In this document: positions 1 through 64,000 of the stretch, piece after piece
Numbering within the stretch: the stretch's first letter is position 1
Layout of the letters: each line of letters opens with the position of its first letter
DNA from: Mycobacterium sp.
GTDB taxonomy: Bacteria > Actinomycetota > Actinomycetes > Mycobacteriales > Mycobacteriaceae
Length of the DNA stretch: 64,000 bases
Assembly (NCBI GenBank): GCA_020438865.1
Contig: JAGQTU010000006.1
Coordinates: 1-64,000 of the forward strand
Direction: 5' to 3'
Notes under the pieces: model-generated
The model's database searches: none
What the model was told of the DNA's origin: nothing
Seen by the model: only the letters and a program-made list of their open reading frames with translations
Translations under genes and position numbers: made by a program

Positions 1-68
1 TCACGCGATGTGCTGCGCGCGATGACGATTGCCGCGTTGTCATCCGGCGGCGATCGTCAACGCACCGG

Positions 69-224
69 TCAATACCAGTAGCGCCTGCCGCCGACCGGAC
101 GGCCAACGGCGCCCAACAGCCACAGCACGGCCCCGATCACCAGCAGGATGATGCCGATGGTCCACAGGATCTGGACCTTGAGCACGAATCCCAGGATGAG
201 CAGGATTGCTCCGAGAACGATCAT
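69..224 (-). CDS. small two-helix membrane protein (DUF6131-like)
   Basis: A 51-residue protein that is almost entirely hydrophobic. Two predicted membrane helices (about residues 2-15 and 19-42) are followed by a short basic, aromatic tail ending in RRYWY. The ATG at 224 is preceded by a strong ribosome binding site (GGAGGAAAG). Short proteins of this shape are common single genes in mycobacteria and are usually filed as DUF6131. No enzymatic residues are visible, so its role is unknown. It runs in the same direction as the next small membrane protein upstream (267-476), and the two may share a transcript. Confidence 0.8.
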   Translation of the reverse strand: MIVLGAILLILGFVLKVQILWTIGIILLVIGAVLWLLGAVGRPVGGRRYWY

Positions 225-266
225 TCTTTCCTCCAAACATCCACTCGCTGAACTATTTTCATCCCA

Positions 267-476
267 CTACTGACTCGGTTGCGGCAGGTTGCAGCCCTGA
301 ACCTTCGGGTTGACGCCCGCGTAGTTCAAGGGTCCGGCCACCACTGTCAATGCAATCGACCCGGCGGTCGCGCAGTTGGCGTCGCTGTTGGAGAAGTAAC
401 CGCGCTGCCATGTCGCGATCACCCCGATCAACAGCCAAACGACAACGATCGTGCCGATGATTCCGCGGCCTGGCAC
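267..476 (-). CDS. small secreted or membrane-anchored mycobacterial protein
   Basis: A 69-residue protein with one N-terminal hydrophobic helix (about residues 5-22, IIGTIVVVWLLIGVIA). A short extracytoplasmic domain follows, with two cysteines (in NCATAG and GCNLPQ) that could form a disulfide. The GTG start at 476 is supported by GGGAGG six bases upstream. I recognise the type as a conserved hypothetical mycobacterial protein, but no function is known to me. It lies upstream of the DUF6131-like gene in the same orientation, with a 42-bp gap. Confidence 0.72.
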   Translation of the reverse strand: MPGRGIIGTIVVVWLLIGVIATWQRGYFSNSDANCATAGSIALTVVAGPLNYAGVNPKVQGCNLPQPSQ

Positions 477-574
477 CGTGAGCCTCCCTTGTCGTCCCCA
501 CTAGTTGGCGGAGGGGGTTTTACCCGGCCGAAAGTTTCCTAAACATCTGCATTCGAGAATGGCGCGGACGGCCG

Positions 575-2440
575 CTAGGAGGCTCGGACCGCAGTGAAGG
601 CGCTGGCCAGCCAGTTCGCCACCTCAGCGGCCAGGGTCTCGCGGTTCTCCCGCTTTGAAATCTCGTGTCCGTCATCGCCGAACAGCAGGTAGCGCACGGT
701 GCGGTCGAGGCCGCGCAGTGCCTCGACGATCTGCTCCGATTCGGAGACCGGGACGTTGGTGTCGGTGCCGCCGTGCACCACCAGAAGCGGTGCGGTCAGT
801 GCATCCACGCGTTGTAGCGGCGACAGCGCGTCGAGCAGATCGCGGTCGCTGATCGGATGACCGTACTTCGGATGCGCCGCCGCCGCGATCCAGGCTTCGG
901 TGTTGCGGTAGAAGGTGTTCAGATCGCTCATTCCGCAGATGCTGACGCCGGCGGCGAACAGTGCCGGGTGAAAGGTCAGCGCCGCCAGCGTCAGGTAGCC
1001 GCCGTACGACCATCCGGCACAGGCGATTCGGTGGGGTTCGGCGAGGCCGCGATCGGAGAGAAACTTCGCGCAGTCCGCGACGTCGTCGATGGCGGCGAAG
1101 CGCTGCTCTTTCTCGTCGCCGTGGGCGAACGCGCGGCCGAAGCCGCCGGAGCCACGCACATTCGGTGCGAACACCGTGATGCCCATCTCGAGCAGGTGCG
1201 GGAACAACTCGGTGTAACCGGGCCTGGACTGACCCTCCGGTCCGCCGTGCAGAAATATCATGGCGCCCAACGGCTCAACGCCACCGCGCGGTCGGTACAG
1301 CCACCCGGTGAGGGCCAGACCGTCCCGGGCGGTTACCGTCTCCAGCTTCGGTACCGACGTGACCGGACCACGGCTGGGCCTGCTGTCGATGCGCTCCCAC
1401 TCCCGCGTCCGCGGGTCGACGAGTTCGACGGTGCGCGGCATGTCGGGGCCCTGGACCGTCATCGCCACCATCGATCCGCCGGCGCTGATCGATAGTTCAC
1501 CGGCGACGAGATTCGGCAGCGGAATGGGCTCGACCATCGAGCCGTCGGCGTACTCGAGAACCTGTAATTCACTGCAGCCGTCGATGTTCCACAACAACGC
1601 TACCGTCGAGAGGTCGTCGCTCACCGCGAACTCATCGAGGTCGTAGCCGGGCCGCTCGGCGATGACGTGGTAGGCCACCCCGTCCGGCGTCGAGGTGACC
1701 TCGAGGAGTCTTGCGTGCGCCGCCCCGTTGTCGCTGCGGATCAGCGCGCGCACGTAGCCCTCGGCGGCATTCGGCCCGTAGGTGTGCGCCGGGTGGTACA
1801 GCGCGAAGTCCGTGCCGTCCGGGCCGCAGCGCAGCCGGCGTGGACTGTGGTCGTCTAGGATCACCCCGGCGTCGGTCGTGGCCCCGGGATCGTAAGGCAG
1901 GAGCGCGATTTCGGTGAGGCCGCGCAGCATGATCAGGTCGCGGTACCCGCGTGGCCCGACGCGGATCAGCGCCGCACCGGCCCAGGCGTCGACCAGTCGG
2001 CCGCCGGAACGCCGGTCCAGTGCCACCAGGTGGCCGTCCACCGGATCGATCAGGGCGGACTGGCCCACACCGTCTTCACCGGTCAGGATGGCCGCCACCC
2101 GGGTCCCGTCCCATGCGATCAGCTCGGCGGTGCCTGCGTCCATGGCGTCGATGCGGCGGGCCAGCCGATCGTCGGGGTTGGTGGTGACGACCCATATCTG
2201 CGTGCGCTCCGCGCCTTCCGGGGCGACCTCACATGCCAGCCAATGCCCGTCGGCGGAATGGATGACGCGGGTGACCGGCCCGTCGACCGGGAGTTCGACA
2301 GCACGGGACGAACTGGCGCGCCAGCCCCGAAGAAAGCGCTGGACGGCCCGCGGGTAACCGCCGTCGTCGACGAGATGGGCGAATGCCGTCGCATCGGGTG
2401 ACAGCGAAGCCCCGTACGTCGCCCGCACCTCCCCGCTCAC
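575..2440 (-). CDS. S9 family prolyl oligopeptidase-type serine peptidase
   Basis: A 621-residue protein with an N-terminal beta-propeller-like half (to about residue 350) and a C-terminal alpha/beta-hydrolase domain. The nucleophile elbow is GWSYGG (after ACA), the acid lies in VVHGGTDTNVP and the histidine in DDGHEISKRE. This is the Ser-Asp-His order of S9 peptidases and acylaminoacyl peptidases, which cleave short peptides after the propeller filters their size. There is no signal peptide, so it is probably cytoplasmic. I chose the GTG at 2440 (VSGEVRATYG...) because the upstream in-frame ATG at 2473 adds a low-complexity Arg/Gly stretch. It resembles M. tuberculosis Rv0457c, though it sits in a different place here. 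Confidence 0.88.
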   Translation of the reverse strand: MSGEVRATYGASLSPDATAFAHLVDDGGYPRAVQRFLRGWRASSSRAVELPVDGPVTRVIHSADGHWLACEVAPEGAERTQIWVVTTNPDDRLARRIDAMDAGTAELIAWDGTRVAAILTGEDGVGQSALIDPVDGHLVALDRRSGGRLVDAWAGAALIRVGPRGYRDLIMLRGLTEIALLPYDPGATTDAGVILDDHSPRRLRCGPDGTDFALYHPAHTYGPNAAEGYVRALIRSDNGAAHARLLEVTSTPDGVAYHVIAERPGYDLDEFAVSDDLSTVALLWNIDGCSELQVLEYADGSMVEPIPLPNLVAGELSISAGGSMVAMTVQGPDMPRTVELVDPRTREWERIDSRPSRGPVTSVPKLETVTARDGLALTGWLYRPRGGVEPLGAMIFLHGGPEGQSRPGYTELFPHLLEMGITVFAPNVRGSGGFGRAFAHGDEKEQRFAAIDDVADCAKFLSDRGLAEPHRIACAGWSYGGYLTLAALTFHPALFAAGVSICGMSDLNTFYRNTEAWIAAAAHPKYGHPISDRDLLDALSPLQRVDALTAPLLVVHGGTDTNVPVSESEQIVEALRGLDRTVRYLLFGDDGHEISKRENRETLAAEVANWLASAFTAVRAS

Positions 2441-2592
2441 GTCACTCCCGCTTTCCCTCCGGCCGCCCCGCATGCGGCGTCGATGATCCGGTAACGCTGT
2501 TCACCGCCACCCCTGGCCGATAAACACCCCGGCAGCAGGCCAGCAACCCCGAAGTGCCGCGGCGCAGGTAGCCTGCAGGTCATGAGGTGGGT

Positions 2593-3432
2593 ATGAACGA
2601 TCCTCGACGACCGGAGTGGTCCGATCCAACGCAGGTCGCGGGCTACGGTTATCCGCCGAACGTTGATCCGGCCTACTCGGGCCAGTACTACCAGCAGCCC
2701 TACTACGGCCAGGACTACAGGGGCCAGGGCTACAGGGGCCAGGACTACAGGGGCCAGGACTACGGGGGCCAGGGCTACGGGGGCCAGGGCTACGGGCAGC
2801 CGGTCACCAACCCCACCCAGCAGCTGCCACCGCACTGGCAGCCCGGGGGTGGCTACCCGCCCACCGAACCGCCGCCGCCCCCGCCGCAACCCCCCAAATC
2901 GCCGCGTTGGCTGTGGATCGCCGCCGCGATCGCGGTGCTGCTGGTGGTGGGGCTGGTGATCGCCCTGGTGATCGTCATGGGCTCCTCGAAGGAGTCGACG
3001 GTCGTGGCTCCCCTGCCGTCGGCACCGGAACCGACGATCACCACGTCGCGGCCCACCCCGACCACCACCACGCGCATCCCCACCCGGACGACCACCCCGA
3101 TGCCCTCGCCCACCACCACCGCGCCGACCACTCCCCTGGTGCCGGGTGCGACGCCGAGCCCGACCGGGACCGACACCGTCGTCTACACCGTCTCCGGCGA
3201 CGGCCGCGCCATCAACATCACCTACGTCGACACCGGCGGGGTGATGCAGACCGAGTTCAACGTGATGCTGCCGTGGAGCAAAGAGGTCGCCCTGAGCGCG
3301 CCGGCGAAGAGCTCGGCCAGCGTGGCGATCGTCAACGTCGGACGCGATGTGACCTGCAGCGTGTCGGTGAACGGGGTGCAGGTGCGCCAGCGCACCGGGC
3401 GCGGGCTGACTATCTGCACCGGCGCCGACTAA
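2593..3432 (+). CDS. MmpS-like membrane protein with Gln/Tyr/Gly repeats (Rv2507 equivalent)
   Basis: A 279-residue bitopic protein. The cytosolic N-terminus is rich in Gly, Gln, Tyr and Pro and holds six tandem five-residue repeats (GQDYR type, bases 2707-2796). A poly-Pro stretch, one membrane helix (about residues 112-134), a Thr/Pro-rich linker and a C-terminal MmpS-type domain follow (VVYTVSGDG..., MLPWSKEV, two cysteines). MmpS proteins assist MmpL lipid exporters, but no mmpL is adjacent, so the partner is unknown. The ATG at 2593 follows AGGTGGG; an in-frame GTG lies at 2587. Its position before a minus-strand MFS gene and cmrA matches Rv2507. Confidence 0.82.
   Translation: MNDPRRPEWSDPTQVAGYGYPPNVDPAYSGQYYQQPYYGQDYRGQGYRGQDYRGQDYGGQGYGGQGYGQPVTNPTQQLPPHWQPGGGYPPTEPPPPPPQPPKSPRWLWIAAAIAVLLVVGLVIALVIVMGSSKESTVVAPLPSAPEPTITTSRPTPTTTTRIPTRTTTPMPSPTTTAPTTPLVPGATPSPTGTDTVVYTVSGDGRAINITYVDTGGVMQTEFNVMLPWSKEVALSAPAKSSASVAIVNVGRDVTCSVSVNGVQVRQRTGRGLTICTGAD
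2707..2796 (+). repeat. six tandem 15-bp units encoding G-Q-(D/G)-Y-(R/G)
   Basis: Six in-frame copies of a 15-bp unit of the form GGCCAGGRCTACRGG encode GQDYR, GQGYR, GQDYR, GQDYG, GQGYG and GQGYG. The near-identity of the DNA copies points to recent slippage expansion. Copy number probably varies between strains. Confidence 0.85.
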
Positions 3433-4739
3433 ACCCGCCCGGGAACCCGCACCGCGATCATGCCGGCCAGCCCGGCCGCCAGCACCACGCAGATCCCGAT
3501 CAGGCCCGCGCGGTCGGCGTGGAAGAGATCGACGAACAGGAAGAACAGCCAGGGCGCGAGGAACGCCACCGCGCGCCCGGTCATGGTGTAGAGCCCGAAC
3601 GCAACGCCCTCCTTGCCGTGGCCGGCCATCTGCAGCAGCAGGGTGCGGGCCGCCGACTGGGTGGGCCCGACGAACAGGCACAGCAGCAGCCCGCAGAACC
3701 AGAACGCGACCGGGCCCGACAGCAACAGCAGCGTGATCCCGACGACGATCATCGACGCCAGCGACCCGACGATCACCGGCTTGCCGCCCACCCGGTCGTC
3801 GAGATGTCCGCCGACGACGGCACCGACGGCGGCCACCGTCGACGCGACGACACCGAAGATCAGCACATCAGATTGTGAGACGCCGTAGACGCTGACCCCC
3901 AGCACCGCACCGAAGGCGAACACGCCGGCCAGCCCGTCCCGGAAGACCGCACTGACCAGTAGGTAGTAGACCAGGTTACGATCGCGCCGCCATTCCGTGC
4001 GTAGATCCGTCCACAGCCGGCGGTAGCCCCCGAGCAGCGTGACCGGTGGTGCGTCGGGCTCGGCGGCAGGCGCGAAGGTGTGCGCCGTGAGCAGCAGCGG
4101 CAGCGCGAACACGGCGAACCAGGCGGCCGTCAGCAACATCGCCGCGCGCACGTTGTGGCCGTCCGCCACCTCGACGCCGAACAGACCGCGGGTGGGTCCG
4201 CTGCCGCCGATGAACCCGATGTAGACCAGCATCAACAGCACGACGCTGCCCACGTAACCCGCCGCCCAGCCCAGCCCGGAGATCCGTCCGGAGGTCTCCG
4301 GGGTGGACAGCTGGCGCAGCATCGCGTTGTACGGAACGCTCGCCAGGTCGCTGCAGGCCGCGGTGAACGCGAGCAGCGCCAGCCCGGCCACCAGGTAGCC
4401 GGGCTCAGTCCGAATCAGGCTGGTCGCACCGGTGGACAGCACGGCGAGGCCGGTCAACGCGGTCAACGCGACCCGGCGCCGGTGAGGGGCCTGCACCAGG
4501 ACGCCGGTGAGCGGTGCGAGCACGGCGACGGTCACGCCCGCGATGGCCAGGGCCCGCCCCAACTGGCTGGCCGGTGACGCCCCACCCGAGAGGCCCTGGC
4601 CGACGGTGCCGGTCAGGTAGACCGAGAAGACGAAGGTGACGACTATGGCGTTCAGCCCGGTGGAACCGCAGTCCCACAACGCCCACGCCACAACCTTGGA
4701 CCGCCCGGCGGGTGGCGAACCCGGCCGGGGGCTGCTCAT
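3429..4739 (-). CDS. MFS transporter, UMF1/Atg22-like (Rv2508c equivalent)
   Basis: A 436-residue polytopic membrane protein with about 12 hydrophobic helices. It opens with KVVAWALWDCGSTGLNAIV, the type of N-terminus seen in UMF1/Atg22-like major facilitator proteins, whose yeast relative exports amino acids from the vacuole. The substrate cannot be read from the sequence. The stop codon overlaps that of the convergent MmpS-like gene in a shared CTAA tetranucleotide. The gene is divergent from cmrA, with a tandem 37-bp repeat in the 109-bp gap. The order matches Rv2508c-Rv2509. Confidence 0.85.
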   Translation of the reverse strand: MSSPRPGSPPAGRSKVVAWALWDCGSTGLNAIVVTFVFSVYLTGTVGQGLSGGASPASQLGRALAIAGVTVAVLAPLTGVLVQAPHRRRVALTALTGLAVLSTGATSLIRTEPGYLVAGLALLAFTAACSDLASVPYNAMLRQLSTPETSGRISGLGWAAGYVGSVVLLMLVYIGFIGGSGPTRGLFGVEVADGHNVRAAMLLTAAWFAVFALPLLLTAHTFAPAAEPDAPPVTLLGGYRRLWTDLRTEWRRDRNLVYYLLVSAVFRDGLAGVFAFGAVLGVSVYGVSQSDVLIFGVVASTVAAVGAVVGGHLDDRVGGKPVIVGSLASMIVVGITLLLLSGPVAFWFCGLLLCLFVGPTQSAARTLLLQMAGHGKEGVAFGLYTMTGRAVAFLAPWLFFLFVDLFHADRAGLIGICVVLAAGLAGMIAVRVPGRV

Positions 4740-4773
4740 GTCGGCCAGACTAGCGATCTCCCCGGCTCGCTCC

Positions 4774-4847
4774 GCTTCTGCCCGCCGAGCCGATCTCCCC
4801 GAGTCCCTCCGCTCCTGCCCGCCGAGCCGACCCCCCTACGATTGCCG
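4774..4847. repeat. two tandem copies of a dispersed 37-bp repeat
   Basis: Two adjacent 37-bp units, each starting GATCTCCCC and ending TGCCCGCCGAGCC, differ at about four positions and fill most of the gap between the MFS gene and cmrA. Recognisably related copies lie inside fas near 37971-38007 and 39042-39076. The second unit ends just before the cmrA start, so the repeat forms part of the cmrA 5' region. Confidence 0.7.
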
Positions 4848-4848
4848 C

Positions 4849-5655
4849 ATGCCAGTTCCCGCCCCCTCCCCGGACAGCCGAGCCGTCGTCACCGGTGCCT
4901 CCCAGGGCATCGGCGAAGCGCTGGCCACCGAACTCGCCGCCCGCGGCCACCACCTGATCGTCACGGCACGGCGCACCGATGTTCTCGACGAGCTGGCCGC
5001 CCGGCTGACCGGCCGCTACGGCGTGACGGTCGAGGTGCGTGGCATGGATCTCGCCGATCCGGCGGAACGGACCGAGCTGGCCGACGAGCTGGCCGGCCGG
5101 GAGATCTCGATCCTGTGCGCCAATGCGGGCACCGCGACATTCGGCCCGGTGGCCAAGCTCGACCCGGCGGCCGAGAAGGCGCAGGTTCAGCTCAACGTGC
5201 TAGGCGTCCACGATCTGGTGCTGGCGGTGTTGCCGGGGATGGTCGCCCGCCGGGCCGGCGGGATCCTGATCTCGGGCTCGGCGGCGGGCAACTCCCCGAT
5301 CCCCAACAACGCGACGTATGCGGCGACCAAGGCGTTCGCCAATACGTTCAGCGAGTCCCTGCGCGGTGAGCTGAAGGATGCCGGTGTCCACGTCACGCTG
5401 CTGGCACCGGGACCGGTCCGCACCGAGCTGCCCGACCCGGCGGAGCAGTCGCTGGTCGAGCGGTTGATCCCCGACTTCCTGTGGATCGACACCGAGTACA
5501 CCGCACGCATCTCGCTGGATGGCTTGGAGCGCAACAAGATGCGGGTCGTGCCGGGTCTGACGTCCAAGGCGATGTCGGTGGCCAGCGGATACGCGCCACG
5601 CGCGATCGTCACACCGATCGTCGGCGCGGTGTACAAGAAGCTGGGCGGGGACTAG
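4849..5655 (+). CDS. cmrA: mycolate-type short-chain reductase CmrA (Rv2509 equivalent)
   Basis: A 268-residue short-chain dehydrogenase. The Rossmann motif TGASQGIG lies at about residues 15-22, NAG at about 88-90, the catalytic Ser in SGSAAG, and Tyr/Lys in YAATK (about 157-161). CmrA reduces the beta-keto group of newly condensed mycolic acids, the last chemical step of mycolate synthesis. Length, N-terminus (MPVPAPSPD) and C-terminus closely match what I recall of Rv2509. The ATG at 4849 is the Rv2509-like start; the frame stays open upstream, but that part reads through repeat DNA. Neighbours on both sides also match the Rv2508c-Rv2510c order. Confidence 0.92.
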   Translation: MPVPAPSPDSRAVVTGASQGIGEALATELAARGHHLIVTARRTDVLDELAARLTGRYGVTVEVRGMDLADPAERTELADELAGREISILCANAGTATFGPVAKLDPAAEKAQVQLNVLGVHDLVLAVLPGMVARRAGGILISGSAAGNSPIPNNATYAATKAFANTFSESLRGELKDAGVHVTLLAPGPVRTELPDPAEQSLVERLIPDFLWIDTEYTARISLDGLERNKMRVVPGLTSKAMSVASGYAPRAIVTPIVGAVYKKLGGD

Positions 5656-5700
5656 CGCCTAACGCCTCCGGTGCCCGATGTCGGCGCCTAGCGCCTCCGG
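5655..5700. repeat. 17-bp direct repeat at convergent gene ends
   Basis: GCGCCTAACGCCTCCGG (5655-5671) and GCGCCTAGCGCCTCCGG (5684-5700) differ at one base and lie 29 bp apart. The second copy contains the stop codon of the minus-strand HerA-like gene, and the first begins at the last base of the cmrA stop. A local duplication has shaped this convergent junction. Confidence 0.7.
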
Positions 5701-7259
5701 CGGCCCGTCCCGAAGATGCTCCGGGTGATCTCCCGCCCGATGACCGTGCCCGCCGAGCGCATCGCACTCTTGAACGCCGGGTTGTCCATCATCTGCTCGA
5801 GCATGCTCGGCTCGGCCTTCTCCACCGGCTTGGGCATCGGCGGCAGCTCGATCCCCTCGGGCAACAGCGGCGGTAGATCGACGGCCTCCTCCGGCGCCGG
5901 CGCCAGCTTGGCGGCCAGCATCTCGTAGGCCGATTCCCGGTCGACGGTTTGTCCGTACTTCAGGAACAGCGGGCTGGCCTGTGCCACGGCCTTGATGTAG
6001 TCCGGGCCGATGGTGTCCATCAGGGATCGGGGCGCGCGCAACCGGGTCCAGGCCACCGGGGTCGGCGCGCCGCGTTCGGAGAGCACGGTGACGATCGCCT
6101 CGCCGATGCCCAGCGACGTCAGGTCGCTCGCCAGGTCGTAGAACTGGGTCTTCGGGTAGGTGCGCACCGTCTTCGACAGTGCCTTCTGATCATCCGGGGT
6201 GAAGGCGCGCAACGCGTGCTGGATGCGCGCACCCAACTGGGAAAGCACCTCGTTGGGCACATCGGTCGGCAGCTGGGTGCAGAAGAACACCCCGACGCCC
6301 TTGGACCGGATCAGCTTCACGGTCTGTTCCACCTGCTGCAGGAACGCCTTGGAGGCGTCGGTGAACAGCAGGTGCGCCTCGTCGAAGAAGAACACCAGCT
6401 TCGGCTTGTCGACGTCGCCGATCTCCGGCAGATAGGTGAACAAGTCGGCCAGCACCCACATCAGGAAGGTGGAGAACATCACCGGGCGAGCTGCCTGGTC
6501 ACCCAGTTCCAGCAGCGAGATGACACCGCGGCCCTGCGCGTCGACCCGCAACAGATCCGCGGGATCGATCTCCGGCTCGCCGAAGAAGGTGTCGCCGCCC
6601 TCGGCCTCGAGATTGACCAGGGCACGCAGGATCACCCCGGCCGTCTGCGCCGACACCCCGCCGATCGTCTTGAGCTGCTCCTTGCCCTCATCACTGGTGA
6701 GATGGGTGATCACCGAGCGAAGATCCTTCAGATCCAGCAGCGGCAGTCCCTGCTGGTCGGCCCAATGGAAGATCAGGCCGAGGGTCGACTCTTGGGTTGC
6801 GTTGAGCCCCAACACCTTTGACAGCAGGATCGGGCCGAATGAGGAGATCGTCGCACGCACCGGCACACCGATGCCCTTGGTGCCCAGGGACAGGAATTCC
6901 ACCGGGAACGGCGTCGGCGTCCAATCGTCGCCGGTGTCCTGGGCGCGCTGGGTGGTGCGGTCACCGGCCTCACCGGGCCTGGACAGGCCCGACAGGTCGC
7001 CCTTGACGTCGGCCATCACCACCGGCACCCCGGCGGCCGAGAGCTGCTCGGCGATCACCTGCAGGGTCTTGGTCTTGCCGGTGCCGGTGGCGCCGGCGAC
7101 CAGGCCGTGGCGGTTCATCATCGCCAGCGGGATGCGGATCTGGGCCGCGGGATCGACGACGCCGTCCACCACCACCGAACCGAGTTCCAGCGCCGCCCCG
7201 GTCGTGGTGTAGCCGGCGGCGATCTGCTGGGCGGGAGTCGCCGTCGATTCGCTCGTCAT
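5688..7259 (-). CDS. HerA-like ATPase, DUF853 family (Rv2510c equivalent)
   Basis: A 523-residue cytosolic P-loop ATPase. Walker A is GATGTGKTKT (about residues 52-61) and Walker B is LVFFFDEAHLLF (about residues 289-300), followed by sensor/arginine-finger type motifs such as FFCTQLPTDVP. DUF853 proteins belong to the HerA/FtsK superfamily of DNA or protein translocases, but their cellular role is unknown. The ATG at 7259 has GGAGG eight bases upstream and is preferred over the in-frame ATG at 7286. The gene is convergent with cmrA and divergent from orn, as in M. tuberculosis. Confidence 0.9.
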   Translation of the reverse strand: MTSESTATPAQQIAAGYTTTGAALELGSVVVDGVVDPAAQIRIPLAMMNRHGLVAGATGTGKTKTLQVIAEQLSAAGVPVVMADVKGDLSGLSRPGEAGDRTTQRAQDTGDDWTPTPFPVEFLSLGTKGIGVPVRATISSFGPILLSKVLGLNATQESTLGLIFHWADQQGLPLLDLKDLRSVITHLTSDEGKEQLKTIGGVSAQTAGVILRALVNLEAEGGDTFFGEPEIDPADLLRVDAQGRGVISLLELGDQAARPVMFSTFLMWVLADLFTYLPEIGDVDKPKLVFFFDEAHLLFTDASKAFLQQVEQTVKLIRSKGVGVFFCTQLPTDVPNEVLSQLGARIQHALRAFTPDDQKALSKTVRTYPKTQFYDLASDLTSLGIGEAIVTVLSERGAPTPVAWTRLRAPRSLMDTIGPDYIKAVAQASPLFLKYGQTVDRESAYEMLAAKLAPAPEEAVDLPPLLPEGIELPPMPKPVEKAEPSMLEQMMDNPAFKSAMRSAGTVIGREITRSIFGTGRRRR

Positions 7260-7373
7260 GGCGTGATCCTCCGTCAATACGTGCAAGTTGGCCGCTAAGA
7301 CACTACTTGGCGGTGCGCGGCGCCGACGGGTGGAACGGCGCCGGAGACCGGGGTGCGCCTAGGGTGGATCGCT

Positions 7374-8000
7374 GTGCGGGATGAATTGGTGTGGATCGAC
7401 TGCGAGATGACCGGCCTGGACCTGCGCTCAGACCGGTTGATCGAGATCGCCGCCCTGGTGACCGATGCCGAACTAAACGTGCTCGGCGAGGGCATCGACG
7501 TGGTCATTCACGCCGACGACGCGGCGCTGGACGGCATGATCGAGGTCGTCGCGCAGATGCACAGCCGGTCCGGGCTCATCGAGGAGGTGCGGGCCTCAAC
7601 CGTGGACGTGGCGGCGGCCGAGGAGATGGTCATGGACTACATCCGCACCCACGTCAAGCAGGCCAAGACCGCGCCGCTGGCCGGGAATTCCATCGCCACC
7701 GACCGCGGTTTCATCGCTCGGGACATGCCCACTCTGGACGAGTACCTGCACTACCGGATGATCGACGTCAGTTCCATCAAGGAGCTGTGCCGGCGCTGGT
7801 ATCCCCGCATCTACTACGGACAGCCGGAGAAGGGCCTCGCCCACCGCGCCCTGGCCGACATCCAGGAGTCGATCAAGGAGCTGAAGTACTACCGGCGGAC
7901 CGCCTTCGTCACGCCGCCGGGGCCCTCTACCGGCGAGATCGCGGCGGTGGCCGTCGACGTCGCCGCCACCGATTCGGCCGCAGCGCCCGAAACCGGCTAG
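7374..8000 (+). CDS. orn: oligoribonuclease
   Basis: A 208-residue 3'-5' exonuclease of the DEDDh family. It hydrolyses 2-5 nt RNA fragments and linear dinucleotides such as pGpG and pApA at the end of RNA and cyclic dinucleotide turnover. The first motif is [11 protein letters not shown] (Asp9 and Glu11 in this numbering), and HRALADI supplies the catalytic His and last Asp. I chose the GTG at 7374, giving [14 protein letters not shown], which matches the usual Orn N-terminus. An in-frame start at 7353 would add seven unrelated residues. A tRNA-His gene follows 26 bp downstream. Confidence 0.94.
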
Positions 8001-8003
8001 TAT
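7973..8003 (+). promoter_or_regulatory. possible promoter for tRNA-His
   Basis: A TAGTAT hexamer at 7998-8003 fits the TANNNT mycobacterial -10. It overlaps the orn stop codon, with TTCGGC 19 bp further upstream as a weak -35. It would start transcription about 16 bp before the tRNA. Confidence 0.35.
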
Positions 8004-8026
8004 CGACGACGCCGCTGCGCGGCAAT

Positions 8027-8100
8027 GGTGGCTGTAGTTCAGTTGGTAGAGCACCAGGTTGTGATCCTGGCTGTCGCGGGTTCGAGTCCCGTCAGCCACC
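8027..8100 (+). tRNA. tRNA-His (GTG)
   Basis: The full cloverleaf can be folded by eye. The acceptor stem pairs GTGGCTG with CAGCCAC, the anticodon loop holds GTG, and the T-arm contains GGTTCGAGTCC. The extra 5' G (8027) opposite C at 8100 is the histidine identity base pair. CCA is not encoded. Its place after orn matches M. tuberculosis hisT. Confidence 0.95.
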
Positions 8101-8104
8101 CGGC

Positions 8105-8135
8105 GTCAGGGAGCCTTCGGGCTCCCTGACTTTTT
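8105..8135 (+). terminator. rho-independent terminator after tRNA-His
   Basis: A perfect 10-bp stem, GTCAGGGAGC / GCTCCCTGAC, with a six-base CTTCGG loop is followed directly by TTTTT. It lies five bases after the tRNA. Confidence 0.9.
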
Positions 8136-8168
8136 CGTGGCCACCGGGCTGCACGCGTCAGTCCCGGA

Positions 8169-9719
8169 TCAGGTTGTGCCTTCGCCTCCTCGGGTTCGCC
8201 TAACCTTGGTCACGATCAGTGCTCCGAGCATCACCAGCGTCGCGATCCATTCCAACCAGCGGAACGGTGCTCCCCCGAGCCGGGTGAACGGCGCGCCGCC
8301 CGGGCCCATCGGGACGTCGGTCACCAACAGCGCGGCGCCGCCCCGTTCGGCGTGTACGGCGGTGCTGGTGATCACCCGGCCGTTCGGTGCGACGATCACC
8401 GAGTCCCAGGCCACGTCGGCCTTGACCATCGCGACCCGATTCTCGATGGCGCGATAGGCCGTGGATGCGCTGCGGACGTCGGCCACCGATTCGAAGTCGA
8501 TGCTCGGCGCGAGGATCATCCGTGCGCCGTTGGCGGCCACCCGGCGTGGCGGGCCGTCGGGGAAGTCGATGTCGAAGCAGATGATGATCCCCACCGTGCC
8601 GTACGGAGTCTCGACGGTCGGGTACACCGTTCCCGGTGTGAACGACTCCCCTTCGGCGAGAACGCGTTTGGTCTTGTAGTAGACCGATCCCACGCTGCCG
8701 TCCGGGGACCACAGCAACGCGGTGTTCGGGGCCGAGCCGTCGGTGGCGTTCGGGGTGAAGCCCATCGCCAGGTATACCCCGGTCTGGCGAACCAGCGCGG
8801 GAATCCACGCGGTATCGGTGACCCGCGGGTCGTAGTTCAAGGTCTCCTCGGGCCAGACGACGATCCGGGCGCCGCGTGCGGCCGCCTGCCGCGTCATGTC
8901 GCTGAGTTCGGCGATCTGGGCGGTGCGACGCTGCTCCTCATCTCGGCCGGGGTGCAGATCCCCGGCCGAGATCAACGTGCCCGGTGTCGCGTTGTCCAGC
9001 CCCGGTTGCACCGCGGCCACCCGCACCTCCGGGCCCATCCGGTGCGTCACCGAGGTGAAGATCAGCAGGCTCCAGGCCACCCAGGCGAGGGACACGGCGG
9101 CGGGTACACCGAGCGACCAGGCCAGCACCCGCCGAGGAACCGGGACGGCGGCGAGGTGCGGCCAGCGCCGGTCCAGTGCGGCCAGCACGGCCAACGCGAT
9201 CGCGGCGTTGACGACGTGCAGCAGCAGGTTCAGCGCCGGCGTGCTCACCACGCTGACCGGTTGCACGAGTTGCGGCAGGCCGCCGATGCGATAGGCGATC
9301 CAGGAGTAGGTGCCGACGAGCTCGTTGTCCTGCACGAGCAGGTCGACGGCCACCCAGATCAACCCGAACTGCACGACGAACCAGCGGTAGTTCGTCCGTT
9401 CGGCGAAGGGCCGCAACACCATTCCGATTCCAAGGCCGACGAGCCCCGCCACCGCGGCGCTGCCCAGGATCACCCAGGTCGGCAGCACCGATGAACCCAC
9501 GGCCGCCAGCGCCAGGTAGTAGGCGGCGAAGGCCAGCCCCACCGGCACCGCGCTCCACCGCCTCGGCAGCAGCCGATACTGCGCGACGTACATCGGGACG
9601 AACGCGACGAAGGTCAGCCACCACAGATTGCCGAACGCCTCCCAGATGACGACCAGGAACACCGCGCTCAGCAGCGACAGGCCGAGCCCACCGAGTTTGC
9701 GGGCGCGACTGACATCCAT
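8169..9719 (-). CDS. apolipoprotein N-acyltransferase-like membrane nitrilase
   Basis: A 516-residue protein with about seven N-terminal hydrophobic helices (to about residue 220), a carbon-nitrogen hydrolase domain (about 230-470) and one C-terminal helix. The nitrilase triad is visible: Glu in VVWPEETLN, Lys in YYKTKRVL and Cys in IICFDIDFPD. This is the architecture of Lnt, which N-acylates lipoproteins in the membrane. Mycobacteria have another Lnt (in Ppm1/Lnt), and the Lnt-typical sequence after the catalytic Lys is altered here to AEGESFTPG. The substrate may therefore differ. The gene stands alone and is not part of the Rv2511-Rv2518c order I recall. Confidence 0.8.
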   Translation of the reverse strand: MDVSRARKLGGLGLSLLSAVFLVVIWEAFGNLWWLTFVAFVPMYVAQYRLLPRRWSAVPVGLAFAAYYLALAAVGSSVLPTWVILGSAAVAGLVGLGIGMVLRPFAERTNYRWFVVQFGLIWVAVDLLVQDNELVGTYSWIAYRIGGLPQLVQPVSVVSTPALNLLLHVVNAAIALAVLAALDRRWPHLAAVPVPRRVLAWSLGVPAAVSLAWVAWSLLIFTSVTHRMGPEVRVAAVQPGLDNATPGTLISAGDLHPGRDEEQRRTAQIAELSDMTRQAAARGARIVVWPEETLNYDPRVTDTAWIPALVRQTGVYLAMGFTPNATDGSAPNTALLWSPDGSVGSVYYKTKRVLAEGESFTPGTVYPTVETPYGTVGIIICFDIDFPDGPPRRVAANGARMILAPSIDFESVADVRSASTAYRAIENRVAMVKADVAWDSVIVAPNGRVITSTAVHAERGGAALLVTDVPMGPGGAPFTRLGGAPFRWLEWIATLVMLGALIVTKVRRTRGGEGTT

Positions 9720-9788
9720 GAAGACCCCCTACCCGTCGGCAGGGTCATCGTGCCATGTCCGTCGGTCGGGCCGTTGTCGCGCGCCGTC

Positions 9789-10043
9789 TCAATCTGCGAG
9801 TGCGCCGCGGGCGCCAAGCACCGAACTGTTGGGCGTCCCCGGCGTGAATGGGATGGCCGGTGATGCCGCCGGCGCCGCCGTGGTTCCGGGCTTGGCCTTG
9901 ATCGAGACGCTTCCCGTGGTCTCGCAGATCGTGGTGTTGTCGAACTCCTGGCAGGTTGGCCGCGCTTGCGCGGCGGGAGCCGAGATCACCGCCGCCAGGA
10001 CACCACCGACGAGCAAGAGTGCTGACTTGCCTTGATGTTTCAT
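9789..10043 (-). CDS. small secreted protein
   Basis: An 84-residue protein with a clear Sec signal peptide (MKHQGKSALLLVGGVLAAVISAPAAQA, cleavage after AQA at about residue 27). The short mature domain carries two cysteines (TCQEF...TICET) and an Ala/Pro-rich tail. Many mycobacterial secreted hypotheticals have this pattern, and no function is known to me. It is 42 bp downstream of another secreted gene on the same strand. Confidence 0.72.
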   Translation of the reverse strand: MKHQGKSALLLVGGVLAAVISAPAAQARPTCQEFDNTTICETTGSVSIKAKPGTTAAPAASPAIPFTPGTPNSSVLGARGALAD

Positions 10044-10085
10044 GCCTCATTCACCTTCTTGACTGGGTTGCAGCGCGGTCACGGG

Positions 10086-10532
10086 TCAGGGGCACGCCGA
10101 GATGAGGACCGCGGCCGCGGGCGACATCGGCGTGTTGTTGGCCGCGGCGCGCTGGATCGCGTCCTGACGTGCCGCCTCGACGGTCGGTCCGGCGCCGCCG
10201 GCGTCGACGTTGGTGCCCGGGTCGAAGACCGACACGATGCACACGTTGTCGTTGGTCACCTCGTCGCTGGTGCAGTCCACGCCCCCCGCGGCCTGACACG
10301 CCGCGACCACCGCCGCCGACGCCTGGCCGGCGGTAGCCCCCGTCGCGCGGAAGCCCACTTCGGTGCTGGCGCCGCCCGGACCGTCCCGGGTGTCGTCGAA
10401 CGTCCCGCTGCCGACCGCCTCGAACAGGTCGCCCGGGGCGCCGCCTTCGGGTCCGCCGGCCCAGGCCGTGCCGGTGCAGATTCCGGCGACGACCACTCCC
10501 GCCACCGCCGAACCCAGATGGAAAATTCTCAT
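10086..10532 (-). CDS. secreted protein with DUF4189-like cysteine pattern
   Basis: A 148-residue protein with an N-terminal signal peptide (MRIFHLGSAVAGVVVAGICTGTAWA, cleavage at about residue 25). The mature part has VVAACQAAGG-DC and NVCIVSV segments with spaced cysteines, like the DUF4189 proteins of mycobacteria. AAGGAG upstream supports the ATG at 10532. It is probably transcribed with the smaller secreted gene downstream. The function is unknown. Confidence 0.75.
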   Translation of the reverse strand: MRIFHLGSAVAGVVVAGICTGTAWAGGPEGGAPGDLFEAVGSGTFDDTRDGPGGASTEVGFRATGATAGQASAAVVAACQAAGGVDCTSDEVTNDNVCIVSVFDPGTNVDAGGAGPTVEAARQDAIQRAAANNTPMSPAAAVLISACP

Positions 10533-10617
10533 GCCACTCCTTTCACGAATTAGAGGACGTGCTTTGAGACCACGGTAGCACCAAATTGGCGTGCGCGTCA
10601 GATTGGGTTCAGCGGGG

Positions 10618-11829
10618 CTACGCGTTGGCGTTGCCGGCCTTCCACTGCTCCCACGGGATGTTCCAGTCGCCGAGGCCCTCGGTGCCGGGAAGCGTCGAGC
10701 CGACGGTGTTGCGCACCTCGACGATGTCGCCGCGCTTGGTGTTGTTGTAGAACCACTGCGCGTTGCCCGGGCTGACGTTCAGGCAGCCATGGCTGACGTT
10801 GGAGTAGCCCTGGCTACCCACCGACCACGGTGCCGAGTGGACGTAAATGCCGCTGTAGGACATCTGGGTGGCCCAGTCGACCTCGGTGCGATAACCGTTG
10901 GGCGAGTTGGACGGAACACCGTAGGTGGACGAATCCATGATCAGGTGCGAGAACCGGTCGCCGATGATGTAGGTGCCGTTGGACGTGGGGGTGCTGTTCT
11001 TGCCCATCGAGATCGGCATGGTCTTGATGACCTCGCCGTTGCGCCGGATGGTCAATTCCTTGGTGTCGTCGTTGGCGGTGGCGATCACCTCATCGCCGAT
11101 GGTGAAGTGCGATCGCAGGTTCTCCTGGCCGAACAGGCCGTCGCCGAGGTCCACACCGTAGGTGTTGACCTCCACGGCCACCGACGTGCCAGGTTTCCAG
11201 TAGTTCGCCGGGCGCCACCGCACCTCGCGGTTGTTCAGCCAGTAGAACGCGCCCTCGACCGGCGGCGTGGTGGTCACCTTGATCGCCCGCTCGGCGGCGA
11301 CCCGGTTGGGGATGTTCTCGTCGAAGCGCACCGCGACGGGCTGTCCGACGCCGACGACCTCGCCGTCGCCCGGCAGCAGATAGGGCATCGTCAGGTTCTC
11401 GGGTGACTGGGTCTGAAACTCCAACTTCTCCGTCGTGACACCGCCGAGCCCGAGCGATTTGGCGCTGATGGTGTAGCGCCTGTTGTAATCCAGCTGGTCG
11501 GCGGTCGACCAGGTGACGCCGTCGGGGCTCAGCCGGCCGGCGACCTCGGTCCCCGCATCGTCGACCATCGACACCGACCCGAGCACACCACTGGAGGCCC
11601 GCACGGTGACCGGTTGGTCGACGGCGACGTCGACCGCGCCGTCCTTGACCGATGCCGCGAGTTCCGGAACCAGCAGGTCGCCATAGGGCGTGCCCTTGTC
11701 CGCGATCACCTTGACCGAGGGCGGCGCCTGGTTGCCGCCGCAGGCGCTGACACCGACCAGCAGGGCGGGCAGGGTGAGCAGAACCGCCACCCGGCGGGCA
11801 TACCGCCCGCGAGTCGCCGAGCCGACCAT
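10618..11829 (-). CDS. ldtB: L,D-transpeptidase LdtB/LdtMt2 (Rv2518c equivalent)
   Basis: A 403-residue lipoprotein (lipobox LVGVSAC at about residues 25-31) with two Ig-like domains followed by a YkuD catalytic domain. The signature [15 protein letters not shown] carries the catalytic Cys, with the partner His in IYVHSAPW upstream. It forms 3-3 (meso-DAP to meso-DAP) cross-links in peptidoglycan outside the membrane and is a carbapenem target. The ATG at 11829 is preferred over an in-frame TTG at 11847. Length and sequence fit LdtMt2, as does the adjacent tRNA-Lys. Confidence 0.95.
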
Positions 11830-11990
11830 CCGACCTGCACCTCGCAACCTGTGGGAACGCTGGAAAAGATTGGCAACAGTCTAAGGGAAGCCATGCCTGA
11901 GTGACGACCACCCAGGTCAGCGGGCATCTCATCGAAGTGGATTGCGACCTGTCGGGCACTTCGGGATTTCACCTTGCGCCGCGGTGCCTG

Positions 11991-11996
11991 TATTGT
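11991..11996 (+). promoter_or_regulatory. -10 element of tRNA-Lys
   Basis: TATTGT fits the TANNNT -10 consensus and lies 15 bp before the tRNA. No convincing -35 is visible. Confidence 0.45.
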
Positions 11997-12011
11997 CGTG
12001 ACGCGGTTCTC

Positions 12012-12087
<76 letters not shown>

Positions 12088-12090
12088 GCA

Positions 12091-12116
12091 AAACCCCTGT
12101 CACCAGGGGTTTTTTG
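12091..12116 (+). terminator. rho-independent terminator after tRNA-Lys
   Basis: The stem AAACCCCTG / CAGGGGTTT with a four-base TCAC loop runs into a T tract, three bases after the tRNA. Confidence 0.88.
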
Positions 12117-12169
12117 CTTCAAACGGCCTACGCCGATCGACTTCGGAATCGCGATCCGGCGGTGAATTG

Positions 12170-12185
12170 GAGTATCCGAATACTC
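12170..12185. promoter_or_regulatory. 16-bp near-palindrome upstream of the first diiron gene
   Basis: GAGTATCCGAATACTC has perfect 6-bp arms around CCGA. It lies about 25 bp upstream of a TACGCT -10 candidate (12210-12215) and 75 bp before the start codon, a fitting place for an operator. The second diiron gene has only one half-site, GAGTATC, in its upstream region. Confidence 0.5.
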
Positions 12186-12260
12186 ATTCCCGCCCCGAGC
12201 TCCCCTACTTACGCTCCGGTGTGACCGACCCGTTGGTTCCCGACGCGAGAAGGGCGAAGC

Positions 12261-13361
12261 ATGACCACCAAGGACAAGTACACCGAGGTCCCCGACCCCT
12301 ACTCATGGGAGGTACCCAGCACCGGTGAAGCCCGGTTCACCTGGGAGTACGACGAGGGACGCGCACGCCTGCTCTCGCTGTACCAGAAGGGCAAGGACAA
12401 GCAGTGGGACGCCCAGTCGCGTATCGACTGGGCCCAGGACGTCGACCCGGACAACCCGGTGGCCCTACCCGAACAGTTTCATCCGCTGTTCGGCAGCCCG
12501 ATGTGGGACGCGGCCAACGAAGCACGGCGTGCCGAGATGCGCCGACACTTCCAGGGCTGGCAGATCTCTCAGTTCCTGCACGGGGAGCAGGGCGCGATGG
12601 TGTGCGCGGCCAAGATCGTCGAGGTCGTCCCCGACCTCGACGCCAAGTTCTACGCGGCCACCCAGACCATGGACGAGGCGCGGCACGTCGAGGCCTTCGC
12701 ACGGTTCCTGCAGGAGAAGGTCGAGATGGCGTACCCGATCAACCGGCACCTGACGGCGCTCCTCGAGGACACCCTGCGCGACTCCCGCTGGGACATGCCC
12801 TACCTGGGCATGCAGGTGCTCATCGAGGGCCTCGCGCTAGCCGCGTTCGGCACGCTACGGGACATGGCCGCACCGGATTCGCTGGCCAAGCAACTGCTGG
12901 CCTACGTCATGCAGGACGAGGCCCGCCACGTCGCCTTCGGCCGAATCTCGCTGAAGGACTACTACGCCAACCTGACCGACGGCGAACGGGCCGATCGCGA
13001 GGAGTTCGTCGTCGCCGCCTGCTACCTCATGCGCGACCGGTTCCGCGGCGAGGAGGTCTGGGAGACCCTCGGCATGGATGTCCAGGCCTGCACCGAATGG
13101 GTGGACACCTCGCCGCTCATGATCCAGTTCCGTTCCCACCTGTTCAGCCGCATCGTTCCCATCGTCAAGGACATCGGGCTGTGGGGCCCGAAGGTGCAGA
13201 ACGCGTTCGCCGACATGGGCGTGCAGGACATGGCCGGCTCCGATATCGACGCCTTGATGAAGGCCGACGAGGATCAGGCCGAAGCGCTGGACACGTCGCA
13301 CGCGGAGATGGCGGCCCGGGTGCTGGAGGTGGACCAGGCGATCGCGGCCGGCGCGAGCTGA
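12261..13361 (+). CDS. ferritin-like diiron protein (copy 1)
   Basis: A 366-residue soluble protein with a complete four-helix diiron ligand set: Glu109 (HGEQGA), Glu139-x-x-His142 (MDEARHVE), Glu189 (LIEGLA) and Glu220-x-x-His223 (QDEARHVAFG). This arrangement is used by diiron oxygenases, desaturases and R2-like proteins. The fold is clear but the substrate is not, and AurF-type N-oxygenase or hydroxylase chemistry is possible. The second copy at 21841-22941 has the same length, aligns without gaps and is roughly 85% identical by eye. No reductase or ferredoxin gene is adjacent. Confidence 0.85.
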   Translation: MTTKDKYTEVPDPYSWEVPSTGEARFTWEYDEGRARLLSLYQKGKDKQWDAQSRIDWAQDVDPDNPVALPEQFHPLFGSPMWDAANEARRAEMRRHFQGWQISQFLHGEQGAMVCAAKIVEVVPDLDAKFYAATQTMDEARHVEAFARFLQEKVEMAYPINRHLTALLEDTLRDSRWDMPYLGMQVLIEGLALAAFGTLRDMAAPDSLAKQLLAYVMQDEARHVAFGRISLKDYYANLTDGERADREEFVVAACYLMRDRFRGEEVWETLGMDVQACTEWVDTSPLMIQFRSHLFSRIVPIVKDIGLWGPKVQNAFADMGVQDMAGSDIDALMKADEDQAEALDTSHAEMAARVLEVDQAIAAGAS

Positions 13362-13516
13362 CCTCCGCCGCTTGCGATCTCGCCGCCGAGCCAGCCGGCG
13401 TTATTCGGTCGACCGGTGACATCCGCGCTGCGCCGCGCCAATCACACCGATCGTCGCAGGCCGACCGTAATGGCGAGATGACCTCCTCCGGCGCGAAAAT
13501 CCGGTAGAACGCGCTC

Positions 13517-15241
13517 ATGGCTACCGATCTGATCCTCAAGGCGTCCACGATCATCACGATGGACGACTCGCTTCCACGGGCGCGCGCCCTGGCCGTCGAC
13601 ACCGCCACCGGTCGGATCGCCGCGATCGGGTCGCTCGCCGAGGTGCGGGCCGCCCATCCGGGGGTCCCGGTGACCGATCTGGGCAGCACGGTGCTGATGC
13701 CGGGATTCGTCGAACCCCACAGCCATCCACTGCTGTCCGGGATGGCCACCCAGAAGCCGGCCTACTGGGTCTCCCCGAACGTCGGGGTGCCCTCCTGGGA
13801 CGCGGTCAAGAAGATCTTCGCCCAGGCCGACAAGGAGAACCCGGCCGATCAGGTGCTGGTGTTCAACGGCGTCGACCGCCTACTGCAGCAGGCCCCGCTG
13901 CCGACCAAGACGGTGCTGGATCCGCTCTTTCCCGACCGGCCGGTGGTGGTCATCGACAACTCCGGGCACGGCATCTACTTCAACAGCGCGACCATCAAAC
14001 TGCTCGGATGGGCCGACGGCAAGCCGCCGGCCGATCCGGTGGGCGGCAGTTTCGGCCGCGAGACCGACGGCACCAGCGACGGCACCGCATTCGAATCGGG
14101 TGCGCTGATGCAGATCGTGGCCGCGGTGCTGCCGAAGGCGATCCCGCACCCGCTGCGTTCCGGGGCGCTGTTCTACCAGCTGATGGCCCAGTGCGGCATC
14201 ACGGCGACCTCGGAGCACACCTACAACGCCCGCCAGTACCAGGCCTACGCCGCGCTCGCGGCGGCGCCGGATTGCCCGCTGCGGCTGCACGTCTACCACA
14301 TGTCGATCGAGTCCGACGCGGCTGACGACGTCGACTTCCCCAATCCGGAACTCGTGCGCAAGACGGGCATCAAGCTGTGGGCCGACGGTTCGCCGTGGCT
14401 CGGCAACGTCGCGCTGTCCTTCGAATACCTGGACAACCCGACCACCCGGACCGCTCAGATCGAGTTGGGCCCCCGCGGCGAGCCGCAGATGAACTACACC
14501 CGCGCCCAACTCGACGCCGTGCTCGACGAACTGGTTCCCGCCGGCTACCAGATCGCCTTCCACTGCAACGGCGACGTCGGCTTCGACGTCGTGCTCGACG
14601 CCTACGCCCGTGCCCTGGCGAAGTTCAACCTGCTGGGCTCCGATCACCGTTGGCGCGTCGAACATCTCGGGGCCGCGCGCCGGGATCAGTTCGAACGGGC
14701 GGCCGCACTCGGGGTCACCTGCTCACTGAGCCCCTTCCAGTACATCTACTGGGGCGATCTGCTCGACGGGGTGATGTTCGAATCCGGCTACGGCGCGCAG
14801 TGGCAACGGATCCGCGACGCCTTCGAGGCGGGCGTGACCCCGAGCTACCACAACGACGGCTCGGTCTGCCCGCCCCATCAGATCCTGAACGTCCAGCACA
14901 CGGTGATGCGGACGACCACCAGCGGCTCCGTGCACGGCGCGAACCAGGCCGTCAGCCTGGATCAGGCACTCAGGGCGATCACCATCAACGGCGCCTACCA
15001 GCTCAAGCGTGACCATGAGATCGGCTCGCTCGCGGTGGGCAAGTACGCCGATCTGGTCGAACTTTCCGCGGACATCTATGCGGTTCCGGTCGACAGGATC
15101 GTCGACGAGGTCAGGGTGCTCGGAACGTGGCTGGGCGGCAAGAAGATCGACCTCGACAAGTTCGTGGCGCAGGTGCAAGACATCGACCCCACCGAACACC
15201 AGGCACTGACGAGCCAGCTCGCCGACCGCAAGTGCTGTTGA
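13517..15241 (+). CDS. YtcJ-like metal-dependent amidohydrolase
   Basis: A 574-residue amidohydrolase-3 family protein. The N-terminal beta-sandwich leads into LMPGFVEPHSHPLL, whose HSH supplies metal ligands. Later ligands appear in AFHCNGDVG, RVEHLGA and SYHNDGSVCPP. YtcJ relatives hydrolyse amide or cyclic amide bonds of small molecules, but the substrate is unknown. There is no signal peptide. It follows diiron copy 1 by 155 bp and could share a pathway with it, though no operon structure proves this. A strong hairpin follows the stop. Confidence 0.83.
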   Translation: MATDLILKASTIITMDDSLPRARALAVDTATGRIAAIGSLAEVRAAHPGVPVTDLGSTVLMPGFVEPHSHPLLSGMATQKPAYWVSPNVGVPSWDAVKKIFAQADKENPADQVLVFNGVDRLLQQAPLPTKTVLDPLFPDRPVVVIDNSGHGIYFNSATIKLLGWADGKPPADPVGGSFGRETDGTSDGTAFESGALMQIVAAVLPKAIPHPLRSGALFYQLMAQCGITATSEHTYNARQYQAYAALAAAPDCPLRLHVYHMSIESDAADDVDFPNPELVRKTGIKLWADGSPWLGNVALSFEYLDNPTTRTAQIELGPRGEPQMNYTRAQLDAVLDELVPAGYQIAFHCNGDVGFDVVLDAYARALAKFNLLGSDHRWRVEHLGAARRDQFERAAALGVTCSLSPFQYIYWGDLLDGVMFESGYGAQWQRIRDAFEAGVTPSYHNDGSVCPPHQILNVQHTVMRTTTSGSVHGANQAVSLDQALRAITINGAYQLKRDHEIGSLAVGKYADLVELSADIYAVPVDRIVDEVRVLGTWLGGKKIDLDKFVAQVQDIDPTEHQALTSQLADRKCC

Positions 15242-15261
15242 TGGCCGAACGCCACGCGTTG

Positions 15262-15315
15262 ATTCAGAACTCACGCAAGAGCTCAGCGCGCACTTCTTGT
15301 GCGTGAGTTCTGAAT
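15262..15315. repeat. 16-bp perfect inverted repeat, terminator-like without T tract
   Basis: ATTCAGAACTCACGCA (15262-15277) and TGCGTGAGTTCTGAAT (15300-15315) form a perfect 16-bp stem with a 22-base loop. It starts 21 bp after the amidohydrolase stop. There is no U-run, so it could be a mycobacterial-type terminator, an mRNA end stabiliser or a copy of an intergenic repeat. Confidence 0.75.
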
Positions 15316-15396
15316 GAACACCTAGCCGGTCAGCAGGTGGGCCTGCCGAGATCACCCATGCGCGGCCGCCCGGTCGGATACCGTGAGCCCGTTGAC

Positions 15397-17016
15397 ATGT
15401 CTGAAGACGACCAAGTCCTTGCCGCGCGAGCCGCGTACCGCCGCGGTGACTGGCGCTCGGCGTACGACGGCTTCGGACGGGCGCACAACTCCGCCGAACT
15501 GAACACTGACGACCTGTCGTCGTACGGCATGGCGGCGTGGCGGCTGGGGTACGGAAGGGAGTCGATTCAACTCTGCGAGCAGGCCTTCAATCGACTGCTT
15601 GCCGACGGCGACCAGCAGTGCGCGGCGATGAAGGCGGTCGAGGTCGCGCTGCAGTGGTTCAACGGCGGCGAACTGACGATCACCCGGGTCTGGCTCAACC
15701 GCGCCCGCCGGCTGCTGGAGAAGTTTCCGGAGGATCAGACGTTCGCCTACCTGCTATACGTGGACTCGCTGCTGTCGATCTACGAGCGCCGCTATGACGC
15801 GGGGGCGCAGCGGGCCGAGGAGCTTCAGGAGTTCACGAATCAGCTGAATTCGCCCGGGTTGACCGCGTTGGGGCTCACGGCCAGTGGTCTGGCGAAGATC
15901 CCGTTCGCCCGGACCGACGAGGCCTTCGCGGACCTGGACGAGGCGATGATGCCGGTGTTGGCGGATCAGGTTCCGGTGGACTGGGCCGGCGATATCTACT
16001 GCGCCGTCATCCACGAATGCTTCCGGCTCGGTGATCTAAACCGCATGAAGACATGGACCGACGCGATGGAGAAGTGGTGCCAGGGTCCGGATGTCTCAGC
16101 CTCCTGGTACGGAACGACGTGTGAGATCCACAAGTATCAATTGCTCAGCGCCACAGATGATTACCAGGAGTTGGAAAAGCACCTGGTAACGGCACTCGCC
16201 TCGATCGAGGACTTCCATGCCCCGACCGCCGGGGAGGGACACTACGAACTCGGTGACCTTCGGCGTCGACGGGGCGACGTCGACGGGGCCCGCGCGGCCT
16301 TCGCCAGGGCACGAGCGCTCGGATGGGACCCACAACCCGGTGAGGCGCTGTTGCGGTGCCAGGTCGGTGAGAACGAGGGGGCCTGGAACGACCTACGGAT
16401 GCGGATGGACGCCGAGGACGACGCCGTCGGCCGCATCCGGCTGCTGCCCGCCGCGGTCGAAATCGCGCTTGCCGGCGACCGCGTCGACGAGGCGGACCGG
16501 TACTGCACCGAGCTTGAGGACGGCGCCGAGAGGTTCGACTCGCCGGGCTTCCGGGCTTGGGCTCGGCATGCCCGCGGGATGGTTCTGGTCAGACAGGACC
16601 GTGCGCCCGAGGCGCTCCCGGTGCTGCAGGACGCGTTGCGGCGCTACCGCAACACCCAACGGCGTCATGAGCTGGCCCAGGTGTATCAGTGGATGGCGCA
16701 GGCCCACCGGGCGACCGGAGACACGGCCAGCGCCGCGGCCGACACCGCCAACGCCGAGTCGATCTACCAGCAACTCGGCGCCCGGTGCGGTGGTGCGACG
16801 GCCGACGCGCCACCCGGCGGGCTGACCAGGCGGGAAGCAGAGGTACTCGCCTGCATCGCGGCCGGTGCGTCCAACCGCGAGGTCGCCAAGCAGCTGTTCA
16901 TCAGCGACAAGACCGTCGGCCGGCACCTGGCCAACATCTTCGTCAAGCTCGGGGTCTCGTCCCGCACAGCGGCGGCTGCCTGGGCACACGAGAACGGTCT
17001 CCGACCCGGCCCGTGA
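15397..17016 (+). CDS. TPR-LuxR transcriptional regulator
   Basis: A 539-residue protein. Most of it is helical TPR-like repeats (about residues 10-460), and the last 65 residues form a LuxR-type helix-turn-helix (LTRREAEVLACIAAG, then FISDKTVGRHLANIF). No receiver domain or P-loop is visible, so the signal probably enters through the TPR region by ligand or protein binding. I chose the ATG at 15397 (MSEDDQVLAARAAYRRGDW); 20 further in-frame residues upstream look non-coding. It may control the neighbouring amidohydrolase or the secreted protein-MFS pair, but this is inferred from position only. Confidence 0.82.
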   Translation: MSEDDQVLAARAAYRRGDWRSAYDGFGRAHNSAELNTDDLSSYGMAAWRLGYGRESIQLCEQAFNRLLADGDQQCAAMKAVEVALQWFNGGELTITRVWLNRARRLLEKFPEDQTFAYLLYVDSLLSIYERRYDAGAQRAEELQEFTNQLNSPGLTALGLTASGLAKIPFARTDEAFADLDEAMMPVLADQVPVDWAGDIYCAVIHECFRLGDLNRMKTWTDAMEKWCQGPDVSASWYGTTCEIHKYQLLSATDDYQELEKHLVTALASIEDFHAPTAGEGHYELGDLRRRRGDVDGARAAFARARALGWDPQPGEALLRCQVGENEGAWNDLRMRMDAEDDAVGRIRLLPAAVEIALAGDRVDEADRYCTELEDGAERFDSPGFRAWARHARGMVLVRQDRAPEALPVLQDALRRYRNTQRRHELAQVYQWMAQAHRATGDTASAAADTANAESIYQQLGARCGGATADAPPGGLTRREAEVLACIAAGASNREVAKQLFISDKTVGRHLANIFVKLGVSSRTAAAAWAHENGLRPGP

Positions 17017-17152
17017 GCCGCCTACATCATTTGCACCACAGCCGCCGACGACAAACACATCTTTCGCCCGATGAGGCAATCGGCGTGGGCGCCATAACTT
17101 CGTGATCAGCCGGTTTGACCGGACCGACCAGCGAAGCACAAGGACCACCGCC

Positions 17153-17467
17153 ATGAACGCCACCGCCACCAAGAAGATCGCTCTCGCCGGCCTGGCCGCC
17201 CCGGTACTCACCGCTCTCGCAGTCGGGTTCGCCGGCGCTGCCCACGCAGGCGAGCCGTACAACTCCTCAGGCGGCACGACCTCGGCAAGCGACACGATCG
17301 GCCAGCTGCGGGACCAGGGCATGCGGGTCGTGGTCAACCGGAGCGGCGGCACCACCGGGCTGGAGCAGTGCGCCGTCATCAGCGTGCGCCAGGACCGTCA
17401 TCAGCATCACGGCGGCCCGCAACGCAACGAGTTCACCACCGCCTACGTCGACGTCTTCTGCAAGTGA
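17153..17467 (+). CDS. small secreted protein coupled to an MFS exporter
   Basis: A 104-residue protein with a signal peptide (MNATATKKIALAGLAAPVLTALAVGFAGAAHA, cleavage at about residue 32). The mature domain carries IGQLRDQGMRVVVNRSG, two cysteines and a His-rich loop (RQDRHQHHGGPQ). Its stop (TGA, 17465-17467) overlaps the GTG start of the MFS gene, which implies translational coupling. I do not know a function. The His cluster might bind metal, but that is only a guess. Confidence 0.72.
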   Translation: MNATATKKIALAGLAAPVLTALAVGFAGAAHAGEPYNSSGGTTSASDTIGQLRDQGMRVVVNRSGGTTGLEQCAVISVRQDRHQHHGGPQRNEFTTAYVDVFCK

Positions 17468-18990
17468 CGATCCGCCGCTTGCCGGCACTCGGTGTGCTGA
17501 CCCTGGGGGTGCTGCTCATCGGTGTGGACGGCACGGTGGTGTCGCTGGCCACCCCGTTCATCATCGCCGACCTGGGGGCCGGCGCGACCGACATGCTGTG
17601 GGTCGGTGACGTCTACTCGTTCGTCCTGGCCGGGCTTCTGGTGACCATGGGCAGCCTCGGTGATCGCATCGGCCATCGAAGGCTACTGCTGATCGGCGGC
17701 GGCGCGTTCGCCGCCACGTCGGTGGCGACGGCGTACGCGCCCACCGTCGGACTGCTCATCGGTGCCCGCGCCCTGCTGGGTGTCGCCGGTGCAACCCTGG
17801 CGCCGTCGACCCTCGCGCTGATCCGCGGCCTGTTTCCGCGGCCGCGCGAGCGCACCGTGGCCATCGGCATCTGGGCCGCGGTCTTCTCAGCCGGATCGGC
17901 GCTGGGACCCGTGATCAGCGGGCTCCTGGTGGACCACTTCTGGTGGGGTTCGGTCTTCCTCGTCAACGTCCCGGTCGCTGTCATGCTCCTGGTCGGCATC
18001 GTCGTGGTGCCCGAGATACGCAATCCGGCCCCCGGACCGTGGGACCTGCCCAGCGTCGGCCTGTCCCTGGCCGGCACCCTCGGGTTGGTGTATGCGATCA
18101 AGGAAGGTGCGGCGGGCGGGCTCCACGTCGAGATGGCGATCGCCGGGGTGGGCGGGGTGGCGGCGTTGGTGGTGTTCGCCCGCCGGCAGTTGCGGCTCAC
18201 GACGCCCCTGATCGACGTACGGATCTTCGCAGACAGGGCGTTCTCGGGTGTCGTCATCGCGAATCTGCTTGCGGTACTGGGCCTTTCGGGCGTAGTGTTC
18301 TTTTTGTCCCAGTTCTTTCAGCTCGTCGGCAGCTACTCCCCGGTGCAGGCGGGTCTCGCCGAGTTGCCCGCCGCCGTGGCGGCAATGGTGTTCGGCCTGC
18401 TGGCCGGTGTGGCCGTGCGCTTCTGGTCGCGCCGCGGGGTCCTGGCGAGCGGGCTGGCACTCATCGGTGCGGGGCTGGCGTCGCTGACGCTGGTTAGTCC
18501 GTCCACGGCATATCCGCACATCGGTTTCGCGCTCTTCGCCATCGGCGCGGGCCTCGGCCTGGCTTACACCGTGGCCAACGACCTCATCCTGGCCGGCGTC
18601 GCGCCCGAACGAGCCGGGGCCGCTGCCGCGATCTCGGAGACGGCCTACGAACTCGGTATGGCCCTGGGCATCGCAACGTTGGGCTCCGTCGTTGCCTGCG
18701 TGTATCGCGGGTTGGAGGTCCCGCCCGGCATGCACGCCGACATGGCCGCGCAGGCAAAACAGACGCTCGGGGGCGCCAACCAAGCGGCGGCAACGCTGCC
18801 GGCCGATCAGGCGAACCAGCTGTTGACCGCGGCCCGCGGTGCCTTCACAGATGGGCTGGTGGCCGCCGCCGGGGTCGGCTCTGCACTGCTGCTGGCGTCG
18901 GCGACGGTGGTGTGGCTCTTGCTCAAGCCGATTCCTCAGTCCGGCAGGGTCAGTCCCTGTTCGAAGGTGAACACGTTATCGGGGTCGTAG
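17464..18990 (+). CDS. DHA2-type (EmrB/QacA) MFS drug transporter
   Basis: A 508-residue protein with about 14 predicted membrane helices. Helix 1 contains LLIGVDGTVVSLATP, and the loop 2-3 motif is GSLGDRIGHRRLLL, both typical of 14-helix proton-driven multidrug exporters. The GTG start overlaps the TGA of the upstream secreted protein (GTGA). The C-terminus overlaps the end of the convergent flavoprotein gene by 55 bp, an unusually long convergent overlap. The substrate is unknown. Confidence 0.88.
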   Translation: MTIRRLPALGVLTLGVLLIGVDGTVVSLATPFIIADLGAGATDMLWVGDVYSFVLAGLLVTMGSLGDRIGHRRLLLIGGGAFAATSVATAYAPTVGLLIGARALLGVAGATLAPSTLALIRGLFPRPRERTVAIGIWAAVFSAGSALGPVISGLLVDHFWWGSVFLVNVPVAVMLLVGIVVVPEIRNPAPGPWDLPSVGLSLAGTLGLVYAIKEGAAGGLHVEMAIAGVGGVAALVVFARRQLRLTTPLIDVRIFADRAFSGVVIANLLAVLGLSGVVFFLSQFFQLVGSYSPVQAGLAELPAAVAAMVFGLLAGVAVRFWSRRGVLASGLALIGAGLASLTLVSPSTAYPHIGFALFAIGAGLGLAYTVANDLILAGVAPERAGAAAAISETAYELGMALGIATLGSVVACVYRGLEVPPGMHADMAAQAKQTLGGANQAAATLPADQANQLLTAARGAFTDGLVAAAGVGSALLLASATVVWLLLKPIPQSGRVSPCSKVNTLSGS

Positions 18991-20303
18991 GCCGCCTTGA
19001 CCATCCGCAACCGGTCGACGTTCGGCCCCCAATAGGCGCCTTCCCAGTCCGCCATGCCGGCATTGGGAACGTTGACGTAGGCGCCGTCCACGTAGCGGCT
19101 CAACGCTTCACCGAACTCTGCGATCCAGGCCTGACACGTCCTTGTCAGTGGGTCGGCTGAGGCGGGCGCCCCGCCCCGGGTGCCCCAGGCGGCGCCGGGC
19201 TCGGCATAGAACAGCGCAGTGCGGTGGGCGAACGCCGAGCCGCCGTCGGGCTCGCTGTCCGCGACGGCTCCGCCGAATGCATTGGTGAAGTAGTTGCACT
19301 CCGGGGTCGGTGCCTTCGCCATGAACTCGCCGACAAGTTGGATCGCGTCGGGCGGGAACGGCTCGGAAACGAACTGAGACAGAAACTTCCAGTTCGCCGA
19401 CTCCTGCGGCGTCGGTATCTGGAGGCCCGCGAAGATGTCGGCCCAGTCGGCGTCGATGGTGACGACCTCCGGCTCACCTACCGCCAGCATCGGCGCCAGG
19501 ATCTGCAGAGCCTCCTCCTGCGATCCGCCGGCCAGCAGCCCGAACAACAGCACCTTGTCGCGGTAGATCTCGAGCTGACTCGTGAGCCGGTTGTCCAGCT
19601 GCGGTGCACAGCGCTGCCAGGCCGTGAACACCTTCGCGAGGTCCGTCAACCCTGGCCAGGTCGCGGTGACATGGATGGCTTGCCGCAGCGGGTGAATCGC
19701 ATAGGTCAGCGACGTGACGATGCCGAAGTTGCCGTTGCCCGCGCCGCGCAGCGCCCACAGCAGATCGGGGTTCGTCTGCTCGTCGGCCCGGATCACCGCC
19801 GCCCCACCGCCGCCCGGGGCGACCACCACCTCCGCCGCGACGAGATTGTCCGATGCCATTCCGAACCTGCGGGTGAGCAGCCCGAAGCCACCACCGAGTG
19901 TCGCCCCGACCAGCCCGACCGTGCCCTCGTTCCCGGTGGGTGCCGCAAAACCGGCACGACCCAGAGCGGTCACAGCCTCCAGTTGGTTGAGTCCGGCTCC
20001 CACGACGGCGGTGCGCGAATCGGGATCGATCCGGGCTGACTTCATTGCGCTGACGTCGATGACGAGCCCGCCGTCCACCGCCGACCACCCCTCGAGACAG
20101 TGCCGCCCGCTGCGGACGCGGACCGGGATGTCGTTGCGTCGCGCCCACGCCAGGGCGTTGACCACGTCCTGCGTCTCGGCACAGAACACGACCGCCACGG
20201 GATGACTGGAGTGCAACTGATTCCAGCCGAGTCTGGCCGACTCGTAGCCCGCGTCCCCGCGCCGGACGATCTGGCCCGTGAGCGTGTCAGTGTTTGAAGA
20301 CAT
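18936..20303 (-). CDS. FAD-linked oxidase, berberine-bridge-enzyme type
   Basis: A 455-residue flavoprotein. The N-terminal PCMH-type FAD domain contains RVRSGRHCLEG (the His is in the usual place for covalent FAD attachment), GNEGTVGLVGATLGGGFG and GAGNGNFGIVTS. The C-terminal BBE segment reads DWEGAYWGPNVDRLRMVKAAYDPDNVFTFEQG. Such enzymes oxidise alcohols, sugars or alkaloid-like amines with O2. There is no signal peptide. The start overlaps the end of the upstream amino-acid permease by 17 bp, so the two are cotranscribed. The permease may import the substrate. Confidence 0.88.
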   Translation of the reverse strand: MSSNTDTLTGQIVRRGDAGYESARLGWNQLHSSHPVAVVFCAETQDVVNALAWARRNDIPVRVRSGRHCLEGWSAVDGGLVIDVSAMKSARIDPDSRTAVVGAGLNQLEAVTALGRAGFAAPTGNEGTVGLVGATLGGGFGLLTRRFGMASDNLVAAEVVVAPGGGGAAVIRADEQTNPDLLWALRGAGNGNFGIVTSLTYAIHPLRQAIHVTATWPGLTDLAKVFTAWQRCAPQLDNRLTSQLEIYRDKVLLFGLLAGGSQEEALQILAPMLAVGEPEVVTIDADWADIFAGLQIPTPQESANWKFLSQFVSEPFPPDAIQLVGEFMAKAPTPECNYFTNAFGGAVADSEPDGGSAFAHRTALFYAEPGAAWGTRGGAPASADPLTRTCQAWIAEFGEALSRYVDGAYVNVPNAGMADWEGAYWGPNVDRLRMVKAAYDPDNVFTFEQGLTLPD

Positions 20304-21750
20304 CCGCGTCTCCCGGCTCGGTTTCCAGCACTTCGCGATTGATCACGAACAGGTACGCGAAATACGCGCCGCCGGCAACCAGGATGCCGAGCGCGATGAG
20401 GACCGCCGTGTGTGCTTCCGGGGGGGAGACGAGGATGGCTATCACAATCGCCGACCAGATCAGCGCTCCGATGGCGACGGGCATCTCGAATCGGCCGATG
20501 TCGAACGCATCCTCTTGGCGCCCCAAGTGCTTTCGCACCACCAGATAGAGCACGATGATCGCGCCGTAGAGGGTCGCGCCGATCAGCCCGCTCACCGTCA
20601 GCAGCTCCAGCAGCGCGTCGCCGGGTACCGCCGCAATCAAGGCGATACCGAGTGCGACGATCAGAACGGTCGCGGGTATGGGAGTGTGGGTGCGCGGGCT
20701 GACGCGTTGCATCAGCCGGGCGGCCGGGAAGCGATCGTCGCGCGCCATCGCGAAAACCATTCGGGCACAGGTGGCCAGGGTTACCGTCCCGGCGCCGAAG
20801 AAGGCGATCACGATCGCGACGAGTAGCGAGCGCTCCATCACGACACCCAGTTGATCGCGCAGGATCAGTGCGACGGGTGAGTCGGTGGCTGTGGCCGCCG
20901 GAATGTCCTTGATGGCGATGGTGAGCGCAATCGCGAACACCATCCCCAGAAAGCCTGCGGCGACAACCGATCCCACGATGGCGCGTGGCACGCTGCGGAA
21001 CGGGTCCTTAGCCTCCTCGGCCATGTTGGCCGCCGCGTCGAAACCGACCAGTGTCGCGATACCCATGATCATCGCCGCCATCAGGCCACCGCCGAAAGAG
21101 AAGTAGTCGGGCGCCCCATCGGTGACGCCACGAGATGTGAGGTTGGCCGCCGAGCCCTGTCCGGTGACCGCCACGGCGATGAACAGGGCGACGGTCAGCA
21201 CCACGACGATGATCAGTTCGAGCCCCACCGCCGCGGAGGTCACCAGACCCACCAGGCGCGTCGACGCGATGACGAGAACTGCCTGCAGGATCATCATCAC
21301 CACCGTGATGACCCGCGCGGTCGTCTGGTTGTCCGCAATGCCCAGCAATGGCATGAGTGCGGTCTTCGCCAGTGCGTTGTCGACGGCCACCACCCCGATG
21401 ACCAGGTAGCAGAAACTGAGCCAACCGAAGAACCAGCCCACCTTCGGATTGGCCAGCCGCGACGCCCACTGGTAGGACGAGCCGCTGAGGGGGATACGTG
21501 CGGCGAACTGCGCGATTACGAGTGCGATCAACGTCTGGCCGACCGCCACGACCGGCCAGAGCCAGATTCCGACCGGACCGGAGTTCTGCAACACATTGTC
21601 GTAGGTACCGAAGATGCCGACCGCCACCGAGATGAACGCGAAAGACACCGCGAAGATCTGGAACGAACCGAGTGTTCGTTTCAGTTCGGGTTCGTAACCG
21701 CAGTCCTCGCAGATCTCGTCGGCGTGTGCGTTCGGCGATACTTCCGTCAT
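20287..21750 (-). CDS. APC superfamily amino acid/amine permease
   Basis: A 487-residue membrane protein with about 12 helices. The APC family patterns are visible: a first helix with FAVSFAFISVAVGIFGTY, PLSGSSYQWASRLANPKVGWFFGW, and GFDAAANMAEEAKDPFRSVPRAI in the middle. The last two resemble GABA/choline-type (ACT) permeases. The N-terminal cytosolic part has a CxxC-like EICEDCGYEPELKR. It is the first gene of a two-gene unit with the flavin oxidase. Confidence 0.88.
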   Translation of the reverse strand: MTEVSPNAHADEICEDCGYEPELKRTLGSFQIFAVSFAFISVAVGIFGTYDNVLQNSGPVGIWLWPVVAVGQTLIALVIAQFAARIPLSGSSYQWASRLANPKVGWFFGWLSFCYLVIGVVAVDNALAKTALMPLLGIADNQTTARVITVVMMILQAVLVIASTRLVGLVTSAAVGLELIIVVVLTVALFIAVAVTGQGSAANLTSRGVTDGAPDYFSFGGGLMAAMIMGIATLVGFDAAANMAEEAKDPFRSVPRAIVGSVVAAGFLGMVFAIALTIAIKDIPAATATDSPVALILRDQLGVVMERSLLVAIVIAFFGAGTVTLATCARMVFAMARDDRFPAARLMQRVSPRTHTPIPATVLIVALGIALIAAVPGDALLELLTVSGLIGATLYGAIIVLYLVVRKHLGRQEDAFDIGRFEMPVAIGALIWSAIVIAILVSPPEAHTAVLIALGILVAGGAYFAYLFVINREVLETEPGDADVFKH

Positions 21751-21840
21751 CTCGGCACCCCGCTTCAGTCGCGACAGATTCAGTGAATGTAGCGACCGGG
21801 ATGGAGATCTAGTGAGTTATGCCTTCTTTGGCCTTGCGGC

Positions 21841-22941
21841 TCAGTTCGCGCCGGCTGCAATCGCCTGGTCCACCTCGAGGGCCCGGGCGGCCATCTCGGC
21901 GTGCGCCTTGTCCAGCGACTCGGCCTGATCCTCATCGGCCTTCATCAGCGCGTCGATGTTGGAATCCGCCATCTCGTGGACGCCCATGTCGACGAACGCC
22001 TTCTGCACCTTGGGCCCCCACAACCCGATGTCCTTGACGATCGGCACGATGCGACTGAACAGGTGGGAGCGGAACTGGATCATCAGCGGCGAGTGGTCCA
22101 CGTAGGCGGCGCACTCCTCGACGGGCAGGCCGAGCGTCTCGAAGACCTCCTCGCCGCGGAACCGGTCGCGCATCAGGTAGCAGGCCGCCACGACGAACTC
22201 CTCGCGCTCGTCCCGCTCGGCGTCGGTCAGGTTGGCGTAGTAGTCCTTCAGCGAGATCCGGCCGAAGGCGACGTGGCGGGCCTCATCCTGCATGACGTAG
22301 GCCAGCAGTTGCTTGGCCAGTGACCCCTCGGGGGCCAGATCGCGCTGGACGCCGAAGGCGGCCAGGGCGAGCCCCTCGATGAGAACCTGCATGCCGAGAT
22401 ACGGCATGTCCCACCGCGAGTCGTTCAAGGTGTCCTGCAACAGCGAGGTCAGGTTCGGGTTGATCGGGTAGACCAGGCCGACCTTCTCCTGCAGGAACCG
22501 CGAGAACGCCTCGACGTGCCGCGCCTCGTCCATGGTCTGGGTGGCCGCGTAGAACTTGGCGTCCATGTCCGGCACGACCTCGACGATCTTGGCCGCGCAC
22601 ACCATCGCACCCTGCTCACCGTGCAGGAACTGGGAGAAGTTCCAGGCCGCGTTGTGGTGGCGGAACTCGGCTCGTCGTTTCTCGTCCGCAGCCTCCCAGA
22701 TCGGGCTGCCGAACAGCGGATGGAACTGGTCGGGTACCCCGACCGGGTTCGTCGGGTCGACGTCCAGAGACCAGTCGATGCGCGACTGGGCGTCCCACTG
22801 CTTGTCCTTACCCTTCTGGTACAGCGACAGCAGTCGCGCCCGCGGCTCGTCGTACTCCCAGGTGAAGCGGGCGTCGCCGACGCTGGGCACCTCCCACGCG
22901 TACGGGTCGGGCACCTCGGTGTACTTGTCCTTGGTCGTCAT
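21841..22941 (-). CDS. ferritin-like diiron protein (copy 2)
   Basis: A 366-residue paralogue of the protein at 12261-13361, with the same first 14 residues and all six diiron ligands at identical positions (Glu109, Glu139/His142, Glu189, Glu220/His223). Differences cluster in surface segments, for example HNAAWNF against FQGWQIS near residues 96-103. The two copies face each other across 8.5 kb. Copy 2 lacks the 16-bp palindrome found upstream of copy 1, which suggests different control. The function is unknown, as for copy 1. Confidence 0.85.
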   Translation of the reverse strand: MTTKDKYTEVPDPYAWEVPSVGDARFTWEYDEPRARLLSLYQKGKDKQWDAQSRIDWSLDVDPTNPVGVPDQFHPLFGSPIWEAADEKRRAEFRHHNAAWNFSQFLHGEQGAMVCAAKIVEVVPDMDAKFYAATQTMDEARHVEAFSRFLQEKVGLVYPINPNLTSLLQDTLNDSRWDMPYLGMQVLIEGLALAAFGVQRDLAPEGSLAKQLLAYVMQDEARHVAFGRISLKDYYANLTDAERDEREEFVVAACYLMRDRFRGEEVFETLGLPVEECAAYVDHSPLMIQFRSHLFSRIVPIVKDIGLWGPKVQKAFVDMGVHEMADSNIDALMKADEDQAESLDKAHAEMAARALEVDQAIAAGAN

Positions 22942-23364
22942 GCGCTGCTGCCCCTCTCCGCCCTGGATGACCCGATGGTCCTATGACGAGTATCACACGG
23001 CGCCGAAACTGCCACCCCGTTCCGCCGGGCCGCCCGGCGGGACGCGCAACGCGGGTCGAGGTTCCCGCAACCGGGAGACGTTTGCCGTCACAGCAGGCAA
23101 AGATCGTGACGTTGCCAACACGCCGGCCGCCCGCCGCCACCCCCGTAGCCGAGTGTCGTCGCTGTAGATGCACGGGTATTTCACTCCGGCCACTTAGCTG
23201 ACCTGCAGCAACAGGTGTCAATTATTAACGGCGTGCCGTGCGGTGCCCAACATTAGGCTTCTGGGCTGCGCGTTTGGCGTATTGGGTGTTATAGTCCCGT
23301 TAGCTGTAGGGTCTAATCAATTGCATGCAGCCAGCCACAACATCGCGGAGTGAGGTGTTAGCCG
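22942..23364. other. intergenic region between diiron copy 2 and a small predicted gene
   Basis: About 420 bp without a convincing gene. It holds the diiron copy 2 upstream region, with a GAGTATC half-site near 22988, and then a relatively AT-rich stretch (23160-23330). A candidate promoter with TATAGT at 23290-23295 lies in that stretch. Confidence 0.6.
23290..23295 (+). promoter_or_regulatory. candidate -10 (TATAGT) for the small gene at 23365
   Basis: TATAGT matches the TANNNT consensus, sits in the only AT-rich patch of this gap, and would give a leader of about 60 nt. No clear -35 is present. Confidence 0.4.
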
Positions 23365-23538
23365 ATGGGTACGGAGGACGAGGCCCCCACGGGCTCGCCG
23401 CACCCGCGCCTGCACAGTGGCGAGATTGCTGCGCAACGCTCCATGTCGGCGGCGCCGGTACAGGTGCTGAACTGCAACCGGCTCGGCCGCCAGGCCAACC
23501 CGCCGCGTTCGTTCGGCGACTGGTTCCGCCGGCGCTGA
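23365..23538 (+). CDS. predicted 57-residue protein, unknown
   Basis: ATG at 23365 to TGA at 23538. Nearly every third codon position is G or C (by eye about 50 of 57), which is typical of real genes in this genome. The product begins MGTEDEAPTGSPHP, has one Cys (VLNCNRLG) and ends in the aromatic and basic segment SFGDWFRRR. No membrane helix or known domain is visible. It is convergent with the DUF3618 gene and has a plausible promoter upstream. I do not recognise it. Confidence 0.5.
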   Translation: MGTEDEAPTGSPHPRLHSGEIAAQRSMSAAPVQVLNCNRLGRQANPPRSFGDWFRRR

Positions 23539-23565
23539 CCCCGGGCAGCGCGGCGCGGCGCTTTC

Positions 23566-23793
23566 CTAGCCGTTGCGCACGCGGCGCACCACAACCACCA
23601 CGGTCACCAGGGTGACGCCGGCCAGCGCGGCGGCTACCGCGGGTTTCTTGACGAAGCGCACGAGCGCGCCCTTGATGTCGTCGGCGATCCGTTGCGGATT
23701 GGCCCGCTCGGCCAACGAATCGACGGTCAACGCCAACCGGTCGCGCGCCTGGTCGATATCGGCCTTGATGAGCTCGGGATCCCGATCCGCCAC
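23566..23793 (-). CDS. DUF3618 membrane protein (Rv2520c equivalent)
   Basis: A 75-residue protein. The amphipathic N-terminal half (VADRDPELIKADIDQARDRLALTVDSLAERA, DUF3618) precedes a linker and one C-terminal membrane helix ending in RRVRNG. DUF3618 proteins are thought to sit at the inner membrane, with no established function. The GTG at 23793 is preceded by GGAGG at good spacing; another in-frame GTG at 23799 is too close to that site. It is divergent from bcp, matching Rv2520c-Rv2521. Confidence 0.85.
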   Translation of the reverse strand: MADRDPELIKADIDQARDRLALTVDSLAERANPQRIADDIKGALVRFVKKPAVAAALAGVTLVTVVVVVRRVRNG

Positions 23794-23889
23794 TTCCACC
23801 CTCCAAACTGCAGCCCTGCCGAACTACCCTAGATCAGCCGCCGCTAACCCGGCGCATCGGTGGAGTAAGGGTCGAGAAAGGATCAGCTG

Positions 23890-24363
23890 GTGACCGAAAC
23901 AGCTCGGCTGGAAGTGGGCGACAAGGCTCCCGCGTTCAGCCTGCCTGACGCGGACGGCAAGACGGTGAAACTGTCCGACTTCAAGGGCCGCAAGGTGATC
24001 GTCTACTTCTATCCGGCCGCCATGACCCCCGGCTGCTCCAAGCAGGCCTGCGACTTCCGGGACAGCCTGGCCGAGTTGAACGGCGCCGGCGTCGAAGTGG
24101 TGGGCATCTCCCCCGACAAGCCGGAGAAGCTCGCCAAGTTCCGGGACCGGGACGGGCTCACCTTCCCGCTGCTGTCCGACGTGGACCGCTCGGTGCTCAC
24201 CGAGTGGGGCGCGTTCGGGGAGAAGAAGATGTACGGCAAGACCGTGCAGGGCGTCATCCGTTCGACGTTCGTCGTCGACGAGAAGGGCAAGATCGAGGTG
24301 GCCCAGTACAACGTCAAGGCCACCGGCCACGTCGCCAAGCTGCGCCGCGATATCGACGTCTGA
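23890..24363 (+). CDS. bcp: Bcp-type thiol peroxidase (Rv2521 equivalent)
   Basis: A 157-residue peroxiredoxin of the PrxQ/Bcp group that reduces H2O2 and organic hydroperoxides with thioredoxin-like donors in the cytosol. The motif TPGCSKQAC gives the peroxidatic Cys49 and resolving Cys54, the five-residue spacing of atypical two-Cys PrxQ. The start is the GTG at 23890. It is convergent with a small membrane-protein gene. Confidence 0.92.
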
Positions 24364-24388
24364 GCTATTCAGCGCAGGGTAAGCGGGT

Positions 24389-24637
24389 TCAGACCTTCCG
24401 CCGATCTGCGCCACCTCGGCGGCTCCGCCAGACAGCGATGGCAACCAGGGCTGTGCCGGCCAGACCGGACAGCCAGGCAAGCGGGATCAACACGAAGGGC
24501 TCGTGCAGCAATCCGTCCGCACCGACATGGGAGCCGATGACTTCGTAGGCCATGATCAACGCTGCGGCCAGCGCGATCAGGAGTACGCCACCGACGAACA
24601 ACGGGCTGCGGCGACCGCCGCTGGCAACCTTCGCCAC
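24389..24637 (-). CDS. small two-helix membrane protein (DUF3955-like)
   Basis: An 82-residue protein with a basic N-terminus and two hydrophobic helices (about residues 12-31 and 50-70), and a positively charged tail ([12 protein letters not shown]). The GTG start is at 24637. The fold resembles DUF3955 proteins. Function is unknown. It is divergent from vapBC, so its promoter lies close to the vapB operator repeats. Confidence 0.65.
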
Positions 24638-24698
24638 GCAGTCGAGGGTAGGGCCAGGTGGGTTGTGCGTGCTCGGCGGTCAATCGGGGCGTCGACAT

Positions 24699-24727
24699 GT
24701 GTATGCGATGTGTATGCTTGGTGTATG
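24699..24727 (+). promoter_or_regulatory. vapB promoter and three GTGTATG operator-like repeats
   Basis: GTGTATG occurs at 24699-24705, 24710-24716 and 24721-24727, an exact 11-bp period, and the third copy contains the vapB ATG. TATGCT (24713-24718) is a TANNNT -10 that would start RNA at about 24725, the first base of the ATG, so vapB may be leaderless. No Shine-Dalgarno sequence is visible. Helically phased repeats over the start suit autorepression by VapB-VapC. Confidence 0.6.
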
Positions 24728-24934
24728 TCGCGGACCAACATCGACATCGACGACGAACTGGTCGCCGAAGTGATGCGAAGGTACGGGGTTGCCACCAAGA
24801 AACAGGCCGTCGACCTGGCCCTACGGCGCCTGGTTGGCGGCCCGTTGAGCCGCGATTTTCTCCTGAGTCTCGAAGGCATCGGTTGGGACGCCGACCTTGA
24901 CGGCATCCGCCGAGAGCGGCCCGGCGAGTTCTGA
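24725..24934 (+). CDS. vapB: VapB-type antitoxin
   Basis: A 69-residue protein with an N-terminal ribbon-helix-helix type segment ([37 protein letters not shown]) and an acidic C-terminal tail ([20 protein letters not shown]) of the kind that wraps the toxin. It neutralises VapC and probably represses its own promoter. The stop overlaps the vapC start (TGATG). By sequence it is close to the VapB of the M. tuberculosis VapBC11 type as I recall it. Confidence 0.88.
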
Positions 24935-25338
24935 TGATCCTGATCGATACGTCCGCCTGGATCGAATACCTTCGCGCGACCGGGTCGGCCGCCGCGATCG
25001 AGGTGCGCCGACTGCTGTCGAACGAAGCGGATCGGGTCGTCATGTGTGAGCCGGTGGCGATTGAGATCTTGTCGGGCGCAGTCGACGAGGGCAAGCACGC
25101 GAAACTCGAACAGCTGGTCAACGGGCTGCCGTCGCTGAGAATCGATGATGCGGTCGACTTCCGCAGTGCTGCTGCCATCTACCGTGCGGCCCGCCGCGCC
25201 GGGCAGACGATCCGAAGCATCAATGACTGTCTGATTGCCGCGTTGTCGATACGCCACGGCGCCGGGATCGTTCACCGCGATGCGGACTTCGAGGTCATCG
25301 CGGCGATCACAGGTCTTCAGGCCCAATCGTTCCGGTGA
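24934..25338 (+). CDS. vapC: VapC-type PIN-domain toxin (VapC11-like)
   Basis: A 134-residue PIN-domain ribonuclease. The acidic Mg2+-binding residues are Asp5 (LIDTSAW), Glu44 (AIEILSG), Asp98 (SINDCLIAA) and Asp116/118 (HRDADF). All are present, so the toxin looks active. VapC proteins cut tRNA or rRNA at single sites; the closely similar M. tuberculosis VapC11 is reported to cut tRNA-Leu, so a tRNA target is likely. It is translationally coupled to vapB. A decayed hydrolase gene follows directly. Confidence 0.9.
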   Translation: MILIDTSAWIEYLRATGSAAAIEVRRLLSNEADRVVMCEPVAIEILSGAVDEGKHAKLEQLVNGLPSLRIDDAVDFRSAAAIYRAARRAGQTIRSINDCLIAALSIRHGAGIVHRDADFEVIAAITGLQAQSFR

Positions 25339-25374
25339 AGCAGGTGAGGCCAATCGAGATCGTCGACGTCGAGC

Positions 25375-25618
25375 GTCTGAATACAGCCGTGGCGACGATC
25401 ACCGACAGCGGCGTCCCGCTGCTTCTGGTACGGGGACAGATGAGCGATCTCGTCACCGGCGAGCGCGCCCAGACTTTCTCCGCCGCTTCCCGTGCGTCGA
25501 ATTCGCTGACGTCGCCGGTGCCGGGCACATGGTGGCCGGTGATCGCAACGCCGCGTTCGCCGATGCGGTAGTGGAGTTCCTGGAGCGCCATGCGGTGCGC
25601 CGCCACCCGGAGATCTAG
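25375..25618 (+). pseudogene. C-terminal remnant of an alpha/beta-hydrolase, frameshifted
   Basis: One frame reads VPLLLVRGQMSDLVTGERAQTF, and a second frame then continues RRFPCVEFADVAGAGHMVAGDRNAAF and on to a stop at 25618. Together they are the last third of an alpha/beta-hydrolase: the acid in the MSDLV region and the catalytic His in GAGHMVAGD. Joining the frames needs one extra base near 25480 (a single C would restore FLRRFP). The N-terminal two thirds, including the Ser nucleophile, are absent and vapC lies in their place. The stop shares CTAG with the convergent flavoenzyme. Confidence 0.75.
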
Positions 25619-28086
25619 TTGTCGACGTCCAGGATGCGGCTTCGGGCCGGGTCGTAGAACGGCTGTAGCTGCAGTCGGGCGGGCAGATCGCCGGCAGGGG
25701 TGTGCACGGTGAGGGACTGCGCGGCCAACCAGTCGGCGGTCACCCCACCCTCGTGGGACACCTGCGCCAGCCCCACCGGGCCGCCCAGCGTGTAGCCGTA
25801 TGCGGCCGCCCGCACATACCCGACCCACTTCCCGTCGACCAGCACGGGCTCGTTGCCGAACAGGTCGGCCGCGGGGTCTTCGACCAGGAGGTTGACCACC
25901 CGGTTGCGCGGCGGTCCCTGCGCCTTGAACTCCAGCAGAGCATCGCGGCCGATGAAGCCGCCCGGTTTGTCCCATGCGATGGTGAATCCGAGGCCGGCCT
26001 CGATGGGGTTGTCGGTGTTGTCGATGTCCACACCGATGTCCCGGTAACCCTTCTCCAGGCGCAGGCTCGACATCGCCGCCAGCCCGACGGGCCGCAGCCC
26101 AAGATCGGCTCCGGCCATGGTCAGTTCGTCGAAGACACCAGCGGCATACTCGGCGGGGATGTGCAGCTCCCAGCCGAGCTCGCCGAGGTAGGTCACCCGC
26201 ACCGCGAGCACCGGTGCGTAGCCGACGTGGATCTGCTTCGCCGACAGATACGGGAACGCGGCATTGGACAGGTCGGCATCGGCGAGCCGGGACAGCAGGG
26301 TCCGCGATTTCGGCCCCTGAACCGAGAGAAGCGTTGTGCCCGAGGTGATCTCGGTGACGACGACGACCTCGCCGGAGCGGGTCTCGCGGCGGATCATGGG
26401 CTCGACGCGACGGTGGATGAGATCGCTGGTGACGACCAGGAACTTCTCCTCCCCCAGCTTGGTGACCGTCAGGTCGGTGGCGATGCCGCCCGCGGGGTTG
26501 AGCCATTGCGTGTAGACCAGCCGCCCGATCTCGCGGTCGACGACGCTGACCGAGAGCCGCTCGAGTACCCGCGCCGCATCGGGCCCCTGCACCAGAAACT
26601 TGGCCATCAGGCTCATGTCCAGGACGCCGACGTCTTCGCGCACCGCCCGGTGCTCGCGGCCGACGATGTCGAACGAGGCCTGCCGGGCGAAGTCGAGCGT
26701 GGTCGCCGGGTGCTCGCCGTCGGTGTCGTACCACTCGGCGAACTCCCAGCCCACCGAGGTGTTGAAGTGCCCGCCGGCCGCCACCAGTCGGTCGTGCAGC
26801 ACCGAGTGGCGCACGTCGCGCGCCGAGCCCGGCTTCCAGGTGGGCCAGACCGCGTCGCCGAACAGCACACCGAGTTGCTCGACGGTGCGGTCGGCGCGGA
26901 AACGCCGGGAGGTCTCGTGGGTGGCCGCGCGGTCGATCGCGTAGCCGGTGACGTCGACGGGCGGTACGCCGTCGACGATCCAGTGCGCCATCACGGTGCC
27001 GACGCCGCCCCCGGTGAGGATGCCCAATGAGTTCATCCCCGCGGCGACGTAGTACCCGTCGAGTTCCGGTGCGGGCCCGAGCATGGGTCGGATGTCCGGG
27101 GTGAAGGACTCCGGGCCGCAGAAGAACAGCCGGACCCCGACCTCGGACAGCGACGGGATCCGCGCGAGTGCGGCATCGAGGTAGGGGCCGAGGCGGTCCC
27201 AGTCCGGCGGCAGGGTGCCGAACGCGAAATCGTTCGGCACCCCGTCCAGCGACCAGGGCGCGCCGACCGGCTCGAACAGTCCGACCAGCATCCCGTCGCC
27301 CTCCGGCCGGTAGTAGCCGTAGCGGTCCGGGTCCTCGATCACCGCAAGGTCGTGCGCCATGCCGGGGACGGTGTCGGTGATCAGGTAGTAGTGCTCGGCG
27401 GCCTGCAGCGGAATGCACACGCCGTCGCGCTCGCCGAGTTGGCGGGCCCACATGCCCGCGGCGTTGACGACGACCTCGGTTTCGATTCGGCCCTGGTCGG
27501 TGTTGACCGCCGTCACCCGGCCGCGTTCGGTCTCGACGCCGGTGACGGTGACGCCCTGGACCACGCGCGCGCCGAGTGCTTTGGCGCCCTTGGCCATCGA
27601 GGTGGCCACGCCGACCGGGTCGGCGCGGCCCTCGTCGGGCACGTAGAAGCCGGCCAGCACATCGGAGGTGTCCAGCAGCGGCCACATGTCCTGCAGTTCA
27701 CGGGCGCTGATCTCGTGCTCGTGAACGCCGAATCCGTGCATCCACGCCGACGAGCGGCGCAGCGCATCGAGCCGTTGCGGATTGGTGGCCAGGCTGACGT
27801 GTCCGACCGGGTTGAACCCGGTGGAGTGGCCGGTCTCCTGTTCAAGGCGTGCGTACAGGTCGCGTGAGTAGCGGCTCAGGAACAGCGCGGTCTCGTCGGT
27901 CATGCCCGCGGAGGTGATCAGCCCGGCGGCGTGCCAGGTGGTGCCCGCGGTGAGTTCATGCTGCTCCAGCAGCACGATGTCGGTCCAGCCCAGGTGCGCC
28001 AGGTGGTAGGCGATGCTGCATCCGGTGACACCGCCGCCCACGATCACCGCGCGCGCCCGGTCCGGAAGGCCTTTCTCGCTGCTCAC
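25615..28086 (-). CDS. FAD-dependent oxidoreductase with GcvT domain
   Basis: An 823-residue protein. The N-terminal DAO domain has the dinucleotide motif VIVGGGVTGCSIAYHL and HAAGLITSAG (about residues 10-370). An FAO-M segment, a folate-binding GcvT domain (about 430-700) and a GcvT C-terminal barrel (to about 815) follow. This is the layout of dimethylglycine and sarcosine dehydrogenases, which demethylate N-methyl amines and pass the one-carbon unit to tetrahydrofolate. The GTG start is at 28086. It is divergent from a flavin amine oxidase, with a small palindrome between them, so the two may be co-controlled for amine catabolism. Confidence 0.87.
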   Translation of the reverse strand: MSSEKGLPDRARAVIVGGGVTGCSIAYHLAHLGWTDIVLLEQHELTAGTTWHAAGLITSAGMTDETALFLSRYSRDLYARLEQETGHSTGFNPVGHVSLATNPQRLDALRRSSAWMHGFGVHEHEISARELQDMWPLLDTSDVLAGFYVPDEGRADPVGVATSMAKGAKALGARVVQGVTVTGVETERGRVTAVNTDQGRIETEVVVNAAGMWARQLGERDGVCIPLQAAEHYYLITDTVPGMAHDLAVIEDPDRYGYYRPEGDGMLVGLFEPVGAPWSLDGVPNDFAFGTLPPDWDRLGPYLDAALARIPSLSEVGVRLFFCGPESFTPDIRPMLGPAPELDGYYVAAGMNSLGILTGGGVGTVMAHWIVDGVPPVDVTGYAIDRAATHETSRRFRADRTVEQLGVLFGDAVWPTWKPGSARDVRHSVLHDRLVAAGGHFNTSVGWEFAEWYDTDGEHPATTLDFARQASFDIVGREHRAVREDVGVLDMSLMAKFLVQGPDAARVLERLSVSVVDREIGRLVYTQWLNPAGGIATDLTVTKLGEEKFLVVTSDLIHRRVEPMIRRETRSGEVVVVTEITSGTTLLSVQGPKSRTLLSRLADADLSNAAFPYLSAKQIHVGYAPVLAVRVTYLGELGWELHIPAEYAAGVFDELTMAGADLGLRPVGLAAMSSLRLEKGYRDIGVDIDNTDNPIEAGLGFTIAWDKPGGFIGRDALLEFKAQGPPRNRVVNLLVEDPAADLFGNEPVLVDGKWVGYVRAAAYGYTLGGPVGLAQVSHEGGVTADWLAAQSLTVHTPAGDLPARLQLQPFYDPARSRILDVDN

Positions 28087-28131
28087 CGCGGGAAGCCCCG
28101 GGCGTCATCCCCCAACTCGGCGAAGTGGTGT

Positions 28132-28143
28132 CTGAACATTCAG
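28132..28143. promoter_or_regulatory. 12-bp palindrome between divergent flavoenzyme genes
   Basis: CTGAACATTCAG is an inverted repeat with 5-bp arms, set in TCTGAACATTCAGTCA. It lies 46 bp from the GcvT-flavoenzyme start and 14 bp from the amine oxidase start. The form and position suit a TetR-family operator. Confidence 0.45.
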
Positions 28144-28156
28144 TCAGCGTGCCACA

Positions 28157-29479
28157 ATGCCCGACATGAGCGAAGCCGAACTGCATGACGCGATCGTGAT
28201 CGGAGCCGGCTTCGCCGGCTTGGTCGCGGCCCGCGACCTGATCGAGGCGGGCCGCAAAGTTCTGGTCCTGGAGGCTCGGGACCGGGCCGGCGGACGCACC
28301 TACACCTCCACCTTCCCCGGCACCGACGTCGTGATCGACCTCGGCGCGGAATGGTTCGACCCACAGCGACATCACTTCATGGCCGCCGAGGTGAACCGCT
28401 ACGGGGCGCGGTTCGTCGAAGCGGACAAGGACGGCGCCAACCGGTGGTACCTGGACGGACGCCACGGCGAGGGAGAGGAACCCGACTCGCTCGTCGACAT
28501 GGCCGAGTTGGAGACGGTCCTAGACCGGCTCAAGGCCGACGTCGCACCGGTGGTCTTCGCCAAGGGCTTCGACCAGGTCAACACCGCTGAACTCGACATC
28601 CCGTTCAGCGAGTATCTCGACAATCTCGATGCCCCGCCGGCGATCGCCGACCTGCTGCGGGCCCAGTCCTATACGCTCACCGGAGCGCTGCCCGAGGAGT
28701 TCTCGGCTCTGGTGTACCTGCGCGAGATCGCGGGTTTCGACAACGATCCCGCCTATTCCTTCTTCGCCTCCCTGGCGCGTGTCGACATCGGCAGCGGCGG
28801 CCTGGCCCAGCGCGTCGCCGACGAGATCAGCGATCACATCCGGCTGGGCGAGCCGGTCACCGTGGTGACCGACAGCGGCGACCGGGTCGACGTCATCACC
28901 GCCGCCGGCAAGACCTACTCGGCCCGCAGGGTGGTGCTGGCCGCCCCGCTGAACACCCTGGGTGACATCACGTTCAGCCCGGGACTGCCGGCCCCCCTGG
29001 CCCGGCTGGTGCGTCAGGGCCACACCGGCCGGTGCATCAAAGTCTGGTCCAGACTGGCCGGACTGAAGTACGTCTTCGCGATGGGCTGGCCGGGAATCGT
29101 CGAGTGCACGGTGATCGGAGAGGTCAACGAGCGGGATGGCAAGCGGTCCATCATGGCGTCGTTCGGCCTGGCACCCGACCTGGCCGTCGACCGGGTCGAT
29201 CTGGTGCAGGCCGGCCTCGACCGCCTCGAAATGGGCGCCACCGTCGAGGAGGTCTACGGCCACGACTGGATCGGCGACCCGTTCTCCAAGGGCACCTGGC
29301 TGGCCCTGCGACCGGGACAGGCACCCGACCTCGCCGGCGTCGAAAACAACTGGGGTGCAATCCATCTGGCTGGTGCCGATTTCGCCGGGGTGTGGTCGGG
29401 GTGGGTCGACGGCGCCATCCAGTCCGGCAGGGAGACGGCGGCCGCGGTGGACGCGGCCCTGGCGGCCACGGAGACCTAG
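28157..29479 (+). CDS. flavin-containing monoamine oxidase-like protein
   Basis: A 440-residue FAD amine oxidase. The N-terminal motif AIVIGAGFAGLVAARDLIEAG is followed by LVLEARDRAGGRTYT (GG doublet), and the C-terminal FAD-binding part includes HLAGADFAGVWSGWVDGAIQSG. The usual FAD-linking Cys of mitochondrial MAO is not evident, so FAD is probably non-covalent. It deaminates amines with O2. Starts at 28157 and 28166 are both possible. The stop shares CTAG with the convergent MBL gene. Confidence 0.86.
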   Translation: MPDMSEAELHDAIVIGAGFAGLVAARDLIEAGRKVLVLEARDRAGGRTYTSTFPGTDVVIDLGAEWFDPQRHHFMAAEVNRYGARFVEADKDGANRWYLDGRHGEGEEPDSLVDMAELETVLDRLKADVAPVVFAKGFDQVNTAELDIPFSEYLDNLDAPPAIADLLRAQSYTLTGALPEEFSALVYLREIAGFDNDPAYSFFASLARVDIGSGGLAQRVADEISDHIRLGEPVTVVTDSGDRVDVITAAGKTYSARRVVLAAPLNTLGDITFSPGLPAPLARLVRQGHTGRCIKVWSRLAGLKYVFAMGWPGIVECTVIGEVNERDGKRSIMASFGLAPDLAVDRVDLVQAGLDRLEMGATVEEVYGHDWIGDPFSKGTWLALRPGQAPDLAGVENNWGAIHLAGADFAGVWSGWVDGAIQSGRETAAAVDAALAATET

Positions 29480-30852
29480 AGACCGAAGACTTGCCCCGGC
29501 CGGGGAACGGTTGCCTGCCAACCGAACTCACGGCCCAGTCGGCTACGCAGGGTGTCGGCCGGCTGCGGCTCGCCGTGGACGACGAACACCTGCCGCGGCG
29601 CGGTCGTGAACCCGGCGGCCCAGCGGATGAGTTCGTCGGCGTCGGCATGCGCGGAGAGCATCTGCAGGTCGGCCACCTGCGCGTTGATCGGGACCCATTC
29701 GCCGTAGATCCTGACGTGACGCTCACCGGCGGCGATGGATCGCCCGCGGGTTCCGGGCACCTGGTAGCCGGTGATGACGATCGTGTTGCGCGGATCCGGC
29801 ACGAATGCCTTGAGGTGGTGCAGAATTCGGCCACCGGTGGCCATGCCGCTGGCCGAGATCACAATCTTCGGCTCGGGGCTCTCCGAGATCTTCTTGGACT
29901 GGTCGGCCTCCCGGGTGTAGGCGGCCATGGCGCACATGCCCTCGTAGACCTCGGGCGAGAGCCGATGGTCGGCCCGGTGGGTGCCCAACAGTTCGCTGGC
30001 GTTGATCGCCATGGGGCTGTCCAGGTAGACCGGGATCTCCGGCAGCCTTCCGGCCGAGCGCAGCTGCCAGAGGTAGTAGAGCAGCGTCTGGGCCCGGCCC
30101 ACCGCGAACGCCGGTATCACCACGGTGCCCCCGCGATCCACCGTCGCGGCGATTACGTCGGCAAGGGTGCCCGCCGGGTCGGTGCGCTCGCGGACCCGGT
30201 CACCGTAGGTGGACTCCATCACCAGATAGTCGGCACTCTGCACGGGCTCGGGGTCGAACATGATCGGGTCGTCGTAGCGGCCGAGGTCGCCGGTGAACAC
30301 GATGCGCCGGCCGTGCCACAGCAGGTCCACGGTGGCGGCCCCGAGGATGTGGCCCGCGCGCCGAAACGTCACCACCGGTCCGTCGCCGGCCAGGGTGAAC
30401 TCCTGACCGAACGGGCGGGTGTCGAACAGTTCCAGTGCTCGCCGGGCGTCCTCGCCGTCGTACAGCGGCAGGGCCGGATGGTGCTTGCTGGCCCTGTGCT
30501 TGTTCAGGAACGCCGCGTCACGCTCCTGGAGGTAGGCGCTGTCGCGCAGGATGATCTCGGCGACGGCGGCGGTTCCGTCCGTGGACACGATGGGTCCGCT
30601 GAAACCGTCACGCACCAGCCGGGGCAGGTATCCGGTGTGGTCGAGGTGGGCGTGGCTGACGATGACCGCATCGATGCTCGCGGGGTCCACCGCAAGTGGT
30701 GCCCAGTTGAGCTCGCGCAGATTCTTCAGCCCCTGGAACAGGCCGCAGTCCAACAGGATTCGCTTACCCTGGGCTTCCAGGAGGTGTTTGGAGCCGGTGA
30801 CCGTGTTCGCCGCCCCGAGGCTGCGGAAGGTGAGCTCCACCCGATCGGTCAT
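29476..30852 (-). CDS. beta-CASP metallo-beta-lactamase-fold hydrolase/ribonuclease
   Basis: A 458-residue protein. The MBL motifs are SHAHLDHTGYLP, GHILGA and GDLGR; beta-CASP elements with SPMAINASELL and the later SASGMATGGRILHHL follow, and the C-terminal RNA-processing signature includes SAHADADELIRW. It resembles RNase J/CPSF73/YSH1-type nucleases rather than lactamases. The ATG at 30852 overlaps the TGA of the M20 peptidase gene (ATGA), so it is the last gene of the fas-acpS-M20 unit. Its RNA target is unknown. Confidence 0.85.
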   Translation of the reverse strand: MTDRVELTFRSLGAANTVTGSKHLLEAQGKRILLDCGLFQGLKNLRELNWAPLAVDPASIDAVIVSHAHLDHTGYLPRLVRDGFSGPIVSTDGTAAVAEIILRDSAYLQERDAAFLNKHRASKHHPALPLYDGEDARRALELFDTRPFGQEFTLAGDGPVVTFRRAGHILGAATVDLLWHGRRIVFTGDLGRYDDPIMFDPEPVQSADYLVMESTYGDRVRERTDPAGTLADVIAATVDRGGTVVIPAFAVGRAQTLLYYLWQLRSAGRLPEIPVYLDSPMAINASELLGTHRADHRLSPEVYEGMCAMAAYTREADQSKKISESPEPKIVISASGMATGGRILHHLKAFVPDPRNTIVITGYQVPGTRGRSIAAGERHVRIYGEWVPINAQVADLQMLSAHADADELIRWAAGFTTAPRQVFVVHGEPQPADTLRSRLGREFGWQATVPRPGQVFGL

Positions 30853-32183
30853 CCGGGCTCTCCCAGCTTCGCCAGCAGCAGCGCCTCGGTGACGGCGGCA
30901 CGCTGGAGAACACCCAGGTGCAGGCTCTCGTTGACGCTGTGGGCCTGGGTGCCGGGGTCCTCGACGCCGGTGACGAGGATCTTCGCCTGCGGGAAGGCGG
31001 CCGCGAACTCGGCGATGAACGGGATGGACCCGCCCATACCCATGTCGACGACGTCGGTTCCCCAGGCCTCGCGAAACGCCTCGCGGGCCGCGGCGTACAC
31101 CGGCCCGGTCGCGTCGATCGCGTAGGGTTGGCCGACGTCGCCGGGAGTGACCGTGACATGCGCACCCCACGGGGCGTGCCCTTCGAGGTGGCGGCGCAGC
31201 GCCTCGAGGTGAGCATGCGCATCACCGCCCGGGGCGATGCGCATGCTCACCTTGGCGCGCGCCCGCGGAATCAGGGTGTTCGACGCCTTGGCCACCGGAG
31301 TGGTGTCGATGCCGATCACCGTGATGGCCGGTTTGGCCCACATGCGTTGCGCGACTGTGCCCGAGCCGATTTCGCGAACTCCGTCGAGCAGGCCGGACTC
31401 GGCGCGCACCCACTGCGGTCCCCGGTCGACGTCAGCGGCGCTGGATTCGTGCAGGCCGGATACCGCCACGTTGCCGTCGTCGTCGTGCAGACCGGCCAGC
31501 AGCCGCACCAGCACCGTCAGAGCGTCGGGCACCACCCCGCCCCACAGCCCGGAATGCAGCCCATGGTCCAGGGTCTGCACCTCGACCACGCAGTCGGCCA
31601 GACCGCGCAGCGACACCGTCAGTGCCGGCACCTCGGGCGTCCAGTTGTCGGAGTCGGCGATCACGATGACGTCGGCGGCCAGCTTGTCGCGGTGCGCCGC
31701 CAGCAGCCCGCCGAGCGAGGGCGAGCCGGACTCCTCCTCCCCTTCGACGAACACCGTCACCCCGACCGGCGGGCTGCCCCCGTGCGCCCGGAAAGCCGCC
31801 AGGTGCGTGGCGATTCCGGCCTTGTCGTCGGCGCTGCCGCGGCCGTACAACCGGCCGTCACGTTCGGTCGGCTCGAACGGAGGCGAATCCCATTGGGCTG
31901 CATCACCTTCGGGTTGGACATCGTGATGGGCGTAGAGCAGCACCGTCGGCGCGCCGGGCGGTGCCGGATGACGCGCGATGACCGCGGGCGCGCCGCCTTC
32001 GGAGACGATCTCGACGCTGGCGAACCCGGCCTCGCTCAGCAGGTCGGCAACCGCCCGCGCGCTGCGCCGCACCTCGTCGCGGCGGTCCGGGTCGGCCCAC
32101 ACCGACTCGATGCGCACCAGGTCCTCGAGGTCGGCGCGCACCGACGGCAGCACCGCCTTCACCCGTGCGACGAGATCGTCCAT
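30849..32183 (-). CDS. M20 family dipeptidase (Rv2522c equivalent)
   Basis: A 444-residue zinc peptidase of the M20/ArgE-DapE group. It has YAHHDVQPEG (first metal ligand), GRGSADDKAGIA, VEGEEESGSPSLGG (catalytic Glu pair), a dimerisation lid, and a final ligand in HSVNESLHLG. I chose the ATG at 32183 (MDDLVARVKAVLPSV), which has AGGA upstream; in-frame starts at 32231 and 32246 would add up to 21 residues. It probably hydrolyses dipeptides or N-acyl amino acids in the cytosol. It sits between acpS and the MBL gene. Confidence 0.88.
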   Translation of the reverse strand: MDDLVARVKAVLPSVRADLEDLVRIESVWADPDRRDEVRRSARAVADLLSEAGFASVEIVSEGGAPAVIARHPAPPGAPTVLLYAHHDVQPEGDAAQWDSPPFEPTERDGRLYGRGSADDKAGIATHLAAFRAHGGSPPVGVTVFVEGEEESGSPSLGGLLAAHRDKLAADVIVIADSDNWTPEVPALTVSLRGLADCVVEVQTLDHGLHSGLWGGVVPDALTVLVRLLAGLHDDDGNVAVSGLHESSAADVDRGPQWVRAESGLLDGVREIGSGTVAQRMWAKPAITVIGIDTTPVAKASNTLIPRARAKVSMRIAPGGDAHAHLEALRRHLEGHAPWGAHVTVTPGDVGQPYAIDATGPVYAAAREAFREAWGTDVVDMGMGGSIPFIAEFAAAFPQAKILVTGVEDPGTQAHSVNESLHLGVLQRAAVTEALLLAKLGEPG

Positions 32184-32261
32184 CTCACAATCCTGCGCGA
32201 GCGTGCGTGAAATGCCCGCATGTGACGGCATGTCGGGTGCAGACACGCCCGCTCGCCCGGG

Positions 32262-32654
32262 TCAAGGCGTCTCGAGGATGGCCACCGCGGCGGCGGTGTC
32301 ACCCTCGTGCGTCAGCGAGACGTGGATCTGCACGTCGGCCAGATGCTCGGCGATGGCGCCGGTCAGCCGGACCTTGGGCCGGCCCCACATGTCGGTGATC
32401 ACCTCGATGTCGCGGTGAATGCCCTCGGGCAGCACCGGGCGCTGCGCGAAACGGGAACCCGACCAGGCCTTGATCACGGCCTCCTTGGCGGCCCACCGCG
32501 CCGCCAGGTGCCGGGCGGCCACCGAGCTCTTGTCGGCGGCGTCGCGACGCTCGCCGGGGGTGAACGTCGCGGCGAACACCGTTCCCGGCTGGTCCACCTG
32601 CTCGGCGAAATCGGGAATGGAGACCACATCGATGCCCACGCCGACTATCGCCAC
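32262..32654 (-). CDS. acpS: holo-[acyl-carrier-protein] synthase
   Basis: A 130-residue phosphopantetheinyl transferase that transfers 4'-phosphopantetheine from CoA to the ACP domain of FAS-I and to AcpM. The motifs are GVGIDVVSIPDF (Mg2+-binding Asp) and RWAAKEAVIKAW (WxxKEAxxK). The GTG start at 32654 is only nine bases after the fas stop, so it is cotranscribed with its substrate gene, as in M. tuberculosis (Rv2523c-Rv2524c). Confidence 0.95.
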   Translation of the reverse strand: MAIVGVGIDVVSIPDFAEQVDQPGTVFAATFTPGERRDAADKSSVAARHLAARWAAKEAVIKAWSGSRFAQRPVLPEGIHRDIEVITDMWGRPKVRLTGAIAEHLADVQIHVSLTHEGDTAAAVAILETP

Positions 32655-35600
32655 GCCGGAACCCTAGCGCACGTAGGTATCACCGTCGCCAAGACGCGAC
32701 GCCGGGTCGAGCAGCATCGCCGCCTCCTGACGCTTCTCCGGCAGGTCGTGGTCGAACCGGCGATCGGCGGGCTTTTCGTACATCGGCCGCCCGCCGGCGA
32801 TGGCCGCGACCAGCCTGCGCTGTCCGGCCAGCACCCGCTCCCGGGCCCGCCGCGTGTAGTCGTCCCGCTCCTCGGCACCGAGTGCGGCCAGGAACGCCTG
32901 CGGATGCACCAGGGCGATCAGACCGGACACGTGGCCGAAGCCGAGGCTGGTCACCAGGCCCGCCTTGAGCGGGAACTTCCCGCCCAGCCGCAGGGTCTCG
33001 CGCGGCCAGACGAAGTGCGCCGAGGTGGCCAGTTCGTCGTCGACGCAGTCCAGGCTGCGGTTCGGCGGGATGACGCCGTCGCGCAGGATCTGGCACAGCC
33101 CCATCATCTGGAAGACCGCCGCCCCGCCCTTGGCGTGGCCGGTGAGGCTCTTCTGCGACACGATGAACAGCGGGGCCCCGGCCGAGCGGCCCATCGAGTC
33201 GGCCAGCCGCTCGTGCAACTCGGTCTCGTTGGGGTCGTTGGCCAGCGTCGAGGTGTCGTGCTTGGAGATCACCGCGATGTCGTCGGGTCCCACGCCCAGC
33301 TTGGCCAGCGAGCGGGCCAGCACCGAATCGCGCCCGCCGCGGCCGGCGCCCAGGGCACCGAGGCCCGGCGCCGGGATCGAGGTGTGCACACCGTCGGCGA
33401 AGCTCTGCGCGTATCCGACCACGGCCAGCACCGGCAGACCCATCTTCAGCGCCAGGTCGCCGCGAGCCAGCAGCACGGTGCCACCGCCCTGGGCCTCCAG
33501 GAAGCCCAGGCGTCGACGGTCGTTGGCGCGGGAGAACTTCGCGTCACTGATGCCCTTGGAGCGCATCATCTCGGTGTCGGCGGTGGCCGCCATGTCACCG
33601 AAGCCGATGACCGCCTCCAGCGTCAGGTCGTCGAACCCGCCGGCGACCACGAGCTCGGCCTTGCCGAGGCGGATCTTGTCCATCCCCTCCTCGACCGACA
33701 CCGCCGCGGTGGCGCACGCACCGACCGGGTGGATCATCGAGCCGTAGCTGCCGACGTAGGACTGGATCACATGTGCGGCAACGACGTTGGGCAGGACCTC
33801 CTGCAGGATGTCGTTCGGCTTGGCCACCCCCAGCAGGTTGCCGTGGTACATCGTCTGCATCGACGTCATGCCGCCCATGCCGGTGCCCTGGGTGCTGGCC
33901 ACCAGGCTCGGGTGCACCCAGCGCATCAACTCCTCCGGGGTGAAGCCCGAGGACAGGAACGCGTCGACGGTGGCGACGATGTTCCACAGCGCCACCCGGT
34001 CGATGGAGCCGGCCATGTCCGGGGTGATGCCCCAGACCGTCGGGTCGAAGCCGGTCGGGATCTGCGCACCCACCGTCCGCGACAGCTTGGTCTTGCGGGG
34101 GACGCGAATCTCGGTGCCCGCCTTGCGGATCACCTCCCAGTCCGCCGAGTCGGGAACCGGACGCGCGACGGTGTGTTCCGGATCGACCTCCACGAACGCG
34201 CGGGCCTCGGCCTCCGAGGACACCACGAAGGTGAAGTCCTTGTCGAGGAAGACACTGACCAGCAGCGGCGAGGCGTGATCCGCCCCGATGGCGCCGTCGT
34301 CGACGAACTCCCGGATGCCGCACCGCTCCACGACCACGTCGTGATACCGCTCGACCAGGTCCGCCTCGTCGACCAGCTCACCGCTGGCGGTGTCGTACCA
34401 CCCCGGCTTGGGATCGTCCTCCCACTTGATCAGGCCGGTGGTCCAGGCCAGTTCGAGCACGCCGGCGGCGGACAGTTCGTTGTCGACCTCCATCTCGAAG
34501 CGGGTGCGCGACGAGCCGTACGGACCGAGTTCGGCGCCACCGACGATGACCACCAGGTCGGCCGGGTCGACGTCGAGGTCGGCCCAGTCGGGCGCGGGAG
34601 CGGGCCGGTGGCCGCGCGGCGGGGACGGCAGCGCGGCGATGGTGCCTGCGGCCGGCGCGTCCCCGGCGGCCTCCGATTCACTGGTCATCTCCTCGCGGGC
34701 CTTGGCGGCCAGCTCGGCCATGTCGAGCTCGATGTCGCCGAGCCCGCCGGTCAGGTCCACCTTCAGCGGGGTGTGCGCGGCGGCGACCTTGGCCTCGACC
34801 GTGCACAGGTCGAGCAGCATCGCGGCCATCTCCGCCGTCGTGTAGGTGGTCACGCCGGCCTCTTCGACAGCACCGACGATGGCGTCGTTGTGGCCCATCA
34901 GGCCGGTGCCCTTGGTCCAACCGATCAGCGCGTGCGCGAAGCTGACCCGCTGCGCCCAGGAGGCCTCGGCGTTCCAGCGGTTGACCACCGCGTCGAGCGC
35001 GGACTTGGATTCGCCGTAGGCGCCGTCGCCGCCGAACATGCCGCGGTTCGGCGAACCGGGCAGCACCACATGCAGCCGTGAGGCGATGTCGCGTTCGGCG
35101 CCGATCGACGACAGCCCGCCGACCAGTCGCTCGACCGCCCACAGCAGGACCTTCATCTCCATCTCGGAGCGCGAGCCGGCCTCCGACATGTCACCGGCCA
35201 CCCGCGGTGCGGCGAACGGGAACAGCAGCGTGGGCGTCTGCGCGTCCTTGATGTGAATCGATTGCGGCCCAAGGCTTTCCGACTGTTCGCTGCCGACCCA
35301 GGACACCAACGCGTCGATGTCGGCGTAGGAGGCCATGTTGGCCGGGACCACCCACAGCGCCGCGCCGTAGCGGGCGTGATCGCGGTAAAGCGACTTGTAG
35401 AAGTCCAGCCGGTCGTCGTCGAGCCGAGACGTCGTGGCGATCACCGTCGCGCCCCCGTCGAGCAGCTGGCCGACCACCGATGCCGCGATCGACCCCTTCG
35501 ACGCGCCGGTGACGACGGCCACCTCGTCGGAATAGCGCCCGGTTCCCGGGTTTTCGGCACCGGCGGCGATCCGCCCGAACAGCGAGGCGTGGATGGTCCG

Positions 35601-37970
35601 ACCGGCCGCCAGGGCCTTGCCCTGCCACCAGGTGGCCTGGGTGGCCACGGTGTGGCCGGCGCCCTCGAAGCGCTCCGAGAGCCGCACCCAGTCGGCGTCG
35701 ACGTCACCCTCGTCGGCCAGCCACAGCTTGACCAGATCCTCGCGCGCACTGGCCCAACGGTCGTCGAGCAGCACCGCCTTGCGCCCGTCGAAGGACGGGG
35801 CAACCAGTCGCGGCCAGTCCGAGCCCAGCTCGGCGGTCACCAGGTCGATCAGCTCGGCGTCGGTGGCCGCCGGCTGCGCGGTCTCCGGATTGTCCAGGCC
35901 GAGCTGGCCCAGCACCATCCGGGCCGCCGTGGCCAGCACACCGTCGCGACCGGTCACCTTCTCGGCGAACTCGCCTAGGGCGGCCGAGTCGACCACACCG
36001 CCACCGCCACCGCCGGCCGACGGGAGCGCGACGGCGATGCCCTTGCGGGCCGCCACCGAGGCGACCGCCGCGTCGATGGCCTTGTCCACGGCGGCGGCGT
36101 CGGCAAGCGCACCCTCGTGCAGCCCACCGAGGCTGCCGCCACGCACGCTGGCGCCCTCGCGGGTGCCCAGCGCGAGCTCGGCGGTGACGTGCTTGGCCCA
36201 GCCGTCTCCCAACTCCCAGGTCTTCTTGACCCGCTCGGCGATGGCGGCGGGCCGCTTGCCGGACGGGCCGAGCACGGTACGCAGCTGGTCGTTGATGGCG
36301 TCGGAGAGCACCGGACCGAACGGCTTGTAGGTCCGGGCGAGCTTGGACACCTGACCCTTCAGCGAGTTCAGGTCGGCCTCGGCGGCGCCGTCGATGGCGC
36401 CGAGGTTCAGCTCGGACCCGAGATCCACCAGCAGCTGGTTGCGCCGCGAGGACGCCCCGTCGGTGATCGACTCGATGGAGTCCAGCGGCTCGATCTGGTC
36501 GATGCGCATCTTGGCGCTCAACGCGATCAACGCCAGGGTGGCATCGCCGGCGTCGAAGACGATGTCCTCGGGGCGCGGAGCGCCGGCGGGCGCGACATTG
36601 GGCGACGGGCCACCGGTGGGGGCAGCGGCGGGAGCCGGTGCCGGTGCGGCCTCCGCCGCAGCGGGCGCTGCCTCGGCGGCGGGCGCCTCGGCGACCGGCT
36701 CGTCGTCCGGCTCCGGATCGGTGTCGGTCGCGAACAGCACCGCGGCGTCCCGCTCGGCGTTGAGCACTTCCACTGTGCTGTGGGCGTATTCGGGCAGCTT
36801 CAGGGTGTTACTCGCCAGGCCGGCGACGGTCGGTGCGGACTTCACCCCGATCTCCACGAAGCGCTCGACGCCCAGGCCGCCCGCGGCCTCCTCGATGAAC
36901 AGCAGGTCCTGGGTTTCGATCCAGCGCACCGGGCTGGCGAACTGCCAGGCCAGCAGTTCGATGACGACCTTGCGACACAACTCGTGCGGCTTCTCGTTGC
37001 GCCAGGTGTCGTAGTCGGCGAGCACCTCGTCGAGCGGTTCGGCGGGCACCAGGTCACGGATCTCCTGAATGAATTCGCGGTCCAGGGTGAACGGCCGGGG
37101 CACCAGGTTCGGGATGTAGCGCCCGATGATCAGGTTCGGGTCGGCGTCGCGGGGCATGACGCGGTCCAGCGAGCGGCGGAACTCGTCGACACCCACGCGC
37201 AGCACGCTGGAGTGGAACGGCACGTCGATACCGGGCACCAGGATGAAGGAGCGCTTGCCGCCGGAGATCTCGCGACGCCGCTCCACCTCCTCCTCGAGGG
37301 CCTCCAGGCCGCGCACAGTACCGGCGATCGCGTACTGCGAGCCGCGCAGGTTGAAGTTCACGATCTGCAGGAATTCCCCGGTGCGCTCGGAGATCTCGGC
37401 GACGAAGCCGGTGACCTCGGCGTCGGGCAGGTCGATCTGCGACGGGCGGATCGCGGCCAACCGGTAGTTGGACCGGCCCATCTCGTCACGGGGAACGATG
37501 TCGTGCATCTTGCTGCCGCGGTGGAACACCACCTCGAGCAGCGCCTCCAGCTCGTAGACCCCGGACACACACGCCAGGGCGGTGTACTCGCCCACGGAGT
37601 GGCCGCAGGCGATGGCGCCCTCGACGAAGGCGCCCTGCTCGCGCATCTCGGCGACCTGGGCGGCCGCCACGGTGGCCATCGCCACCTGGGTGAACTGCGT
37701 CAGGTACAGCACGCCCTCGGGGTGCTGGTAGTGCACGCCGCCGGCGATCAGGCTGGTCGGGTTGTCCCGCACCACGTGCAGCACCGAGAAGCCGAGGGTT
37801 TCGCGGGTGAACTTGTCGGCGGTGTCCCACACCTTGCGGGCCGCTTTGGAGCGGGCACGGACCTCCATGCCCATGCCCTTGTGCTGGATGCCCTGGCCGG
37901 GGAAGGCATAGACGGTCTTCGGCGCCGCCAGCCGGGCGGTGGCGCTCATCACCAGATCGGAGCTCGCGCC

Positions 37971-38007
37971 ACTCCCCCCAGTCGCTTCGCTCCCGCCCCG
38001 CCGGGCC
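37971..38007. repeat. dispersed 37-bp repeat inserted in frame in fas (copy 1)
   Basis: This stretch resembles the tandem repeat units upstream of cmrA (shared core close to CGCTCCYGCCC and a GCCGRGCC end). On the fas strand it encodes a Gly/Ser/Arg-rich insert (ARRGGSEATGGSGA) between the dehydratase and the malonyl/palmitoyl transferase. I do not recall this insert in other mycobacterial FAS-I. Confidence 0.55.
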
Positions 38008-39041
38008 TTGGCGGTGACCTCCAAAACCTCTGCGCCGAGATCGATTCCGACCCGGTCGACCCGGAAGTCGATCTCGTCACCCGGCTTGACCATGCCCAGG
38101 AAGCGGGCGGTCCAGCCGAGCAGCTTGGCGGGTGGGACCGGCCTGCCGTCGGTGGCGGTGACGACGTGCTGGGCCGCGGCCGACAGCCACATCCCGTGCA
38201 CGATCGGCGAATCCAGGCCCGCCAGCAGGGCGGCAGCCTGATCGGTGTGGATCGGGTTGTGGTCACCGGAGACCACCGCGAACGGCCGCATGTCGACCGG
38301 CGCGGTGATGGTGACGTCGCGGCGGCGCCGGCGCGGGGTGTCGGTGGCGTTCTCCGACACCGCTCCCCCGGCGCGAACCGGGTCGGTCAGTTCGACCGAG
38401 CCGGTGCGGCCGCGGATCGCGAATCGCTCCTCGAGGACCGCCAGGATGATGCCGTTCGCGTCGGTCACGTTCACGGTGACCGGAACGACGCGGCCGACCT
38501 CGGTGTCGGTGGCGACCGAAGCCGTTGCGGTTACCCGCAATTGGGTCTTGTCCTTGGGCAGCGGCTTGAGCAGCTGCGCGGCGTGGTCAAGGTGCACCAG
38601 GCTGAGCAGGCCCTCGACGACCGGGAATCCGGTGTCGGTGACCGCGCCGCCGATCGCGGCGAACACCGCGGGCCAGCAGCGGCCGACCAGGGCATCCGGA
38701 ACGATGGAAAGGGTTGGGGCCAGCGGTGATCCGAACGTGGCCGTCACACCGGTGTGGTCGGCGACCCGCTCGGGGTCCCACTCCACGGTGACGGTGGTGG
38801 AGCCGCCCGTCACGGGGGGCAGCGCGGCGGGTCCGTCGACCCCGGCGGCGATGGCCAGCACCGCACGCATCGCGGCGGCCGCGTCCTCGGTGCGGACCAC
38901 CGGCGCTCCGCCGTCGACGACGGTGGCCGGCAGCGTGAAGGCGATGTCGATCCAGGTGCCCGACAGCGGGACGCTCAGCACGACCCGGTCGGGAGCGGTG
39001 ACTTCCAGGCGGGCGCCGGTGGAATGATTTGTCGCGCTGCC

Positions 39042-39076
39042 GAATTCCCGGTTCGCTTCGCCCCTGCCCTCCGAAC
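39042..39076. repeat. dispersed 37-bp repeat inserted in frame in fas (copy 2)
   Basis: A more diverged relative of the same unit, with core GGTTCGCTTCGCCCCTGCCC. On the fas strand it encodes NRSEGRGEANREFGSA, a charged insert in the region between the enoyl reductase and dehydratase domains. Confidence 0.5.
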
Positions 39077-39819
39077 GGTTGTCGTGCACCAGCCACTCCG
39101 ACGGCGCGGCGATGCGGTGCACCGGGTTGGTGGCGGTGCGACCGGCCCACAACACGTCCGGAGAGTCCAGCACGATCGCCAGCGGGCCGGTCGCATCGGT
39201 ACGAACCTGCAACCGGGAGGCGACCGGCGTGGGAGCGGAGCCCGCGGCCAGCGCCTGGTCGACGGCAGCCTTCTCGAAGCGGTCGAGCAGGTCGCCCACC
39301 GGCTCGTCGACCCGCGTGATGCCGGCGACCGCCGCCGTGCCGGGGATGACGCAGACCTGATCGGCGCTGTAGCGCGCGTCGTGGGCCTGCCACAGCGAGT
39401 CGCTGCGCCACCAGCGGCGGACATCCTTGTCGATCACCGGGACGAAGTTGACCGGCTTGCCCAGCGTCTTGCACAGCTCGATGAAGAACGGCACATCGGC
39501 CGGGTGCAGCACGACCGCCGCGGCGTCGGGATATTCGGCCAGCAGCGCGGCGATCGCCTGATCGGGGTTCTCCAGCAGCCGGTCACCGTCGGCCGATTCG
39601 GCGTCGAACCGGGTCTCGATCGGGCCGACGTCGGCCGGGTTCAACCGGGCCTCCGCGCGCTGCAGCATCGCGGCGAACCGGTCGCGCCAGCTGATGTCCA
39701 GCCACGGTGAGCCCTCGGCCTTGGTGTCGGCGGTGCTGTCGCCGTCGCCGATCGCCAGCTCGACGTAGCGCTGCAGCCACTGCAGGTAGGTCATCTCCGC
39801 GACGTCACCGAAGTACGGC

Positions 39820-39836
39820 TTGGCGGTCGGCGCCGA
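39820..39836 (-). other. fas frameshift/deletion junction
   Basis: On the coding strand GGCGCCGAC (end of SQLGAD) runs straight into CGCCAAGCCG (TAKP in the other frame). The trinucleotide GAC at the join would serve both sides, as expected for a microhomology deletion whose length is not a multiple of three. Confidence 0.7.
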
Positions 39837-42154
39837 GCTGGCTGCGCCCGGATGCCATGCCGCCCTGGGCCGTTCCGGCCCCGACCCACTGGTCGGTGCC
39901 GGCGGTCTCGACGAGTAACTGCTTGACGGCCGGTGATGTGGTGGCCTCCAGGCAGGCCATCGCCGCCGTGCCGACCAGGATGCCGTCAACCGGCATCTGC
40001 GGGTAGCCGTACGCCTCCGACCAGCGGCCGGACAGATACTCGGCGGCCCGCTCAGGGGTGCCGATGCCGCCACCGACGCAGACCGTGATATTCGATCGCG
40101 ACCGCAGTTCCGAGTAGGTGCTCAGCAGCAGGTCGTCGAGGTCCTCCCAGGAGTGGTGGCCACCGGCGCGGCCGCCCTCGATGTGGGCGATGACCGGCTT
40201 GGTGGGCACCTCGGCGGCGATCCGGATGACCGACCGGATCTGCTCGACGGTGCCGGGTTTGAAGCAGACGTGGGCGATGCCGATGCCGTTGAGCTCGTCG
40301 ATCAGCGCGACTGCTTCCTCGAGTTCGGGGATCCCCGCGCTGACCACCACACCGTCGATCGGCGCGCCCGACTGCCGGGCCTTCTGTACCAGGCGCTTAC
40401 CGCCCAGCTGCAGCTTCCACAGGTAGGGGTCCAGGAACAGCGAGTTGAACTGGATGGCACGGCCCGGCTCGAGCAGGTTCTCCAGCTCGGCTATGCGCTT
40501 GTCGAAGATCGCCTCGGTGACCTGTCCGCCGCCGGCCAGCTCGGCCCAGTGGCCGGCGTTGGCCGCCGCGGCGACGATCTTGGCGTCGACGGTGGTGGGG
40601 GTCATGCCGGCCAGCAGGATCGGCGACCGGCCGGTGAGGCGGGTGAACTTCGTCGACAGCTTCACCGAGCCGTCGGGCAGGGTGACGACCGACGGCGCGT
40701 AGCTCGACCACGGCCGGGCCACCTCGGGCACCGCCCCGACGGTGAACAGGTTGCGCTGACCACCGCGGGTGGCGGCCGGCACGATCCCGATGCCCAGGCC
40801 ACGGATGACCGGCGCGGTGAGGCGGGTCAGGATGTCGCCCGGGCCCAGATCGAGAATCCAGCGGGCGCCGGCGTCGTGCAGGGCGGTCACCTCGTCGACC
40901 CAGTCCACCTGCTTGACCAGGATGGCCTCGGTCATGGCCCGGGCCAGTTCCACGTCCAGCCCGACCGCCTCGGCCCAGCGCCCCACGATGTCGATGCCGT
41001 CGGCCAGCCGGGGGGTGTGGAACCCGACCTCGACCGCGACCGGGTCGAACACCGGGCTGAACACCGCACCGCCGCGCACCTTGCTCTTGCGCTCGGCGGC
41101 CTCGGCCTCGGCGATCTGCTCGCAGTACAGCTCGAATCGGGACAGCTGTTCGGGGGTACCGGTGATGACCACCGAGCGGCGGCCGTTGCGGATCGACAGC
41201 ACCGGCGGCAGCACGGTGCGGACGTCCTTGGCGAACTCCTGGAGCAGCTCGTAGATGCGCTCGGGCTCAGCGTTGGTGACCGAAACCATGGGCGGGCGGT
41301 CGCCGAGCACCGAAATGCCGCGGCGGCGAGCCACCAGGGTGCCGGCGGCCCCGATCAGCTGGGCGAGGGCCAGCAGCTGGACGTCCTCGGCGCCACCGGC
41401 CCGCAGGGCCTCGACGGCCAGCACACCCTGGGAGTGGCCGGCCACGGCCACCGGCGGGGTGGCGGTCAGATCCATGCCCTGGCGGGCCAGGGCGCGGATG
41501 GCGGCGATCTGGGTGAGCAGCACACCGGGCACCGACACCGCGGCCGAGGTCAGCTGTTTGGCCGACGGCACCGGCTCCTCGGCAGCCAGCAGGCGAACCC
41601 AGCGCAGCGGCTCGAAGCCGATGGGACGGACCACGACCAGTTCCTTGGCCACCGGCTCGAGCAGCAGCTCGGCCTCACCGGCCAGCGTCGCCAGCTCCGA
41701 TTCGATACCGGCCGAGGTCACCAGCTCCTCGAGGGTCTCCAGCCACGCGCTGCCCTGCCCGCCGAAGGCAACGGCATACGGTTCACCAGCATTGAGACGG
41801 TCGACCAGCGCGTGGGTGGTGCTCTGCGGGGCATCACCCCGTTCCGAGCCCCGTCCCGACCCGTCGCCCGTGGACAGCCTGTCGTGCTCGTGGATCGTCA
41901 CCTTGTCTAACTCCCTCGATACTTCTTCATCGCGTCGTCTGTCGGCTTCACTCGGACCTACGTTGCCCCGGCGGAGGTATTCGGCGATTCCTGAGTCGAA
42001 TCACGGACGGGCCGGGTGGACCCGTCCTGGGCCGGTGCAATCCGGGGCGTCCCTCACGGGGAAGGGCCTGGCGGAAAACTCGGCTGCAGTAAGAGTCTCA
42101 TAAGAAGAGGGTGCGATTTTTCGGCCATATCGGTTACTGACGAGTTCTACGCGC

Positions 42155-42177
42155 GGGTAACAGTGCCGTGGGTAACA
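42155..42177. promoter_or_regulatory. two GGGTAACA direct repeats upstream of fas
   Basis: GGGTAACA occurs at 42155-42162 and 42170-42177, 15 bp apart, about 255 bp before the fas start. A related GGTTACTG lies just upstream at 42132-42139. They are candidates for binding by a fas regulator, although I cannot match them to a known FasR site. Confidence 0.35.
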
Positions 42178-42401
42178 CGACGCTCAATGAGCGCTCCGAA
42201 TGCCCGCGACAAACGTCCTGCGTGCAGGTGGTTACGGTCGAGTAGCCACAACTGTGCAGATCAAAGCATGATTGTTATCGAATCGTAACCTGAAAATTCG
42301 CTGTCGGACTCGGCGTCGCCGTGGGCCCGGCCAAGCGGTTGCTCAGTTCCCGAGTCCACAAATGTTCACCGAAATAGCGCGCAAGAGTTTGCTGGCAAAT
42401 C

Positions 42402-42417
42402 TTACTAGTCAGTAAGG
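42402..42417. promoter_or_regulatory. CTTACT-AGTC-AGTAAG inverted repeat
   Basis: Perfect 6-bp arms around AGTC give a TetR-operator-like palindrome. It lies between the decayed DUF1906 gene and fas, 500 bp from the fas start, so its target is unclear. Confidence 0.4.
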
Positions 42418-42431
42418 TTTGCGGGTCGCGG

Positions 42432-43096
42432 TCAATCCCACTGCCCGAATTGCGGCTGCGGGATCTCGTTCACATCCACCCCGACGCCGGCGGCCTCGCG
42501 CGTGTCGATCTCGACCTGGTGCGGCGCGCCGCCGGATGGGTGAACCCCGCACCGCCCAATCGATGGTCTTGGAGTTCGCGTAGAGGCCGACCTGCTGGTG
42601 GCCGAGCACCGGCTCCCTGGCCCGCAAACACGGCGCTAGCAGCTGTTTGTACTGGTCACAGGACGAGTCGTCGTCGATCGTGGCGGACACCGGTGCGCCC
42701 GCCGGGCCGGCGGCGGCGGTGGGCAGTTCCCAGCCCGTCCCGGCGTGGGCGATCCCGGCCGATTCGCCGCCCGGCCAGAGGCGTTGTCGGCCTTGCCGTA
42801 CTGGTAGTCGGCGACGATTTTCGGCCCCGCCGAGTAGAGATCACGCGGCTCCGGCAACTGGATCGGCGTGCCGAGCATCCAGTCCGCGCCCGGCCTGCGA
42901 TCGGAGACGTAGCGAATGGCCCGGCCCGCCGCGGCGGCCTTGAGATCGGCCGCGGTGATGACACCGGCCGCGCAATCCCACAGCACGCCCGCCGGCGCGG
43001 GCACCCCGGTGATACCGGATCGGTGGCCGGATACCCCACCGACCGACGATACGGCTCATGGTGCTGCGACACGACAACGCGATCCGTACTATCCAC
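42432..43096 (-). pseudogene. decayed DUF1906 glycoside-hydrolase-like gene (Rv2525c family)
   Basis: Pieces of one protein appear in order but in different frames. VDSTDRVVVSQH...SVGYPATD starts at 43096. PAGVLWDCAAGVITAADLKAA, AIRYVSDRRPGADWMLGTPIQLPEPRDL and KIVADYQYGKAD follow, then IDDDSSCDQYKQLLAPCLR with GLYANSKTIDWAV, and finally VNEIPQPQFGQWD before TGA at 42432. These match the DUF1906 family, whose M. tuberculosis member Rv2525c is also the gene just upstream of fas and affects cell-wall properties. At least three frameshifts and several small deletions are needed, so no full product can be made. Confidence 0.82.
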
Positions 43097-43098
43097 CC

Positions 43099-44193
43099 AT
43101 GCCTTCGGGGAGTGTCGCGTCCGCGGTCGACAACGGCCCCGGAGCCGCGGTCGACGATCCCCAGATCGAGCTGCGGGGCGTGCGAAAGGTCTTCGACGAT
43201 GTCGTCGCCGTGGCAGGCGCGGACCTGACCGTCGGCGACGGTGAACTGTTCGCGATCCTGGGCCCGTCCGGCTCGGGCAAGACCACGGTGTTGCGGATGA
43301 TCGCCGGCTTCGAGCAGCCCACCGCCGGCACCGTTCACCTCGGCGGCCGGGACGTCACCGCGCTGCCACCCGCGCGCCGCGACACCAACACGGTGTTCCA
43401 GGACTACGCGCTGTTTCCCCATATGACCGTCGCGCAGAACGTGGAGTACGGGCTTCGGGTCAAGGGGGTGGCCAAGGCCGAACGCCGGGACCGCACCGCC
43501 GCGGCGCTGGAGATGGTGCGATTGTCCGGCCACGCCGGCCGAAAACCCGCGCAACTGTCCGGCGGACAACAGCAGCGGGTGGCGCTGGCCCGCGCGCTGG
43601 TCGGCCGACCCAGGGTTCTGCTGCTCGACGAGCCGCTCGGCGCGCTGGACCTCAAGCTACGTGAGCAGATGCAGGTCGAACTCAAAGCCATCCAGCGCGA
43701 GGTCGGCATCACGTTCGTGATCGTCACGCACGACCAGGATGAGGCGCTGACGCTGTGCGATCGGCTGGCGGTGTTCAACAACGGCCGGATCGAACAGATC
43801 GGCGCCGCGCGAGAGGTCTACGAGAATCCGGCCAACCGGTTCGTCGCCGACTTCGTCGGCACCTCCAACGTGTTCGACGGTGCGGCGGCCGAGACCCTGG
43901 TGGGCCGAGCGGGCAGCTTCGCCATCCGGCCCGAACGCATCGTGCTGCTGCAGCCGGGCCAGGCCGTACCCGCCGGCATGCGCAGCGTCGAGGCCGTCAT
44001 CGCCGAGGTGGTCTATGCCGGTCCGATAACCCGCGTCGCCGCCGATACCGCGGCCGGCCTGCGCCTGACCGCCACGGTGCTCAGCGCGGACGTCGCCACT
44101 CCAGTCGCGCACGGCTCCCCTGTGGTGCTCGCCTGGCCCGATGACGCGATCCGAGCCCTGCATGACACGCCAACCCCCTCTCCGCACGAATAG
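43099..44193 (+). CDS. potA: polyamine-type ABC transporter ATPase (PotA-like)
   Basis: A 364-residue ATPase. Walker A is GPSGSGKTT (about residues 54-62), the signature is LSGGQQQRVALARAL, Walker B is RVLLLDEPLGALD and the switch His is in IVTHDQDEAL. A C-terminal TOBE-like regulatory domain follows (from about residue 280, SFAIRPERIVLL). It powers the importer made by the next three genes, 24 bp downstream onward. The ATG at 43099 is the only start that gives a normal N-terminus. Confidence 0.9.
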   Translation: MPSGSVASAVDNGPGAAVDDPQIELRGVRKVFDDVVAVAGADLTVGDGELFAILGPSGSGKTTVLRMIAGFEQPTAGTVHLGGRDVTALPPARRDTNTVFQDYALFPHMTVAQNVEYGLRVKGVAKAERRDRTAAALEMVRLSGHAGRKPAQLSGGQQQRVALARALVGRPRVLLLDEPLGALDLKLREQMQVELKAIQREVGITFVIVTHDQDEALTLCDRLAVFNNGRIEQIGAAREVYENPANRFVADFVGTSNVFDGAAAETLVGRAGSFAIRPERIVLLQPGQAVPAGMRSVEAVIAEVVYAGPITRVAADTAAGLRLTATVLSADVATPVAHGSPVVLAWPDDAIRALHDTPTPSPHE

Positions 44194-44217
44194 CCCGGCC
44201 CGACAAAGGAGTTCGCC

Positions 44218-45411
44218 ATGACATCCACCACCCGCCGCCTCGGCATCGCGCTGGCCGCGTGCGCCGCGCTGGTCGCCGCCTGTTCGAGCCCCTCGACCCC
44301 GGGCGGCGGAACCGCCTCGGCGCCACCGAAACTCGAGCCGCTGTCCGCGATCGGCAACGGGGAGGGCCAGCTGAACCTGGTCGCCTGGGCCGGCTACGCC
44401 GAGGACGGCTCCAACGACCCGAAGACCGACTGGGTGCATCCGTTCGAGCAACAGACCAGCTGCAAGGTCAACGTCAAGATCGGCAACACCTCCGATGAGA
44501 TGGTGCAGCTGATTCGCACTGGGCAGTACGACGGCGTGTCGGCCTCCGGGGATGCCACCCTGCGGCTGATCTACGCCGGCGACGTCGCACCGGTCAACAC
44601 CAAGCTGGTGCCGAACTACGCCACCATCGCGCCGTTCCTGAAGGACAAGTCCTGGAACTCGGTGGACGGCCAGATGTACGGGATCCCGCACGGCTGGGGC
44701 GCCAACCTGTTGATGTACAACACCGACGTGGTCAAGGGCGACCCCGACTCGTGGGGCGCGGTGTTTCCCGGCGCCCCGGAGTACAAGGGCAAGGTGACGG
44801 CCTACGACTCGCCGATCTACATCGCCGACGCCGCGCTGTATCTGTCCAAGACCAAACCCGACCTCGGCATCAAGAACCCCTATGCACTGACCGAGGACCA
44901 GCTCAACGCCTCGGTCGACCTGCTCAAGCAACAGCACGCCAACATCGGCGAGTACTGGTCGGACTACACCAAGGCGGTGCAGGCCTTCGAGTCCGGCACC
45001 TCGGTGATCGGCACCAGCTGGCAGGTGATCGCGAACATGCTCAAGACCGACGACAAGGTCAAGATCGCCACCGTTCTGCCCAAGGAGGGTTCCACCGGCT
45101 GGTCGGACACCTGGATGGTCTCGTCGAAGGCGGCCCACCCCAACTGCATGTACAAGTGGCTCGACTACATCGTCTCCCCACAGATCAACGCCCAGGTGGC
45201 CGAATACTTCGGCGAGGCGCCCGCGCAGACCAAGGCGTGCGACCTCACCGCCGACAAGAACTTCTGCGCGGCCTACCACGCCACCGACGAGCAGTACGCG
45301 AAGCAGATCAGCTACTGGACCACACCGCAGAAGCAGTGCGTGGACGGCAGCGGTGACAACTGCACGGCCTACAGCGAGTGGGTCGACAAGTGGCAGCAGA
45401 TCAAGGGGTGA
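44218..45411 (+). CDS. ABC transporter substrate-binding lipoprotein (PotD-like)
   Basis: A 397-residue lipoprotein: signal with lipobox LVAAC (Cys22), then a periplasmic-binding fold of the spermidine/putrescine-binding class (NLVAWAGYAEDGSNDPKTDWV near the N-terminus). The ligand could be a polyamine or another small cationic or carboxylate solute, and binding residues cannot be assigned here. It is 24 bp after the ATPase, and its stop overlaps the permease start (GTGA). Confidence 0.88.
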   Translation: MTSTTRRLGIALAACAALVAACSSPSTPGGGTASAPPKLEPLSAIGNGEGQLNLVAWAGYAEDGSNDPKTDWVHPFEQQTSCKVNVKIGNTSDEMVQLIRTGQYDGVSASGDATLRLIYAGDVAPVNTKLVPNYATIAPFLKDKSWNSVDGQMYGIPHGWGANLLMYNTDVVKGDPDSWGAVFPGAPEYKGKVTAYDSPIYIADAALYLSKTKPDLGIKNPYALTEDQLNASVDLLKQQHANIGEYWSDYTKAVQAFESGTSVIGTSWQVIANMLKTDDKVKIATVLPKEGSTGWSDTWMVSSKAAHPNCMYKWLDYIVSPQINAQVAEYFGEAPAQTKACDLTADKNFCAAYHATDEQYAKQISYWTTPQKQCVDGSGDNCTAYSEWVDKWQQIKG

Positions 45412-46247
45412 GTGTCGCGGGCCGATCCACCCATCGGCTCGCCCTGGCCTTGCTGCTCGTTCCACCGCTGGCCTGGCTGGTGGTCGCGTACCTGGGTTCC
45501 CTTGCGGTACTGCTGGTTTCGGCGTTCTGGGGCACCGAGGCGTTCACCGGCGCGGTGGTGCGGACGTTCACCGGCGACAACGTCGTGCGGGTGCTGACCG
45601 ATGCGGTGTTCCGAACCGCGACGCTGCGCACGCTGGGCATCGCGCTGGCGGTCACCGTGATCTGCATGGTGCTGGCGGTGCCGCTGGGGTTCTGCATGGC
45701 CAAGGTCGCCTCGCCACCGGTGCGGCTGGGGTTGGTGGTGGCGGTCACCACGCCGCTGTGGGCCAGCTATCTGGTGAAGGCCTACGCCTGGCGGATGATG
45801 CTGTCCCCGGAAGGACCGCTCAAGTCGGTGGCGGGCTACACACCGGGCTACGGCATCACCGCGACGGTCCTGACGCTGGCCTATCTGTGGTTGCCCTACA
45901 TGGTGATTCCGGTCTTCGCCGCCTTCGAGCGAGTGCCGAACGCTTTGATCGACGCCAGCGCGGACCTGGGCGCATCGGATCTGACGACATTGCGGACGGT
46001 GGTGGCGCCGTTGGTGTTCCCCGGTGTCGCCGCCGGTTCGATCTTCACGTTCTCGCTGTCGATGGGTGATTACATCGCGGTCACCATCGTCGGCGGCAAG
46101 ACCCAGATGCTGGGCAACATCATCTACGGCCAACTGGTGACGGCGAACAACCAGCCGCTGGCTGCCGCGCTGTCGTTGATTCCGCTGGTCGCCATCATCG
46201 GCTACCTGTTGGCGATGCGGCGCACCGGCGCACTGGAGAACGTCTGA
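45408..46247 (+). CDS. ABC transporter permease (PotB-like)
   Basis: A 279-residue membrane protein with six helices and the EAA-type loop DASADLGASDLTTLRTVVAPLVFPG, which docks on the ATPase. The GTG start at 45408 overlaps the lipoprotein stop. The stop overlaps the next permease ATG (TGATG), so the three are translationally coupled. Confidence 0.88.
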   Translation: MSVAGRSTHRLALALLLVPPLAWLVVAYLGSLAVLLVSAFWGTEAFTGAVVRTFTGDNVVRVLTDAVFRTATLRTLGIALAVTVICMVLAVPLGFCMAKVASPPVRLGLVVAVTTPLWASYLVKAYAWRMMLSPEGPLKSVAGYTPGYGITATVLTLAYLWLPYMVIPVFAAFERVPNALIDASADLGASDLTTLRTVVAPLVFPGVAAGSIFTFSLSMGDYIAVTIVGGKTQMLGNIIYGQLVTANNQPLAAALSLIPLVAIIGYLLAMRRTGALENV

Positions 46248-47047
46248 TGCTCTCGACGTCGATGCGCCGGCTGGTGTGGGCCTGGACGACGCTGGTGCTG
46301 GTCTTTCTCTACGCACCGCTGCTTCTGGTGGTGCTCAACGCCTTCAACACCTCCAAGACGTTCGCCTTTCCGCCCACCGGCTTCACCTGGAAGTGGTGGG
46401 CCGACGCGTGGGCCAGCGCCGGGATGTGGCGGTCCCTGGGCAACTCGGTGATCGTGGGTCTGTGTGCGACGGCACTGGCGCTGGCGTTGGGCACGATGGC
46501 GGCGTTCGCGGTCCAGCGCTACCGGTTCTTCGGCAGGCAGACCATCAGTTTCCTGGTGGTGCTCCCGATCACGTTGCCCGGCATCGTCACCGGTATCGCC
46601 CTGAACGCGACCTTCACCTCGGCGCTGGGCGTCACGCTGGGGTTGGCGACGGTGATCGTCGGGCACACCACCTTCTGCATCGTGATCGTGTTCAACAACA
46701 TTCAGGCCCGGCTGCGCCGGTTGGGCACCAGCCTGGAGGACGCCTCGGCCGACCTGGGCGCCTCGAGTTGGCAGACCTTCCGGTACGTGACGTTCCCGAT
46801 GATGCGTGGCGCCCTGCTGGCCGGCGCGATCCTGGCATTCGCGCTGAGCTTCGACGAGATCGTCGTGACCACGTTCACGGCGGGTCCGACGGTCCAGACC
46901 CTGCCGATCTGGATCTTCGGCAACCTGTTCCGGCCCAACCAGGCGCCGGTCATCAACGTCGTCGCGGCGACGCTGACCATCGTGGCGGTGATTCCGGTGT
47001 GGCTGGCACAGCGATTCGGCGGTGACCCGACCACGGCCCGGGTCTGA
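46247..47047 (+). CDS. ABC transporter permease (PotC-like)
   Basis: A 266-residue six-helix permease. The EAA loop DASADLGASSWQTFRYVTFPMMRGALLAG closely parallels that of its partner at 45408-46247, as expected for a heterodimeric channel. It is the last gene of the four-gene importer. A short GC hairpin (47067-47094, CCGCGGG/CCCGCGG) follows without a T tract and may end the transcript. Confidence 0.88.
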   Translation: MLSTSMRRLVWAWTTLVLVFLYAPLLLVVLNAFNTSKTFAFPPTGFTWKWWADAWASAGMWRSLGNSVIVGLCATALALALGTMAAFAVQRYRFFGRQTISFLVVLPITLPGIVTGIALNATFTSALGVTLGLATVIVGHTTFCIVIVFNNIQARLRRLGTSLEDASADLGASSWQTFRYVTFPMMRGALLAGAILAFALSFDEIVVTTFTAGPTVQTLPIWIFGNLFRPNQAPVINVVAATLTIVAVIPVWLAQRFGGDPTTARV

Positions 47048-47186
47048 GCCGACCAGGCGTAGGCCGCCGCGGGAATGAATCTGCGTCCCCGCGGGATGAT
47101 GGGTGTGTCGTGTCAGCGCTGTCACGGGGTAACCAGGGCCCGCGGTTCGGGCCGGGTCGACAGACCGCCGAGAGGGGACGAGGGCA

Positions 47187-48482
47187 GTGCGAGCCTGGAT
47201 CGTGTGGTCTACCGGACTGTTGGCCTACGTCGTGGCCGTCCTGGACCGGACCACGCTGGGCGTCTCGGGCCTGGACGCGGCGAGCCGCTTCTCGGCGAGT
47301 CCGGGCGTGTTGTCGACCTTCGTGGTGCTGCAGGTGGTGGTTTACGCGAGCGCCCAGATCCCGGCCGGCCTGCTACTGGATCGCTTCGGGTCGAAGCTGA
47401 TGATCCTGTCCGGCGGCGCCCTGATGGTCCTGGGTCAGCTGGCGCTGGCGTTCACGGAGTCGCTGCCCGCCGCGATCGGGGCGCGCGCGGTGGTGGGCCT
47501 CGGCGATGCGTTCACGTTCATCTCAGTGCTGCGGCTGGTTCCGCACTGGTTCGCCCCCCGCCAGATTCCGCTGGTGACCCAGTTGACCGGTATCTCGGGT
47601 CAACTCGGGCAGGTGCTGTCCGCGGTCCCGTTTCTGAGCCTGCTCATCGGGTCCGGTTGGACGACGGCCTACACCACCGTGGCCGCGCTGGGTGTGCTGT
47701 CGCTGGTGCTGACCACGGCCCTGGTCCGCAACACACCGCCGGGCACGATCGCCCACGACCCGGTGGTGAGCCTGCGCGAGACCCTCGGCAGCGTCAAGAC
47801 GGTGTGGCTGCGGCCCGGCACGCGGCTGGGGTTCTTCACCCACATGGGCACCCAGTTCTCGGTGACCGTATTCGCGCTGATGTGGGGTGTCCCGTATCTG
47901 ACTGCCGCGCAGAATATTCCGCGCAGCGCGGCAGGCACGCTGTTGACCATCTCAGTGGTCGCGGCCATCGCCTCCGGGGTGCTCATCGGCATCATCACCG
48001 GCCGGCACCCGCACCGGCGGTCGTGGCTGGTGCTGGGCATCATCGCCAGCAACGCCGTGATGTGGACGGTGGTGCTGGCGCTGCCGCACCCGGCGCCGCA
48101 CTGGCTGCTGGTGCTGCTCATCGTCGTGATCTCGGTAGGCGGCCCGGGCTCGATGGTCGGCTTCGACTTCGCGCGCACCTTCAACCCGCGCTCCACCCTG
48201 GGCACCGCGCAGGGCGCGGTCAACATGGGCGGCTTCCTGGCCTCGCTGCTGGTGATGCAGGCCATGGGTCTGATCATCGGCGCGGCGGGCGGCTACTCGT
48301 TCTCGTCGTTCCGGCTGGCCTGGTCCGTCCAGTATGTCGTGTGGGCGGTGGCCGTGGTCGGCATCCTGGTCACCCGCCGCAAGGCACGCCGCACCATCGG
48401 CGACATCGAGGAGAGTCAGTATCTGCTTGAGTTCTTCGCCGACGCCGAACTGCAATCGGCCAACCCGCGGCCGAATCGCTAG
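47187..48482 (+). CDS. MFS transporter
   Basis: A 431-residue protein with about 12 helices, and the loop 2-3 motif appears as LLLDRFGSKLMIL. The C-terminal cytosolic tail is acidic (EESQYLLEFFADAELQ). The GTG start at 47187 has GAGGGG upstream. The substrate is unknown. Its stop TAG shares CTAG (48479-48482) with the convergent ChaB/Rho_N gene. It lies 139 bp after the ABC importer and may or may not be part of that unit. Confidence 0.85.
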   Translation: MRAWIVWSTGLLAYVVAVLDRTTLGVSGLDAASRFSASPGVLSTFVVLQVVVYASAQIPAGLLLDRFGSKLMILSGGALMVLGQLALAFTESLPAAIGARAVVGLGDAFTFISVLRLVPHWFAPRQIPLVTQLTGISGQLGQVLSAVPFLSLLIGSGWTTAYTTVAALGVLSLVLTTALVRNTPPGTIAHDPVVSLRETLGSVKTVWLRPGTRLGFFTHMGTQFSVTVFALMWGVPYLTAAQNIPRSAAGTLLTISVVAAIASGVLIGIITGRHPHRRSWLVLGIIASNAVMWTVVLALPHPAPHWLLVLLIVVISVGGPGSMVGFDFARTFNPRSTLGTAQGAVNMGGFLASLLVMQAMGLIIGAAGGYSFSSFRLAWSVQYVVWAVAVVGILVTRRKARRTIGDIEESQYLLEFFADAELQSANPRPNR

Positions 48483-48898
48483 CGGTTGCGGCTGGTCTCC
48501 CGCCGGTTGGCCTTCTCGATCGCCGACACCAACTCGTCCTTGCTCATCGACGATCGGCCGGTGATGTCGAGGCGGCGGGCCACGTCGAGCAGATGTTTCT
48601 TGGTGGCGTTGGCGTTGACGCCCTCGGCGGTCTGGCCCTTGGGGTCGGGGCCACCGCTGCGGGCCCGGGCGTCCGACGGACCCTTGTGGTCCTTGGCCTC
48701 CCAATGGTCCCCGACCCTTTCGTAGCTGTGCTTCAGCGCGCCGTAGGCAACCCGGTGGGCGCGCTCGCCCTCGCCGTACTCCTTGACGGCCGAATCGTGG
48801 GCCTTGGCGAATGTGCGCTGCGCCTTGGCGTCGGACTTCTTCAAGGTGCTGGGCAATTCGCTCTTCTTGGCGCTGCCGGTCTTGGTGGTCTTCGGCAT
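48479..48898 (-). CDS. ChaB domain protein with Rho-N-like C-terminus
   Basis: A 139-residue basic protein. A ChaB-type segment (LPSTLKKSDAKAQRTFAKAHDSAVKEYGEGERAHRVAYGALKHSYERVGDHWEAK) is followed by a Gly/Pro linker and a SAP/Rho-N-like helix-extended-helix (TKKHLLDVARRLDITGRSSMSKDELVSAIEKA). Rho-N modules bind nucleic acid. Lone ChaB/Rho-N proteins are common in actinobacteria and of unclear role. Confidence 0.85.
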   Translation of the reverse strand: MPKTTKTGSAKKSELPSTLKKSDAKAQRTFAKAHDSAVKEYGEGERAHRVAYGALKHSYERVGDHWEAKDHKGPSDARARSGGPDPKGQTAEGVNANATKKHLLDVARRLDITGRSSMSKDELVSAIEKANRRETSRNR

Positions 48899-49188
48899 GG
48901 TCTCACCTCCGTGTACTGGTCGGACGGCTACCCGCTGCGCTGCGGAGAAAAACTTCGAACGCCACGCGTAACGCCCGCGCGGCCCGGGTCGATAACCCCA
49001 ACAGCCCCGGCCCCCGAGCACACCGACTCCTCGGCGGCCGGGGCTGCACCATGTGCGTGGTGTGCACCCGTTTGGCCCGGGTTCGACGCAGCGGTACCGG
49101 AGGTATCACCTGAGGCGTCGAAAGGGACGCACGATGGGCTTCGACCTCACACCGACATCGGCACAGCACGACCTCGCCCGGCGTACGC

Positions 49189-49419
49189 ATGACCAGTGAG
49201 ATCCAGCGCATCGTGATCTCGGCCGCCCTCGGCGCCGGCGACGGGGCGCCGCCGTTGCACGTCGAACTCGAACCCACCGGCGGTCCGTTCAACCGGCTGT
49301 TCGGCCGCAGTACCCCGGCGCGCACCCGGGTCGCCAACGCCGCCCTGGCGATGCGGGACAAGGTGCCCACGCCGGCGATGCGGGTGGCGATGAAGGTGCT
49401 GCAACCACCGCGCGGCTGA
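49189..49419 (+). CDS. small protein of unknown function
   Basis: A 76-residue protein starting MTSEIQRIVISAALGAGDG and ending RVAMKVLQPPRG. The central region is NRLFGRSTPARTRVANAALAMRD. Third codon positions are almost all G or C, as in its neighbours. No signal peptide, helix or known motif is visible. It lies alone between the ChaB gene and the P-type ATPase and converges with the latter, 11 bp apart. I do not recognise it. Confidence 0.6.
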   Translation: MTSEIQRIVISAALGAGDGAPPLHVELEPTGGPFNRLFGRSTPARTRVANAALAMRDKVPTPAMRVAMKVLQPPRG

Positions 49420-49430
49420 GCTGGGACGCC

Positions 49431-52037
49431 CTACCGCGGCAATCGGCCGCCGTGGCTGAATCGCGCTGCCCGCCGGTGGATTCGGTGCTCGACCCCGCGG
49501 CTGCGCTCGGCGGGGACCATCCGCACCGGCTCGGCGTAGAACACCACCTTGGTGATCTCCACCAGCACCAGGTAGGCCACCACGAACAGGGCCAGCGCCC
49601 CGAAGAACTGCCACGGCAGCGCCGTGAAGCCCAGCGCGTGCGCCAACGGTGACACGGTCAGGGCAATCCCAATCACGATGACCGTGCAGGTGGTCAGCAC
49701 CAGCCAGCCCCCCGGGCGGCTGCGCAGGAACGGGATTCGCCGCGTGCGGATCGCGAAGATGATCAGCGTCTGGGTGGCCAGCGACTCGACGAACCAGCCG
49801 GTGCGGAACTCGACCGGGCCGGCGTGCAGCACGCCGAGCATCAGCCCGAACGTCAGGAAGTCGAACAGCGAGCTGATCGGACCGAAGGTCAGCATGAAGC
49901 GGCGGATGAACGCGATGTTCCAATGCGACGGTGCGTGCAACTGCTCGTCGTCGACCCGGTCGGTCGGGATGGCCAATTGCGAGGTGTCGTAGAGCAGGTT
50001 GTTCAGCAGGATCTGGCTCGGCAGCATGGGCAGGAAGGTCAGCACCGCCGAGGCGGCCGCCGCGGAGAACATGTTGCCGAAGTTGCTCGACGTGCCCATC
50101 AGCACGTACTTGATGGTGTTGGCAAAGATCCGGCGACCCTCGGCGACGCCGGTGGCGAGCACCCCGAGGTCCTTCTCCAGCAGCACCACGTCGGCGGCGT
50201 CCTTGGCCACGTCGGTGGCGGTGTCCACCGAGATGCCGACATCGGCCGAGTGCAGCGCCAGCGCGTCGTTGACCCCATCGCCGAGGAAGCCCACCGAGCG
50301 TCCGGTGCGGCGCAGCACGCTGATCAGCCGCGCCTTCTGTTCCGGCGAGATCCGGGCGAACACCGTTGATTCGCGCGCCGCCGCCTCGAATCCCGCATCG
50401 CCCAGCCCGTCGAGCTGCGCCCCGGTCACAATGCCGCGGGAGACCAATCCCAAATCAGCGCAGACCTTTTCGGCAACCGCCGCGTTGTCGCCGGTCGCGA
50501 CCTTCACCTCGATACCCAGGCCGGCCAGCTCCGCCAACGACGCCCGGGCGGCCTGCTTGGGCGGGTCGGCGAACACCAGGAAGCCGTCCAGTCGCAGGCC
50601 GGTCTCGTCGGCGGGGTCGATGGCGGTCAACTCCGGGGCGGGCCTGCTCGCCACCGCCACCACCCGGCGGCCGTCGGCGAACAGCCGATCCAGAACCGCG
50701 GTCTGCGGCACCTCGACGCAGTGCTCGATCACCTGTTCGGGGGCGCCCTTCACGATGAGCACCCGGCCGTGCGCATCGTCGACGAGCGCCGAGCACGCCC
50801 GCCGCTGGTGGTCGAAGGGCAGTTCGCCGATCCGGCGCGCACCCGCCGTGACCATCCGGCGCCCGGCATCGGAATCCCACAGCGCGGCGTCCATCTCGTT
50901 GGCGCTGGTTCCCCCGATGCGCGGATCGACATCGGTGGCCAACAGCCCGGTGCGCAGAACCCATTCCGAGGGCGCACCCGACGGGTCGATCGCCTCGACG
51001 AGGGTGATTCGGCCCTCGGTCAGGGTGCCCGTCTTGTCGGTGATCAGGATGTCGATGTCGCCCAGGTCCTCGATGCACACCAACCGCTTGACCAGAACCT
51101 TGAGGTTGGCCAACCGCCGTGATCCGGTGGCGAGGCTGGTGCTGACCACCGCGGGCAGCAGTTGCGGGGTGATGCCGACCGCGATCGCCAGCGCGAACAG
51201 CACCGAGTCGATCACCGGGCGGCGCAGCAACAGGTTGGTGACCAGGATCAGCACGGTCAGCGTCATCGCCACCTGCAGCAGCAGATAGGAGAAGCGGCGC
51301 AACCCGACCTGGAAGTCGGTCTCGGGTTGGCGCTCTCCCAAACCCGCGGCGATCCTGCCGAACTGCGCGCTGAGCCCGGTGGCGTAGACGACGGCGGTGG
51401 CATCACCGGCACTGACTACGGTCCCCATGAACGCCAGGTCGTCGGCGTCGGCGAGGTCCACGCCGTTCCGCGCCGGAGCCGCCGATTTCTCGGTGGCGGT
51501 GGACTCCCCGGTCAGGATGCTCTCGTTGCATTCCAGGCCGTTCACGGTGATCAGCCGCACGTCGGCGGGAACCAGTTCACCCAGGGTCAGTTGGATGACG
51601 TCGCCCGGAACCAGCGCGTTGACGTCGAGTTTGACGTAGCGCCCGTCGCGGCGGGCAAGGGCAGTGTGCCGCACCCTCGAATGCAGTGCGGCGCTGGCCC
51701 GTTCGGCCCGGTACTCGTTGAGGAATCCGAGGCCGATGCTGACCACCAGGATGATGCCGATGATGACGGCCTGGGTGGCGTCGCCGAGGAAGAACGACAC
51801 CACCGCGGTCACCGCCAGCAGGATCAGCACCGCGTTGTTGAGCTGCCGGCGTAGCACCCCCCAGGCGCTGACCCGATGGGTGCGAAGCGAATTCGGTCCC
51901 ACGCGGGCCAGCCGGGCGGCCGCCTCCGCGCTCGTCAGCCCGCCGGTGGTGGTCTCCAGCCGCCCCAGGACGTCGGCCAGTGGCGCGGCGGCGACGACGG
52001 GGACGGTCAGCGCACGGTCATCCTCGATCGCCGTCAC
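49431..52037 (-). CDS. MgtA-like cation-transporting P-type ATPase
   Basis: An 868-residue P-type ATPase: actuator motif LTGEST, phosphorylation site DKTGTLTEG, hinge GDGVNDA, and about ten membrane helices. The helix-4 sequence GITPQLLPAVVSTSLA and the VKRLVCIEDLGDIDILITDKTG segment are like magnesium-type (MgtA) pumps. M. tuberculosis has a DosR-controlled pump (CtpF) in its dormancy regulon, and this gene may play that part. The GTG at 52037 overlaps the end of the PEP synthase gene by 20 bp. An upstream in-frame extension to 52190 lies inside that gene and is rejected. Confidence 0.88.
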   Translation of the reverse strand: MTAIEDDRALTVPVVAAAPLADVLGRLETTTGGLTSAEAAARLARVGPNSLRTHRVSAWGVLRRQLNNAVLILLAVTAVVSFFLGDATQAVIIGIILVVSIGLGFLNEYRAERASAALHSRVRHTALARRDGRYVKLDVNALVPGDVIQLTLGELVPADVRLITVNGLECNESILTGESTATEKSAAPARNGVDLADADDLAFMGTVVSAGDATAVVYATGLSAQFGRIAAGLGERQPETDFQVGLRRFSYLLLQVAMTLTVLILVTNLLLRRPVIDSVLFALAIAVGITPQLLPAVVSTSLATGSRRLANLKVLVKRLVCIEDLGDIDILITDKTGTLTEGRITLVEAIDPSGAPSEWVLRTGLLATDVDPRIGGTSANEMDAALWDSDAGRRMVTAGARRIGELPFDHQRRACSALVDDAHGRVLIVKGAPEQVIEHCVEVPQTAVLDRLFADGRRVVAVASRPAPELTAIDPADETGLRLDGFLVFADPPKQAARASLAELAGLGIEVKVATGDNAAVAEKVCADLGLVSRGIVTGAQLDGLGDAGFEAAARESTVFARISPEQKARLISVLRRTGRSVGFLGDGVNDALALHSADVGISVDTATDVAKDAADVVLLEKDLGVLATGVAEGRRIFANTIKYVLMGTSSNFGNMFSAAAASAVLTFLPMLPSQILLNNLLYDTSQLAIPTDRVDDEQLHAPSHWNIAFIRRFMLTFGPISSLFDFLTFGLMLGVLHAGPVEFRTGWFVESLATQTLIIFAIRTRRIPFLRSRPGGWLVLTTCTVIVIGIALTVSPLAHALGFTALPWQFFGALALFVVAYLVLVEITKVVFYAEPVRMVPAERSRGVEHRIHRRAARFSHGGRLPR

Positions 52038-54303
52038 GGCCCCGCGCCGACTCGAGCAGCAGCCGCCGCTCGGCAGCGGCCACGTTGCGCCGGGTCTTCT
52101 GAGCGACGTCCGGCGTGACCGAGATCGACGTGATGCCCATCCGCACAAGGTGTTCGGCGAAGTCCGGCCGGCTCGACGGTGCCTGACCACACAGCGAGGC
52201 GGTGATGCCCAGCCTGCGGGCGGTGCCGATGATCCGGCCGATAGCGTCGAGCACCGCGCCGTCGGATTCGTCGTACAGTTCGGCGCACAGGTCGGAGTCG
52301 CGGTCGACGCCCAGCGTCAGCTGAGTCAGGTCGTTGCTGCCGATCGACACCCCGTCGATGCCCATGCCGACGTACTCGGGCAGCCAGTACGCCACCGAGG
52401 GCACCTCGGCCATCACCCAGCGGTGCAGGCCGCGCTGACGGCCCAGTGGGCTGGCGTCGACCAACTCGAGGCACTTCTCCAGCTCCCACTTGGTCCGGAC
52501 GAACGGGATCATCAAGTGCAGGTTGGGATTCTGCTCGCGAACCCGGGCCAGCGCCCGCAACTCCAGATCGAACAGGTCCGGGTTACTGACATACCGATAG
52601 CAGCCGCGATAGCCGATCATCGGGTTGTGCTCTTCGGGCTCGTACTTGTCGCCGCCCTTGAGGTTGCGGAACTCGTTGGTGCGGAAGTCCGAGGCCCGAT
52701 AGACCACCGGGCGCGGGGCGAACGCGGCGGCCACCCGGCCGACGGCGGTGGCCAGCGAGTCGACCAGGCTCTCCTGCTCACCGTGCTCGATCAGGTCGCG
52801 GGGATGCCGGTTATTCAGGGCGTCCTCGAGGATCAGCTCGGCGCGCAGCAGGCCCACCCCGTCGACGTCGAGAGCGGCGGCCTGCTCGGCCTTGTCCGGC
52901 ATCGCCACGTTGACGTAGATCTTGGTGGCGGTGACCTCGCTGGCGGGGGCGGCCACGACCGCCGTCACGACCGACTCGGTCTGCGCACCACCGACGGCCC
53001 GGCCGGCCAGCACGCGGCCGTGGGTGCCGTCGACGGTGACCACGGTCCCGTCCTTGAGATCCTTGGTGGCGGTGCGGGCGCCGACGATGCAGGGTACGCC
53101 GAGTTCGCGGGCGACGATGGCGGCGTGACAGGTCATGCCGCCGCTGTCGGTCACCAGCGCCGACGCCCGGCGCATGGTGGGCAGCCAGTCGGGGTTGGTC
53201 ATCTGCGCCACCAGCACCTCGCCGTCCTGCAACCGGGCGCCGTCCTTGACGTCGGCGAGTACCCGGACCACACCGGAGGCCTCGCCGGGCACCGCGGGCA
53301 AGCCCTGCAGCAGCACCTCATGGGTCTCCGGCACCGGCTTGCCGACGCGGTGCAGGGTGGTGATCGGGCGGGTCTGCACGATGTAGGTCTTGCCACCGGC
53401 GATCGCCCATTCGGTGTCCTGCGGGCAGCCCGAGTGCCGCTCGCTGCGCACCGCGATATCGGCGATGGTGCGCACCTCGTCGTCGTTGAGCACCTGGGCC
53501 TCGGCCTCGGCCGGGCTGAGATCGACATTCTGGTCGCTGCCGTCGGCGCCGCGGACGATCTTGAACTGCTTGAAACCGATTCGGCGGGAGATGATCTCGC
53601 CGGTCTCCTTGGACACCACATAGGTGTCGGGCTCAACCGACCCGGACACCACCACCTCACCCTGGCCGAACGCACCCTCCACGACCACCCGGTCGGTGGC
53701 GTCGGTGGTGGGGTCGGCGGTGAAGGCGACACCGGAGCGCTCGGAGGCGATCATCTGTTGGACCACCACCGCCATCGCCGGGTCCGCGGTGAACCCGCGG
53801 CTGGCCCGGTAGGCGACCACCCGGGCCCCGAACAGTGAGGCCCAGCAGCGCTGTACCGCGTCGATCAACTCGTCCTCACCGGAGATGTTGGTGAAGGTGG
53901 AGTTCATCCCCGCGAACGAGGCGTCGGCACCGTCCTCACCGGTAGCCGAAGAGCGCACGGCCACAATCACATTCGGGCCCATAGTCCGGTAGGACGACAG
54001 GATCCGCTCGCGCACGTCGTCGGACATCCCGGCTTTCAGCACCAGAGCCTGCATCTTCTCGCACATCTCGGTGAACCGATCCTGGTCGGCGACGCTGCGC
54101 ATGGCATCGCGGTGCGCGGCATTGAGCTCGTCGGCCACCCCCGCGTCGCGCATGGCGGCCAGGTAGCTGTCACGCAGCACAACGAACCCGAGCGGGACCG
54201 GAAGGCCGGCGGCCACCATCTCCCCCATGTTGGCGCCCTTGCCGCCGGCCTCCTCGGCGTCGGCCATTCTCAGGTTGGCAATGTCTTCGACGAATCTCGG
54301 CAT
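52018..54303 (-). CDS. ppsA: phosphoenolpyruvate synthase (pyruvate, water dikinase)
   Basis: A 761-residue enzyme with an N-terminal ATP-binding domain (GGKGANMGEM, AVRSSATGEDG), the phosphohistidine domain (GGMTCHAAIVARELG) and a C-terminal PEP/pyruvate barrel (VSIGSNDLTQLTLGVDRDS). It converts pyruvate and ATP to PEP, AMP and phosphate, favouring gluconeogenesis. GAGGAG seven bases before the ATG at 54303 supports the start. It is in one minus-strand unit with the kinase-like gene upstream (41-bp gap) and the P-type ATPase downstream, apparently under a DosR box. Confidence 0.92.
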   Translation of the reverse strand: MPRFVEDIANLRMADAEEAGGKGANMGEMVAAGLPVPLGFVVLRDSYLAAMRDAGVADELNAAHRDAMRSVADQDRFTEMCEKMQALVLKAGMSDDVRERILSSYRTMGPNVIVAVRSSATGEDGADASFAGMNSTFTNISGEDELIDAVQRCWASLFGARVVAYRASRGFTADPAMAVVVQQMIASERSGVAFTADPTTDATDRVVVEGAFGQGEVVVSGSVEPDTYVVSKETGEIISRRIGFKQFKIVRGADGSDQNVDLSPAEAEAQVLNDDEVRTIADIAVRSERHSGCPQDTEWAIAGGKTYIVQTRPITTLHRVGKPVPETHEVLLQGLPAVPGEASGVVRVLADVKDGARLQDGEVLVAQMTNPDWLPTMRRASALVTDSGGMTCHAAIVARELGVPCIVGARTATKDLKDGTVVTVDGTHGRVLAGRAVGGAQTESVVTAVVAAPASEVTATKIYVNVAMPDKAEQAAALDVDGVGLLRAELILEDALNNRHPRDLIEHGEQESLVDSLATAVGRVAAAFAPRPVVYRASDFRTNEFRNLKGGDKYEPEEHNPMIGYRGCYRYVSNPDLFDLELRALARVREQNPNLHLMIPFVRTKWELEKCLELVDASPLGRQRGLHRWVMAEVPSVAYWLPEYVGMGIDGVSIGSNDLTQLTLGVDRDSDLCAELYDESDGAVLDAIGRIIGTARRLGITASLCGQAPSSRPDFAEHLVRMGITSISVTPDVAQKTRRNVAAAERRLLLESARGRDGDRG

Positions 54304-54344
54304 CGGGGCTCTCCTCTGGTGGATGTTCGGGGTCGGGGTCGGTT

Positions 54345-55805
54345 TCAGATGGCCAGGCAGCAGATCTCGGTCGCCTCGGTGATCGACTCGGCCAGCGGTC
54401 TGCTGGTGTCGATCCGGTGCGCGCCCCGCCAGGGCGGCTCGTCCCGGTCAGCGAGGGCGGTGGCGATCTCCGGTGTCACCTGGGAGGTGGTCTCGGTGCG
54501 AGCCCGGATCCGCGCCACGCTGGCGTCCAGCGGCGCGGTGCAGGCGAACTGCAACAGCACCGCCGAGACGTCCTCGGCCAGCCGGCGGGCGGCGTCGCGG
54601 TGCCCGCCGTCGCGCCAGGTGCCGTCCAGGATCACGCTGCGGCCCTCGCACAGGCCCAGGTGCGCGCGGCGCAGCACCGCGTCGTAGACGGCGTCGACGT
54701 TGGCCGCGGCGTACAGGCCCTCGTCGAGCGTTCCGGGCGTTCCGGTGAGCTCACCGCGGCGAACCAGCTCGGCGCGCACGTCGTCGGTGGAGACGACTTC
54801 GGCACCGACGCGTTCGGCCAGCGACCGCGCCAGCGTGGTCTTGCCGGTGCCGGGACCGCCGCCGACCAGGATCAGCCGGACCGCCCCGGACCGCAGGTGC
54901 CGGCGCGCGATGTCCAGGTGAGCGTGGGCATCGGCGGCCGCCTCGGCATGGCCCTGGGTGTAGCGGACGCAGTCGACCTTCGCGCGCACCACCGCGCGGT
55001 AGGCGATGTAGAAGTCACGCAGCGAGGCCGGGGCGGCGTCACCGGACAGCCGGGCGTACTCCTGCAGGAAGAACCGCCCCAGGTCGGGGCGGCCGAGGAA
55101 GTCGAGATCCATCGCCAGGAACGCGGCATCGTCGACGACGTCCACGTAGCGCAGCCGGTCGTCGAACTCCAGGCAGTCCAGCAGCGCCGGGCCGTCGTCG
55201 AGGCAGAAGATGTCATCGGCCAGCAGGTCGGCGTGGCCGTCCACGATCTTGTGCTCGGCGATGCGCCGGGCGAACAGCACCGCGCGCCCGGCGACGAAGT
55301 CGGTTGCCAGCCTGGCGGTTTCGGCGACCGCATCCGGGTCGAGGCCCGGGACGACGCCGTCCGCATACCGCTCGAGTTCGGCGAGGTTCTCCGCCCAGCG
55401 TGCGGTGATCGCATCCACCCGCGCCTCGGCGTCCACCTCTCGCCCCCGCACGGCCGAGGCGTGGAAGCGGGTCAGCACCAGGGCGATGGTGCTCAGTTCC
55501 GGCTCGACGGAGTCGCCGCGGCGGACCATGGTGGCCAGCCGGCGCTCGTCGGGGTGGCGGCGCATGACGAGGACGGGCTCACCCTGACCGCCCCCGGGCG
55601 GGTTGAAGTGACCGATGCCCAGGTAGCTGTCGGGGGCCAGCCGGCTGTTGAGCTCCAGCTCGTGGGCGCAGGCCCGCTCCCGGCTGTCGAGGGTGCTGAA
55701 GTCGAGGAAATCGGTGACCACCGGCTTCTTCACCTTGTAGGCCCGGTCGCCGATGAGAAACACCATCCCGGTGTGCGTCTCGGCGGTCAGCGGACCCTGC
55801 TGCAT
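54345..55805 (-). CDS. fused aminoglycoside-phosphotransferase-like and P-loop kinase protein (Rv2004c family)
   Basis: A 486-residue, two-domain protein. The N-terminal part (to about residue 300) is phosphotransferase-like (KVKKPVVTDFLDFST; HADLLADDIF and CLEFDDRLRYVDVVDD in place of the catalytic loops). The C-terminal part is a P-loop kinase (GGGPGTGKTTLARSLA, about residues 325-340). M. tuberculosis Rv2004c, a DosR regulon member, has this layout; substrates are unknown. The ATG at 55805 directly follows GGAGGT, which is too close to be an ideal site. A DosR-like box lies 56 bp upstream, and ppsA follows. Confidence 0.85.
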   Translation of the reverse strand: MQQGPLTAETHTGMVFLIGDRAYKVKKPVVTDFLDFSTLDSRERACAHELELNSRLAPDSYLGIGHFNPPGGGQGEPVLVMRRHPDERRLATMVRRGDSVEPELSTIALVLTRFHASAVRGREVDAEARVDAITARWAENLAELERYADGVVPGLDPDAVAETARLATDFVAGRAVLFARRIAEHKIVDGHADLLADDIFCLDDGPALLDCLEFDDRLRYVDVVDDAAFLAMDLDFLGRPDLGRFFLQEYARLSGDAAPASLRDFYIAYRAVVRAKVDCVRYTQGHAEAAADAHAHLDIARRHLRSGAVRLILVGGGPGTGKTTLARSLAERVGAEVVSTDDVRAELVRRGELTGTPGTLDEGLYAAANVDAVYDAVLRRAHLGLCEGRSVILDGTWRDGGHRDAARRLAEDVSAVLLQFACTAPLDASVARIRARTETTSQVTPEIATALADRDEPPWRGAHRIDTSRPLAESITEATEICCLAI

Positions 55806-55860
55806 ACCTCCGATCCTTGCCGTGCCGCTCGGCCGACACAGCGGTACTACGGCCACTAGG

Positions 55861-55880
55861 GCCGGGTGCAAGGTCCCCAC
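55861..55880 (-). promoter_or_regulatory. DosR-box-like site for the Rv2004c-like/ppsA/P-ATPase unit
   Basis: Read on the minus strand, GTGGGGACCTTGCACCCGGC keeps GGGAC and CCC in the register of the DosR consensus (TTSGGGACTWWAGTCCCSAA). Its centre is 65.5 bp before the start codon. No clean -10 is seen at the expected distance, so support is weaker than for the other sites. Confidence 0.55.
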
Positions 55881-55900
55881 CACCGAGGGCACAAAGGCCT

Positions 55901-55982
55901 TTAGCGGCCGTTAGCGGCCGTTAGCGGCATTTAGCGGCCTTTCGGCCGCGGCGGCCGTCGGCGGCCCTTTCGGCCGCGGCGG
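55901..55982. repeat. tandem 10-bp and 16-bp repeats between divergent DosR-type promoters
   Basis: Four consecutive units of TTAGCGGCNN (55901-55940) are followed by CTTTCGGCCGCGGCGG at 55939-55954 and again at 55967-55982. The DNA between also repeats GGCGGCC. The block fills the space between the two opposite DosR-like boxes and can form GC-rich structure. Confidence 0.85.
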
Positions 55983-55988
55983 GCGCGC

Positions 55989-56008
55989 AAGGTGACTTCT
56001 GACCCCTG
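55989..56008 (+). promoter_or_regulatory. DosR-box-like site at -42.5 of the nitroreductase gene
   Basis: AAGGTGACTTCTGACCCCTG resembles the DosR consensus. TAGGGT at 56029-56034 is a TANNNT -10 that sets the RNA start at 56041, the A of the ATG (leaderless). The box centre (55998.5) is exactly 42.5 bp upstream. Confidence 0.68.
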
Positions 56009-56040
56009 GCGTCACGGCGGCGGCGTTCTAGGGTTGAGTC

Positions 56041-57024
56041 ATGACCGGAGCGGTGCCTGATCCCCAGCTGATGGCGAATGCGGTGGAGTTGGCCTGCCGG
56101 GCCCCGTCGGTGCACAACAGCCAACCGTGGCACTGGATCGCGGAGGGCCTGCAGCTGAAACTGTTCTTCGAGCCGCACCGGGTTCCGCACGCCACCGACA
56201 TCACCGGCCGGGAGGCGGTGATCAGCTGCGGAGCGGTGCTCGACCACCTGCGGGTCGCCATGGCGGCGGCCGGCTGGCACGCCGAGATCTCCCACTTCCC
56301 CAACCCCAACGACCTCGACCACCTGGCGACCGTCGACTTCACCCCGATCGAGTTCGTCACCGACGCCCATCGCGCCCGTGCCGACGCGATCCTGCGGCGC
56401 CGCACCGATCGGCTGCCGTTCGCACCGCCGCCGAACTGGGCGGAATTCGAACCCGCGTTGCGCAGCACCGTCGACACCGAGTTGGCGGTCCTGCATGTGC
56501 TGCCCGACAGTGCGCGGTCCCAGCTGGCCGAGGCCTCCCGGCTCACCGAGTCGCTACGCCGCTACGACTCCCACTACCACGCCGAATTGGAATGGTGGAC
56601 AGCACCTTTCGAAGTTTCCGACGGCGTCCCCTACAGCACCCTGGTCTCGCCGGGAGAACGCGAACGGGTGGAGGTCGCCCGCGCCTTCCCCGCCGGGGAG
56701 CATCCCGACCGCCGGCCGGAGGTCGACCACGACCAGTCGAAGATCCTGGCGCTGTCCACCTATTCCGACAGCCGACGCGATGCGCTGGGCTGCGGCGAGG
56801 TGCTCTCCAACGTGTTGCTCGAGGCGACCATGGCCGGGTTGGCCACCTGCACCCTGAGTCACCTCACCGAACTGGAGGCCAGCCGCGCGATCCTACGCGC
56901 ACTGATCGGCGGCTCCGACGACCCGCAACTGCTCATCAGGATCGGTGTGGTGCCCGCGCTGGGCGAGGTGCCGCCGGCCACCCCGCGCCGGCCGCTGTCG
57001 GACGTGCTGGAGATCCGCGGCTGA
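56041..57024 (+). CDS. Acg family FMN nitroreductase-like protein
   Basis: A 327-residue protein of the Acg/Rv3127/Rv3131 type, a mycobacterial nitroreductase-fold family strongly induced in dormancy. The start (ACRAPSVHNSQPWHW) holds the conserved PSVHNSQPW motif, and the second nitroreductase half includes GEVLSNVLLEATMAGLATCTLSHLTE. Some Acg proteins keep FMN behind a lid and may store flavin rather than reduce nitro compounds. It is controlled by the DosR-like box just upstream. Confidence 0.9.
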   Translation: MTGAVPDPQLMANAVELACRAPSVHNSQPWHWIAEGLQLKLFFEPHRVPHATDITGREAVISCGAVLDHLRVAMAAAGWHAEISHFPNPNDLDHLATVDFTPIEFVTDAHRARADAILRRRTDRLPFAPPPNWAEFEPALRSTVDTELAVLHVLPDSARSQLAEASRLTESLRRYDSHYHAELEWWTAPFEVSDGVPYSTLVSPGERERVEVARAFPAGEHPDRRPEVDHDQSKILALSTYSDSRRDALGCGEVLSNVLLEATMAGLATCTLSHLTELEASRAILRALIGGSDDPQLLIRIGVVPALGEVPPATPRRPLSDVLEIRG

Positions 57025-57027
57025 CGC

Positions 57028-57684
57028 TCATTCCGGCGGCGAATCCTTCGCCGTGGACTGCCAGGCCGCCTCGGCGCGCCGCTTGATGCCCAACAGCATC
57101 CCGCGGGTCATCAGCGCGGTCACCGGTCCGGCCAGTTCGGCGCCCACCACCTCACCCGGCAGCCGCATCCGCGACCGACTGCGCACGAGCAGCCGGCAGC
57201 GGTCCTCCCAACGCGGCTGCACGTGGAACGACCAGACCCCGTCGAACGGGAACTTCGGCGGGGTCTGGCGAAGCACGATCGACTGGCCCTCGATCAGTTG
57301 GGCGACCGGCAGGGACATCCCGTCGCTAAGCCCCAACCAACCGCGGGGCACCAGCCGGACGACGTCGCCGACGGCCAGCTGCTGCCATTCGGGATGAATC
57401 CGGTCAGCGTTGCGGTACTGCAGTCCGATCAGGTTCTCCAGCGACTCGTAGCTGTAGAGCCCGCCGCGATCCTGGCCCATCTGCACCAGCCAGGGCCAGA
57501 CCGCACTGGCCGGGGCGTCGATCCAGACCCCCTCGGTGGTCTGCACGGCAGGCCCGCCGACGAGTTCGTCACCGGGAAGCGGTGTTTCGCACTCTTCCTT
57601 GGTCGTCCCCCAGTTCCGGTAGAAGCGTCTCGCCGCGTACAACCCGGCGCCGGCCACCGCCGCACCCGCCACGTTCTTCCACAT
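57028..57684 (-). CDS. SRPBCC-like protein with N-terminal membrane segment
   Basis: A 218-residue protein. The N-terminus (MWKNVAGAAVAGAGLYAARRFYRNWG) forms a short hydrophobic anchor. The rest resembles an SRPBCC/START-type cavity protein (TTEGVWIDAPASAVWPWLVQMGQDRGGLYSYESLENLIGL). The ligand is unknown. The ATG at 57684 is favoured over the GTG at 57702 because a DosR-like box is centred exactly 42.5 bp upstream of it, as in a leaderless DosR promoter. It converges with the nitroreductase gene. Confidence 0.75.
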   Translation of the reverse strand: MWKNVAGAAVAGAGLYAARRFYRNWGTTKEECETPLPGDELVGGPAVQTTEGVWIDAPASAVWPWLVQMGQDRGGLYSYESLENLIGLQYRNADRIHPEWQQLAVGDVVRLVPRGWLGLSDGMSLPVAQLIEGQSIVLRQTPPKFPFDGVWSFHVQPRWEDRCRLLVRSRSRMRLPGEVVGAELAGPVTALMTRGMLLGIKRRAEAAWQSTAKDSPPE

Positions 57685-57716
57685 GCCGCCAGTGTTCCCC
57701 ACCCGCGCCGCGCTGC

Positions 57717-57736
57717 GTAGGGTCTGTGGTCCCCGA
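57717..57736 (-). promoter_or_regulatory. DosR-box-like site at -42.5 of the SRPBCC gene
   Basis: GTAGGGTCTGTGGTCCCCGA (plus strand) matches the near-palindromic consensus at about 14 of 20 positions. Its centre (57726.5) is 42.5 bp from the ATG at 57684. The -10 candidate on the minus strand (AACACT) is weak. Confidence 0.65.
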
Positions 57737-57764
57737 CCCGGTCGCCGGACGAACGGCCCGCATC

Positions 57765-57784
57765 GACAGGACTTCGGTCCCTAC
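57765..57784 (+). promoter_or_regulatory. DosR-box-like site for the PRT-esterase/pfkB unit
   Basis: GACAGGACTTCGGTCCCTAC has the best inner half-sites (GGAC and GTCC). At -42.5 it predicts an RNA start at 57817 with TCGGAT as the -10, leaving a 62-nt leader with GAGGGGG before the ATG. Confidence 0.65.
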
Positions 57785-57878
57785 CGGTATCGATGCCCGA
57801 GTGGTCGGATTGCGCTTGACGACGTCTGTTGCCTGCCCGCCGACCCGGGCAGACGCCAGATCTTGAGGGGGCAGCGAG

Positions 57879-59918
57879 ATGACACCCACCACCGGCATAC
57901 GGCGCCAACAACCCCGACGTGTGTTCAAAGATCGCCGGGAGGCCGGTCAGGTCCTGGCCGGCCTGCTCGAGGCCTACCGCGGCCGACCCGATGTGGTCGT
58001 TCTCGGGCTGGCCCGCGGTGGCATCCCGGTCGCCTACGAGGTCGCCAGGGCGCTGGGGGTGCCGCTGGACGCATTCATCGTGCGAAAGCTCGGCGCGCCC
58101 GGACACGAGGAATTCGCGGTGGGCGCGCTGGCCAGCGGCGGGCGGGTAGTGGTCAACGACGACGTGCTGCGCGGCCTGGGTGTCAGCCCGGAGCAACTGC
58201 GCGAGATCGCCGAACGGGAGGCGCGGGAACTGGTCCGCCGGGAGGCGGCCTACCGCGGCGATCGGCCACCGCTGGAGGTCACCGGCAAGACTGTCATCCT
58301 GGTCGACGACGGGGTCGCCACCGGGTCCAGCATGCTGGCGGCGGTGCAGGCGCTGCGCGAGTCGGAACCCGCCGAGATCGTGATCGCGGTTCCCGCCGCA
58401 CCGGAGTCGACCTGCCGCGAGTTCGCCGGCATCGTCGAGGACATGGTGTGCGCCTCGATGCCGACACCATTCCTCGCCGTCGGCGAATCCTTCTGGGATT
58501 TCACCCAAGTAAGCGACGGGGAGGTCCGCGAACTGCTGACGACGCCCACCGTGGGCACACCGGCGCCGCCAACCGGCCGGCGCGCGGCCGACCTGGTCGC
58601 CGAGGCCGCCGTCGACGCGCCGGGTGGTGTGCCGCCCCGCGCGGTGCTGATGGACCTCATCGGGGACGCCCGGATCGTGCTGATCGGCGAGAGCTCGCAC
58701 GGCACCCACGAGTTCTACGAGGCGCGGGCCGAGATCACCAAGTTGCTGATCGAGGAGAAGGGCTTCAACGCCGTCGCCGCCGAGGCGGACTGGCCGGACG
58801 CCTACCGGGTCAACCGCTATGTGCGCGGCCTCGGGGATGACGATTCCCCCGACGCCGCACTGCGCGGTTTCGAACGGTTCCCGGCCTGGATGTGGCGCAA
58901 CACCGTGGTGCGCGACTTCGTCGGGTGGCTGCGCTGGCACAACGGCCGGCGCGCGACCGACGGCCGGCGCCAGACCGGCTTCTACGGACTGGACCTGTAC
59001 AGCCTGCACCGCTCGATGCAGGAGGTCATCGCCTACCTCGACGACGTCGACCCGAAGGCGGCCGACCGGGCCCGCGCCCGCTACGCCTGCTTCGACCATT
59101 CCCGCGGCGACGACGGGCAGGCCTACGGCTACGCGGCGGCGTTCGGCGCGGGCCCGACCTGCGAGCGCCAGGCCGTCGAGCAACTGGTGGAGCTGCAACG
59201 CGACGCGGCGAAGTACCTCGCCGGCGACGGCCGGCTGGCCGAGGACGAACTGTTCTACGCGCAGCAGAACGCCACCACGGTCCGCAACGCGGAGGCCTAC
59301 TACCGCAGCATGTTCCGCGGCCGGGTCACGTCATGGAACATGCGCGACAAGCACATGGCGCAGACGCTTGGCGCGCTGGTCGCCCATCTGGACGCGCACG
59401 GCGGCCCGGAGCCGGCCCGGATCGTGGTGTGGGCGCACAACTCCCATGTCGGCGACGCCCGCGCCACCGAGGTGGCCGCCGACGGGCAGCTGACCATCGG
59501 GCAGCTGGCCCGGGAGCACTACGGCGAGAGCTGCAGGCTGATCGGCTTCTCGACGCACCGCGGCAGCGTCACCGCCGCCAGCGACTGGGGCGGCATCGCC
59601 GAGCGCAAGGTGGTGCGACCGGCGCTGGCGGGCAGCATCGAGGAGTTGCTGCACGAAACGGGCCGGTCGTCGTTCATCGTGCCGATGCACGACGGCTCAC
59701 CGGCCGCCCGCGCGCTGGACGTGGTGCGATTGGGTCGCGCCATCGGCGTGATCTACCGGCCGGAGACCGAACGGCAGAGCCACTATTTCCACGTGCGGCC
59801 GTCCGATCAGTTCGACGCGATGATCCACATCGACGAGACCCGCGCCCTGGAGCCGCTGGAGCCCACCAGCGTGTGGATCGCCGGGCAAAACCCGGAAACC
59901 TATCCGAGCGGTCTGTAG
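57879..59918 (+). CDS. phosphoribosyltransferase-erythromycin esterase fusion (Rv2030c family)
   Basis: A 679-residue fusion. The N-terminal type I phosphoribosyltransferase (about residues 15-220) has the PRPP loop [13 protein letters not shown]. The C-terminal erythromycin-esterase-like domain (about 255-670) starts with [24 protein letters not shown] and has [16 protein letters not shown]. tuberculosis Rv2030c has the same size and layout, sits beside pfkB, and belongs to the DosR regulon. The reaction is unknown and macrolide hydrolysis is unproven. It is followed by pfkB after 30 bp. Confidence 0.92.
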
Positions 59919-59948
59919 AGAAGGGTCGAAGAACTTGGAGTCGCACCG

Positions 59949-60923
59949 ATGAACGAGCCCGTCGTCACCGGACATCGCATCGTGACATTGACGATGAACC
60001 CGGCGCTGGACATCACGACGAGTACCGACGTGGTGCACTCCACGGACAAGCTGCGCTGCACCGCAGCTCGCTATGACCCGGGCGGCGGTGGTATCAACGT
60101 CGCCCATGTCGCCGACGTGCTCGGCGCGTGGGCCACCGCCATCTATCCCGCCGGCGGTGCGGCCGGTGACAACATCACCAAACTGCTCATCGCCGAGGGT
60201 GTTTCCGTTCACCCGGTGCACATCGGCGGAGCGACGCGGGAAAGCATCACCGTCAACGAACGCAGCACCGGCGAGCAGTACCGGTTCGTGCTGCCCGGCC
60301 CCGAGCTCACCTTGGCCGAGCAGACCGAATGCCTGCTGCGGCTGCGCAGGGCGGCGAAGTCGTCGACCATCGTGGTGGCCAGCGGCAGCCTGCCACCGGG
60401 GGTGCCCGCGGACTTCTACCAGCAGGTCGCCAACGTCTGTGAGGAGATCGGTGCGCTGTTCATCCTGGACAGCTCCGGCGGCGGCCTCAAGCACATCACC
60501 TCCGGGGTGTTCTTGCTCAAACCCAGCGTGCGCGAATTGCGCGAACTGGTGGGCCGGGAACTGCTCACCGAGACCGAGCAGGTCGCCGCCGCGCGTGAGC
60601 TGATCGGCCGGGGTTGCGCCCGCTACATCGTGGTCTCCCTCGGCGCGCAGGGCGCACTGCTGGTCACCGCGGACAGCGCGCACCGCTTCCCGGCGGTTCC
60701 GGTGCCGACCGGCAGCGGTGTCGGGGCCGGGGATGCCATGGTGGCCGGCATCGTGGTCGGCCTGACCCGCGGCTGGCCCCTGACCAAGGCCGTCCGGCTC
60801 GGCAGCGCCGCGGGCGCGGCCAAGCTGCTCACCCCGGGAACCGCGCCCTGCACCCGCGACGACACCGAACGGCTCTTCGAGCAGACCGCGAACCCGATCG
60901 ACATCGATCTGGTGAACAGCTGA
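59949..60923 (+). CDS. pfkB: 6-phosphofructokinase, PfkB type (Rv2029c equivalent)
   Basis: A 324-residue ribokinase-fold sugar kinase. The first signature region is DPGGGGINVAHVADVLGA and the second is GSGVGAGDAMVAGIVVG, with the catalytic Asp in GAGDA. It phosphorylates fructose-6-phosphate in glycolysis, and in M. tuberculosis it is the DosR-induced minor phosphofructokinase. It is the second gene of the unit started by the PRT-esterase gene. Confidence 0.92.
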   Translation: MNEPVVTGHRIVTLTMNPALDITTSTDVVHSTDKLRCTAARYDPGGGGINVAHVADVLGAWATAIYPAGGAAGDNITKLLIAEGVSVHPVHIGGATRESITVNERSTGEQYRFVLPGPELTLAEQTECLLRLRRAAKSSTIVVASGSLPPGVPADFYQQVANVCEEIGALFILDSSGGGLKHITSGVFLLKPSVRELRELVGRELLTETEQVAAARELIGRGCARYIVVSLGAQGALLVTADSAHRFPAVPVPTGSGVGAGDAMVAGIVVGLTRGWPLTKAVRLGSAAGAAKLLTPGTAPCTRDDTERLFEQTANPIDIDLVNS

Positions 60924-60963
60924 GGCGGTGGCCGCGGGTGGATCACCGACCTTTTCCCGCCCA

Positions 60964-60983
60964 CCGGGGACTTTCTGCCCTCC
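60964..60983 (+). promoter_or_regulatory. DosR-box-like site and promoter of the USP-devR-devS unit
   Basis: CCGGGGACTTTCTGCCCTCC fits the DosR consensus (GGGAC, TTT, CCC). Its centre (60973.5) is 42.5 bp upstream of 61016. TAACGT at 61004-61009 is a TANNNT -10 exactly at -12 to -7 of that base. The leader is 31 nt with GGGGAG before the ATG. Confidence 0.75.
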
Positions 60984-61046
60984 GAGTCGCAGCGCCGCGG
61001 GATTAACGTCGGCAGAATAGGAACCTCACCTCTCGGGGAGTTCAAC

Positions 61047-61901
61047 ATGCCGGAACCGTTCACATCGCCGGCGGTGGTCGTCGGCGTCGACGGCTCCCGG
61101 GCCGGGGTCCGCGCGGCGCTGTGGGCCATCCCCGAGGCGGCCAGCCGCGAAATTCCGTTACGCCTGGTGTCCTCCGTGGAGTCGGCCGGCTCGAATGACG
61201 ACGCCCGCGGGCACGGCGCCGCCGAGGCGGCGATCCGCGAGGCGCTCACCGCGGTCGAGGCCACCGAGCGGCCGGTCAAGATCGACACGGACATCGTCGA
61301 GGGCCGCCCGACCGCCACGCTGCTGGAGGCATCCCGGACGGCGGCGATGCTGTGTGTCGGGGCGGTCGGCATCCGCCATCTCGAGCACAACCGGGTCGGC
61401 TCCACGGCCGCAGCGCTGGTGGCCGACGCGCACTGCCCGGTGGCGATCATCCGCGACAGCGAGCGGGTGGGTCCACGCGCCGCGGGCTGGGTGGTCGCCG
61501 AACTCGACGAATCCCCGGACAGCGCGACCGTGCTGGCCTGCGGCGTCGAGGAGGCCCGCCTGCGCGGCGCGGCGCTGAGGGTGCTGGGATCGTGGCAGTC
61601 GCGCTACACCGACGTGCACGACTCGCACGCGGTGGCGGACGGTAACCGCATGGTTCGCGCCCGCCTGGACCGCCGGCTGTCGCACTGGCGACATCGCTAC
61701 CCCGACCTGGACGTCCGGCCGGTGCCGGTACACGGCAGCGCCCTGCACTATCTGGCCAAACACGCCAATGAGATCCAGCTGGTGGTGGTCGGCGCCAGAA
61801 ACGCCGAGAGCGTCGGCGAACTGATCGGCCCAGTCGGCCTGGGGGCGCTGCACAACACCGACTGTTCGATCCTGATCGCCGATCGGCAACACTTGTTGTG
61901 A
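61047..61901 (+). CDS. universal stress protein, tandem USP domains (Rv3134c equivalent)
   Basis: A 284-residue protein with two USP folds: VVVGVDGSRAGVRAALWAI begins the first and GWVVAELDESPDSATVLACG the second. The tail VVVGARNAESVGELIGPVGLGALHNTDCSILIADR retains an ATP-binding type G-rich loop. As in M. tuberculosis it is cotranscribed with devR and devS and preceded by a DosR box, so the regulator controls its own operon. Confidence 0.92.
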   Translation: MPEPFTSPAVVVGVDGSRAGVRAALWAIPEAASREIPLRLVSSVESAGSNDDARGHGAAEAAIREALTAVEATERPVKIDTDIVEGRPTATLLEASRTAAMLCVGAVGIRHLEHNRVGSTAAALVADAHCPVAIIRDSERVGPRAAGWVVAELDESPDSATVLACGVEEARLRGAALRVLGSWQSRYTDVHDSHAVADGNRMVRARLDRRLSHWRHRYPDLDVRPVPVHGSALHYLAKHANEIQLVVVGARNAESVGELIGPVGLGALHNTDCSILIADRQHLL

Positions 61902-61984
61902 CGATGTGGCCTGCCCAGCCGGATATCGTTGGTTAGCGTTGCTGCACCGCCGCGCCGCAAGCACCAGGATCCGGAAGGCTCGCC

Positions 61985-62632
61985 ATGGTCACAGTCTTTC
62001 TCGTCGATGACCACGAAGTCGTGCGTCGAGGGCTGATCGACCTGCTCAGCGCCGACCCCGAACTCGACGTCATCGGGGAGGCCGGCTCCGTGGCACATGC
62101 GATGGCGCAGATCCCGGCGCTGCGCCCGGACGTCGCGGTGCTCGACGTCCGCCTGCCCGACGGCAACGGGATCGAGCTGTGCCGCGACCTGCTCTCGAAG
62201 ATGCCGGACCTGCGCTGCCTGATGCTGACGTCGTTCACTTCCGCCGAGGCCATGCTCGACGCGATCCTGGCCGGTGCCAGCGGATACGTCGTCAAGGACA
62301 TCAAGGGCATGGAGCTGGCCAGGGCCATCAAGGATGTCGGGGCCGGCCGCTCGCTGCTGGACAACCGGGCCGCGGCCGCGCTGATGGCCAAGCTGCGCGG
62401 TGCGGCCGAACGGTCCGACCCGCTCTCCGGTCTCACCGAGCAGGAGCGGGTGTTGCTCGGCCTGCTCGGTGAGGGCCTGACCAACAAGCAGATCGCCGCC
62501 CGGATGTTCCTGGCTGAGAAGACAGTGAAGAACTACGTCTCCCGGCTGCTGGCGAAGCTGGGGATGGAGCGCCGCACGCAGGCGGCGGTGTTCGTCTCCA
62601 AACTCGACCAGAGCCATCACCCGGAAGAGTGA
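61985..62632 (+). CDS. devR: dormancy response regulator DevR/DosR
   Basis: A 215-residue NarL-type regulator. The receiver has Asp8/Asp9, phospho-acceptor Asp54 ([10 protein letters not shown]), Thr82/Ser83 and Lys104. The C-terminal helix-turn-helix retains Lys179, Lys182 and Asn183 ([17 protein letters not shown]), the DNA-contacting residues known from M. tuberculosis DosR. It activates genes through 20-bp near-palindromic boxes under low oxygen, NO or CO. The ATG at 61985 has GGAAGG upstream. The recognition helix is unchanged, so the boxes listed here should be readable by it. Confidence 0.96.

Positions 62633-64000
<1,368 letters not shown>

What the first reader, a model, noticed from the sequence alone, without database searches (positions are those of the whole stretch)
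39805..39840. Essential FAS-I gene split by a frameshifting deletion
The reading frame leaves the enoyl-reductase end at SQLGAD, stops at 39805, and resumes in another frame at TAKPYFGDV. Compared with mycobacterial FAS-I as I remember it, roughly three dozen residues are missing, with a GAC microhomology at the join. FAS-I is considered essential, so the options are a sequencing or assembly collapse, a mixed population, programmed frameshifting, or a truly split synthase.
Basis: partly seen in the sequence, partly recalled or inferred. Interest (0 to 1): 0.72.

Follow-up and report, generated by a model that had tools for sequence, protein, structure and literature searches.

The report
Fatty-acid synthase broken in draft genome
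In this draft genome of a mycobacterium the single gene found for an essential fatty-acid factory lacks 116 bases that its relatives keep, which most likely reflects an error or a stray variant in the sequence data rather than a new kind of split enzyme.

Summary
The fas (FAS-I) gene on the minus strand is broken by one 116-base deletion, joined at 39825/39826, with a TGA at 39807-39805. In 109 of 109 relative loci (98 distinct) there are exactly 116 more bases there, and all 98 stay open through the site. The lost stretch (38 residues, 26 invariant in 15 relatives) lies in the enoyl-reductase/helical region. It is the only fas found in a 366-contig, 90.9%-complete draft, and no second allele was found, though part of the sampled short contigs was masked. 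Both sides are about as constrained as in intact relatives (dN/dS 0.038 and 0.118 against a ~5%-divergent sister), so it is not an old pseudogene. None of the other 395 genus genomes searched shows this join. Published passages report FAS-I essential in M. smegmatis and not rescued by added fatty acids. Best explanation: a spurious deletion from assembly or library, or a rare variant molecule taken into the consensus, in a gene that is intact in the living population. A real deletion in part of the population is the main rival. Programmed frameshifting is rejected; a functional split synthase is unlikely but not excluded. Without reads this cannot be settled.

The parts
39805..41901 (-). ORF A, 698 aa: N-terminal FAS-I part (acetyltransferase region and first part of the enoyl-reductase/helical region); FAS-I sequence down to 39826
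   Evidence: SAT, FAS_AT_central, PF08354 positions 1-127; aligns to M. smegmatis FAS residues 1-695
32664..40073 (-). ORF B, 2469 aa as listed; FAS-I sequence only from about 39825 down: rest of the helical region, dehydratase, malonyl/palmitoyl transferase, ACP, ketoacyl-synthase domains
   Evidence: (PF08354 positions 174-353, MaoC, Acyl_transf_1, ACP, ketoacyl-synt)
39825..39826 (-). join: 116 bases present in relatives are absent between these two bases
39805..39807 (-). TGA stop that ends ORF A after the frame change
39792..39794 (-). ATG in the ORF B frame, 10 bases after the TGA; possible restart, function not shown
   Evidence: translation from here starts MTYLQW, aligned to M. smegmatis residue 744
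32262..32654 (-). acpS (phosphopantetheinyl transferase), the usual downstream partner of fas, with an open frame
   Evidence: 95% identical to the G024 gene; PF01648

Best explanation
The deposited sequence carries a spurious 116-base deletion in an otherwise normal, single-copy, essential fas gene. Two places 116 bases apart were joined, either when the draft was assembled or gap-closed, or in a chimeric or rare variant DNA molecule that the consensus adopted. In the living population the gene is most likely continuous and works as ordinary mycobacterial FAS-I. Shown: the deletion in the assembly, its exact size against relatives, the frameshift, one copy found, intact gene context and purifying selection on both sides. 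Inferred: that the deletion is absent from most of the living population, and how it arose.
For: 109 of 109 relative loci have 116 more bases and 98 of 98 distinct ones are open there. The lost residues are as conserved as their surroundings (26 of 38 columns invariant; 63 of 100 before, 45 of 100 after). dN/dS against L037 is 0.038 for piece A and 0.118 for the tail of piece B, close to intact pairs (0.037 and 0.108 for G024 with G053), so no long time without function. No other fas or PF08354 copy. No other of 395 genus genomes carries the join: 16 pattern hits, 16 of 16 intact. Essentiality and failure of added fatty acids to rescue in M. smegmatis (PMC5356441, passages; the paper marks the latter 'data not shown'). 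The draft is in 366 contigs with 4.2% contamination. Broken fas frames occur in 2 of 51 assessable relatives' genomes as well.
Against: The sampled part of this assembly shows no excess of broken genes: 7 of 218 rows (6 places) against 7 of 208 in the reverse control. The join is clean and both sides belong to the same species, as a real deletion would look. No second allele was found, though part of the short contigs was masked. The shared bases at the ends are few, so a repeat-driven assembly collapse is not shown. Ratios against more distant relatives (A 0.092-0.105, B 0.134-0.144) are modestly above intact pairs (A 0.037-0.048, B 0.088-0.108). I saw no reads.
Confidence: 0.6

Rival explanations
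1. A real deletion (for instance by slipped mispairing) present in part of the sampled population, in a mixed culture or community; the assembler followed the deleted form while intact cells sustain the lineage.
For: Clean single event in one species context; no general excess of broken genes in the assembly; selection on both sides like that of intact genes, as expected for a very recent event.
Against: No intact second allele found among the contigs (masked short contigs limit this); an essential-gene null should not be the major form.
Confidence: 0.22
2. A real, fixed and recent loss of FAS-I, with the cell living on outside or stored lipids.
For: The join is in the assembly and no other fas copy was found. 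PMC5541348 (passages) says that in an M. smegmatis FAS I knock-down mycolic acids were still made, from stored triacylglyceride.
Against: In M. smegmatis added palmitic and/or oleic acid did not restore growth (PMC5356441, passages). The gene shows purifying selection and otherwise intact frames, and acpS is intact.
Confidence: 0.09
3. A functional two-chain FAS-I: ORF A and a second chain restarted at the ATG 10 bases after the TGA, assembling like the split fungal synthases.
For: In-frame ATG just after the stop. Fungal FAS is split at various sites, generally within domains, and engineered tripartite yeast FAS still assembled (PMC6972935, passages).
Against: 38 conserved residues are missing, not just a cut. 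Nothing like it in 98 distinct relatives or in 395 other genus genomes searched for this join.
Confidence: 0.05
4. Programmed +1 frameshifting joins the two frames.
For: The frames overlap for 269 bases at a +1 offset.
Against: 98 of 98 distinct relatives need no shift; the frame change is fully accounted for by missing DNA; a shift would still leave 38 conserved residues out. Stimulating elements were not tested for.
Confidence: 0.01

Closest known systems
Mycobacterial type I fatty acid synthase (M. smegmatis FAS, PDB 4v8v/4v8l; M. tuberculosis FAS-I, PDB 6gjc)
   Same: Sequence and domain order over both ORFs, followed by acpS
   Different: Reading frame broken; residues corresponding to about 695-732 of the M. 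smegmatis enzyme missing
Two-gene fungal FAS (Ascomycota, Tremellomycetes and Rhodosporidium types)
   Same: One synthase spread over two reading frames, cut inside a domain region (PMC6972935, passages)
   Different: Fungal splits characterise whole lineages; this break is seen in one draft genome and removes conserved residues
Broken fas frames in other deposited mycobacterial genomes (G009, G045)
   Same: Single interruption in an otherwise full-length fas
   Different: Small frameshift or one in-frame stop at other places, not a 116-base deletion; cause not tested

Membership tests
Mycobacterial FAS-I | Domain order acetyltransferase, enoyl reductase, dehydratase, malonyl/palmitoyl transferase, ACP, ketoreductase, ketosynthase | tested here: met
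   Pfam hits in order over the two ORFs. No Pfam hit for the ketoreductase; only a weak NCBIfam oxidoreductase match below its cut-off at ORF B 1514-1606
Mycobacterial FAS-I | One continuous reading frame of about 3,070-3,180 codons | tested here: not met
   Two frames; 49 of 51 assessable same-genus genomes have one frame of 3,074 aa or more
Mycobacterial FAS-I | Followed by acpS | tested here: met
   ACPS domain protein at 32262-32654, same strand
Programmed ribosomal frameshifting | Frame change conserved in relatives | tested here: not met
   98 of 98 distinct relatives open in one frame through the site
Programmed ribosomal frameshifting | Slippery site and stimulating signal | not tested
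   No dedicated search was made
Split (two-chain) type I FAS | Split conserved in a lineage without loss of conserved domain sequence | tested here: not met
   Seen in one genome only of 396 searched for this join; 38 conserved residues missing
Split (two-chain) type I FAS | Two stable chains assembling into an active complex | not testable with these tools
   Needs proteomics or biochemistry
Old pseudogene | Relaxed selection and further disruptions | tested here: not met
   dN/dS 0.038 and 0.118 against L037; two otherwise open frames cover the rest of the gene. Modestly raised ratios against more distant relatives

The most novel reading that the evidence does not exclude
A mycobacterium that lives with a two-chain FAS-I: an acetyltransferase/partial enoyl-reductase chain and a second chain restarted at the ATG 10 bases after the TGA, with the enoyl-reductase step either tolerating the loss of 38 residues or taken over by another reductase. 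It would be a bacterial counterpart of the split fungal synthases; I recall no such case, and searches are the only looks at print for it.
Probability: 0.05. Interest if true: 0.75.

Novelty: not a real feature. Interest (0 to 1): 0.15.

Why it matters
If the deletion were real and fixed, an enzyme reported as essential and pursued as a drug target would be dispensable or splittable in a mycobacterium. As it stands the case is a warning: an essential gene can read as broken in a draft whose sampled part shows no excess of broken genes, and 2 of 51 assessable relatives also show a broken fas frame.

Tried and rejected
Second fas copy to compensate: none found. Intact second allele among the contigs: none found, but ten of the twenty scattered contigs sampled came back masked, so this is incomplete. 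Between-species chimera at the join: identity to L037 falls just right of the join, which first looked like a chimeric junction, but one search shows that L037 carries the odd block (best match L087, 85%), while the window block matches the usual clade. Repeat at the ends: I suspected a perfect 9-base repeat. In the 16 loci the two 9-base stretches differ at 1-2 positions, but those 16 were picked because their right flank fits the join pattern; the commonest right flank among relatives is less alike. A perfect repeat in this lineage is not shown. DNA folding as a cause: L037's stretch folds no better than shuffles (z 0.61); one search lists only short repeats. Other frame changes on the contig as signs of poor assembly: the one near 62.6 kb lies at the boundary of a response regulator and a kinase with their own domains; those near 81.5 and 89.8 kb have one weakly conserved side and were not resolved. 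dN/dS of piece B against L037 as a whole (0.216) includes L037's divergent block; the tail without it gives 0.118. Structure of the region from L039 with 14 relatives: mean pLDDT 45.8, not usable, no fold search made (collected the same answer). Promoter/terminator scan: none found. PHROGs: no hit for ORF A. Paper searches on amplification chimeras and on assembly frameshifts gave no papers; the listings were not opened.

Full report
WHAT IS THERE. The window is the first 64 kb of contig C333 (103,508 bases) of a 4.96 Mb, 366-contig draft, 90.9% complete and 4.2% contaminated (identity of window and contig start checked). Its nearest named relatives are Mycobacterium/Mycolicibacterium records; the closest is a MAG called Mycobacterium sp. 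HKST-UBA43 (L037). The fas gene lies on the minus strand. ORF A runs 41901-39805 (698 aa) and ORF B 40073-32664 (2469 aa) in the +1 frame. ORF A carries SAT, FAS_AT_central and the first 127 of 353 positions of PF08354; ORF B carries positions 174-353 of PF08354, then MaoC, Acyl_transf_1, ACP and ketoacyl-synthase domains; the ketoreductase gave no Pfam hit. Against M. smegmatis FAS, ORF A aligns to residues 1-695, and the ORF B piece from the Met at 39794 starts at 744. acpS follows with an open frame.

THE DELETION. Blastn of the site against 29 relatives showed the same interruption in each. Over all 109 relative loci fetched by then the gap is 116 bases in 109 of 109; removing duplicates leaves 98, and all 98 are open in the ORF A frame through the site. 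The 80 named loci among them are the best 80 of 574 that one search confirmed. L037 is intact there. The lost 38 residues are as conserved as their neighbours: 26 of 38 columns invariant in 15 relatives against 63 of 100 before and 45 of 100 after. At the two breakpoints 93 of 109 relatives share 2 bases, 13 share 3, two share 4, one none.

COPY NUMBER AND ALLELES. A search of the whole own genome with 1267 residues of ORF B finds one fas; five other hits have 41% identity or less. PF08354 finds only the two halves. A search with the intact L037 stretch finds the two flanks at C333 and, beyond them, only short matches with E of 0.00175 or more. Ten of twenty scattered contigs sampled were masked, so a second allele could be missed.

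IS IT AN OLD PSEUDOGENE? No. Against L037 piece A has dN/dS 0.038 over 692 codons and the tail of piece B 0.118 over 394 codons; the intact pair G024 and G053 gives 0.037 and 0.108. Against more distant relatives the ratios are modestly above intact pairs (A 0.092-0.105 versus 0.037-0.048; B 0.134-0.144 versus 0.088-0.108), a weak point against this reading.

IS IT A CHIMERA OF TWO SPECIES? Identity to L037 is 96.1% in the kilobase before the join, falls to 72-85% in the four 200-column blocks that follow the block holding the join, and returns to 94-97%. The odd block belongs to L037, whose best match there is L087 (85%), while the window block matches the usual clade (86% to L040). So both sides of the window's join look like one species.

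IS THE ASSEMBLY GENERALLY BAD? I compared 871,293 sampled bases of the own genome (about 9 kb masked) with 1.04 Mb of G004, whose main contig is a single 5.97 Mb sequence. Of 218 G004 genes with a good match, 7 rows (6 places) change frame on the own genome; of 208 own genes, 7 change frame on G004. With at least 80% identity on both sides there is one in the own genome (fas) and two in G004. A smaller first comparison with G024 genes gave 2 split of 42 matched on this contig, against 1 of 77 in G004 and 2 of 32 in G053. The sampled assembly thus shows no excess; this weakens 'sloppy assembly' but not a single local error.

HOW OFTEN IS FAS BROKEN IN DEPOSITED GENOMES? Of 59 other same-genus genomes, 57 have a fas match; 49 have one frame of 3,074 aa or more, 6 are cut by contig ends, and 2 are broken at other places, both on single-contig chromosomes: G009 by a small frameshift and G045 by one in-frame stop. 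Whether those are errors was not tested.

IS THE JOIN SEEN ELSEWHERE? A degenerate pattern of the join was sought in 396 genus genomes: own plus 16 others match, and 16 of 16 others are open genes whose right flank happens to fit the pattern. The pattern would miss other deletion alleles.

BIOLOGY. In M. smegmatis a fas conditional mutant stops growing, and palmitic and/or oleic acid did not restore it ('data not shown'; PMC5356441, passages read). PMC5541348 (passages) repeats the essentiality and says mycolic acids were still made, from stored triacylglyceride. The M. tuberculosis FAS-I structure paper calls it essential (PMC6155276, passages). A fixed loss is therefore improbable. A split synthase has fungal precedent, with natural splits generally inside domains and an engineered tripartite yeast FAS (PMC6972935, passages), and an ATG in the ORF B frame lies 10 bases after the TGA, but the loss of conserved residues speaks against it.

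VERDICT. Observation confirmed. Spurious deletion or rare variant taken into the consensus 0.60; real deletion in part of the population 0.22; real fixed loss 0.09; functional split 0.05; programmed frameshift 0.01; the rest is left for causes not thought of. Reads decide.

Noticed in passing
L037:~10222-10866: The sister MAG HKST-UBA43 carries a divergent block in fas that best matches L087 (85%), amid about 95% identity to the window: recombination or a chimeric MAG contig.
   Followed up: partly
window 37964-38005: An in-frame net 39-base extra stretch in fas, between the dehydratase and the next transferase domain, absent from 8 of 8 relatives aligned; reads as a linker.
   Followed up: no
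L235 (G009) and L236 (G045): Two relatives' fas genes on single-contig chromosomes are broken: a small frameshift and one in-frame stop.
   Followed up: partly
window 49193-61030: A block with no alignment over 300 bases to the fetched syntenic stretches of G024, G004 or G053. It codes for a cation-transport ATPase, a pyruvate phosphate dikinase-like protein, an AAA-domain protein and a phosphoribosyltransferase/erythromycin-esterase-domain fusion, next to a response regulator and GAF-histidine kinase; from memory this resembles the dormancy (DosR) regulon.
   Followed up: partly
L071 (CAMCWJ010000077.1): A record titled Bifidobacterium breve MAG holds a mycobacterial fas, 85% identical to ORF A: probably a mislabelled or contaminated bin.
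   Followed up: no
contig C333 near 81.5 kb and 89.8 kb (outside the window): Two further frame changes relative to G024/G004 genes, each with one weakly conserved side.
   Followed up: no
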